Assembly: GCF_037975245.1 (NCBI RefSeq) | Contig: NC_092562.1 | Span: forward strand, 16,610,521 to 16,674,520 | Reading direction: 5' to 3' | DNA: 64,000 bases | From: Apostichopus japonicus | Taxonomy: Eukaryota > Echinodermata > Holothuroidea > Aspidochirotida > Stichopodidae | In this document: one piece after another, positions 1-64,000 of the stretch | Position numbering within the stretch: the first letter of the stretch is position 1 | Layout of the letters: each line of letters starts with the position of its first letter | The notes under the pieces: model-generated | The model's database searches: none | What the model saw: the letters and a program-made list of their open reading frames with translations, nothing else | What the model was told of the DNA's origin: nothing | Made by a program: the position numbers and the translations under genes

Positions 1-2477
1 AAATATAAACTCAAATAAATGAAAATTTATCAAACATGCGATGTCATATTCATATTTATTTATAATTTATATGAAAGGTTCCATAATAGAGGTTGCTGGA
101 ACAATTAATCACAATATAAACTTTGTTCTAGGAGCATGTAACTCTCCTATGTAATTAATATGTAAGCAATATCTACCATATTGAATTGAAACTGTCTGAG
201 TAAATAAAAAATGTGTCAATAGTTAACTGATTATTCAAATTTTCATTTCATTCTCAGTTTACAAAAAAACAAAGTTCATGCATGCTTTCTTTAGCCAGAA
301 ACATGTAGAGCCAGTTTATTGGACCCTGGGCAGAATTTTGTCAATTGGCTCACTCTTTCACTCTTCATTTCTCCATTCTGTAAACATAGTAAGACAAAGA
401 AAGAAAAAAAACACTCCAGTGTCTCCTCCATACTTCCTGGGGCTCCCTAAAGACCCTTTGCATGTAGCCCTGTCTGACCCCCTTCTTCCCTCTAGCAAGG
501 CCTGCCTGTAGAGTAACTTTCAGCTCTTGATAAAATCAAATTAGGGATGTTGACTGTTTGACCTTCTTCGGTTAGAGACTGCCAAGAGTAGTTTGCATAC
601 TACTCTGATAATGCAAGATAACACTATTACCCAGATTACAAATATACAGGCTGCCACACCCTGGCATATACGGAACAAATATAGTTGTGGCTATGCTAAT
701 AGTCGGTCATTCCAATAGTTGGTCATGCCACTGGGCCTACCGCCGCAGATCAAGAATGTGACAGCCCTTGATACTCAAAATACCGAATGTTAAGCAACAA
801 AAGGCATAACCTTACCTACTGAATAATGATGAGGAGGCACTTCCTAATATGGCAAGAAGTAACTATGTATACACTCTATTACAGTGTGTATTGAGGGGGG
901 GGGGGGGCGTTAATCATTAACTCGATTTCTGATCACATGACTGCAGGTTCTTGGTATACAGAATAGACGGTTCTGAAAGTGTTTTATTCTCACTATGGGA
1001 AAAGGTATCACAAATAAATAGTGTGAGCAGATCGTTATGAAATAAATGTAGGGGCCTATATACTTTTGTTCGGCACGTTGATTCAGAAGTGCAATATATA
1101 TCCCCATACGTTTCAAGTTGAGAAGTCGTTTCTCGTGTTCAGTTCTTATATTGACAACAGTTTATTTACTGATCATGATTCACAGTTCAGTTTAAGATAT
1201 GCCCTATTTCCTTAAGAGTTTAAGAAATATTAGTATAGTATATATCATGCCGCCGCCTAGCTTCCTCGGGCCCTATACTTTCTTTCCCAAACAGAACTTC
1301 AATTTTCAGTATCGTGATCGATGGTACCTACCCAGCAAACACAAAAAAAAATGTTTTTAAAACGTTTCGTCTTTTGTTTTGATAACGTTATTTGTGGTGT
1401 AATAAATATGTCACGAAAACGTTTTCAGGCTATTTTTTCAAAACATTTTTTCGTTAAAACATTAATATAACATTAATATCTCATAAAAACGTTATGCCGA
1501 CGTTTTTATAACACCAAATTTAATGTTATAAAAAACATATTTAAGAGGCTCTTTTAAGAATGTTCAAGTTCCTCCCATTCACAGGAAACTATCAATTTCC
1601 GCATGTCTTTGCATTTAGCGTTGTAACTCATGTATTCAATTGGCGGATATATGCATATATCCGTCCTTCCATGGAAGGCTACCCCCCCCCCCCCCTCCCC
1701 GTTTTGAAGTTGTCGCACTCCATAGATTGTACGCTACAAACATACTAACAATTTCCTAATGCACGCTTGCCGGCACCCATCACTTTTCGCTAAGGCTTTT
1801 ACAATGGTCATGATCTATACCAATACGCGGCCACCTCTCAACCGTACAAATCCTCAGTGGGATGGATTGGCCGTTCTGCCTAGTTTAAACTTTTCACTCA
1901 TTTTCTCCTGTTATGATTGTTTGTTTTCTTTCTTTGCATTGGTTGAACCTACTATTAATTTCAATCTTTGGTAACTTTTGAAATTAGAGCGAGTCTCCTT
2001 TCACCTCCCCATTCTCGCCCGCCCTCCACAGTGGCACAACCATTAATTACTTAGTTATTGTCATCACAAAGGAGTCGACGCCAATACCAGCACTTCCAAA
2101 CGATTCCAAACTAAGTTGGTTAGCTACAAATTATGATCAGGGACGCAAACACGTTTCTTCGGGAGAGGGTGATCAAATCAACTTGGAGGGCTCACCGCGA
2201 TCCCCCCCCCCCCACACAAACATATCATAGTGGGAGTATACCATAAAATATGTACTATAGTATTGTGCGTTACAGCGTGCAGGACGGTTGGGAATTTAAG
2301 TTTTCAAATGTTGAAAATGTAGCACCATATGCACAGATCTGAGCTCCGAGCATTCAAGTTTGCCGTAACCACAAATTTCTTTAGACCCCTTTCCTTGAAT
2401 GACATAACAAATATCCTCCCCTATCGCTCAGTAAAAAAAGTGATGGGGGTGGGGGGGTGAGCCTTGGAAATGATTAC
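1..2477. other. Gene-free left flank
   Basis: I see no exon with usable splice sites or recognisable protein on either strand. Open frames here are short and of ordinary AT-rich composition. Homopolymer tracts stand out: about 12 G near 896, 14 C near 1682 and 13 C near 2200. The stretch around 1340-1560 is rich in repeated AAAACGTT / AACATT words, suggesting old repeat sequence. Confidence 0.5.
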
Positions 2478-2938
2478 CAGGCGCGTATCCAGGATTTTCT
2501 AACCCGGGGGGCGCGAATTACTATCTAAGCGGAGCGCCACCATCGGTTGGCGCGCAGCGTACAAGAAATTTTCTGGTTTTGATACCACCCAGATCACCGG
2601 AAATGGCACTTCTCGGGCTTGAAAATGACCAACCAGATGTGCACTTTTGCCTGAGAACCAAGTATTTCCTAATAGTTTTTTTTCATCCATAACCTTTTTG
2701 AAGATTGTCACCAGCCACACATCATGTTCGACCTCATCGCATGTCCTGTGGATCATTGCTTTTGTAGGTGATTCTACGTCGCGGCCCACAATATCCGTCA
2801 GCCCCACTTTTCAAGGTTTTAAGCCCATTATTTGTTCAGAATTTGAAAATTCACGTTTCTCGTGATTAAACTCAATTCAAAACATACCCATAATGTTGCA
2901 CAAAATTTCATCTATGGACAACCAATATAGAAAAACCC

Positions 2939-3596
2939 AAGGGCGGCAGAAGCACTTTTAATCTGGGGGGGGGGGGGGGGCACCGACATCAAAGGGCACT
3001 TTGCAGATATTCGATTGGACTGATGCAGCCTTATATTTAGTACCATTTATAACTCTTATTGTATTTATCTTATTTGCGTATACACATCACTCCATCAACG
3101 CCCCCCCCCCCCGGCCCCCTCAAGGAAAATATGCATGCTAGCACTGCAATATCCAACAATGTGCAAATTAGGAAACATGGAACAAGTTTTCTTTTGAGAC
3201 AAAATGAGGTGAAATTATGCTAGTTGCTAATGTAGGAATCTTCCGAGTTAGAATTTATTTCTTGTTAATATCTTAACAATTTTTTTTCCATTCGAAATAG
3301 CTTTGAGTTTGACCCACAGAAATTCATTAGAAAGTCAGAGGCGTAGCCAGGATTTGCAAAGTTGTATGCACGACTATCTGAGCGGAGCGCCACCATCGGT
3401 TGGCGCGGAGCGTGCAAGAATTTTTTGGGTTTTACAAACCCCTCAGATGGCCGGAAACGGCCCTTCCCGAGTGTTCATTCTGGCCTCTTGCTAACTTGAG
3501 ACACCTAAATTTTTATGTAGAAAAAGGGCACATTTTTAACCTGAGGAAAAGTGAGGGGGGCACGTGCCCCCTGTGCCCCCCGGTTCCGCCGCCCTC
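2939..3596. mobile_element. Small TIR element nested in copy A
   Basis: About 657 bp absent from the equivalent point of copy B (near 25573). The left end reads AGGGCGGCAGAA and the right end on the minus strand reads AGGGCGGCGGAA, a 12-bp inverted repeat with one mismatch. It holds 15-16 bp of G near 2965, 12 C near 3102, and a stretch (3360-3430) sharing the GCGGAGCGCCACCATCGG word with the host element. No protein-coding frame is recognised. Confidence 0.5.
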
Positions 3597-3795
3597 CTTG
3601 AACCCCTAACAGACCGGTCAATATTGCACGAGTAGAGGGACGTGTGATGAAGAATGTGGGTCAGAAATTTTCAAAAATTCAGACACAATTAATTTCTTGG
3701 TGTACAAATATTAAAACCTCTTATAACGGCTATTATAAAACTTGGTTGAAGGAAATGAAAATATAGCAGATATTTCCGAAACCGAACAATACACA

Positions 3796-4072
3796 CATAG
3801 GCGTAGGAGGCGGGGGGGGGGGGGTGGGGACTGCAGCCCCCAATTCGCCATTACTAATGTAAAAGAGAGTTTTAACATAATTGGACCTCGATGATTTTCT
3901 CCAACTACATAAGACATTTCGTTGTTTACATTAGCATCCCGCGGTATACTGAGCAACTTTCACGGACCGTAAGGTACACGATGGCATCTGATGTAATAAC
4001 CGATGCTTGCTTATGTGATATTGACATTAACATGTTGGAATTTTTGGTTATTTTTTCGGGCAAGTCGGACAA
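3796..4072. mobile_element. Deleted remnant of hAT-like MITE inside copy A
   Basis: Starts CATAGGCGTAGGAGGCGGGG, the same end as the MITE at 11068-11659, and continues with sequence matching 25940-26190 of copy B. It ends around a TTTTTTCGGGCAAGTCG stretch without the right terminal repeat. Compared with 25768-26209 the middle and right edge are deleted. Confidence 0.45.
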
Positions 4073-6064
4073 TTTTGAGGCTGTTCATCCTGGAACGCCA
4101 TTTTCATGCTCACTGATATGATGTGATATCTGTCTGCTGTTTGCTTTACAAATTCGAACCGGCGCGTAGCAAGAAATTTGCCAAGGAAAGGGCGAAGCCT
4201 GTATAGGCCATCAGCTGAAGCTCAAAATGTGGCTGTAAAATCAGTTTCGTTCCAGCAACACCGGGTCTAGACTTTTAATGCATTTTTGGGTAGTTTAATG
4301 CATCACAAACATTATATCAAAAGTTCTCCAAAAAATTTCCTGCAGTATTTTTGTAAGAAACCCTTGAAATTGGGTATGTTATGTAGACATTACGTGCTAC
4401 GATGCTATGTATTAGGAACACATGTGCTAACGTTAGATTTGGTACAGTGGTGCATACATACCACTCTTTTCTTATATGTTTAATTACGACTGATATATTT
4501 TTTTTTGTATAATAGTTGGGTCAGGGTTACAAGAATGGTGGAAGAGGATTCTGGTCTAAGGGTCAGTGAGGGTTGTTTTCAGGCATTACAAGTTGTGCCC
4601 CCCCCCCCTCCATTTTTGCCAAAATGGTAAAAAATCACATTTTCAACTTTGAAATATGAAATACAATTTTTGCACATTATAACTTAAGGGTTTTAATTAT
4701 AAAAATGTACCACTTTTAATAAACTCAGATATAATGCTTTGTAATAAATCAAATATTTTTAGATTTTCCCCCTATGTTATGAATACATTTCGTCTGTGCA
4801 TGTATGCGTAAATATACACATATAATGAAAAGTTCCTCTCCATAATTGTTACACTCCCCATCCAAACTGTTTTACAAATGCGACCCCCTCTCCCTCTACT
4901 TTACATGTAGCTAAATCCCTAGTTACAATGAGATGTACCAATGCCCCAAGACCAGTGAGCTATTTCTTTTGTATAAATCAATATATAAGTTGGCACACTA
5001 AGACGTCATGGCATATCGTAGATGTGAAATAAAGTTATAGTCGGTATATATCCGTTACCTTAGTACTCTTTCTACAGTCTTCTGCAAAACTAGGTACTTT
5101 CTCCTTGTTACTGAAACGACATGTTCATAATTCGTATTCCTGCAAAAAGAGTTTCCAAGGGAGTTAACGCATAAAAGAAAAGATCGACAAGGTTTCGAAT
5201 GGTATTTTGAATAATAATAGTTCTATATTCTACAAATAATATGAATAATAAAGGTGAATGGTACAAATAAGTGAATAACGAAGACAGTTAACTTAAGCCC
5301 CAGATATAAAGAAATAATGTATCTATTAAGACTGGGTCGATACACTCAATGGTGTAGTAGAGCTGGGCCTTTGCGATGATTCAAGATACAGGTTCTTCAT
5401 CAAAAGGCGCGGCGCGGAATTAATAAGTGATTAAAAGTTCATCCAAGGACAGTTGTACTAGTCTTAACAGTATCCACTTCAATTCACTGCATGGAAGTCA
5501 GATATGGTATGGAAAAGGGAAAGTCTATTCCGTAGTAGAGGTGAAGACAATTAGATGAAATAAAAGTCACTAAAGACTTGAATATCCTTCAGTCAAAACT
5601 TGAACAGATGCACAGAACATATTAACAATATGAATAAAACAGGTAACGAAATGTTACGGCAAACAATAAAGAACCGTGATATTGGAACAGGGTCAGGGGC
5701 GATGGTTAAAACCTTTGACTGGTTTCAGGACGCGGTATTTGCGTCATCGCCATCAGTAAATGTAGTTGTGAATATGCAAGAGGTAAAGCATGCCCATAAC
5801 ACCCTCCTCCCCCCTTCCCATCCCCTCTCAAAAAAAGTGTGATTTGAAGAAAATGTGGATATTTATCAAAGGTGTCTGGTAGGTAGGGTAATCTATGTAA
5901 AACTACTAATAGCTAAAATGAATATATGAATAAGATCATGTTTTCTGGTTCCTTTAAACTCTGGGGAACAAAATAATGACAACATGACTTTGAAAAAGTT
6001 AACCCTCTTCACAAACTTCAAACTTTAATAAAATTTCAGACTAAGATATCAAGATTTAACACCA

Positions 6065-6463
6065 TCACAGTTCATCCTCCAAATCATCTTCCCCTGCATC
6101 AACAATCTCAACATCTTCTTGGAAGTTGCTGCAATTTCTATATTTACATAGGTCTGTACACGGTAGTTGTGCATTCATTCAGGAACATCTTCCTTTAAGA
6201 CATTTGCCGACTCTACAGCTACTGCTGACACACTGAAGCAAAGCATCTGGGTCAGGTGGCTTCGTCATCCAAGTGATTATTAGGTCATCATTTTCAAGTT
6301 TCCATCCATGTCCCTCTGGTGAGAGTGCATCAATCCTTTGCTGCAATGCCCTACTGTGAATAGCAGCCTGGTTGGTGCAGCGCTTAACATGCTGGATCAG
6401 AGCATCTTTTGTTGGTGGTAAACTCTGCTCTGAGGAGGAGATGAACAGAACACCTTGTACCAT
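6065..6463 (-). pseudogene. C-terminal exon of the same decayed gene, Cys-rich tail
   Basis: The frame carries SLPPTKDALIQHVKRC, then GHGWKLENDDLIITWMTKPP, then a cysteine cluster (CVSSSCRVGKCLKGRCS). It hits an in-frame TGA at about residue 95. Beyond that stop the same frame continues with CTDLCKYRNC and an acidic end (DDLEDEL) to a TGA at 6065-6067. The stop falls where a Cys would extend the CxC pattern. LPPTxDA, GWxL and a C-terminal CxC cluster are what I recall of the same family. The exons that should lie between this and 6701 are missing, so the copy is internally deleted too. Confidence 0.55.
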
Positions 6464-6700
6464 GAAATTGGATATTTTTGAGTCTCACATTTTATGATGG
6501 GGTACCAATATAATTACAATTCAGCTAGAAATATGTTGCAAATTTCTTTAATAATTTCAATGGAAAGATTAACCTGATATTGCATCTCAAAGCGTTTAGA
6601 GAATTTTTTAATTTTCCTTGGGGGAGGACCCCCATATTCCAAAAGTCCTAGATCCACCCCTGAACACTCAATGAACCACACATTGAAGAGAGTACTTTAC

Positions 6701-6857
6701 CTTTCAAGATCTGTATGTCTTCCTTGTCAAGAATTGTATCTAGTTTCTTCAACATAGAGAGTGGTACCTCACTTCAATGGCAACACGGTCTTTTCCTCTA
6801 ATATTCATAAAATCTGGGCTCATCTTTTTTCCGCTCTGCTGCTTGTCGAAGCAATAC
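6701..6857 (-). pseudogene. Second exon of the same decayed gene, with nonsense codons
   Basis: The acceptor is TTTTATTAAG before 6857 and the donor is AAAG|GTAAAG at 6701/6700. In the phase inherited from the previous exon it reads a run ending RGKDRVAIEVRYHSLC. It then meets TGA, TAG and TGA codons within about 20 codons. The text between the stops still looks protein-like (RN, IQFLTRKTYRS), so these are probably point mutations in a once-coding exon rather than a wrong frame. RYHxxC follows the same His/Cys style as the first exon. Confidence 0.5.
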
Positions 6858-7531
6858 CTTAATAAAATGAAATAAAAAAAGCAAATTGTTTTGCATTTTC
6901 TGTTGATCAAAATGTAAGTTTCAACAAATAAGAACTAAGACAATTTTATTTATATACCATGTGATCTGCTCATCTTCTATGGACAAACAAAGACACATTC
7001 AAATTTTGCAAACCAGTGTCATGCAAAAAAGAATTAAAACAGGCTTTTTTTTGACAGTACAGTACATTATCTCTTAATGTTATGGTTTAAATTATACAAT
7101 GGTAGATTATATCTGTTACTAATAATAAAGGAGACAGATACTTGTTCATTTTGGTAAAGCTAGACAGGCTGACCATAAGACCTTGCAAACCTAACCTTAT
7201 TGCACCTTTGTTACACTTATTTTTCTAACTAATATAATATCTCTATCATTCAAATAAAGGGCCACAGTAAGAAAACTATGAAGCCTGTATTTAACACTTA
7301 GGCTAGTGCCCCAGATGGAGAATTTGAAACAAATTTCCGTTCCTACCACCTTATAACAAAACAAATCAGATGACCATGCCACTAATTATATTATGTTCAG
7401 GTCCAACACTGTGCCCTTTGACTTGGATTCTATCCCTCAAGAGCTACTGATCTTGCATTATGCAACTTCTCTGAACACTTCAACTATGCCACAGAAGTAC
7501 AAGTAGAGTCGTGTAGTATGCTTAGGCTTAC

Positions 7532-8018
7532 CTCCATCGAAAGTCTCTGCATGCTGCAGCTTGTCCTGCACCCGTTTGCAACGCCGAGTAATGTATTGTT
7601 TCTTTTCCCACATATAATAAATTGAACCGGCAATACACCAGAGCTTCTGCTTGGTTTCCTCGATCTTTTCCGTCAATTCTTCGTTTAAAATCATAAGTTG
7701 TCTCCTCTGGTACTGTCCGTTTTCTTGCAGCAATGTGCTTGCTATCAATGAACCGCCTGTAACACTTATCATGGAACCCCATCATACTATGCTGTTGAAC
7801 ACACGCTTGATCGTAGTAGGCCATGGAGTAATCAGTAGTACGGCGATATCACTGTCTCCGCCGCTGAGATTAAGCCGATCTTTAGCGCAGGAAGTAACTT
7901 TAGTCCATCGTTTATTCGTCAGTGCCTTGACTGCTTCAAATTTTACAGATTCAATGTGGACTGAGCACTGTAGATTTCCGTGTGTCGGAGACTGACTAGC
8001 GCCCGTGGGAGCCGCCAT
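7532..8018 (-). pseudogene. N-terminal exon of transposon-borne zinc-finger-like gene, frameshifted
   Basis: The minus-strand ATG at 8018 sits in a good context (AAACATGGCGGCT). The first frame runs to about 7825 and includes SVKFEAVKALTNKRWTKV. Translation then resumes in another frame with a His/Cys cluster, GFHDKCYRRFID. The GFHxKCYRRF pattern is the hallmark I recall for the N-terminus of a large, unnamed, multicopy protein family in cnidarian and echinoderm genomes. The exon ends in an intact donor (AG|GTAAGC at 7532/7531). The next exon at 6857 joins in phase through the split AG|G codon. One frameshift near 7825 breaks it, so this copy cannot make the full protein. Confidence 0.55.
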
Positions 8019-8889
8019 GTTTGTTGTTTTCTACAAAGATTGCACACAGAACTCATGGCTCATTGGACAATTCATATCACATGGTACAGATATCTCACTG
8101 GCGCACAACTTTTGAACGTAAAACGGCAGGTTTCTTAACATACGCAATAAAAATATAGTTCGATCTTTCGAGCGGAATTGCAAAAAAACTGCAGGAAAGT
8201 ACATGGAGAACTTTTGGATCATTAATCTTAGTTAATTTATGTATTCAATGCTGTAGAGAAATTTTAGACCCGCAGTTGCTGGAACGAAACAAGCGAATTT
8301 CGACCTTCAGCTGATGGCCTAGTAAGCAAATTATCTAAGCGTAGCTCCTCCATTAGTTGGCGCGAAGCGTATAAGAAAATTTTGGCTGAAAATGCCTCCC
8401 AGATCGCTGGAAATGGCACTACCCAGGACCATTTGTTGGCGCGAAGCGTACAAGCAAATTTTGGCCGAAAATGCCTCCCAGATCGCTGGAAATGACACTT
8501 CCCAGGCCTTGTAAGTTGCATCTAAGCACTTTCTATTTTGAAATTACTAGAGATATCATAAAAAAAATATGCTGATGGGGGGGGGGGCAGTCGCCCCCTT
8601 CCCGAAATTTGTCATGTTCCCCGACGACACGTACGGTCGAGTTCGAGACCAGCCACAGTTGGTTTCATAGCACAATTCTACAATTGATTAAGGCGTATAT
8701 ACACACACACGCTTTATGATAGACCATATATAGAATATATAGATCATGAGTGAGAGAAGAAAAATGGAAACGTCAACATTGAGTTGTCGGTGTAAGGGGT
8801 AGGGTGAGGCACACGCCTCTTCCGAAGTCCTTGATCCGTCACTGGCTACCCTGTGTATATAATAGGGATCAGCGCTGTAATAATGTCAC

Positions 8890-9047
8890 TGTTCCTCTTT
8901 CTCTTCCCGGTTTCTTGGCGTTTTTCTTTAACTCCCTCCTTTTCTCTCTTTCTTCTTTTTCTTTTCCCTTCCTTCCTCTCCTCCTCCTCTTTTTCCCCCT
9001 CTTTTTTCCTTTTTTCTTCTCTTTTTTTTCTCTCCTCTTTTTCTTAC
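8890..9047 (+). repeat. Polypyrimidine tract of copy A
   Basis: About 155 bp of almost pure C/T (TTCTTTTTCTTTTCCCTTCC type), matched by 26810-26965 in copy B. It sits just inside the right terminal repeat, so it belongs to the element. Open frames read from it (FLFPF or EEKRK types) are composition artefacts. Long homopurine/homopyrimidine runs can form triplex DNA. Confidence 0.7.
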
Positions 9048-9091
9048 CCGGGGGGCGCGCGCCCCCAACGCCCCCCCTGGATACGCACCTG

Positions 9092-10398
9092 TTATAACGA
9101 GCCCGGCGATAGAAAGGTACTGGGGTTATCTTGATGCCGTATTTTATGCTTCTTCAGGAGACGTCTCGAACGGAAGATAGAAGAAAACAATGAGTTCTCA
9201 GAAAAACAAATTTGACAAGATCGGATTTGATTAATGATTCGGTATAATTTCTTCTCTGTCGATTCTCTTACAAGTAAAACAAAATTACAATGATTTGACT
9301 CCGTAAATTACGCAATTCGAAGGGGTGATGAAATGGTGACGAAGTGAAGAACTTGCAGGGACATGCCGCATTTTATACATTACTCTACCGAAAATCCCTC
9401 TGCGCATAATCAGAAGGCAGCCAATAACCTGCTCATCCTACATTAGCTAACAATATAAAAATCATTGGATAAATGACTGATCTGCCCTGATTGGTTGGGA
9501 GTTTGGAAGTCCACCCTTTTCTATGGAAACTTCCATACCACGTGAGAAGAACCTTCTCGAATGTGCCACGCACAGACACATCGAATCTATTTTGGGAAAA
9601 GGCCCTGTGAGGCTGTGACATGATTCAATAAGATAGTTAAAACTTCACGTGGGAAAACTGAATCCTCGACCTATATAAATAAATATGTAAGGGGCCTGTA
9701 CGGTGTCTCGATGGAGTTTTCGGGAACATCAAAGAGATGGTATCACTATTTCATAACAATAGGTGTAAACAAATATGACAAAGTATCACAAGACGCAACA
9801 CACGTACTGGCAAGCAACGTATAATCATTTCCATTTACAAGTCAGAAGCATTGAACCATGGAGCTATGTTTATAGCGCCATATGATTGAACCTATTCACA
9901 CACACTTCCCTAGCAGTATCAGTGAGCTAGTGTTATTCCTATGTTAAATCGCAAAAATCAGAATCGAAGACCACCAGCACCAAGCGTACAGTAATAATCA
10001 CTTGAGACGCAGCAGTTTTCAGCAGCTGTTTTTTTTTTGCAGTGTTGCAGGCTACTAGTACTAGTAGTACCCTACTATTCTTGGCTTCGTGTAAATTTGT
10101 TGGGGTATAACGTACGTAAACTTCAATTAATATGCCTTTCTAACTTAATCCTATGCTGCTACTTGCTAGGCAGTGTTGCAGAGGTGAACTAGCTACAGTT
10201 ACAGTTCTGTTATAGGGAGTTGAGCTAAATTTGGGTTTTGTCTATAACTTGACAATAATTAAAGGCTTGGCCTCTAAGCCATGGCCTATATTATTATTAT
10301 TATTATTATTAGCCAATGTTGACCTTGCATGAGCCTTGGTTTATGTCATACATTAGGCCTATACACTACAGTATATAGCCAAATATTAATTCATACGA
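9092..10398. other. Gene-free stretch between elements
   Basis: No exon, RNA gene or element boundary that I can support. An ATT trinucleotide run (about 7 repeats) lies near 10291. The P450 promoter or a non-coding first exon could lie here or up to 12060, but nothing specific marks it. Confidence 0.4.
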
Positions 10399-10591
10399 AG
10401 TGGATATATAGCCGTCAGACGGTTCCCGATTCCAGTTTACTATTTAGCCGTCACTTAAAAATTTTTAATTTTTTTAAAAAATTTTTTTTTTAATTTTTTT
10501 TTTAAATTTTTTTTTGTTTTTTGGGGTATGTTTTGAAGTGACGGCTAAATAGTAAACTGGAATCGGGAACCGTCTGATGGCTATATCCACT
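10399..10591. mobile_element. Foldback element with 56-58 bp arms
   Basis: Left arm 10399-10456 and right arm 10536-10591 are near-perfect reverse complements (core: GACGGTTCCCGATTCCAG). They are separated by about 79 bp of A/T homopolymer-like sequence. TAATTCATACGAA just before and TAATTCATATGAA just after resemble a 13-bp direct repeat with one mismatch, which could be a target duplication. There is no coding capacity. The whole would form a long hairpin in single-stranded form. Confidence 0.75.
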
Positions 10592-11067
10592 GCCTAATTC
10601 ATATGAAAGTTTGATAGGAACTTATAGATTATGCAAGATTCATGATGTCTTCTTAGCCTATGCTAAGTAAGGGTACCATGCATGTTTTTTTTATCTGAAA
10701 AAAAAGAGCCAACTAGGGGGAGGAGGATAAATTGTGACGACCGTCTTTCATATGTGGGGGAATACGATACTGTTCTTGAAAGGAACTGGACATGATGATA
10801 TGAAATTGGTTGAATCAAACTTCAACTCAACAAAGAAATTGCCATAGGCATATACATAATGCCGTGTAAGAACAGACCAGTTGAAGGGCTATCTATTATT
10901 GTTGGCAGTTAATTGCCTTTCTCTGGTGAAATTGGTAGAAATTTAATGAGAAGAAGAAACGTCCGGAGAAAGCTGGATGTATGGTAGAGTTCTGTACATA
11001 TAAAAATGTTTGCTTAGATTGCTGTCTAGTATGTGAATTAATTGTTATGATGATTTTTATTATTTAT
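10592..11067. other. No gene seen
   Basis: Ordinary AT-rich sequence between the foldback element and the hAT-like MITE. No splice-flanked coding frame, RNA gene or repeat boundary is visible. Confidence 0.4.
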
Positions 11068-11659
11068 CATAGGCGTAGGAGGCGGGGGGCTGCAGCCCCC
11101 TCCCCAACCAAAATTTTTGGTGAAAATTCGGGAAATATGCTGAGAATTTTTCGGGCACCTACTGAAAGAAGAAAAATTTGCAGTTGTGTTTTTCAATTTT
11201 TGTGTGAAATTTCGGGCAATATGCTGAGAATTTTTCGGGCAACTACTGAAAAAAGAAAAATTTGCAGTGTGTTTTCAATTTTTTATGTGAAAATTCGGGC
11301 AATATGCTGAAAAATTTTCGGGCACCTACTGAAAGAAGAGTAATTTGCAATGTGTAAAACTGATATTGTTATTATCGTTATTATTGTAACGACTTCCCCA
11401 ATAATTAAAACCAATATGGAAGGGTAATAACACGGAAAATACAGCGAAAACTTTTCGCGCGATCCGCGCGCGTTCAACACCTTAAAGTGCATACGGTATC
11501 ATATAGTATTCAACGGTTAGTGGCATGTGATGTAATAACCGATGAAATGCCTATATGATATGCACATTGACATGTTGACGCGCGAAAATGTGGTTATAAT
11601 TTTCGGGCAAGTCGTTAAAGCCCCCCCCCCCCATCAAATTAGGCTCCTATACGCCTATG
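11068..11659. mobile_element. hAT-like MITE with perfect 8-bp target duplication
   Basis: The ends are CATAGGCGTAGGAGGC on the left and, read inward on the minus strand, CATAGGCGTATAGGAGCC. TTATTTAT flanks both ends exactly (11060-11067 and 11660-11667). Inside, a unit of about 80 bp with GGGCAATATGCTGAGAATTT recurs three times (about 11130, 11215, 11297). An 8-bp duplication and CAxxGGCG ends fit the hAT superfamily. At 592 bp with no transposase it is non-autonomous. Relatives lie at 3796, 24273 and 25768. Confidence 0.8.
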
Positions 11660-12093
11660 TTATTTATTACTATTATTTTATTATTATTATAATTGTTAAA
11701 ATTAACATTCGTATATGAACCTATTATCAATTATATACATGTAGTGATGTTACCATGGAAAAGAAGCATGCTGTAACATTGTCAGAAGCAAACCTGATAT
11801 TTATGCTTTATAAATAGTACAATATGTCTCTGTGCTAAATGAAGTAGTACTGGGTAACAGAAATTTGCTAGTCTACTTTTTTTTATCCATTTTAAAGCCA
11901 AAATATGCCCTGGCAGATTTCATATGTGGGAATACAGATCAAGCATGCATGCTGGAGTGAACAAGCTGTTGTGTGTGCGATGGTAATTATAGGTGGCATT
12001 AAATATGAATGCATCCTTGTTTTTGATGACACTAGTTGCATTTTTTCCCTTTTTTTTTAGTAAAGTAACCCAGCTCAAACCTTAATTGTCATT
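11660..12093 (+). promoter_or_regulatory. Upstream region of the P450, with a possible 3' splice site
   Basis: The segment ends with a strong pyrimidine tract and AG (CCCTTTTTTTTTAG, ending at 12060), 33 bases before the P450 start codon. This suggests the first coding exon is spliced to an upstream non-coding exon, so the promoter may lie well upstream. No TATA box or upstream donor can be pointed to. Confidence 0.3.
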
Positions 12094-12250
12094 ATGACGT
12101 TTGACAGTGCAGTGGTCGCTAATTCCACATCTTTAGCTCTTGTAACCATAACAACAGCACTGGTTGGAATTTGGATATGGAGTAAACAGAAACCAACCAA
12201 GGACTTCCCACCTGGACCAAAAGGATGGCCTCTTGTTGGCAATATCATAG
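12094..12250 (+). CDS. P450 exon 1: start, membrane anchor, PPGP hinge
   Basis: The start ATG is at 12094 and the donor is ATAG|GTAAGG (phase 1). It encodes a short N-terminus, a hydrophobic anchor ending in IWIWSKQK, and the proline-rich hinge PPGPKGWPLVGN typical of microsomal P450s. Confidence 0.9.
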
Positions 12251-15200
12251 GTAAGGGCAGATAAATTGGTTGATATACTGTACGTGGCATGAATACATTA
12301 ATGCTTCAAGAAGGGCAGTATTAAACAATTTCTGACAGAAGCTGTTCAAACAAATTTCCTTTGAGTTTTCTGCACAACAAAATGGCACCTATGTTTATTT
12401 GTGATTCTGTTCCAGGCCTATTTTACATGTTCCTTAAAATTAAAGGCATTGAAAACTCTCCCCAAACCGTGTGCAGCCATATGAATAAGTTAACTTCTGT
12501 TGCTTGCAAGTGACGTATTGTTCGTGTCGCTACAAAATGCAGACAGTAATGAAACGTGATCCATTGTTATCTTTGAGATGTCCATCGCTGTATCGTTTAT
12601 ACACTTTGCTATGGGTATTGACCGCAGCTGTATGTACTGACTGTACACTAGTGTCTAATTACCGATGGTAGTAGCAAGCTGTGTGTGTATTTTCCGGGAT
12701 CGATGGTGGTGTCTAACACTTCTGATATTACACCTCATTCAAAACGAGGTCAGATTACCGGCATTAGACGTTTCTTTTTGCGCGAGTCTTCACACCCTTT
12801 AACTTTCTGTAGTTGTCTAACATCTCGGTTGGTTCGGTTTTCTCACAGATCTTGCACGTAATGAGAAGCCTGCCTCTGTTGCCTTCATGGAGTATGCTAA
12901 GGAGTATGGAGATATATTTTCCATAAGAGTAGGTCAGAGGTGGGTTGTAGTCCTGAATGGTGCAGCTACAATTAAGGAAGCTCTCCTGAAGAAGGGTGTG
13001 GAGTTTGCTAACAGACCAACCAGTTATACTGGTAAGTCTATTTTTTTAGTTCAAAAAGTATAATCACTTTTTGCTTTTGACAACATTTATAACCTAGGCT
13101 AGCGTTGATGGACCTCTTACTTTGGGATATTTGGATAAGTCATAGTCATTACTAGCTAGAGACCTGAGGTTGTTCTTGGTCAGCAGAAGAAAAGGAATGT
13201 AGAAATCCTGAAATGCAAACACAATCTTTCAAGTTAGCTTGTCTTGTACTGTATTTTCAGTAGATTCATAGTATCTAAAAATGGTAATTGGTCACTTTTG
13301 GTTAACAGAGATCAAATTGTGAAAACATTTTGCTATCTCAAATGAGACTTCTTGGACTGCAGGTACAAAAACAAATTCAAATAAAGATAAAGCATTCATA
13401 CTTTTACGGTAACTTCCTTTCCTGTTTAGGTGACTTATTCTCAGAAGGTGGCCGGGATATTATCTTTGGCCAATATTCTCCATCTTGGAAGCTACACAGA
13501 AAACTTGCCTTTTCTGCTTTCAGGTAAATTTCTTCAAAACCTATTTTGTAATTGCAAGAGTCTCTCAACAGACATAATAAGTAATTATCTATTAACAAAG
13601 CAACCTTTTCATATGAGAATCTTACCTTTCTGCAAAGTCGTCAAACTTATCTGTCAAGCTCTCAGAGCTGGCTGCATGCTTTTTTTTTTTTATAAATGCC
13701 TGAATTAGGGTGTTACTAAAACGAATGACAATAACAATATATAATTACTAGGTAGTTTCGAATACATATATTTATTCACAGGTGGGAAATCCAGAATAAG
13801 GGGAAATTTCCCTAGCCCTGTTCCTTATCCTTAAATGAATGAAATCAAGTACAACTTCTTACAGAATGTCTTCTTGATGCATGAAAAAAAGAAACTGCTA
13901 AATCCAACAAATGGAAACAGTTAAAGGCATGCGCACACAATCATCACGAGATGAACAGTGGTAACACATGGCCGCTAACAGACCATCCGTGGGGTGGTGT
14001 ATAAGTCATTACCAAGAATTGTATGAACTGATAAGGATCCTGGAATGTTCAGTAAGAGACATTAATGTTAGCAATGTCACACTATGAATATTGCTTTAGG
14101 CTCATAGTAAAGAAAAGTCAAATTGATGTTACTTACTCTTTTATGTTCACTTTCAATGACCTTTCCAATGTTTCAGGAATTTGGCTACTGGTGACAACAA
14201 GAGATTTGAGAAGCTGGTTTATTCCATCGTTCCTGGCCTCACAGCGAACTTGGACTCCAAACTGTCGGAACCGTTTGACCCACGACCAATCCTTGCATCG
14301 TCCATCTATAATATTCTGACAAGTTTGTGCTTTGGCAAACAGTGAGTTGAGAATGTACAATATTGGATGTAATGTGATACTATATAGTGTCATCTCTCAG
14401 TTTTGTATCACACCACAATAATTCTTTATATCAGTGAGACAGATGTTGCAGGAGTGAATGGAGGATTTTAAAGAGGAGGGTATGAGATCCTGATTTCATT
14501 GAAGCTGACTCCAATGTGGAAGGTGTGTGGGTCTTATGTGGGAGGTTCGTGGGTCTGAGGAACTGAAAACATAACATGTTAAAGGAAATGAAGACTCGCC
14601 CCAAACCGCGTGCGGCCATCTGAAATAGTTAACTTTCCGTTGCTTGCAAGTGACGTTTTGTTCGTGTCGCTACAAAATGCAGACAGTAATGAAACTTGAT
14701 ACCTTGTTATCTTTAGCTGGACCTGAGATGTCCATCGCTGTATTGTTTGTACACTGTGCTGTGGATATTGACCACAGCTGTATGTACTGACTATACACTA
14801 GTGTCACTTATTACCGATGGTAGTAGCAAGCTGCATGTGTGTGTGTATTTTCTGCGATCGATGGTGTTGCCTAACACTTCTGTTACACCTCATTCGGAAC
14901 TAGGTCAGATTACCGGCATTAGACATTTCTTTTTGCGCGAGTCTTCACACCCTTTAGGTGATACATTCTGAGGTATATTTAGAATATAAAAATTAGGAAT
15001 ATAATATGGGCTACACACACGGTTGTGCTTATAACTACTTTTAACTTTTTGTATGGGGTTGAAAAGGTGTGGGGGTGTACACTCCACCCCCCTGGATCAG
15101 CACCTATGTTGGTAATACAGAATGATTTAAAAAAAAATAGTGTTGTAGCAAATGCTATATACATGCATAGTGCATAGTTGTAAAGAATGTCTAGCTGTAC

Positions 15201-18200
15201 ACAGGATAGGTTAGTTCAGCATTATGATATAAAACAACATATATTAAATGGTAAATCAGTTGTGTTATTTATGTAATATTTCTAAAGTACATTATATTGT
15301 TTCAACATTAACATATATTCCCCCTCCCCCACTTTCCCATTGACACACGTAAGAAGGTTTATTTATGCTGTTATAGAGTGGTAATTTTTCTAAAGTACAT
15401 TATATTGTTTCAACATTAACATATATTCCCCCTCCCCCACTTTCCCATTGACACACGTAAGAAGGTTTATTTATGCTGTTATAGAGTGGTAATTCTTCTA
15501 AAGTACATTATATTGTTTCAACATTAACATATATTCCCCCTCCCCCATTTTCCCATTGACACACATAAGAAGGGTGTTTAATGCTTCCATATTACCACAT
15601 ATTAATTTATGCTGTTTTAGAGTGGTACCACTTCATACATGCTAGAAACAAGAAGAGGATTAAGAGTTTCCTAAAATATTGCGCAAATGTATTTTGCTTA
15701 GACTGTGATATTCTTGTAAGTAAGGTTAATGTTGCAGCCCGAAATTATTCTGTTAGACTTGCAAAAATAAACTTGCCTGCTAAGATCATCCTCTACATTG
15801 TAAACTGACCTCTCTGTGCAATAACACAAAATACAATTTCAGAAATCCTCAACTCACTCCAAGTTTTAGAATCACACTTTTTAGAAATTCCTTCATTTAC
15901 AGAGCGGCAATTTTAACCCAAAATGGAGTTTTACAACCCTTATTTTAATCATCTGAAGTATTTTAATATTCAATATTGATATCTTTAGTATACTTTAATA
16001 TTTTCAAATTTGACCTCTAACTAATCACTGTAATTATATGTGAAATCAAAATGTTCAGAGAGGATTAACTTCATACTGAGCAAATCATATATTTCAATGA
16101 ATCACAACACCAACTGGCTTTCTGGATGATGTTCCGTGTCTTAATTGTTTCTGGTTTCTAGGTATGAATTTGATAGTCCAGAGCTAACCAGGATAATGTA
16201 TCTTAGTAAAGAAGCGAATGAAATTGGTGGAAGTGGTCTTCTTGCTGACTACATACCAATCTTCAAATATGTTCCTACACCTGGTCAGAGAAAACTGGAA
16301 GCTTTGTTTAAAGAGTTCTTGGGCTTCATCAGCCAAGAATTGGAGGAACACCATGAGAAGTATGATGGGGGTAGGTAGAGCTCTATGATGTATATGGCTG
16401 CAAATAGGAGGGGCTGGTAGTGGGTGCATATCTCGCTGGCAACACAAGGGGTGGGGTGGGGTGTGTTCGGATGGGGGGGGGGGAAGGCATAAAGGAAGTG
16501 TCAGGAGAATCACAGCATGACAGATTGGACGAGCCACTCATTACTACACTGACCTCAATGCCGTCTCATAGATCATTGGATCCGTGACCTATTTTTAATT
16601 GGCACTCTCCATTTGTGCCAACTAATATTAATTAATTTGCACAATCCTGTTGGTTCTCTGATTTACTTGGGCGAACCAAACTAATATAATAAATTTAATT
16701 AATTTGCACCATCCCATTAATTCTCTCATTTACACAGGCGAACCAAACTAATATTAATTAATTTGCATCATCCCGTTAATTCTCTGATTTACACAGGCGA
16801 ACCCAAGGATTTCATAGAGATGCTCTTTCAGTCTCGACAAGAAATCAAAGACGAAGGCAAAGAAGATATGAACTTGATAACAGAAACCCATATCAGACAG
16901 ACAGTATTAGATGTATTCAGTGGTAAGGAGTCATTCCCTAAACCAAAGTTAACTGTTTCCAATCGAAGGTAACACATTTGTAAAGGTTGTAGGGTTCTGC
17001 ATGATGGTGGTAAAATATTCATGCTAATGACACTTCAACAATGAGCTATTTACTTGTAAAACTGGATATTGCCCCCAACATGACATATTCAGCTTTCTCA
17101 GGCATATATGTAGCTGTGTTGCAATGTAAAATAACTGTCTTCCAAGCAAATATTATGACAATTATTATTTAATACTTGTTATGCTTAACTGCACATTTTA
17201 GCATTAAAAAGGCATTTGGAATAGTAGCTTTGCAAATTCCATGTACAGTCCAAACTCAACTTAAGAATTGGCAAATTTAATAATCTAATGGTAATGTTAG
17301 TAATTAATAGTTAGTATTTGCTGTTGAGGTTTATCTGTTCATTATCTGTGCACCTTTTCAGCTGGAACGGATACGTCCATTACTATGCATTTTTTTGTGG
17401 GGGGGGGGGGGGCGGGAGATATAATTATGCACATGTAATCTTTAAGTAACATCAGAAGATAAAAGGAATAACATAAACAATATTAAAATCAATCTTTCAT
17501 TTGGCGTTCATCATTTTGATGTTGCCAGACGCTTTTTAATGTACACTAAATATTCTTATGCAGTGAAGTAGCCAAGAGTTTCATTTAGAATTATCAGACA
17601 GATTTTATATTCTGTGTCTTGTAAATGTTATCAACGACTTCATTTCCTCAAAATTTTAGCTGGTACGGATACGTCCATTTTTACCATGCATTGGTGTGTT
17701 GGACTGATGGTTCAATATCCAGAGGTGCAAGCCAAAGTAGCCGAAGAAGTGGATCGTGTCGTGGGAAGAGATAGGCTGCCCTCACTGAATGACCGTGAGG
17801 AGCTAGTGTACACCACAGCAACCCTGTACGAGGTTATGCGGTACAGTACCATAACTCCTTTAGCCATGCCACATGCTACGTTGACGGACGTAGAGTTTGG
17901 TAAGCACTTAACCTAGCTATGCTATATATGACACTGTAGCTGAATAGTGGTTAGAAATTAGATTAAAGAAAGATCTACCAACCAACTGCAGTTTGTACTT
18001 TCACTAATGAAGGAAGACAAAAGTGACGTGTATGCTCAAAGGGTGTGAAGACTCGCGCAAAAAGAAACGTCTAATGCCGGTAATTTGACCTAGGTTCGAA
18101 TGAGGTGTAACAGAAGTGTTTAACACCACCATCAAGCCTAGAAAATACACACACAGCTTGCTACCGTCGGTCATTAGACACTATAGTGTGCAGTCAGTAC

Positions 18201-20476
18201 ATACAGCTGCGGTCAATACCCACAGCACACGAACGAAACGTCACTTGAAAGCAACAGAAAGTTAACTTTTTTAGATGGCCGCACGCGGTTTGGGGCGAGT
18301 CTTCAATGCCTTTAAATAAGCCTTAGACTAGTTTATCAAATTAAAGGCATATATGTTTTTAGATTATTGACATGCTTGATAAGCCTTTTTAATTCACATT
18401 CCTGCTTCACAGGTGTATAAATCTTTCTTTTTATAATAATTTCCAGGTGGTTATACCATCCCTAAAGATACTTGGGTTTTAGTGAACATCTACTCCATGC
18501 ACTTTGAGGAAAAACTCTGGGATGAACCTAACAAATTCACACCAGGTAAGGTTAGAATTAAACTTCCTTTAATAGTGAGTATGGTGACATTAGATTAACA
18601 GATGGTGTCCCCAGGCATGCGACCTTTCCCTTTAATGGGTATGTCGCCACCAGCTAGGCACTCTGTCTTTCCCTTTAATTGTTCAGTATGGTGTCACAGA
18701 TTCTGAGCAAGTTACATTTTTTGATTCCTTGCCGAAGGCAGATGGAATCTATGCAATGGTGATGGCATGTGTGTGTGTCTGTGCGTGTATGTGACACTTG
18801 CTCGTAAACACTCTTAACTTCAGAAGGATGACTGGGGTACTGTACATTTCACATTTGGTATGTAGGTTCCCCTTAGGTAGAACTGGTTTGGGAATGTTTT
18901 TGGTCTCGGTCAAAGGTTATTCGTGGTCAGCACGGCTCACAGTCTGAAAACATTGTTCACACAATATCTCAGGAAGTAGAAGTTGCAGGAAGTTCAAACG
19001 TGGTGTGTTGCTTGCTGTTGGTGAGTAGATGATCTGTAGTGTTAATCATGAATGGCAAAGGTCAGCAGAGGGAAAAAGTGTGAAAATCTTGTAAACATGA
19101 TATCTCAAGGAGGGTCGTCTATGCAGTTCTCTTATTTGTCAAGTTGATTTCATGTAATTAATTTAGCAAACTCTATTGATTGTGGTGGAGGTCAAAGGTC
19201 ATTTGAGTATATGAAAAGTGCTATATCTCCAGAACCAGAACATGAAAGGAGCTCACATGTGGTATGATAGCCTTGTGTGTTGTATAGTTTGTACACAATT
19301 TGATGTAGGTCAGAGTTCATTTAAGGTCACGATGTGTCAAAACTTGAACACTATGTAAATACGATATTTCCAGATAGAAAATGCAGTAGCTGGTATGTAT
19401 GGCTTTGGCTTCTCTGTAATTAGTACAAGAACCCTATTGTTTTTGGTGATGGGTACAGGTCATTTGGGTTCAGCAGAGGTTACACTCTGGAAATTTTAAA
19501 CATGGCATCATAAGATGTCATATTGGCATATGACTTTCCTAAAATGAGTACAAAAGTGCAGTAATTTGTTGTGAAGGTGAAAGGTCATTTGAGGTCAGCA
19601 AGGGGGAAAGTGTATACCTTGGAGGCAATGTTGGTGGATAATTTTGTTTTCAAGTTGAGACTCCTTATTTGCTTCAAGTCAATGGTTAATCCTAGCAGAA
19701 TTCAACCACTCAATCAGTTGCTCTATATATATTAGGTGATTCCTTTACAGTATAAACTTACAAGGCAAAGAATCACTAAGCCTGCTAGTTCATGCTAAAG
19801 AAAATTGTGACATCACTGATTAAAGTTACTTTTCGTAAAGTCTCGATCAAGGGTATACATTTACATAGGAGCTGCACAGTCTAAGTTGCACAAGGGAAGT
19901 AAAAAAAAAATTGTGCTTGGTCATTGAGAGTGTTAACCCACCTTTGAAAAGAAAAAAATTATCATTGTATAAATGTCAAAAATGTGTAAATGAATTTGAC
20001 ACCATTTCTGCAGCATCAGTTTACCAACTGGATAAGTCTACCCAAGTCAGGAGAAGACTTTGCATATTTTCAACCTTATGTTACTGTTACTTGTCATTTA
20101 GCCTCTGAAGAAGATCCTGCTAGGATCGAAACGTCAGGCCAACTTACTTTTACTCACTTATGCACTGTTGTATTGCAAAATATTGATGTGTTGTACTGTT
20201 GTTTCTCTCTTTGCAATGACAGAACATTTCCTGGATGAGAGCGGAAAGGTTCGTCTCCACCCAGAAGGTTTCATGCCTTTCTCTACCGGACGCCGTGTCT
20301 GCATCGGTGAATCGGTTGCCAAGGCAGAGCTCTTCCTCATCTTTGCGTGGTTGTGCCAGCATTACAAGTTCAGCAAACCAACCGGGCGGGAAGAGAAAGA
20401 TTTTGCAGAAGGAAATCCCCAGGCTATAGTGAATATGATGAAAGACATTGAGGTTGTTGTAGAAAAACGCTTTTAA
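12094..20476 (+). CDS. Cytochrome P450, clan 2 (CYP17/CYP1-like), 9 exons
   Basis: A haem-thiolate monooxygenase, probably anchored in the endoplasmic reticulum and fed electrons by NADPH-P450 reductase. Coding exons: 12094-12250, 12849-13031, 13430-13523, 14177-14341, 16162-16370, 16797-16922, 17660-17899, 18447-18545, 20223-20476. All have GT-AG borders and matching phases, giving 1527 nt and 508 aa, the usual length. Landmarks: hydrophobic anchor about 14-34, PPGPKGWPLVGN at about 40-51, C-helix W133/R137, I-helix AGTDTS 312-317, K-helix ExxR 369-372, PEHF 424-427, haem loop FSTGRRVCIG 444-453 with Cys451 as iron ligand. The haem-region wording (CIGE, then ELFLI.AWL) recalls CYP17 and CYP1 families; the substrate cannot be read from sequence. 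Introns carry three MITEs, minisatellites, a relic exon and a hammerhead-like repeat. Confidence 0.93.
12440..12802 (+). mobile_element. TTAA-bounded MITE, copy 1 (P450 intron 1)
   Basis: 363 bp, from TTAAAGGCATTGAAAACTC to GCGAGTCTTCACACCCTTTAA. The ends are imperfect inverted repeats and both outermost TTAA words are present, as after piggyBac-type insertion. There is no coding frame. Copies 2 and 3 are in introns 4 and 7 of the same gene. Confidence 0.75.
12849..13031 (+). CDS. P450 exon 2
   Basis: The acceptor is TTCTCACAG, the donor is ACTG|GTAAGT, phase 1 to 1. It encodes helix A and beta-1 (EYAKEYGDIFSIRVGQRWVV) up to FANRPTSYTG, the usual entry to the B-C region. Confidence 0.92.
13430..13523 (+). 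CDS. P450 exon 3: C-helix
   Basis: The acceptor is CCTGTTTAG, the donor is TTTCAG|GTAAAT, phase 1 to 2. It holds GQYSPSWKLHRKLA with the WxxxR pair (W133, R137) that contacts a haem propionate. Confidence 0.92.
14177..14341 (+). CDS. P450 exon 4
   Basis: The acceptor is ATGTTTCAG, the donor is AAACA|GTGAGT, phase 2 to 2. It encodes the D-E helices ending ILTSLCFGKQ, the conserved NVxCxxxFG-like segment of clan 2. Confidence 0.9.
14579..14957 (+). mobile_element. TTAA-bounded MITE, copy 2 (P450 intron 4)
   Basis: 379 bp and colinear with copy 1, including GCTTGCAAGTGACGT and TACCGATGGTAGTAGCAAGC. The left end is TTAAAGGAAATGAAGACTCG and the right end is GAGTCTTCACACCCTTTAG, so the right TTAA has changed by one base. 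Confidence 0.75.
15281..15626 (+). repeat. 108-bp tandem repeat, about 3 copies (P450 intron 4)
   Basis: TCTAAAGTACATTATATTG starts at 15281, 15389 and 15497. Copies 1 and 2 are nearly identical through GAGTGGTAAT. The third differs after about 75 bp, with a short insertion before it ends near 15626. It contains CCCCCTCCCCC in each unit. Confidence 0.85.
16162..16370 (+). CDS. P450 exon 5
   Basis: The acceptor is GGTTTCTAG, the donor is GGGG|GTAGGT, phase 2 to 1. It encodes the F-G region, including LLADYIPIFKYVP, typical of the DxxPWLxxxP segment. Confidence 0.9.
16621..16806 (+). repeat. Tandem repeat duplicating the exon 6 splice acceptor
   Basis: Three units of 59-67 bp start ACTAATAT at 16621, 16680 and 16747, and each ends GCGAACC(C)AA. 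The third unit contains the acceptor used for exon 6 (AG at 16795-16796) plus its first bases. The second unit keeps an identical TTTACACAG|GCGAACC site 59 bases upstream. In the first unit the AG is lost (TTTACTTGGGCG). Confidence 0.8.
16797..16922 (+). CDS. P450 exon 6
   Basis: The acceptor is TTTACACAG, the donor is AGTG|GTAAGG, phase 1 to 1. It encodes KDFIEMLFQSRQEIKDEGKE, leading into the I-helix. Its acceptor lies in the third unit of a tandem repeat (16621-16806) that also copies the first bases of the exon. Confidence 0.9.
17362..17390 (+). pseudogene. Relic of a duplicated P450 exon 7
   Basis: After CACCTTTTCAG, the 29 bases at 17362-17390 read AGTDTSITMH in the exon 7 phase, against AGTDTSIFTMH in the real exon 298 bp downstream. 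Coding similarity then dissolves into a poly(G) tract (about 17399-17412). It keeps an acceptor and the I-helix motif but no body or donor. Confidence 0.7.
17660..17899 (+). CDS. P450 exon 7: I- and K-helix
   Basis: The acceptor is AAATTTTAG, the donor is TTTG|GTAAGC, phase 1 to 1. It opens directly with the oxygen-activation motif AGTDTS and holds ExxR (EVMR, 369-372). A truncated copy of its first 29 bases lies at 17362-17390. Confidence 0.95.
18036..18315 (-). mobile_element. TTAA-bounded MITE, copy 3 (P450 intron 7), inverted and shortened
   Basis: Reverse orientation to copies 1 and 2: it begins CAAAGGGTGTGAAGACTCGC and ends GGCGAGTCTTCAATGCCTTTAA. About 280 bp because of internal deletions. 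The TTAA is intact only at the right end. Confidence 0.7.
18447..18545 (+). CDS. P450 exon 8
   Basis: The acceptor is AATTTCCAG, the donor is CCAG|GTAAGG, phase 1 to 1. It encodes GYTIPKDTWVLVNIYSMHF through KFTP, the beta-2 strand and start of the PERF-type motif. Confidence 0.92.
18900..19640 (+). repeat. Diverged tandem units with nuclear-receptor-like half sites (P450 intron 8)
   Basis: Units of roughly 110-150 bp recur at about 18905, 19055, 19189, 19308, 19455 and 19575. Each has (A)GGTCAAAGGTCATTTGxGGTCA followed by text like CTTGTAAACATGATATCTCAAG. A perfect AGGTCAAAGGTCA lies at 19189-19201. A further related unit is outside the gene at 21547-21640. Confidence 0.6.
20080..20158 (+). 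repeat. Dispersed repeat with hammerhead-ribozyme-like core, copy 1
   Basis: In P450 intron 8. It holds CTGAAGA (20105-20111), a 5-bp perfect stem-loop GATCC/GGATC (20113-20127) and GAAA (20128-20131), the order of a hammerhead core up to stem II. GCCT (20101-20104) and AGGC (20136-20139) flank the core and are complementary. Nearly identical sequence occurs at 48954-49030. Similar CTGAnGA...GAAACGTC tails are known from Penelope-like retroelements; I infer, but cannot show, such an origin. Confidence 0.6.
20223..20476 (+). CDS. P450 exon 9: haem-binding loop and C-terminus
   Basis: The acceptor is TGCAATGACAG, entered in phase 1. It completes PEHF, carries FSTGRRVCIG with the haem-ligand Cys451, and ends at TAA (20474-20476). 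The start of the exon is 65 bases after a hammerhead-like repeat. Confidence 0.95.
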
Positions 20477-20486
20477 ATGCACAAGA

Positions 20487-20492
20487 AATAAA
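20487..20492 (+). promoter_or_regulatory. Possible poly(A) signal of the P450
   Basis: AATAAA lies 10 bases after the stop codon. That would give a very short 3' UTR, so a later signal may be used instead. Confidence 0.35.
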
Positions 20493-22527
20493 ATGGTTCT
20501 GGGTTCACTTCCTTGAATGAATATATATAAACATTATAGAACGCATAAAATCAACTTATAAACCTCTCCCCGAAAAAAAAGCAACCCATGTGGTTCTGAA
20601 GTGAGGGATTGCCTTTATTTTTTAAATTAAATTTGGTTTGTTTTAGTAGCTCTATGTCATTGTGAAGGTTTTTTTTTTCATCTTTTTGAGTAAACTATTT
20701 TTCATACTTGAGTAGCTTAATTAATAACTTAAGATACTAAATTGCAAGACAAATAGTATGTAATGTTGAATGAAATGAATTAATTTAAATTTTTCATCAT
20801 TTTGAATAAACTATTTTGAATATTTTGAGTTGCTTTATTGATAACTAAAGATACTAAATTGCAAGGCAAATAGTATATATGTTATGTTGAATAAAATCAA
20901 TTAATTTAATTTTTAAGGAGGTGAATTGTCATTTGTGTAATTATTTTCCTTTCCCTTTTTTAAGGGGGGGGGGGTGGGAATGTTGATGCATTTACTTTGT
21001 ATCAGATGGTTAGAATTTTGTGAGAAAATAGTTGTGCGACTTTTATACAACAGCAGAACTATTTATTGATATGTGCGTAACATATTGTCTTCTTCAAGTT
21101 TGTACAACGCAGCAAACCATGAATGAGCCGGTTACAATGTAAATGTTCAGAATTTAAAAAAAAATTAACGTACCAATATACTTTTCAGAAAGGCTCAAAA
21201 AGTTCCCACCGTCCCAAACTTCAACCCGAAAAGAATTTAGTGCATCATTGGTAATAAAATATTCCATATGACAAAACAGTAAGTGAGCAGTTACTGAGAT
21301 CCACCTGCACAAATTAATTCATAAGCATATGCAGATACCCTTCATCTTGCTCCCCTCCCCTCCCACCCCACTCCCCCTTAGCCTGCTACACCATGAGAAA
21401 CTAATATCATAACCTGCATTGAAAGCATTACCCAGTAAGCTATGAAATGTGGGGTGGCGTACGGGGCTAGGCCTTTCCATTGCTAGGATATTCATGATAG
21501 TCATGCAACCATTCAACCGAGAGGTGCAACCATTCAACATTCTCTGGTGGAGGTCGAAGGTCATTTACAGTCAACAAGAGGCAAAACCTGAAACCCAGCT
21601 TGTAAATATTGATATCTCAAGAATAAAACTGGTGAGGAAAATGTCTTCTTTGGCTTGCATCCTTGTAATATTTGCTGGAGTACAAGGTTCCTAACGTTTA
21701 TCAGTTAAGCCTGACATCAAAAGCTGAAGACAGTTTCAAAAACAGACAGAGGTGTTCCATTCAGAAATTGGCTATTTTAATGCCAGTGTTTAATTTTTCA
21801 TATGAGGCAAGTAACCACTGGGTGAGCTGTCATTCAGGTTTTATTTTCCATTTATTCAATGGATCATACCATAAATGAAAATATATCATCCATTCAATGT
21901 ATACTGTTATGTTAACGATGAAGTATGAGGATCAGAATTGTTCAAAGAAAGACAGTACTCTTCTATAAAGTCTCACAGAAATGTATTTGAAGTGAGCATT
22001 TGGGAAGGCAGGCTGCCAAGAGACCGGAGCCTGTATTATAATATGCAGTATATACATATCTTATGTGATGGTAATAATGGTATTTATACGCTATAAAATG
22101 TAGTTTAGTTGGACGTATAGTATAATAACATTATGTACACATTTTTTTTAAAGATATGTAATAAATACTATCTCGAATTACGAACGAATTACTTGGATTT
22201 GCATTTATAATGAACTGATAATTAAACATAAAGGCAGAGATGCAAGAAAGTGAAAACTGCATCATTGTATTTTAATTAAGAAGATTAGTGTTGGTCACAA
22301 AGGGAGGGGATTGGATAATCAATGTAGTTGTTAACCGTATAGATAATGCACATAGCAGGCCGACTCAATTTGTAATTTATTTTTACACAATACTAGTCAC
22401 ACCCCCCCCCCACGTCCACCCACCAATCAGATCCCACTATGCTTTTATCTCTCAACTACATGCCCTGAGAACTGCTATGGAGTGTATTTTGATTTTTATC
22501 TCCATTTTTATTGTTTCTATGCAGCCT
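20493..22527. other. Gene-free interval after the P450
   Basis: AT-rich. About 20674-20917 is an imperfect tandem duplication of roughly 120 bp (two GATACTAAATTGCAAG-containing units, at about 20731 and 20849). A repeat related to the P450 intron 8 units lies at 21547-21640. A 9-base G tract is near 20967 and a 10-base C tract near 22402. No exon is supported on either strand. Confidence 0.5.
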
Positions 22528-23845
22528 GTGCACCTTAGCACCCTGTGGACGGGTGGCCCCCTGGACGCTTCAGTGCACTGTTGTGCACCTTAGCACCCTG
22601 TGGACGGGTGGCCTCCTGGACGCTTCAGTGCACTGTTGTGCACCTTAGCACCATGTGGACGGGTGGCCCCCTGGACGCTTCAGTGCACTGTTGTGCACCT
22701 TAGCACCCTGTGGACGGGTGGCCTCCTGGACGCTTCAGTGCACTGTTGTGCACCTTAGCACCATGTGGACGGGTGGCCCCCTGGACGCTTCAGTGCACTG
22801 TTGTGCACCTTAGCACCCTGTGGACGGGTGGCCTCCTGGACGCTTCAGTGCACTGTTGTGCACCTTAGCACCCTGTGGACGGGTGGCCTCCTGGACGCTT
22901 CAGTGCACTGTTGTGCACCTTAGCACCATGTGGACGGGTGGCCCCCTGGACGCTTCAGTGCACTGTTGTGCACCTTAGCACCCTGTGGACGGGTGGCCTC
23001 CTGGACGCTTCAGTGCACTGTTGTGCACCTTAGCACCATGTGGACGGGTGGCCCCCTGGACGCTTCAGTGCACTGTTGTGCACCTTAGCACCCTGTGGAC
23101 GGGTGGCCTCCTGGACGCTTCAGTGCACTGTTGTGCACCTTAGCACCATGTGGACGGGTGGCCCCCTGGACGCTTCAGTGCACTGTTGTGCACCTTAGCA
23201 CCCTGTGGACGGGTGGCCTCCTGGACGCTTCAGTGCACTGTTGTGCACCTTAGCACCATGTGGACGGGTGGCCCCCTGGACGCTTCAGTGCACTGTTGTG
23301 CACCTTAGCACCCTGTGGACGGGTGGCCTCCTGGACGCTTCAGTGCACTGTTGTGCACCTTAGCACCATGTGGACGGGTGGCCCCCTGGACGCTTCAGTG
23401 CACTGTTGTGCACCTTAGCACCCTGTGGACGGGTGGCCTCCTGGACGCTTCAGTGCACTGTTGTGCACCTTAGCACCATGTGGACGGGTGGCCCCCTGGA
23501 CGCTTCAGTGCACTGTTGTGCACCTTAGCACCCTGTGGACGGATGGCCCCCTGGACGCTTCATTGCACTGTTGTGCACCTTAGCACCCTGTGGACGGGTG
23601 GCCCCCTGGACGCTTCAGTGCACTGCTGTGCACCTTAGCACCCTGTGGACGGGTGGCCCCCTGGACGCTTCATTGCACTGTTGTGCACCTTAGCACCCTG
23701 TTGACGGATGGCCTCCTGGACGCTTCAGTGCACTGTTGTGCACCTTAGCACCCTGTGGACGGGTGGCCCCCTGGACGCTTCAGTGCACTGTTGTGCACCT
23801 TAGCACCCTGTGGACGGATGGCCCCCTGGACGCTTCAGTGCACTT
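22528..23845 (+). repeat. 55-bp minisatellite, 24 copies, with 110-bp higher-order period
   Basis: The unit starts GTGCACCTTAGCACCCTG, with a 55-bp period from 22528 to 23845. Units 2-18 mostly alternate between type A (CACCCTGTGG ... GGCCTCCTGG) and type B (CACCATGTGG ... GGCCCCCTGG), giving a dimeric 110-bp period with one slip (units 6 and 7 both A). Units 19-24 are a different, more mixed set. Each unit contains the palindrome CAGTGCACTG followed by GTGCAC. Period 55 is not a multiple of 3 and no frame stays open through it, so it is not coding. After it the sequence decays into ACAGTACACCACAG-like text. Confidence 0.97.
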
Positions 23846-24272
23846 TAGTACACACAAACCTTGAGTACATGCGCACTTTGGTACCCTATAGCTGTGTACC
23901 CCACAAAACAATACAGTAAACTACAGTACACCACAGGACACTACACCACAGTACACAGTAGCTTTGATCAATTGCGCGATACAGGAAGGTACAAAATACA
24001 TATAAATTGTAGCAGGAATGTTGAGATTAGGCGAAAGCTGTTATGACTTCAAAATTAAAGTAAACAACCTCACCCAAACTATCCTTAAAATTTAATAAGA
24101 TATCAAAACTTAATTTTTTTTTTACTTCACTGGATAAAACCATAACAATCTCATTTTATTAGTAGTTAAATGATGGTTTGTGTGTGTGTGCGTGTGTTAT
24201 TGTTTTGCTTTTGATTGATGTTTTGTTTGTTCTTGTGTGCATTTTTTTCTATAGGTTCAAAGCATGCACTAT
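23846..24272. other. Degenerate repeat edge, no gene
   Basis: 23846-23960 is rich in ACAGTAC/ACACCACAG words, which look like decayed simple repeats. A TG run lies near 24180. No coding exon is visible. Confidence 0.4.
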
Positions 24273-24640
24273 CATAGGCGTATGAGGCGGGGGCTGGGGG
24301 TGCGGGGAGCTGCAGCCCCCAACCAAACAAATTTGTGGAAATTCGGGCAATATGCTGAGAATTTTTCGTGCACCTACAGAAAGAAAAATAATTTGCAATG
24401 TGTTTTTCAATGGTTAAACTGATATAATTATCATCATTATTATTGTAACGACTTACCCAATAATTGTAACCAATATGGAAGGGTAATAACACGGCAAATG
24501 ATTGTATGTTATTGGCATGCGATGTAACAACCTATGTATGCCTGTATGATATGTACATTAACATGTTGAACGCGCGCGAAATTTTGGTTATATTTTTCGG
24601 GCAAGTCGTAACAGCCCCCCCCCCCCAAATCAAATTTGCT
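24273..24640. mobile_element. hAT-like MITE relative, right end decayed
   Basis: Begins CATAGGCGTATGAGGCGGG and shares GGGCAATATGCTGAGAATTT and TTTTTCGGGCAAGTCGT with the element at 11068-11659. The right end (AATCAAATTTGCTGGTAC) has lost the terminal repeat, so the exact limit is uncertain. Confidence 0.6.
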
Positions 24641-25113
24641 GGTACAGCTATTTTTCTTATTGAAGTCTTACATCCTGCTCAGTGGTCCTCCCCCCCCCCC
24701 CCTAAAAACAAACCTTAAACATCAAACGGTGATTTCTGTGGCATACTTAGACCAGGGAGACTATTAAAATACTGGTTGCTGACCTGCTGTTGGCAAGATA
24801 ATAAAATTACAGTGCAGGGGATGAAAGCAGGAGAGTAGGCTAGTATACAGCTCTAAAATAATCCTTGAATTTCGGACAGGGAACTTCGTTGTTTTGACCA
24901 TGGAGGTAAAAACTGTTTTTACCTCCATGTTTGGACAGGGTTGAACTTGCTAACAAACATGTTTTCCGTAAAGTTTACTATTTAGTGTACCTAATATGGG
25001 AATTAATGCAACTATCATAGCCAAAGAACATTATAATCACTTCGTGTAATTTTGAATGTGAATTGCTTTGCACTTCCCGACTAAAGGTCGGATTTATTGA
25101 AAGCATATATACG
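24641..25113. other. Short gene-free interval with a perfect palindrome
   Basis: Contains the 31-bp palindrome at 24899-24929 and a C tract of about 12 near 24691. ATACG at 25109-25113 is the left flank repeat of the next element. No gene is seen. Confidence 0.4.
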
Positions 25114-27014
25114 CACCGGCGTATCCAGGATTTTCTTACCCGGGGGTGCGAATTACTATCTAAGCGGAGCGCCACCATAAGTTGGTGCGCAGCGTACAAG
25201 AACATTTCTGGTGTTTATACCCCCCAGATCACCGGAAATGACACTTCTCGGACTTGAAAATGACAAACCAGATGTGCACTTTTGCCTGAGAACCAAGTAT
25301 TTCCCAATAGTTTTTTTTCCCATCCATAACCTTTTTGAAGATTGTCACCAGTCACACATCATGTTCGACCTCATCGCATGTCCTGTGGATCATTGCATTT
25401 GTAGGTGATTCTACGTAACGGCCCACCGTGAATACCCGACAGCCCCACTTTTCAAGGTTTTCAGCCCATTATTTGTTCAGAATTTGAAAATTCCCATTTC
25501 TCGTGAATAAACTCACTTCAAAACATACCCATAATGTTGCAAAAAATGTCATCTATGGACAACCAATATAGAAAACCTCCTTCAACCCCTAATAGACCGG
25601 TCAAAATTACACGAGTAGAGGGAAGTATGATGAGGAAATTTTCGAAAATTCAGACACAGTTAATTTATTGGTTCACAAATATTAAAACCTCCTATAACGG
25701 CTATTATAAAACTTGGTTGAAGGAAATAAAAAAAAATAGCAGATATTTCCGAAACCAAGCAATACACACGTAGGAGGCGGGGGGGAGGGGCTGCAGCCCC
25801 TCCAACCAAATATTTTGTTCCTGAAAATTAGGGCAATATACTGTGAATTTTTCGGGCACCTACTGAAAGAAAAAAAAATTGCAATGATGTAGCTAAAGGA
25901 AATGAATATTTTATAAAATATCTCCTTGATAATTAAAATAAAGTTCTAAGCTTGGCCGACTAATTCGCCATTACTAATGTAAAAGAGAATTTGACATAAT
26001 TGGACCTCCATGCTTTTTCTCCATCACATAAGACATTTCGACTGCGCAACTTCCACGGACCGTTCGGTACACCATGGCATGCGATGTAATAACTGATGCT
26101 TGCTTATATGATATTGACATGTTGAACGCGCGCGAAGCGCGCGAAAAATTTGGTTATATTTTTCGGGCAAGTCGTTACAGCCCCCCAAATCAAATTTGGC
26201 TCCTACGCCTTTGACTACACACATCGACAGTTTTGAGGCTGTTCAGGAGCCGCCATTTTCATGCTGCACTGAAATGATGTGATATCTGCTGTTTGCTATA
26301 CAAATTCGAACAGGCGCGTAGCGAAGAATTTGCCAAGGGAGGGGCGAAGCCTGTAGGCAAACTATCTAAGCGTAGCGCAGCGCCACCATAAGTTGGCGCG
26401 AAGCGTACAAGAAAATTTTGGCTGAAAATGCCTTCCAGATCGCTGGAAATGGCACTACCCAGGCCTTGTAAGTTGCATCTAAGCATTTTCTATTTTGAAA
26501 TTACTAGCGATATCATAAAAAAATATGCCCGGGGGGGGCGATCTCCCCCTTCCCGAAATGCGTCATGTTCCCCGACGACATAGCACAATTGTTTAAGGCG
26601 TCCATACACATACAGGCGTTATGATAGACCATAATATAGTATACATATAGATACATTAGTGAGAGAGGAAAAATGGAAACGTCAAAAATGGAGTTGTTGG
26701 TGTATGGGGTAGGCCGGGTGAGGCGCACGCCCCTTCCGAAATCCTCGATCCGTCACTGGATACCCGGCCATGTGTATATAATAGGGATCAGCGCTGTAAT
26801 GATGTCACTGTTCCTCTTTCTCTTCCCGGTGTCTTGGCGTTTTTCTTTTACTCCCTCCTTTTTCTCTCTTTCTTCTTTTTCTTTTCCCTTCCTTCCTCTC
26901 CTCTTCCTCTTTTCCCCCCTCTTTTTCGCTTTTTTCTTCTCTTTTTTTCTCTCCTCTTTTCCTTACCCGGGGGTCGCGCGCCCCCAACGCCCCCCCCCCC
27001 TGGATACGCGCCTG
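25114..27014. mobile_element. hAT-like TIR element, copy B (1901 bp, carries the empty site)
   Basis: Ends are CACCGGCGTATCCAGG on the left and, on the minus strand, CAGGCGCGTATCCAGG. ATACG flanks both sides (25109-25113, 27015-27019), a possible 5-bp direct repeat; an 8-bp match as expected for hAT is absent. It is colinear with copy A (2478-9091) minus that copy's two insertions, so it shows both pre-insertion states. It contains a nested MITE (25768-26209), an imperfect poly-pyrimidine tract (26810-26965) and no transposase. Confidence 0.75.
25768..26209. mobile_element. hAT-like MITE nested in copy B
   Basis: CGTAGGAGGCGGGGG at the left and GGCTCCTACGCCTTTG at the right match the ends of the 11068-11659 element. 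ACTACACA on the right resembles AATACACA on the left of the same insertion (best seen in copy A near 3788), suggesting an 8-bp target duplication. The right part has a GCGCGCGAAGCGCGCG dyad. Confidence 0.55.
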
Positions 27015-27318
27015 ATACGGTTTACTGTCGCTTTCAAATTCTTGGAAGCGCCGGACTGTTTCGAAATGACGTAATACCTTAAATCCAAAATCGACAATTC
27101 ATTCTCACCATGTGCGCCGTATAGCAGTTTATGGTGTGGCCATACATAATAAACCAATAACGTTGCTATGCTCCGATCCAGTACGTACAAGTTCGACTGG
27201 ACGATATATCACTAGTAGTATACTACGTTCGATCGCATTACACACTCACAGTCATACATTTCCCTGTCACTACTTTCTCTCGTTGCAACTCAACTGAGCT
27301 GAAGATCACTTATACAAA

Positions 27319-27345
27319 ATGGGAGTCAAGCAGATAGCGAATATG
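27319..27345 (+). CDS. TXN: Thioredoxin exon 1 (9 codons)
   Basis: ATACAAAATGG gives a purine at -3 and G at +4. The exon reads MGVKQIANM and ends at AATATG|GTAAGA in phase 0. A TATA-like ATATAT word is near 27204, but a promoter is not established. Confidence 0.85.
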
Positions 27346-30300
27346 GTAAGATTTGGCACGAATTATATATAGTTTGCCTAGCTAATTTCTGCGGGTTAAA
27401 GACAGAAAACATGGTTGGGTGAGATTGGCGATACCTGACTTTTTCTGAAGTTAGCCAGTACTAGCCTAGCCTAGGCAGGTAACTTACGTGTAATGACAGA
27501 CAAAGTTGGAATCAGACTAAGCAAACGTTAGGACTGACAATTTTAGCCTAAAGTTATACTTCTAGGCCATAGTCTAATGCTAGTTACTAGTTAGTGTATA
27601 ACAATGATTACAGGCCTAGATTTTTCCAATGTTAGTCATTTAGGACTTAAGTTGGAAGAATGCATTGCGAAAACAGGTGCCAAAACACATATTTTTACGA
27701 ATTTTACCAACGTAACCATGTGAGAGCTGTAAGGGGTTTTACTTTCATTATAAGTATAAAGTTCTTACAACTTATCAAATTTCAGGGTTTCATTTTGTTT
27801 ATTTCACTTATTTTCTTTTTTACAATTAGGCCTAGGCCTACATCTACAATAATGAATTATACCAATGTCAAAGAAAGAAAAAAAGCATGGAAAATCTTGC
27901 TTTTCTAAATATTAATTTATGAGCTTGTAAAGTTGCTGTGATATACAAAAACGGTCGTCTTTCACGGCCAATATAAACTCAAAACTCGTCACGTCAAAAA
28001 AATCTGATTATTTTTTCTAGAAGACATATAGTACCACCCTGTTAGTACAAAATATTTCTGGAGGATATTTTGCCTTATATGTTAATGAAATATCTTCAAA
28101 GTTTGGTACTTTAACAAAAACCTGTTTTGCTATTCCGGTACATGTTTTTGAGCGTGGGTATTGTACTTCAAGGTCATTCAGTTCAATACTGTGAAGATTT
28201 CAATGTCATTTAAACACCTAATATTTGAAATGTAATACACTTAATTAAAAGACTGTACTATAAAACGTATGTCAATCAATACATTAGTACTGTACATGTT
28301 AGTGTTTACACGGGTCCAAAAATCGGGAACCGGGTACCCGAGGGCCGTTACCCGTTGGGTATCCGGGTACCCGGAAAAAAAATTTGTTTACCCTCGTGTA
28401 TCACGATTTTCAAGAAATTACATATTGGATGCTGTAATAAATGCATTATATTCTCTACTGACAATGTTTTTATGTTCAAATACGTAGGTGTAAGATCAGG
28501 TATTAAACCTCCCTCAATAATTTTTATTTGCTTCTGTTTCTTTCATTAACTTGTTAATAAATAAATTATTTAATTATAATTAGCATTACTACTAACATCG
28601 CACTGCCGCCGCTGCTTATGCTAGCTCGTGCACGTGTATTGGATCAAACCATATAGATATCCAATTTAGCTCTTAAACAGTTGTTAATACTACTAGGATG
28701 GTGACTTCGAAGTTCGCCCACTTAAGACTTAAAACACCCCAAAACTAAATCTTCTGGTATAAATCATTTGAAAATATACTTCATACGGTGGGAGAATTTT
28801 GTTATAGTACGATACACGGCCAAACTTTCTTTCCTGCAAACTGTTTTCACGTTGTTTTCCAAGAAAATTCTTCGTGATTGTGGAACTGGTATTTCTTGCT
28901 AGAGTATTGCGAATTTCGGCCACGCAACCTACAGTGTAGCGCTGGTAAAAATTGGTGGCGCTGTTGCTCTTTCAGTAATTATAACAGACTTCATAGATTT
29001 TCATCATTTTATTGACAAATATGTAAGTAATTTCTTGCACACGGGTCATTTTGGAGAGAAAATAATTGTAGCTTCGTACTTTTTGGTGAAATTTGGCTCT
29101 TCCTGTAGGTTTTCATGGTGAAAATCGTGTATTTCTTAGGGTGCCCGAACTTCGCAGTATGGCGAACTTCGCAATACTGACTATACTACTATCTATTATG
29201 CAGGCCCAAAGTTCTCATTAGCCGCGAGATTGCGCGATTCGCGCAATTTGATCGCTTTTGGAATTATAAACGATTAGCAAAAAGCCACTTGCGATTACTA
29301 TTTTTTAGTTATCCCGTCTATAATCCATAAACATCACGTAAAATTCCTTGTCAGCCTTTCCTTTTTTTAAATAAATGAATGAATAGATAATAATTTCTTC
29401 CACATGGTAGCCTAACACCACATTAAGTCAATGAGAAATCTAGCTAAGCCTAACCATCTGTTTATTTGCTGGAGATGTGACGCAGTTATAAGACATCCAT
29501 GGAATACTTTCGTAATTGCTGTTACGTTCGACCACATGGTTGCCTAACACCACACTAAGTCAATGGGGGCAGTCTAGCCTAGCCATCTGTTTATTAGCTG
29601 AAATTGTGACGTAGTTATAAGATATCTATGGAAAGCTTTCGTTATTGCTGTTATCTTCGGACACATGGTAGCTTAACAACACACTAAGTCTTTGGGAAAT
29701 CAGCCTAACCATCGGTTTGCATTTTTTTTTAAACAATCACACTTTGCGTAGGCCTATGATTCGGGTAATAAATTAGGAACCGGGTAGTATCGCGTCGAAC
29801 GGGCCCCTCGTTATTGCTGTTTTCTTCGACCACATTGTAGCCTAACACCACACTAAGTCAATGGGAAATCTACCTAACCGTCGGTTTGCCAATTTTTTTA
29901 ATTTTTTAATTTTTTAAATCACACTTTGCTTAGGATTCGGGTAATAAATTAGGAACCGGGTAGTATCACGTCGGGCGGGTACCCGGGTACCCGGATAACC
30001 CGTGCAAACACTAGTACATGTAAAGAGTGTATTATAAAAAAGTTTGGTTAGTTGCAGGAGTTTTCCAGACTTCGTTAAATATATTTATCTACAGTTTTCA
30101 AAGCTTGCTAACGGGGAGATCAACTAAGTCATCTGTTTTGTTTTATAACATTAAGTGCATAATCTAGCTTTTATACTGTGCATTCTAAGGGGTTTTGCGT
30201 GGGTGGGGGGATGGGGAGGTTTGGTGAGTTTAGGCTCAATCATTATGGGGCCTTGAAAGTCTCCAGACCACAGGTGTAAAATATATTTCCTGTTTTAGAT

Positions 30301-33300
30301 GCAAAATGCACTCATGTAAGCCTTTGTAAGGAAGAACTGCATCTCCTGCCGTGCTTGCATTTCTGGACACTTTAAAACTTCAGCTGTTTTCAGATTGCCG
30401 GAAATATGTTTTGTCTTCGTCAGAGGTGTATGGTGCAATGAAATACGAGCATTCTTTAATAGCTTTTTGCAAGTAACAAGTGACTCCTCAAGAGAAATAT
30501 ATTCCACTTGTTGCTTGCTTTACCCATACACCATGGTATTCAAAAGTATTTGTAATGAGAAATATTGTAGGTCACACCATGGTCACACTCACAAATAGTA
30601 CTTATCATGAAATAGGTGGCAAAATTGCAGATATTTTATAAATACAATAAAAAATGAGAACTTGGTTTTGACAATCCCTTAATATGGATGAAGGCAAGTG
30701 TATGTAAGTTCTGCCAACATATGTATATACTGTAAATGTGTCATGTGTGGAGAAATTTCTTTCTGCTGTCAATGTTATTTGTACAGTAGATCAGGTGTAT
30801 ATTTTGTAACTGTACATCCCGGTGATACCCAGAAAAAATGCTTAGTCACCATAGAGGCTGTATGAACGTATGACCTGTGTGATTGCTGTCTCATCACTGC
30901 TCAAGGATATACTTGAACAGGAACTTTAATATGTGGCACTGGTATCAAGGTACAGTTTACTTTACTGTAGTAGTGACCGAGCTTGTCAGTGTTGTAATAC
31001 ACAGACCTGTCTTAATCTTGAAGTAATACAGTTCTGTATAAACAGTGGGAAGTATGTCTTGATCTTTGTAATTGATGATGATAAACTTCTTAGTAACAGT
31101 GATTACTGTACAGTATTTACATTCTTCAAAGAGATATGGTGTGTGTGTGTTTGGGGGGGGAGGGGGGAGTGTGGGGGGACTGAGGGAAAGAGAGAGGATT
31201 GTCATTGCAGAGCATTTGGTAGTTTCAATCTGTTACTCAAAAACAGATTTGACACAGGTTTCGTTTGTGTTTCTCTGGTATTGGTTGCTTGCTTGCTTTA
31301 CGTACACACTGTGCGTTAAAAGGATTGTCTGGTGGCCCAAAGAAGTTACCTTAAAAAATAGTAAATAATTTTCCAAACATGTTGTCAAAGTATGAGAACG
31401 CTAATGTTGCGTTTGACAGAGAAACGATTTTTTAATCGTTATGGATAGACATTTCAAATATGATTTGAACAGTACAATACGTGACGTCAGCTCTGCCATA
31501 GCAGATTGCGTCATAACCCACCCTCCGCTCAGTACCTATACGGTAATCACAACAAAAACAGCGTGTGTATACAGATAAATTTCTTCCTTAATTTCCGGTG
31601 AAATTTCTTAAAAATTAGATATGTTTTCAAAAACTCCTTAAGCCACCATGTACTTGAGCGGTGGTTCCGTGGTCTTTGTGTAACACAAGGTAAATTTTAA
31701 CAGCAGGCTCTTCGTTGTTTATACATCGCGGTATCCAGCTCCAGCGCGAAGAATGTTCGCGTGTATAGGCTACCCTAACGTTTACAATCGGACAGTTCTG
31801 CGATGACATCGATCCCGCCAAGTTTCATCTTTCGGTTTAACGATTACTTTATAAGTTTCCTTTTACTTTTAATTTGATCCGTGAATTTTATTTCAGCGAG
31901 TTCGAAGAACAGTTAATGAACTGTGGTTTGAGTGTGAGTGTACTATGTGTAACGCTATACAAGTACACCAACTGAGCATCGTAGTATATACGTTCGCGAG
32001 TATGTACGTTATATATATGAGGCAATTCAATGTGCTTACACGTGAGTTAATTTGCTGCGGAATTGGGAGTGCTAACTTCAAGTCGCCTGTTTTGCCTATC
32101 TGCAAGCACTACGTCAAACACCATATTGAAGCGTTCGAACAAACGGTACTTTTGGTGAGAAACTGGTGAATTTGAAAACCAGATTTCTACAAGAAGAAAA
32201 TGTCGAATGGGGACAATTTTTACATGGTTAGAAAGAGAAAAATAATAACTACAAGGACAATGTATCAAAATCTTCCACCAGACAATTCCTTTAAGTGTGA
32301 ATTTTTACTCTATAGTGTTATGATTAGTGGTAAATGCTTACAGTACATAAGGATACAATTCATATTGTAGTATTTAGCATACCAGCTATATATTGAACTG
32401 TACAACAACACAATGTACCATTATAACTTCTCAATACTGTTTGGTTTACTTACTTACTGCAGTTGCTCTTGTTACAAAGCTGTTAAATACCATTTATACC
32501 CCTTACCAAGGTCAGGCCTTACAGTCGAAGTATGATGCACAATACTTGGCTGTACAATACAGTTGAAAATATTAGCTCTCCTTTACAATACATGTACAAT
32601 ATATATAGCTGGCAAATGTATAAGACATACATACATGGCCGCACATATGAAATACATAAAGAATTACAGTAAAAGGGTTACACTGTGCCATTACAGTTGA
32701 AATATTATATCTCCTGTACATACATGCAATTCATATCGCTGGCACATATATTATAATACATACATACATGGTACATGTATATAACATATAGTACTACAGT
32801 ACTATAGAGTATACAGTAGAAGCTCTTCTAACAATGAGATACTGTGCAGTATTACTGTACAGTGCTAAAGGAAGGGATTTATTTAGTGTTCCAATGTTGT
32901 GTAGCAATGTGGATTTTTATGAAAATTTGGGATGCCATTACCAGATAAATGATTCCCTGGTATAGCAGTTTGCGTCACAGAATAGTTATTATTCCCCAGT
33001 GATAAAGTACAGTGACTGTATCATACACAGAACTTTAGTCTTAAAGAACATTTATATTCAAAATGATAGAGCGCCATATAGCAATATACCGTACTAACAA
33101 GGAAGTGTGTATCATTGTCTGAAATTATTTGGAGAAAGTTACTGTAATTTGCACATGTAATGCCTGTTTTCAGCAAATTTAAGTTAAGTGTAACTTAGTA
33201 AGCTAGGCCTAGTTGAGTTGGATATATATATATATATATATATATGGCTGAAACTGTGGAACAGAGCACAAACAATGTAAATGCTTGTATCTTAATTATT

Positions 33301-36300
33301 TAGATTACGAGTGCTATTATTCCCTCATATATGCTATTAAATGGTTTGTTTCTGTCGAACCATCTACAGGCTGAATTGGACGCTGCTTTGAAAGAGGCTG
33401 GTGACAAACTGGTGATTGTGGATTTCTACGCTGAATGGTGTGGTCCGTGCAAGAGGATCGCTCCAGACATTAAGGTAAGTTCTTATAAGTTTGAGCAAAC
33501 CAGGATTTTGCTTGAGCAATTTTGGCAGTTCAGGGAATAAATTTAGTGTTTCATTTTGGAGAAGCAGTTTTTGAAGGGTCTGAAGTGATAACATGTTATG
33601 ATTCCTGTGTACAGTTACAAATACTGCTAGATAGGTCTCTGCGCTTGTATACAGTCTATAGCAACTTGTCCATTTTGCACAGCATTCGTGTTGCCATATC
33701 GGATAAATTATTTCCTGCGGTGATGTCTGAAGGCATAGTACCTCTTGGTACATCTGAAATATAAGTGTACAGTAATACTATAGATATTTACAAAAGGTCT
33801 ACAAAGAGTGTGATTATTGTACAAGTCTGTATTTGTAAAATTGGCAAAACTGCATGGGTGTGATCAACCTCTTTGCATGAATGCTCACAAATTCCAGATC
33901 AGATCCATCAATTGCGATGTCCATTTCAGAGGAGGATTCTTATCTCGCAATAGCAATCAACATTGTACGTTGAAGTCGTGAACGGCTGGGGAACACTTGA
34001 TCCCGAGATCTCTGGTTAGCGACCCCGGTCAATTCCACTTAAACACAGTGTGACTCAAGTCTTGAATTATGCGGCTTTGCTGTACGTCTGTCGTAGTAAC
34101 TACAGTAGCTAATTGATTTGTAAACAATCTTCATGAATCATGACCTTTACGTGTTTGCATAATACTCCTTCATGTTGACCCTCCGCCCATTCTCAAATGT
34201 TGAATGTGTCGGCGCTTGGCTTTGTTACATGATACCCAAGCGCGAAAGTCATATCCTGATCCCTGTTGCATCCTCCAATGTGATTAAGGCCTCTGTATTA
34301 TACCTTGGCATGGATTGATCTAGTAGCCATCTTAGTTGATTGGAAGGCATCATGGTGGGGTGTGGCACCAAAGGAGCACCCATAAGATGATACACATGTG
34401 ATTGTACATTGTTATATCTGTAGTCCCAAGATATTCAAGTCTGTATGTATCATTTAAACTGTAAATAGAATCATATATGATTCTGTATTAACTGCAATAG
34501 TGCAGTACAGTGCTGCCAGATTAAAGTTTCTGTAGAATAATGTCATGGTGCACCCAGGGCAGTTCCACGAGTACCCGTACGGTATGTCACGTGTCAGGCC
34601 GCATGTATAATTCTGTTTTTCTTTCTTTCTTTTCCAAAGAAACTTGCTGAAGAACATACCGACGTTGTCTTTCTCAAAGTCGATGTAGATGAAGCAGAAG
34701 TAAGTCCATACTCTTTTAAGCCATCCTCCAATATCGGCTCGTTATAAAAAACATGTCGAAATGGTCAATCAGCCTATAACAAAATTATGGTAGAGAATAT
34801 CGATCTGTTTCCGTTTTCAAGATCTTTACCTTTCAATCAAAGTGTTTTAATAATACTTCATTCCTCTCTTACCTGTCTCCCATACATATGCACTCTAGTC
34901 TTGCCAAGCCGAAGAACTGGTGACGTTCTTGCTCTGGACCACCGATTACCCTGACTTCTTACAATTCAGAAGCCTTACACATAAATTTACCAGATTATCA
35001 TCCATTCATTTGAAGATATTTACCTATCAAAACAAAGCAAGTGTTCTGTAAGACCCTCCCTTCCCCCCCCCCCCCCCCAAAAAAAACAACTCAGACTGTA
35101 TGAGGACATTTTTTCCTCAGTTCCAGGCCTACGAGTGAACTTTTTAGCACTGTACTCCCTCTACGGCTAAATTTTCAAAGGAATGAAAGTGACAAATGAC
35201 CTGATGAAATTTAAATTAAATGTGCTTTATCATACCTGTATGTGCTTGACTTGATACTTTGATCTGTTGTTATATCTAGGATGTCGCAGCAGCTAAGGGA
35301 ATTGAAGCAATGCCGACATTCCACTTCTACAAATCTGGAGATAAGGTAAGAAACTGTTCAATAATCCTTCGGCGGTAGAGTCAACGAATATGATCAAAGT
35401 TGAAGTCTTGTCCAAACATTCTTTGTTTGGTAAACCCTCTTTTCACCTCGATAATCTAGGCGACCCTCTCTGCGGGGGAATGTTGTGGTCTGGGAATGTG
35501 GGCCTACTGGCAGGAGGCATGCCCCCCCCTCACATTTTGAGTTATCCAGTAGTTTTGCAACTTTTGGAGTAAGTGATGTTCAAGAGGTTTCCACTTTTTT
35601 TCACAAAATATTGGCAATGTGCTTGCTCGCCTCCAAATTTTTGGCAACCCCCAGTTTGAAATACTCAGTTAATTCTTTAGATCATAACCACAAGAGAAAC
35701 ATGATTTTGATCATCATTTCCTGGTTACCCAATCAAGATTATGAGAGTGAACCATGATCTTGCTCGCAACCACATAAGAGGATTAGGATCTGGGTGCCAT
35801 CAGATCATATAACAATCTCAACAATCCCATGTGAACACACTGTTGATAGCTTGCTCCCCTTGATACAGTGCAGTTTGCCACTTAATAATATATGTAGTCG
35901 GAATGTTAGCACATTCCATGAAATAATTGCTTCCTGTACGTATGTTTGACCTTTATTTTTCTATCGATACCCTTGAATTGATTTTTGATAGCTTCCCTTG
36001 AAACTGAAACAGTTTGCGACTTTATAACATAGTTGGAATGTGACATAATTTCTTTCTGTATGTTGACCTTCCTCTTTCGATTGCAAGAAAGGAACAATTA
36101 AGATTCTAAATATTTTAAAAGAAGAAGAAAAAATTCCTAAGCTGTTAGTCATGATGCTAACTGTAGCCCAGAAATTTTGAGGTAAAAAGTCCAAATTTTG
36201 TGGCAGAAAGTCAATTCAATGTCCCCTACGGGCCACTGTATGACGCCGCCAATTCAGGATGAATTATTATCAAACCCACTGGGTCCCTTTCTTCTATTGT

Positions 36301-36384
36301 CTGTTTTGTTTGTCTTTTCAGGTAGTTGAGTTTACAGGAGCTAACTTAGAACAACTGAAGAAACATTTGGACGAGCTGAAGTAA
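27319..36384 (+). CDS. TXN: Thioredoxin, 5 exons, 106 aa
   Basis: A small cytosolic dithiol-disulfide oxidoreductase, kept reduced by NADPH-thioredoxin reductase. Coding exons: 27319-27345, 33370-33474, 34640-34699, 35280-35345 and 36322-36384. All are phase 0 with GT-AG borders, giving 321 nt and 106 aa, the size of animal cytosolic thioredoxins. Landmarks: buried Asp27, active site W32-C33-G34-P35-C36 followed by K37, cis-Pro76 in MPTFHFY, and a terminal helix ending [18 protein letters not shown] as a separate 9-codon exon fits the first beta strand of the family. Intron 1 is 6 kb and holds two DNA elements. Intron 2 and the rest show no other gene. No targeting peptide is seen, so the cytosolic form is favoured over the mitochondrial one. 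Confidence 0.95.
28300..30013. mobile_element. hAT-like element with perfect 8-bp target duplication (thioredoxin intron 1)
   Basis: The left end is TAGTGTTTACACGGGT and the right end (minus strand) is TAGTGTTTGCACGGGT, 15 of 16 matching. GTACATGT flanks both sides exactly (28292-28299, 30014-30021). Near both ends lie GGGTACCCG palindromes. 1714 bp, with no transposase frame. Four tandem diverged units, each with CACATGGTAGCCTAACACCAC-like text, start near 29401, 29533, 29661 and 29831. Confidence 0.88.
31316..32294. mobile_element. TTAA-bounded TIR element (thioredoxin intron 1)
   Basis: Left TTAAAAGGATTGTCTGGTGG, and right, read on the minus strand, TTAAAGGAATTGTCTGGTGG. These are about 20-bp inverted repeats with TTAA at both extremes, the piggyBac-type signature. 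979 bp; short open frames inside show no transposase features. Confidence 0.75.
33221..33246 (+). repeat. (TA)n microsatellite
   Basis: About 12 TA dinucleotides in thioredoxin intron 1, roughly 120 bp before exon 2. Confidence 0.9.
33370..33474 (+). CDS. TXN: Thioredoxin exon 2: WCGPC active site
   Basis: The acceptor is CATCTACAG, the donor is ATTAAG|GTAAGT, 35 codons in phase 0. It encodes [19 protein letters not shown] with both redox cysteines. Confidence 0.96.
34640..34699 (+). CDS. TXN: Thioredoxin exon 3
   Basis: The acceptor is CTTTTCCAAAG, the donor is GCAGAA|GTAAGT, 20 codons. It encodes [20 protein letters not shown], the alpha-2/beta-3 segment of the fold. Confidence 0.94.
35280..35345 (+). 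CDS. TXN: Thioredoxin exon 4: cis-proline
   Basis: The acceptor is TATATCTAG, the donor is GATAAG|GTAAGA, 22 codons. It contains the [10 protein letters not shown] loop with the substrate-binding cis-proline. Confidence 0.95.
36322..36384 (+). CDS. TXN: Thioredoxin exon 5: C-terminal helix
   Basis: The acceptor is GTCTTTTCAG. It encodes [20 protein letters not shown] and ends in TAA at 36382-36384. Confidence 0.95.
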   Translation, partial: VVEFTGANLEQLKKHLDELK

Positions 36385-39300
36385 TTGTCTTGACATATTC
36401 CTGAAGTGCACCAAACCTTCTCCTATGGGTTCGGTAAACTATGAGGTGGCAATAGTTATGAGACCGCCCTCTTTTTTCCACATCTTGTATATTTCACTGG
36501 AATTTTGTTTTAGTTGTTCTTCCATGTAGTCTAAGAATTGGGTTTATGAGAGGATATTCATTCCTATATTTTTCAACATATTGTTTTAGATTCTTTACTC
36601 TCTCATGACTGTAGAGTGTGTAGGTTCAGCCAATGAGAACACGACTAACCTTGATTGCCATGGAAACTACCTTTCCCGCTCTTTTCTGTTTTAGTTGTAC
36701 GTTGAGCCGGTGTGCTTTTCTGATTTACTGTTGGATTGTTAACCTAGTCGAAATTGGTAGCATACCCTTATCAAGTCAATTTTATGAATGAATTTTGAAA
36801 ATCTTTTTTTTCTATTTGATGACGTACTGTAAATGTAGTCATGAGTTTGCTCATAAGATCAGGGTCGGACCGTGACAACGCTGTTTATGGGGTTACCTTT
36901 TGTGACTTTGTTATTCTACAATGGGGAAGCTTGGTGTTACTCATGAAGATACAGACAGACAGACAGACAGACAGGCAGACAGACAGACTTCGGTCTTGAA
37001 ATAATGTTATGCAAGTTTTAAATGACTCTTTATTCCTTTTATAAAGCATGAACCAGGGTTAGATTTTAATTATCCTATCACTTGGCAGCTGGCTGCATCA
37101 CTCCAGTAACGAAAAAATTGAGGTCTTTCATCTTACTCCATCTTCTCTGATGGACAGTAACACAAAAACTTATTTAAGTTTTGGGCAGCCGTACAAATAT
37201 TAGTTACCTACTATAACATTTCATCAAAAACTTCTTTCGTTTCTTTGCTTTGTATCTTTGGTAAAAATTCCTGTCGTTGAATTCGGAATGTGTTCTTGTT
37301 TGATAAATGCCATTGTTATATATGTGCCTCCTAGCGGAATTCTCAAAGCCAAAGCAAGATTATATTCTTTGCTTAGATTATAATGAAGTATTGTTCCATA
37401 TGTTCTTAGTCTTCGATATCGAATCTCCGTTCGTAAACATCAGACGTCCCAGGCTTTCAATATGGAATTTTTATCTGACAAGTGTCAGCTCTATTAAAGT
37501 ATATCGATTCTTATCAAATTATATCAAATTTTAAGGAAAAAAGGCCATGTTCAGTCTTCTATGTATACTTCTCGTTCTTGTTATGGACTCCCTGTTTAAT
37601 ATGCAATCATGTTAAGAAACGAATAATTCAGTTACTATAGACATGTAGTTACATCTGTCCTTTGATCATGCCTGCCAATAAATTTGAATGGAAGATGCAG
37701 GCTTGCATCAGAAAAGTCTTGTCGCAAGTCTGTCTTGGTGGCGAGCATGCGAGCGATTGTACGAAAAATATCTCCATAGCGAAGATCACAACAGTTGTTG
37801 GATATTTCATTAACAGGGTGTTACTTTGAACGAGCCATGCTGTAATCATTGTTTCAACTAATCATGTTTTATTTTAGTCCTTGTTAATTTTAACGCAGCT
37901 GAGAAAGAGGTGTTGAATTGAGTCTTATCGAAAGTTAAGACTCCTCGATATGAATAAGTGGAGACTCTGGTCTCAAATTTTCCTTTTTTCTTTCATTTTT
38001 CCCTTCAAATTATGCAGGATTTCAAACAATTATTGAAAAGGTTCGGTCTCCAAAGATAAAAATTGTGATAATTTTGTTCAGAGGTATGGTAAGAATCCCC
38101 TTAAAGGAGAAGGACAAAACTAGTCGCCATTGACAACAAAAAAACACAACCCTTTGCGGCTCTTGGATAACTCAATATCCCGGCTTCCAAGGTGATTTTG
38201 GTATTCTGTGGAGTAGGTTCCGGTAGAGCTTTGTAGGCAATCGTTTCATTTTGAATAAAAGGAATAGATCAACTAAGCACATCCTACCTTAACATCCACA
38301 GTATGAAAACAGGAAAAAGCAAATTAATTTCATGGATATAATTTTGTTCATGTCCCTCGTAGGCGATGGCAATAAAATGATTAAACGGGGATGGCCAACT
38401 CTTATCTTGGAAATCATGCCGTTTTATTTCAATGCTAGCCCTTTGTCTCATTTCATTTAAGGCCAAGTTGGTTAAGTACTCTGTCACACCTTCATCCCTG
38501 TGAATTATTTCAAAACAGGTGGTCGCTCTTTCAAACATTTGTTTTCATTCGTGGTGGAAATCTGATTGAAGATAAAACATGTAGAGACCAATTGACCATT
38601 TTGTAGGAAAAGAAAAATGTGTGTTTTGGAATACCTTGATCATTGTTATTATCTTGAAAATGATACCAGCCAATGATGTCCATGGATTATTGGTTCAGTT
38701 AAAATCCTGCCATCCCTCATTCTCTATTTCCAGTGTAACATAGGCTTTAGCCTGCCACATTTGTGTATCCCAGCTTTCTTTGTGAAGTTTCAAATATTAG
38801 TATATTGATAGTTAGAAAACCACTGTGCCTTTTTAAAAATGATCTGTTTTAATCCACAAATTTGCAATCACCCCCATTCTATTTGGGCTACCCTTAAGTA
38901 CTTTAGTATAAAGTCAATATTGTAAGATTTGAGTTTTATGCTGGATATTATGGTATTTTTCTACTCAGAAACACCCATTGGGATCATGTTATTCTTCAGA
39001 ATTAAAATTAAATCATAAAGTAACACAAGTCCTTTTGCTTCATATTTTTGGTTACCAATCTCTGTCATTGGTTGTTTCTCAGGGAAGAGGTTTAAATAGA
39101 AACAAATGTACTTTTTTCCTCTGATGGAGTGCTGTATGTTCTATTTCATTGATAAAGGAATTACTCAGAACAATACAATGGGATTAAAAGCAGTGAATTG
39201 TTTTGTTTTTCTGTGTTATCTTTCATAGTCACCTTTGTGAGTCAAATATCCTCCAAATCATGCAATTGCTTGATACTTTGAATCCTTACCCCTTTTGGTC

Positions 39301-42043
39301 CCCATCCTTCCCTTCCCCTCCACCCCTAACCCCCTTCCTCTCCTGGAACCTTTCCCCTCCAGAGCTCAACCACCTCAAAGGTGAATGTGAGGCAAAATAA
39401 AACCAATTAAACCAGGAAGTTAAGTAGTTGTGCTTAAACATGGCATTGTTATTTGGAGCAATGAAGACAGGGGCTTGGGCTACCCAGAGCAGTCAATTAA
39501 TTACCGGAATAAAAGTTTGCCACCTAAGCCGTTTTATTTTTGAAAATGTCTTTTTGCCCTCGGCACTTCAAGAAGGTCAAATTTTGGTCACCAGGAGTGA
39601 CTGGAAACCTTGAGACATGGTATCTCAAAAGTAGAAGAATTAATTCTTCCTTCCTCCGATTGATGTTGCGGAGACGTCCAGGGTCACGGGATATGGGGAC
39701 AGGAGGGGCTGGGCAATTGTGAAGTTGTCTTCACCGTACGAATGACCCCTGATCATGCTAATGAATTTCGCAGTCTCCACATGCAGTAATATTCAAGTCT
39801 ACGTAATGTAACGATATACAGAGCAGATATATCCTACTTGCTCTTTGAAGGCCTAAACTGGTCTGAAAAGATCCTCACATTCCCCAATTTTCGTACCTAC
39901 TTCCATTTGTGAAATTTCACTAAACCCAATGCATGTTTTACAAGATGTTGATAAAAGATGTTCTCTAGTACTCCTGTTGTAATTTTTGGTAAATTTCCTG
40001 TTCATTTCGGCGGATTGATATAGATTCTAGGGAAGTACAGAAGTGTATCACTTTTGACACTTCTATGATGTCATACAGATATGTGACTTTGAAAAAACGT
40101 TGGCGATAAATGACGTCATAAATATTACGTAACTGAACTACGTCTGCTAAACCGCTGAACTTCTGCAATCAGACATTTTTAGTCCCCGACCTCGGAGTCG
40201 TTCGAAAAGCAGTGAATGGTTTGATGCTTCACTAGGTACGACACATTTACAAAGACACAATTGAACTATAGGTTCATTAAAGGCCTAGTACATTCCCCTC
40301 TAAAACAGTTCAGACACACAAAGTGACGGTCTTATATGCTTTACAATGATATGCGTTGTTCATAACGTGTAGGCTTTGGCATACATTACCACTAGCCTAA
40401 CTAACCTAGGTCAGACCTAATCTAAGTTAGTAACTTTGTAATAAAGTTATGAGAACTCTATGCATATTGAAATAATGAGGCATTTCCAAAATCCTGTGTC
40501 TTTGCAGTATGCATGGAAAACGGATGTTAGCCTATGGGCCTAACTTTAGGGAATACCACTGTAGGCCTGAATTAATCTAACTTGGACTGAGCTCAAGCAA
40601 TGCCACACAGTTATTGCATCAAACGAACATGGTTTTGTGAACAATGACTGCTGTGTATTTGTTTAGCAGTTCAGTCATACTTTCAAAACAAATAGTGATG
40701 CGGCTCTGGATAAATAATTCCCTGGTAGCCACTGTGGCCTAGATAATGTAGGTCCACTGTATGCCCTATATCATTCTTGTAAGTTAGATTTAGATACTTG
40801 GTTCAAAAGGAATTTATTCAAGACCCATTCTAACCAAGGAAGTATGCCTTGTCCTTCTTACACTGTATGGCATACACTGTATCCATGTTTAGGGACATTT
40901 GTGACAGTGATAATGAAGTCAAACATGCCTAGCCTCATCAAAAATAAGCATATGATAGTTCGTTTTACAATGATTCAGACCTGTCAACCTGTTTGACCCC
41001 AAAATAGGGAGAATAACATTTTTTCAGGGCCAAAAAAGAGGGAGAACTAGGGGGAAATAGGGAGGTTGGTAATTTTCAACTGAAATGATATAAATACTCC
41101 TAAATAAGTATAGTCTACTTATGCAATACAGTGAGAGAATCATCCAATCAGTGTTTCTTGTTGTAGTTTAATTTACAGCAGCTCGCTTCGCTTTCTACAG
41201 GGTTTCTTCAGTAGGCTTCCATTTGAAACAGGGAACAGTGGACTCTGGGTACTGTGACTTCTTGGCTAGTATGCTAGATAGAGTCCCATCAAGCTTGAGA
41301 CTTAACTGACTATCTGTCTTGTTCTTGCGAACTACACTGAATATGGTTGATTGAATGTAACCATTTGTGATATCATAACAGTAAAATTTCTTCCAAAGCT
41401 TAACTTTGCTATTATAATCGAATCAATTTATCCTGGAACATGATACATAGGAATAATACTGTCAAATTTCTCTGTGTTTTCAAATTTTGACCAAATGCAA
41501 TTTTTCTTTAACAATATTTTTTTTCCTCTTTGATTAAGTGAGTTAAATAAAAAAATATTAAAAATCACCAGATCAGCATTCACTAAGCATCACCAAATCT
41601 GACGATTGAATATCTTCAAAGTGCTAAAAGGATTGTGTTTTTGACCTAAAGACCTAAATATGTGCAAATTTCATATTTGTTTTTATTAAGCAGTCAACTT
41701 TAGCCAATGCAGTATCCCTTTAAGACCTGTTTAAAAAATGTGTGGTGGGTTTTCTGCCTAAGAGTAATTTGGCCTAAAAGTTGCACTATGATCACTTCAA
41801 CCCTTTCTTGCAATGATTATGCGTGCTACAACTGTGTGGAATAGAATGCCATATCTTTGTTCATAAATAAACCTTACCTTTGAAAACGATAGAAACCACG
41901 ATAGAAGAAAAACAAAAAGTAGGTTACAGTGCAGAACATTGATAGAATATATAGTAATTAGATCTAGCTGTAATTGAAGAGCTCTGTATTCTGTCATGGT
42001 TCTACAACTTTCCATTTGGTTTTCCTTCTTCAGAAATTCACAG
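36385..42043. other. Thioredoxin 3' UTR, intergenic DNA and upstream region of aminopeptidase O
   Basis: No internal coding exon is supported. An (AGAC)n microsatellite is at about 36952-36988. AATAAA at 37677-37682 is a possible distal thioredoxin poly(A) signal (ATTAAA at about 37494 is another). 39290-39360 is a dense pyrimidine tract. A possible TTAA-bounded element spans about 40274-41724 (TTAAAGGCCTAGTACATT against TTAAAGGGATACTGCATT inverted). The first coding exon of aminopeptidase O has a 3' splice site, so a non-coding first exon and promoter must lie upstream, but I cannot place them. Confidence 0.4.
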
Positions 42044-50265
<8,222 letters not shown>

Positions 50266-51540
50266 ATGGTTGCATTGATCAATAGGACATTCCATCTGCC
50301 AGCAGATCACTCACGATGTTAGGTTCACTTGATAGTGGCTTCACCAAGGGGTGGCCTGGGGGGGGCACGTGCCCTCCCCAAAAAAATCCTGCACCCCCAG
50401 GTGCCCCCCCAGAAGTGATTTGTAACAACAAAATGTTTTTATTCAAAGGACGAAACGTATCATGTTCTTCAGTAAAACTTCTGTCCACCGACCATCAAAA
50501 TAATCAGTTGTTTTCTCACTAACAAGGTCACAGTTACCCGGTGTGAATCGCTATTGCTTAAACTTCACTACTACCCTGCATGAATTTCAAGTTCAATACT
50601 TTTAATTAAAACATTATCAAGGCAAAAGGGTTAACTTCCAGTTTTATAAAACTTTTTTATCCGCCTCAATTAAAAACATAAATATCGGACAGATTAAGCC
50701 ACAAAAATTCTTGACATAAAGTTACTTCAAGTTGCAAAATATAGCACCAGATTGCATCTAAGGACCCTTTATTATCAAAAATTTCTCAAATGGGAGGGTG
50801 ACACCCCCTCCCCTTAGACCCCTCCTCAAGGACAGCATTCACAAATAAACATTGTACCCCCTAGTTGAGTGCTGTCCCCCCCCCCCAGATTGAAAGGTCT
50901 GGCGATGCCACTGTCTGTAGAAACCCTGTAACTGATTCTTTCCCAATAATCTAATAATAAACTAATCCTTATTAGTCCAAAAACAGCTCTAGCCCCAAGT
51001 CTTATATGCAAAGAGCTCTATAGGCTAATCTTGCAAGTATTGCAAACACAAAAAAGCTTTGGATAAAATTTAGCATATTTTCTAACCCTGAACGGATGGC
51101 ATAGTTTTGGACCTTGACTTGGCACGTTAGTCTGCCTAGTTCCCTTAGATACCAACTTAGCGCTACCTTGTGCACAGAGCAAAATAATTGTACCATGAAA
51201 CTAAACGTAGTTTTATATTGAACTAAAAACTAAAAGATTTTGAATCAATTTGACCTTAATACAAAGTGGATGCCTTGCAAAATAATGTCTTACAGTATGA
51301 GTATTTATGCAATTACATGTTTTATTCTGTTTTATACAACACCTAATTGTATTCTGGTCATTTGATTGGTCAATTGCTCGTTGATTGCATGCAAAATCCG
51401 CTCTATTCCACTCTATGAAATAGAACCATGGGTTATACTTTTTGGTAGCACTTTTTTCAATGGTAAGAGTGCAGAGAAACCTGTCTGTGCAAAACAATCT
51501 GTTGCATGAGTGCATTTTACCCATCTTAATATAATATGTT
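50266..51540. other. AOPEP 3' UTR and flank, no further gene
   Basis: The region 50340-50420 holds a GGGGGGGCACGTGCCC-type GC-rich palindrome like those in the TIR elements, so a repeat fragment is likely inside the 3' UTR. No coding exon is visible. Confidence 0.4.
50844..50849 (+). promoter_or_regulatory. AOPEP: Possible poly(A) signal of AOPEP
   Basis: AATAAA lies about 580 bases after the stop. A second AATAAA follows at about 50953. Either would give an ordinary 3' UTR. Confidence 0.35.
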
Positions 51541-51693
51541 GTATAAAACAAATAATGAGTGGTTTCCATTTGTTGAAAGATGTAATTTGTTCCATTCAAC
51601 TCGGCTGCGCCTCGTTGAATGGAACATTCCATCTTTCAACTCATGAAATATTTGCACTATTGCACGAATGGAAACCATTCATTATTTGTATAA
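51541..51693. mobile_element. Palindromic foldback repeat
   Basis: Left arm 51541-51600 (AATGAGTGGTTTCCATT ... GTTCCATTCAAC) pairs with right arm 51613-51693 around a GC-rich centre (TCGGCTGCGCCTC). The right arm has about 25 extra bases (51645-51670). It would form a long stem-loop. Confidence 0.65.
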
Positions 51694-53311
51694 TAATTCT
51701 GAAGTGACTCATGGTGGCTCATGGTGACTTGTACAAGTCAACTAATGACATGAGTGGTGACTCAGGCAGACTTTTGGAATTGCCTAAATGCTTGACTTGA
51801 GTGCTTTGAAAACAAGCCTGGTTAGACCTTCAAGAATACTTGGGCAGCCTATATCTTAGTAACGACTTGACTTGTGACAGCTGGTGGCTTCACTTGACTT
51901 GAGATTTGACTCAAGCGTGACTTAAATTACAACACTGTCGGACACATTTTATGAAGCTTCACCAAATTTCAGAAATAAAAATGAAGTCATATCTTTGCCA
52001 TGAAGGAGTATGCTATATGAAAAAAAAAATGCATACAATTTGACACGGTCAGGTCTGTTTATTTCAAATGGTCATGTTGGACCACCAGACTGTTCCTTTA
52101 ATTTAATGGTTTAAATTATTTCGTTGGCATATAGCCTTGCTATCTTTTGTAATTGGATATCAACTGTTCCGATCATGTAAAACTTGCTATTGGTATTCTT
52201 TGTATACCAGTAAAAGCCAATTTTAATTAATTTACCTCTTCTTTATGTAGAATGCTACCAGGTATCAAATAGTTCTTGCATTTCCTCCAGTACTTTTGAA
52301 AGTTTTTTATCAATTTTTTTTCCAAGACAATAGTGATGTTCATTAATAAGGATCGACCATGTATTATTTTCTACATATTTGAAAGTATAAACGCTGCAGC
52401 AATCAAACCATTTAACCAGCATTTATGCACTACTCTTAAATAGTGACCATCATATGGCCAAGCTTGTACATGTCTGAAATATTCCATGTTTTTTTTCATT
52501 TTTTTTCATGTGCAATTGATAAAATTTCCTGATTTGCTGTAAGACTGCATTAAGTAAAGCAACTGAATGTATTAAACTTCGTAGGACACTTTTTATGCCA
52601 TATTGATCACAATTTTAAAAATCACTTGAATATAGGTAAGATATTGATAAGATAGTTAATTAACCTGATCAGCTAATTTCTGCCTTTAGTATGTTCCTGG
52701 ATATTGAGACCAATCCAAAAATAAGTCAATATAATCATTAAAATAATAATAATATTTTATTTAAGTAATTTGCTACACCAAATATGTAGTTTTTATTTCC
52801 ACCACAACATGCATGACACTAGAAGGCTTTAAAACAAAACATTATAGGAAGGAGTCATAATGAAGAAGTCATTAACAAAATTGAAAATTTTTTAAGAAAA
52901 ACTAAAATACATTGAAAGAAGTGTTGTGATAGGTAATTTCAAGTTTTGATTGAATTAAAAGAATACAATTGATACTAGGAAAAAAAATCTATTTTTATAA
53001 TATTATTATTATGCTTTTAATAGGACAGTATTAAATGTAAATATTTCCAATGCAATGATACTGTACCTCTGTTTTTCTACTGAGTAGATGAAATAATGTG
53101 TATATAGATGACGTAACTCGTAAACGCATTACAGGTGGGGGGAGGGGTGGGGCGATGATCATATGAATAAAATAATGCCATTGCTGGTATACAAGTACTC
53201 AGTGTGGTTGCATGTCATGTTTTTGTTTGGGCTAATAGATATGATGTATCTATTATAAAGGATAGCTTGACAATTGAAAAGTATTGATTACCATATCCAA
53301 CATCATTACAT

Positions 53312-53370
53312 AAACACCACCATGGTGATTTATAACACCACAGTGGTGATTTTTAACACCAACATGTTGA
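53312..53370 (+). repeat. Three short units, each with its own palindrome
   Basis: Consecutive units share AACACCA...GATTT, but their central dyads differ: CACCATGGTG (53318-53327), CACCACAGTGGTG (53336-53348) and CAACATGTTG (53360-53369). Confidence 0.7.
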
Positions 53371-53695
53371 TTTGTGTTTCATAACCAAATTTCACTTTCC
53401 CTCATATCCACTCTGTGTGCAATGGTGAAGAGGTGTAGCAACTGCTGCTTCATTGAACCAGCACCTCCCCTCTCCCCCCCTCCCCCAAGAGTGAGCTATT
53501 GAGCCAGGGGTTTGTTCATGTTGTTGCATGAGAAATTGAATACCAAAATGTCCTAAGCCTATTTATTTCAGGAACAGCTGTTTTCTCCTACTTGACCCCA
53601 TTCAACCAACTGTATCGTGTACTTATCACATTTAAGGCATAGCATTAACAGTGCTTTTTAGATGAAGTAACGTTGAAGGGCACTACTGTACCTCT

Positions 53696-53786
53696 CTACC
53701 TTGAACTGGGGCACCATCTCCCTACCTTGAACTGGGGCACCATCTCCCTACTTTGAACTGGGGCACCGTCTCTCTACCTTGAACTT
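53696..53786 (+). repeat. 26-bp tandem repeat, about 3.5 copies
   Basis: CTACCTTGAACTGGGGCACC units start at 53696, 53722, 53748 and 53774, with few substitutions. 26 is not a multiple of 3 and no coding role is seen. Confidence 0.9.
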
Positions 53787-56700
53787 GAAATAAAGGCTTC
53801 AGTCCAGATTCCGACATACAAAGTAGGCTAGGTACATCTAATAGTATGTTGAAAGTTATAGTAGGTCTCGGCTTGTGCTGCTCGCTTGCTTTTATATTAA
53901 ACCACCTCTTTCAATTTGAAGCACCTGTTGAAAACTGAAATGAAAGATATTTAACAGAATGGGACACTTCCCTGTTCACAAATATTTCAGCTGGTTTTTG
54001 AAGTTAATGCAGATGTCAACCAGCTTGTAAATTTTTAAATCTTATATCCAAGTTACATCTTACTTCTATATTATCAAAGCAAAGATCCCCCCCCCCCCTG
54101 CTAAAATTGTCATTCTAAAGTTGAGTTCAACAGCAATTTATTAGCATTTTGGTTTTTTCTTCTGGACCAAATTTGTTAATAAATTGCCACAGGCAAGGTT
54201 TGTTACGACCAATTTTTGGGTGGATATGGCCATTAAAAGACCAGAGTGGGACCCAATGGTGATTAACTTAGTACTCAAAGAACAGTACAAATATGAAGAG
54301 ATTGGGTCTGTTCAGCATTATCAATTTATTTGTTCGTTTATGTGATGATTACTTTGTATATTAAACAAGTTTTTAAAATCTTCTACCAATCTTATCCTAA
54401 CATGCACAAGCAAAACTGTAGAAGCAAATATAACAGTATTGGTTAATACTTGGTTAGGTATTATAAGGTACTGTGACAACATTGTACCATTACTCCATGT
54501 GAACTTCCCGTAGAAATAGCTGTATACGAGTGCCAACTGAGAGTGACAGAAAAGTAACTGAAGAATGTTTAAAACTGCCTAAACATAAAGCATGTTTTTT
54601 TATTAATGAATGTACAAATAGATCTTTGAAAAAAACCTCCAGAAATGTACATTTGAAAGCAGATACAATTGAATACATTTATAAAGTCTTAAATTTATGA
54701 TTGAAATAAAATTCACAGCAGAAATGATTACAGAGAGCATTGGTTTATAAATGACATTCAAAATATTTAAAGACAGGAATGGAATGTTTTTCTTCTTTAT
54801 CATTGGACTAGTTGTTTATATATTTCTTTTCATATTGTCTTGTTAAAGTTTATTGGCATTCTGCAAAAACAAAACACTGCTTCCAAGTTAGAATGATTTT
54901 AATACACACTTAAAATATTTAAAACCAATCTGCTGTTAATCCCCTTATCCCTTTGCTTGAATCTTCCACCCCCACCCCACCACCATAACATCAGGCCTTT
55001 GCAAATTGGTGAGCCCAAAGTTTATTTAGGACCATATGATGAAAACTATAAAAGAATTGACAACCCTCCCCATTTGACCTAGTCTTTAAATCAGAGCTTT
55101 ATTCTAACAACCTGCATTAGACCTACATATCAAACCATTTATCCTGCATCCAACCTGCACTTCAAATCATTTATCCTGCATACAACCTGCACTTCAAAAT
55201 CATTTAATTATTTAAGAACTATTCTAACCAACCGCTTATTCAAATTTTCATAGCTTGCCATTTTCTTTAAAAAAAAAAAATGTTAAAAAGCAGATTTAAA
55301 AATGTGGCTAAAATATCAAGAAGATTTTATGCTGATAAAATATCTCAAGTTAACAGTGAACCGTTCTACTTGCGTAGGGTGAGTAAGAAACAGAAAAGCT
55401 TGAAAATATTTCCAACCGGAAGGTGTGAAAACCAAATGCATGAGAAAGGTATCCCATTATGCTATGTCTCAAAGAATCCTGTGATCCACAACCCATTGTT
55501 GGTTTGCACTGTACTGTAACATTGCACATACAAATGCTATTTGTCTCTATAATGATGTTAAAACAACTACCACAGTTGTTACCAATTATCCAGTACAAAG
55601 CATTCCAATCTATCATTGATAGCATTTATTGCAAGTCTGGCCAATTGGCTGATTGGATTATCCAAACCGCATCTCCTGTGTGTTCAGCAACCAGCCGGAA
55701 TTTTAGTAGCACAAGGTACAACATCATACACAAATGCTTTGACTTCTGTAAATAAGTTCCACAAAAACCATGTCATTATCTTATTAATTTTAAATCTGGA
55801 CATAAAACCAATCATTAAAAGCAGAGCTAAAAGTGAAAAGAAAAAAGATAAGAAAATGAAACTCACAGGAACTAACTTTTGCTAAAATCGTTGAATTTTA
55901 CATCGAAAAAGTGTTTCCTCATCTTTGAGTATTAAAAATTACAAACTTGTGCATCTATATGCACAATTTATGCATGAACCAACACCTACCCTAGCTTTAC
56001 AAACCTTACCTACACATTTTAAAAACTTTATCAAAACAAAAATATTTAAAGTATCTATTTGAAATTCTCTCTAAAACCTTTTTTATTATACAGAAGAGTG
56101 ATTAAAATCCATGTGTTTCACTTATTTATCAACATAAAACAAAAACCAAAAAATGGAGGGGGGGGGAGGGAAGTAAAATATCCATACAATTTATGATCTA
56201 AAAAATGGTTAATTTCAAAAATAGTTTTTTTTTTGTGATTCAAATTTGTACAAAAAGAATGTAATTGACGACAAAGCCATAATTTCTGCAGAGAAAATAT
56301 TTTGGTGAAGAGAAATGAAAAGAATAGAGCAGTTAACAAATATTTAAAACAAAGAGACCAAAAAAAAAAAGGCAGTTGAGGGAGAAAGTGAAACGAGGAG
56401 TTAAAAACTAATAGCGACCTTTGACCTACGTGTAAAGAAGTGATCGAAAAAGGTTAAGAAAGTGTAGTAATAAAAATCTTATTTTGAAAATTAAAATTTT
56501 AGTTAAGTTTATTAGACTTCCCACAGATGTATCATGATCAAAACCAAAGTTTATCCTTCCCATTAAGTAGGGGCTGGGATTAATCCACAAACTTCTCTTC
56601 AAGAACTAATTTCTAAAGCCATGACACATTATAAATAAATTTTATTCAGAAGTTGATTTGGAGGAAAACATTACCTGGCAAACATATGTCTATTCTTGAA

Positions 56701-59213
56701 GCAATAACAAGGGGAAATGGTTACTCTTAAGGTATTGTTTATTCATTTAGCAGAATTATAAACAAACAAACACCTGTCACAACAAACTAATCACACAACA
56801 CAATCAAGAATTGCGGGTAGACTCAAACCCAGCTCGGAATCTCCCTGAAAGAAACAGATTTTTCTTTGGTTCACTGGAAATGATGTCCTTTGTTGAAAAT
56901 TGGTTAATTTTCACACTAGCTAATGTAAACAAAAACAACCCAAAAGTACATATTTCTGCAATTAAGTAAATAGAACTCTAAAAATACATGTCATTAAATA
57001 GAAGATAAAGGATATACTAGATAAATCAAACAGTCATGTCATGTTTAGTGAACACTACTGAAATTTTGTGGATGCCCATTTAAAAGAATTTAAAGAATTC
57101 ATTGAAGGAAAAAAAAAATATGAAGTTCAAGCTACATTAAGTATTGGTCAATTAATACACTGCTCTAATTTTCTAACACTTGTTGGAGCTGAAAATTTGG
57201 CTGCACTGAAAATTTGAAACACAACAAATTTTTATCCATTTTCTCACATGCGTAGATCTCTTTACAATAGAAATTGTAGAAACCAACTTTAGTGCAAAAC
57301 ATCCTAATGTTAGCGAGTAATAGAGTACGACTGACCGGATTTAAGTTTGTTGTAAATTATCCAAGCTTCATAACCAGAACAATTTGATTGCACCAGACTA
57401 GTGATGTTTAATTCCTCACATGAACTTGTAACATTACCAGACTGGTCATGCTTCAGAACTGAAAGTGTCATGGCACCTAGACAGGTGATTCCACAGAACA
57501 TTACCCCGACCCCCCCTCTCCGAACTAACTAATGTGAGGAGGGCAGAAGACAAGTCAATCTACGATATTTCAATCTCTTGCAATATGAAGCAACTCAGAA
57601 TAGAGAAGTCAATTGAAAACAAACCCCCCCTCTCCCCCCCCCCCCCAAAAAAAATTGGAAAAACAAACTTATCCCACTTTAAGATCTGTGACCCTGATTA
57701 TCCTCATTAACCTACTTCTATCTTTTCTTCTATTTATTTATTTTCTTTAACTATCACTTTCTCACGGATAAGCTTAAACTAGCAACGTACAAAGAACACC
57801 AAGAAATAACCTCGCACGACCAACGTCCATATAAAAATACTTGTTCAACGCTACTATAATAGTCTTTATCTTTTAATCGTTATTATTATAATTATAAAAA
57901 AAAAAAAAAAAAGTGAAAAAGAAGTAAGAAAGGCACAGATTTGGCTGAATACTACAGTACTAAAACTTCAGTCTATATATTCCTGAGTGCCAGAGAAAAG
58001 CTTGACAACAATTAGAGTGAAGTTACCACAGCAACAACCTTCGCCTCATGACAGAAGATTAGAAGGGGGGTCTGTGATGCTCCTCAGAGAAACCCCTCTT
58101 CACCATATATCCAATCGGCAAACATTTATTGAATTTTCCTTCATAATACATATATTAATGCTGATGGCAAACACTGGTGCAAATAACAGATATGAATATT
58201 CATATTAACACATATCAGCAAGCTGGAAGTATCAGGAAAGTCTTTGACCAAGCAAAAATCCAGCCTATTTACTCCCTGATGTGTCGCCCGTTTGCCAAGC
58301 TGTGAATTTTAAACAAATTCCAAAAAAGGAAGAAAAAAAACCTTTTACTTTACATTTAGCATAGCACAGAAAGTAGAAGTCATAGTGGATGTAAGGATCC
58401 ACACTGATGCATTGTGAGAGATGAAACCACTCATCAAAGTCCTGTTTGTTCTACTGTAAGGTGTGGATTTATCACATGATGGTTGATTGTTGAGGAATAG
58501 GTTTGGCCGATTTGATCAAAAGTGATTTTGCCGATGAACGAAACTCCTTAGTTGCCAGTACCGCTTGTCACAAAAGCGACGAGACTGTGCCAGGTTCATT
58601 GGCATTGGAGGTCAAATAAAGGTCAAATTTTGTGAAGTTGCATTTCTGTAAGATCTACCGTAAAGCACTGGCTCTAGTCGAATGAATACGCTGGCTCGAT
58701 CTAAAAATGCAAAGAAAAGAAAATATGAAAATGAAAAAGAAAATATTCAATTTCAAAATGGAAACTTTTGGAAAACTTTGGGTGAGAAAAGTTTGTGAGA
58801 TTTGATATACTATATTTAATTTCCCCTTGAAAGGATGATTTTATACCTACAGGCAGAAACTGCACTGGTGATAAAAGTAGTTTAATATAAAGTAAACAGA
58901 ATCGGTTTTTGAGTACATAAAATGTTTCTAAATTGTAAAAACCTTTTTCCATATATTGACTCTGAGGTACATGTGTGGGTTGCTCCTATGAGGGATTGCC
59001 CTGTGCATTAGTAACATTCTTAGAAGCAACACAAAGCACTGGTTCTAACTGAATACATGTTGGCATTAATAGTGGGTGAAGCAGTAAACCTACAGTGCAT
59101 TTATGGTGAAGACAACAATTTGTTATGTTTCCCTGTTATTTCATGAATGTATTCTGGCAGCAGTGCTGTGAGACAAAATAAACATGGCTTTGGTTCTTTT
59201 CATTCTTTCACTT

Positions 59214-59219
59214 TTTATT
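59214..59219 (-). promoter_or_regulatory. Possible minus-strand poly(A) signal
   Basis: TTTATT on the plus strand gives AATAAA on the minus strand, about 630 bases beyond the stop codon of the putative terminal exon at 59848-60017. Confidence 0.3.
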
Positions 59220-59847
59220 ACCAAAATAGACAGAACAAAATAAAGTCTGCAATTTAAATGAAAACACAACGTGTGCAATTGATCTACTGGGTAATTTTAA
59301 TCAATTTCAAGAACACCGTATTACCATATTCTTTCACCCCTCCCCCTCCCCACCCCCCACACTGACACACAAAGTGACAATAATATCTGTCTGAAATTAA
59401 TGATAATTTCATTCCTCACGTTGACCTGCACAACAATTACACCAAATAATGCAAACCAAGACAAAGCCATGCAGAAGACAAAACAATACAATAGCAAGTG
59501 ATATGTGACTAAAAGTCAGAGTTAAGACAAAATCTTACAGTAAATTTTAAGCACCGCCGCCTTTTCTTTGCTACATATTTTCATGCAGGTTAGATTGCTA
59601 TCCGGGTAAAATTATAAAGTAGATTTATCTGGGAAAAGGCATGCAAGGATGGAAACCATGGTAACAAACAACGAAGACCACACAAGTCATGGGGGAAAAG
59701 AGGACAATATTAGATGCTGGGAAGTAGTATAACAAGGGCTTCTTGCAGGGTTTCTCATTGAAAATGGCTCAATACATGTACAGATGGTGAAAACAATAGG
59801 AAACAAATGTGAACCAAATAAGGAAAGAGAAATGAAGGTATTGGTTT

Positions 59848-60017
59848 TTAAGGGCAAATGTCAGAAAACTCCCCACTGGTTCCTAAATCAGTGTGAATGT
59901 TCAGAGAAAGGCTGGTTGGGATTTCAATCGGCACCTGTCTCATAGAGAAAGGCTTCACGCTCTTCATATCAGGATCGATGGAAGAGAATAGGGTGAGGTC
60001 TCGGAATACTTTCAATG
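59848..60017 (-). CDS. Putative terminal exon of the minus-strand gene
   Basis: A strong acceptor (GGTTCCCCTCTCTAG) precedes 60017. The frame entered in phase 1 stays open for 55 codons with balanced composition, e.g. FSSIDPDMKSVKPFSMRQVP and IHTDLGTSGEF, to TAA at 59848-59850. It looks like a real C-terminus, but I do not recognise the protein. The exon at 62113 leaves in phase 0, so at least one exon between them would be needed. A 45-nt candidate (60555-60599, TAG acceptor and GTGAGT donor) is phase 0 and does not by itself resolve this. Confidence 0.4.
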
Positions 60018-60618
60018 CTAGAGAGGGGAACCCAAAACACACTCTCAGAATCATTGTCACAAGAAGAATCTACTGCTTCAAATGTCAACAAGCCTGACAC
60101 AGGTATATATTATCACAGGTCACATTTGCTGGTTTCTAATCAGGGTCTTAATCCTTGAATCAAAATACCTCAAGGACCAATTATTCTTGAATACATGGGT
60201 ACTTGAATACATGGGAGGCTGATAAATTACTCAAGAAATCAACGGATAATAAATAAATAAATGGAACAAACAAACAAACAGACAAGATTGAGCGGCAACA
60301 AAATGTGAACTGTTAAATAAAATGTGAAATAAGACAAAACTGCAAACTTGGTAAAAAGTGATAGAATTGCGGAAAAGAAAATGAAACGATAAGAAAGAGA
60401 GAAAAAACAAAACACAGAACAAACCGGAACTAATAGATTGCACATGCTACGACTGTATATTTATTTTGTAGGGAATTAGGAAACGAAAATCAAAGGTTTG
60501 CTTATTTTGTAAACAGTGTGTTAGGTGATTGCGAGTCCCACGGCTTAAACTCACCCATCTCTCAGTTTGTGTCTGAGAAATCGAGTTGTTTGTCTCGAAC
60601 TAAAAAGCTGTTCAACAA

Positions 60619-61438
60619 TCTGAAACGAATTGTATCACGGATATCAAAGTCTTGTCAAAAAAAAAAAAAAAAAATCAATTTTCAATCACCAGGACTAAAC
60701 TTTTCATAAGTTTTGTTTGATTTTTGGAGCGACAAAGGGGATAGGGGAGGGAGGTCAGAGAGATTGTTCTACAACTATTTCTTATTCTTGAAGAGCTATA
60801 AGCTTCTCTGGTGAAGACAAAATGTTTTAGTGTCACAAATAATTGTTATTTCTGTTGATTTCTTTATATTCAGTCAGTAAAACAAATTTCTGAAACGAAT
60901 TGTATCACGGATATCAAAGTCTTGTCAAAAAAAAAAAAAAAAAAAAAAAAAAATCAATTTTCAATCACCAGGACTAAACTTTTCAAAAGTTTTGTTTGAT
61001 TTTTGGAGCGACAAAGGGGATAGGGGAGGGTGGTCAGAGAGATTGTTCTACAACTATTTCTTATTCTGGAAGAGCTATAAGCTTCTCTGGTGAAGACAAA
61101 ATGTTTTAGTGTCACAAATAATTGTTATTTCTGTTGATTTCTCTATATTCAATCAGTAAAAAAAATTTCTGAAACGAATTGTATCACGGATATCAAAGTC
61201 TCGTCAAAAAAAAAACAAAAAACAAAAATCAATTTTCAATCACCAGGACTAAACTTTTAATAAGTTTTCTTTGATTTTTGGAGCGACAAAGGGGATAGGG
61301 GAGGGTGGTCAGAGAGATTGTTCTACAACTATTTCTTATTCTTGAAGAGCTATAAGCTTCTCTGGTGAAGACAAAATGTTTTAGTGTCACAAATAATTGT
61401 TATTTCTGTTGATTTCTTTATAATCAAACAGTAAAAAA
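60619..61438. repeat. About 270-bp unit in three tandem copies with internal poly(A)
   Basis: CTGAAACGAATTGTATCACG starts at 60620, 60890 and 61169. Units are nearly identical and differ mainly in the length and purity of an internal A run (about 18, 27 and an interrupted 17). The spacing is 270 and 279 bp. It lies between putative exons of the minus-strand gene. Non-coding as far as I can see. Confidence 0.92.
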
Positions 61439-62112
61439 TTCTTAATGCTTTTCCCCTTTTTGCCATTTCCAACTAGCCCCCCACCCCCCCCCCCCCCAAA
61501 CTCACCACCATCTTGAATCTTCCCCAATAACATTCCAAGCATACAAAATATGACCATCTCAAAGAGTACCTATTGTACCAAATTTGGTTCAGAGCATTGT
61601 AATTATTTGTGCTGTGTCTTAGTTTCAATACTACCCTGGTCATCATTTCTGGTATACAGTATCCATTCAAGGATTCATTTTTAGGGTTCCTCAAATTTCA
61701 GTCTCTCGATTTTACATAACAATCACATTTATTTTCCCACAATTGAAGAAGCAACTTTGACAGGTAAAGATGAATGATTGCAATAAAAGTTCAGTTGAAT
61801 TCCCTTGGTTGGGATTTTTTCAGAGAAGACATTGTGAGATACATCGATATGAAAAGAAAAAGCTGTGAATTGTAAATTTTCAAAACACGATAAAGATCAT
61901 GCCCCCTCCCCCCCCCCAATGATAAAACAACAAAGTGACCAGGTATTGCCCTAAAATGGTCGAGAAACTGATTGTTTAACTTTGGTGGAAAAAACAAGCG
62001 TAACAATTTGATTGAATACCGAAAAAACAACAACGATAGCGTAGAATAAACAATGGTTTTAATGGATTAATTAGTCAAAGTTGTAGTACTTGTTTTTCAA
62101 AGTTGAACTTAC

Positions 62113-62194
62113 TGGGGTGTCAGTACTGCGGTGCACAGAGGAAGAAGGACTGTAGTACTCCTCGGCAGTATAATTGGAAGCGAAGCCCGTACTG
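62113..62194 (-). CDS. Putative internal exon, Ser/Tyr-rich, minus-strand gene
   Basis: The acceptor is CACCATACAGCAG, a NAGNAG pair that allows a start at 62194 or 62191. The donor is CCCCA|GTAAGT. Entered in phase 2 it reads STGFASNYTAEEYYSPSSSV then HRSTDTP with no stop, leaving in phase 0. The phase matches the exit of the exon at 63304, and both encode the same kind of low-complexity Ser/Thr/Pro text, as in disordered linkers of cytoskeletal or scaffold proteins. Identity unknown. Confidence 0.5.
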
Positions 62195-62634
62195 CTGTAT
62201 GGTGAGTGAAAGGTACTTGCAAAACATTAAGGTGCACAGTCAAACACACACACAAAACGACGACATGATTTACATATGCAATAGGAGAGAAAAGGAGTAC
62301 ACACATGCACGACAAGAAAGAGCTCTGGGAATATCTCGACAGGGTCACAAATTATGGACTGGTCATTCCATTAAAATGCACAAAACATTCAAAGTACATT
62401 AATGTTACTTTAATCATGCAATGCACACAGAGATGGTGAGCAGAGTGTTCTAATATAATCAAGTATTTCAGTAACCAGGATTCTTTCATTATATTCCAAT
62501 CCATTTATCATATACCGGTGCTTTTTCTCACACTCCAAAATTTTACCAAATTTCTCAAAAGTCATTTAAACCATCTCTAGAGTTATACACAATTTTAGTG
62601 AATAAACTTGAGCACAGCCATTTCCAGGTGAACG

Positions 62635-62699
62635 AGTATGTTCCTCTCGAGGTTAACGAGTATGTTCCTCTCAAGGTTGATGAGTACATGCCTCTATTT
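62635..62699 (+). repeat. 24-bp tandem repeat, about 2.7 copies, frame-preserving
   Basis: GTGAACGAGTATGTTCCTCT recurs every 24 bp, three times with substitutions. On the plus strand it reads VNEYVPLE, VNEYVPLK, VDEYMPLF then TAG. The open frame extends upstream to about 62475 without a Met. It lies between two putative minus-strand exons. Confidence 0.7.
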
Positions 62700-63303
62700 T
62701 AGAAGATGGAAATAGGATTGGAGTTACCATGTACGGAAAAGGAATGAAAGAAGAACAGGGCTCTGTAACATTCCTTGAATTTGGTACCAGTTTGGTAATG
62801 TTTGCACAGACTTTTTGGCTGACTGTACGATACCTTGGTATATTATTCTGTTCTATTGATAACATATTCTCTATTGTCTGGTTTGATATCGAATTAAAGA
62901 CAGAGAGTAAGTAAACAAGATAGAAGGATTCAAGGGGGGGGGGGGTATAGCAAAAGAGACCAAGAAATTTAACGAAAACATACAATTAAAGAGGCTGCAT
63001 TATTAATTACCTTAAAGGACCTTCCATTCTACACTGGACTCGATAGGTTTTCACTCATGTGACCAAATCCACAGTTACCCAAACATGCTATTAGCATATT
63101 ACTCCAGTAACCTTTCGGCTAGACTTGAATAGGCACAATAGGCTGAATGTATTACTGAATTATACCAAACAATCTTGTCCCATGGTAGGAATCAGCATGG
63201 ATTTAACAACATGCGGCTATAGCATTCGGGGGGGGGGGGGGGGATGGGTTTGGAAGAGGTAAGGGAGGTTGTTTCGCTGTTCAGATATGGGTAGTGTGTT
63301 TAC

Positions 63304-63432
63304 CTTTTCAGAGGGGACGTGGTGGGTGTAGCAACGTGCCGAGGGCTCCTTCTGATACCGACCAGACTGGAGGATACCTTGGTGCTCTTGAGGGGGGACG
63401 AGGGTCCAGCCGCACTGGAAGAGGATATCCTG
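63304..63432 (-). CDS. Putative internal exon, Ser/Pro/basic-rich, minus-strand gene
   Basis: The acceptor is GTTTTGTAGCAG, again a NAGNAG pair (start at 63432 or 63429). The donor is GAAAAG|GTAAAC. In phase 2 it reads RISSSSAAGPSSPLKSTKVS then SSLVGIRRSPRHVATPTTSP with no stop, and leaves in phase 2, matching the exon at 62194. Another frame is also open but lacks the matching phase chain. Composition suggests a disordered, phosphorylatable region, perhaps of a microtubule- or actin-linked protein. No family is recognised. Confidence 0.5.
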
Positions 63433-64000
63433 CTACAAAACAGAAACATACAAACAATATGTCAGCATAATAGATGACACAATAGCACAAACCAGCATCT
63501 GTCACATCATGGAATGCCAAATGTGACTAAATTAAGTTGAAAACCAATTCTATAGAATATTGTTGAAGAAAATACAAATTCAACAGCTATCAGTCTACAA
63601 TATGTAAGCTGAATTAACACTTACCCAGGAAGGATAACTAATACAAACAAACTTTCAGATCCAAAAAGAGAGAATAATATTGGTAAATTTACAGGGCATT
63701 GGAGGTATTAAAGAAAATAATGAAAACATTTAAATAGTTTTCTCGCAGAATCTACAGTAGTTCTACTGTACAACTAGTAGTTTGGTTCAGACTTTAGTCC
63801 TAAATATTCTTCATTAAAGGTCTACGGGCACCTATGAACGACACTTACCTAATCGCTCTGATAGGCATTAGAAATCATGGAATTAAACTCCCATCAAAAT
63901 CCATTCAAGATTGACCATTTTACAAGTCCCCCTTTCCTTAATTCTAGTTTTATTTATGAATGAACATAAGCTAATTATGCACAGTGATGATATAAAGAGA
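63433..64000. other. Intron and right edge of the window
   Basis: Apart from the donor at 63848 I see no further exon. The minus-strand gene continues beyond the window. Confidence 0.4.
63849..63868 (-). CDS. Possible short upstream exon of the minus-strand gene
   Basis: A near-consensus donor (GATTAG|GTAAGTG) ends a stretch whose ATG frame (MPIRAI plus two bases) leaves in phase 2, as the next exon requires. It could be an alternative start, or part of an exon using the AG at CCTATCAG (a 9-nt microexon). TGA lies in frame three codons before the ATG. Confidence 0.25.

Follow-up and report, generated by a model that had tools for sequence, protein, structure and literature searches.

The locus considered here raises the question of whether a Cys/His-rich gene enclosed by perfect terminal inverted repeats (TIRs) is the transposase gene of a DNA transposon or a passenger, and to which group of transposons such an element belongs. 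The window, that is, the whole stretch of 64,000 nucleotides of Apostichopus japonicus DNA that was analyzed, carries an element (Table 1) that we regard, with good confidence, as an AcademX-like cut-and-paste DNA transposon in a non-autonomous copy with an internal deletion.

Table 1. Positions in the window of the element, its target site and the gene remnant
Feature	Position	Strand	Remark
Transposon, very likely non-autonomous, 4118 bp	4204..8321	-	Gene remnant on minus strand
Target-site duplication GTA, left	4201..4203		Flanking bases
Left TIR, 17 bp, TAGGCCATCAGCTGAAG	4204..4220	+	Weaker similarity as far as 4356
Stretch of ~700 bp without L052 counterpart	5104..5808		Comparison with L052
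C-terminal exon remnant	6179..6484	-	Reaches TGA within Cys-rich (CXC-type) tail
Place of internal deletion	6461..6627		~165 bp versus ~5.1-kb core in L052
Remnant with second Cys/His motif	6700..6860	-	In-frame stops and frame change
N-terminal exon remnant	7531..8018	-	Begins MAAPTGAS..., Cys/His-rich, frame broken
Right TIR, 17 bp, perfect	8305..8321	-	Weaker similarity starting at 8178
Target-site duplication GTA, right	8322..8324		Flanking bases
Single GTA, unoccupied site in copy B of host repeat	26353..26355		Matching context

The Element and Its Target Site

The initial annotation, made from the sequence alone, had described a TIR transposon with perfect 17-bp ends and further inward similarity, and its size, ends and inward similarity were all found. 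The ends are identical at 17 of 17 positions, no further match with up to three mismatches occurs in the window, and shuffled controls at this threshold gave a mean of 0.16 matches, with at least two matches in 3 of 100 shuffles. Similarity continues inward over about 150 bp (4204-4356 versus 8178-8321, 71%, E 4.6e-13). The proposal that one copy of a host repeat (copy A) is split at GTA/GTA, while a second (copy B) joins the same flanks across a single GTA, also held, as the alignments of the left flank (3842-4203 versus 25962-26355, 68%) and of the right flank (8317-8427 versus 26349-26463, 89%) meet at that triplet. Copy B is a paralogous copy of the repeat, and hence a paralogous empty site, not an allele of the occupied one. 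Pfam gave no match above its cut-off on five pieces of the window, and Rfam gave none in the window at gathering thresholds. In viral contigs, the 17-bp TIR was matched at four loci, all of them one same unrelated stretch without further TIR similarity.

Copies in the Genome

Exact TIR ends number 232 in the 671.6-Mb genome (112 forward and 120 reverse), against none for a reversed-pattern control. The search for paired inverted ends and 3-bp duplications that had been suggested at the outset gave a clear result: 78 of the first 100 ends listed form 39 convergent pairs (22 are unpaired), 34 of these pairs are spaced at 3.8-4.2 kb, and an identical 3-bp duplication flanks 38 of the 39, all of which were read and which include the window copy. 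The duplication extends to 4 bp in none of the 38, control triplets match in none, and the target triplets are varied, with 18 different ones among the 38 duplications. The 39th pair, 11.6 kb long with a nested element, is flanked by CCA and TTT. Copies of 7.7 and 11.6 kb were rejected as full-length elements, being the short form with nested insertions, and two copies (L045 and L046) were counted as one event because they share their flanks. Compared over the C-terminal frame, 34 copies show a mean pairwise identity of 98.3%.

A Dead Gene within the Short Form

Of the spliced gene first proposed for the element, the sequence is present, but as a remnant of the two ends, with broken frames, a deleted core and lesions found in nearly all copies read. 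The putative end of the N-terminal exon was placed at a GTAAGC donor-like site. The counterpart of the remnant in L052, a full-length relative described below, is a single open frame of 181 codons, and L052 has both N-terminal motifs in one open frame. Among 38 copies of the 4.1-kb family, these motifs lie in different frames in 36, in the same frame in one (L024), and are not readable in one (L038). The stop within the Cys-rich tail is found in 35 copies, with the tail intact in two (L017 and L018) and partly missing in one (L016); in the window, the rest of the tail lies directly beyond the TGA, at about 6065-6178. The deletion was placed by aligning element positions 2258-2424 with L052 positions 3178-8266, and blastn detected the central core in none of the 38 copies. 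Across 34 copies, the C-terminal frame has 33 non-synonymous and 9 synonymous variants, which yield a pN/pS of 1.00. The gene in the 4.1-kb copies is dead, and its C-terminal frame varies neutrally.

Truncated proteins of deleted P elements act as regulators of transposition, and a similar role as repressor or DNA-binding accessory might be considered for the two-ended protein, as its putative N- and C-terminal DNA-binding parts are exactly those retained and the C-terminal frame is open for 101 codons in many of 150 matches. However, the broken N-terminal frames, the common stop in the tail and the pN/pS value argue against this already disfavoured reading, which we consider very improbable. 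As a deletion derivative, the short form resembles Ds, deleted P elements and long MITE-like derivatives, which likewise keep their ends, have lost the core and were amplified, presumably in trans; it differs from these in that the two ends of the transposase gene are still present and most copies have the same lesions.

Full-length Relatives between TIRs

The initial annotation had reasoned that the protein may be a transposase if full-length relatives sit inside the same TIRs, and such relatives were found. One of them (L052/L058), of 8354 bp, has both 17-bp TIRs exact and a TAT/TAT duplication, retains the 5.1-kb core absent from the 4.1-kb form, and contains an ORF of 1164 codons that ends at a TGA near the C-terminus. 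At 83-89% identity to the 4.1-kb element, it is the best core-holding copy found; no core-holding copy of about 98% identity was found in the genome, and thus the actual donor was not found. A genome search with the L052 core gave no other match above 50% identity among the 40 of 507 candidates scored. Two further families lie inside TAG...CTA TIRs that differ from those of the window family: family A, with an ORF of 1572 codons and two copies 99.99% identical over 8.4 kb (duplications ACA and GTA), and family B, with an ORF of 1551 codons and two copies 99.84% identical over 9.0 kb (duplications TAG and ATG). Both look recently active, since nearly identical copies occupy different sites. The 3-bp duplication is present in five of five relatives examined for it (L052 and L054-L057). 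The 15-bp TIR of family B occurs at 15 ends in the genome, with 6 convergent pairs among them, 5 of which enclose a gene-core match among the matches listed. In viral contigs, 10 candidate stretches for the C-terminal ORF included no relative.

The gene might instead be a host fragment caught by chance in an unrelated TIR element, for which the initial annotation had named two signs, the gene without these TIRs and TIR elements without the gene. The picture is mixed on both. The gene family does occur with other TIRs, but three of the four surroundings examined (L052, L054/L055 and L056/L057) hold the same kind of element, the fourth (L053) showing no clear TIR pair among the 25 of 44 inverted pairs listed. 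L016, at 1.4 kb, is a TIR element without most of the gene, but looks like an ordinary deletion derivative. As full-length L052 is bounded by the 17-bp TIRs of the window element and the layout recurs with other TIRs in families A and B, the passenger reading was not borne out and a host fragment is hardly credible. Full-length relatives between such TIRs indicate that this gene family very probably encodes the transposase, and that a full-length relative probably mobilized the window copy.

Transposase-like and Nuclease-like Regions of the Core

The large protein encoded by the core has conserved acidic residues and a series of FEN1/XPG-like motifs, and a Tesmin/CXC tail terminates the proteins of some relatives. 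Acidic positions 635, 688, 829, 843 and 879 are kept in all five proteins, 429 and 432 in all four that reach there, and 883 in four of five. DUF6589 is matched weakly in three of five (best E 0.0011, below the Pfam cut-off), and Pfam assigned the core to no confident family, with no match to any transposase family or helicase in the scanned ORFs. The nuclease-like region resembles FEN1, GEN1 and XPG in a GCD...G.GK motif and in seven acidic residues in the order known for FEN/XPG nucleases; it differs in lacking a significant database match and in lying inside a transposon protein. Comparison with FEN1 by hhalign was weak (E 0.0039, probability 8.6%, against a control E of 0.58), also with a deeper alignment (E 0.0066, probability 5.8%). 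A PDB profile search reached GEN1 at E 0.79 and, with the deeper alignment, gave no match up to E 10; PDB searches with the L052 ORF and profiles A2, A4 and A6 gave no meaningful match, and Pfam XPG had none in the scanned ORFs of the relatives. Motif patterns for the nuclease-like core gave 0 matches in viral contigs and 0 in genome contigs; one of them, used on both, was too narrow when compared with real sequences. Conserved residues and weak profile matches thus hint at DDE-type and XPG-type domains.

Relation to Known Transposons

PIF/Harbinger elements have a TWA-type 3-bp target, whereas the triplets here are varied, and CACTA/EnSpm elements have CACTA/CACTG ends, in contrast to the TAGGCC, TAGTCA and TAGAC ends of these families. 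The Academ superfamily and its lineage AcademX reportedly go back to Kapitonov and Jurka in 2010 and Kojima in 2020. According to passages of one study, AcademX elements encode a nuclease and generate 3- or 4-bp duplications, and AcademH elements encode a helicase and generate 9- or 10-bp duplications (PMC10045372). AcademX is the closest known group, and membership in it is likely, as judged by this description and a weak XPG match: the likeness lies in 3-bp target duplications, TIRs and a long protein that has both transposase-like and nuclease-like regions, and the difference in the catalytic core missing from the window copy. AcademH shares the superfamily name, but the elements here have 3-bp duplications and no helicase match in their scanned ORFs. 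Zator shares the 3-bp duplication (passages of PMC10045372); no Pfam transposase family was matched in the scanned ORFs. At 8.4-9.0 kb, the full-length elements read exceed the mean length of curated bivalve Academ elements, given as 5,565 bp in passages on them (PMC10294476).

The group had at first been supposed undescribed or poorly described; because the AcademX description fits, it is probably not undescribed, and the window element is probably a specimen of a known, AcademX-like kind. An undescribed superfamily that merely resembles AcademX, with an unrelated transposase bearing its own nuclease domain and the same 3-bp duplication, is unlikely. In its favor, the elements were set beside AcademX by description, the core has no confident Pfam family, and the C-terminal CXC domain of the relatives is unmentioned for Academ in the literature passages. 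Against it stand the agreement in duplication length and, beside the nuclease reported for AcademX, the FEN/XPG order of acidic residues in the proteins here; the X of AcademX stands for XPG. In a limited collection of papers, we found none joining Academ, XPG and transposon and none on DUF6589, and we make no claim that the family is unpublished.

For the AcademX-like element, we propose that the transposase of a full-length relative would act in trans on the 4.1-kb form, whose gene was probably already dead when it spread. The TAGGCC... ends would be recognized by this transposase, its likely DNA-binding parts being the Cys/His stretches near the N-terminus and the CXC domain at the C-terminus; a DDE/D-type catalytic domain would cut and join the ends at a 3-bp stagger, and an XPG/FEN-like domain may act on flap-like DNA intermediates there by cutting or trimming them. 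We tentatively suggest that these very large, recently active DNA transposons could combine, in one protein, a DDE-type transposase with a flap nuclease of FEN/XPG type and a DNA-binding CXC tail of Tesmin/LIN54 type, the last unreported in the Academ plan as far as the passages of the literature go.

The gene family presumably belongs to the Cys/His-rich protein families that are abundant and unnamed in marine invertebrates. The present analysis ties such a family to its transposon and brings together, from a single genome, the ends and target duplications of the element, its deletion derivatives and its relatives with long ORFs. Families A and B would permit a laboratory test of the role of a nuclease-like domain in a cut-and-paste transposase. 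If the one-protein reading is true, transposition here brings its own enzyme for processing DNA intermediates.

Insertion and genomic copies of the transposon

Two exact 17-bp inverted ends bound the 4118-bp element, with weaker inverted similarity extending inward (~150 bp, 71%, E 4.6e-13). GTA flanks the element on either side, and in copy B of the surrounding repeat a single GTA joins both flanks, which confirms the coordinates that the initial annotation had given for a TIR insertion. Both host-repeat copies contain their own rows of inner repeats. The table also gives other repeats of the window and the longest of its listed closed open frames.

Features of the window (window positions)
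Feature	Position	Strand	Remarks
Host repeat, copy A	2483-9094		Carries the transposon
TIR transposon	4204-8321		Gene remnant on the minus strand
Long inverted arms	14579-18315		118 and 89 bp, 90-92%, separated by ~3.1-3.6 kb; possibly a further mobile element
Tandem array	22417-23981		55-bp unit, at least 24 copies listed, many 97-100% alike
Host repeat, copy B	25119-27017		Empty site
Single GTA in copy B	26353-26355
Longest closed open frame	41978-42979		333 codons; presumably resembles an aminopeptidase O type protein
Tandem repeat	60657-61489		Unit of ~279 bp, three copies, 83-100% alike

A genome search (671.6 Mb, 35 contigs) found the 17-mer TIR at 112 forward and 120 reverse places, and the reversed-pattern control gave 0. 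Pairing of the first 100 places listed yielded 39 convergent pairs from 78 ends and left 22 ends without a partner; 34 of the pairs measure 3.8-4.2 kb, and the rest 1.4, 4.59, 4.59, 7.7 and 11.6 kb. All 39 pairs, the window copy included, were read. Identical 3-bp flanking sequences were observed in 38 of them, the fourth base matching in 0/38 and the triplets 3 bases farther outward agreeing in 0/38; two of the 38 (L045 and L046) have common flanks and represent one event. The target triplets are of 18 kinds, consisting only of A/T in 22 of the 38, and mean pairwise identity of the element copies is 98.3% (range 97.4-99.9%, 34 copies). The 11.6-kb pair (L014 and L015), the sole one without a 3-bp duplication, has CCA/TTT flanks and encloses a nested LTR retroelement, which we take to be of BEL/Pao type. 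Another copy, L013, has a nested insertion of ~3.5 kb in the C-terminal exon (element positions about 1931-5492), flanked by the 11-bp repeat CTGATCCAGCA.

A disabled gene and its full-length relative

The initial annotation also placed a gene inside the TIRs. The minus-strand frames do include two Cys/His-rich stretches, the first of them N-terminal, and a Cys-rich C-terminal tail, but they are interrupted by stops and frame changes, and the gene is dead here. A stop lies within the tail in 35 of 38 copies; the tail is intact in L017 and L018 (4.59 kb each), and L016 is without that part. Two N-terminal motifs are out of frame with each other in 36 of the 38; L024 is the single copy with these motifs in phase, but has another lesion, and in L038 they could not be placed. 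Because the lesions are common to the copies and the C-terminal frame has 33 non-synonymous versus 9 synonymous variants in 34 copies (pN/pS 1.00), the element seems to have spread with its gene already useless.

The C-terminal remnant gave at least 150 matches in the genome (150 of 325 candidates scored), one of which, on C16, falls within a long frame. This locus, L052/L058, is 8,354 bp long with an exact TIR at each end and TAT/TAT flanks; toward its ends it shares 83-89% identity with the window element. Some 5.1 kb of its core is missing from the window copy, between element positions 2258 and 2424, and blastn found this core in none of the 38 short copies; conversely, ~700 bp of the window copy has no counterpart in L052. 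The same two N-terminal motifs lie within one open frame in L052, and its core ORF spans 1164 codons, terminated by TGA near the C-terminus. Among the matches listed to this ORF (40 of 507 candidates scored), no second core of the subfamily was found, the others being at most 50% identical. Judged by sequence, L052 is the closest core-bearing relative of the 4.1-kb form among those seen; searches with the C-terminal remnant and the L052 core ORF did not find the donor.

Related families and the predicted protein

Two families carry the core within other TIRs, which begin with TAGAC in family A and TAGTCAGTGGGCCGA in family B, so that full-length relatives do sit inside TIRs, a question raised by the initial annotation, in L052 and both families. 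Between the family A copies (L054, L055), identity reaches 99.99% across 8,392 bp; their flanks differ, the duplications are ACA and GTA (right flank read over 6-8 bases), and the uninterrupted ORFs span 1572 codons. The family B copies (L056, L057) are 99.84% identical over 8,995 bp, with duplications of TAG and ATG and uninterrupted ORFs of 1551 codons. Since copies at different insertion sites are near-identical, both families seem to have moved very recently. The family B 15-mer TIR occurs 15 times (control, 0) and forms 6 convergent pairs, of which five enclose a core match and the sixth (3.7 kb) encloses none among the matches listed; duplications were read in two of the six. For L053 (locus positions 3760-7005, +), a relative with a 1082-codon ORF and a 99% identical second copy (G000:C17:25218410-25221644), a clear TIR pair was not found in the 9.9 kb read (25 of 44 inverted pairs shown). 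Either its TIRs lie farther out or have decayed, or it is a gene derived from the transposon.

Cnidarians and echinoderms are rich in proteins of this kind. The core was aligned in five proteins (L052, L053, L054, L056 and L059, the last read in its ORF region), with 27-40% identity to L056. In the first half, acidic residues occupy L056 positions 635, 688, 829, 843 and 879 in all five, 429 and 432 in all four that reach that far, and 883 in four, the fifth having E one alignment column away. Pfam DUF6589 falls at the same place in three of the five (best E 0.0011, under its cut-off). We infer that this region may be a DDE/D domain.

The second half of L056 contains, in order, D1120, D1164, E1267/D1269, D1292/D1294, D1350 and then G.GK, the acidic residues being invariant in all five proteins and mostly retained among ten sequences (two partial). 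FEN1 has D34, D86, E158/E160, D179/D181 and D233, plus a G-I-G motif, and presumably the two series correspond, D1120 and D1164 included. A profile comparison with PDB returned GEN1 as sole match, at the D1350/G.GK motif (E 0.79), which was gone with the ten-sequence profile. Against a profile built from FEN1 sequences, the E values were 0.0039 and 0.0066, at probabilities of 8.6 and 5.8%; the matched segment takes in E1267 to G.GK but neither D1120 nor D1164, and the DDE region, as control, gave E 0.58. Homology of the second half to XPG/FEN is likely on these sequence grounds; the X in the lineage name AcademX stands for XPG. At the C-terminus lies a Tesmin/TSO1-like CXC domain, best matched in L053 (25.3 bits, above the Pfam cut-off; LIN54 in PDB, E 0.0006), under the cut-off in L054, L056 and L017, and not listed for L059; the tail of L052 was scanned in part.

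Classification and proposed mechanism

According to the passages on Academ in the cited sources, duplications are 3 or 4 bp in AcademX and 9 or 10 bp in AcademH, lengths linked to nuclease and helicase, respectively (PMC10045372); a RecQ helicase is mentioned in Academ (PMC3627910), and fungal AcademH is linked to helicases (PMC10799480). In addition, 100 Academ elements have been curated in bivalves (PMC10294476), and Academ is listed where non-autonomous elements are classed by duplication length and terminal sequence (PMC4455052). Set against these descriptions, the present elements resemble AcademX in their 3-bp duplications and TIRs, and differ from AcademH in having 3 bp instead of 9 or 10 bp; the scanned ORFs gave no match to a helicase. 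The initial annotation had suggested an undescribed or poorly described group with the gene perhaps as transposase or accessory factor; the element is very probably AcademX-like, a placement based on duplication length and TIRs.

We propose that the protein of a full-length relative bound the TIRs in trans and mobilised the short form through cut-and-paste transposition, with a stagger of 3 bp, and that the nuclease-like domain of this protein may process DNA intermediates.
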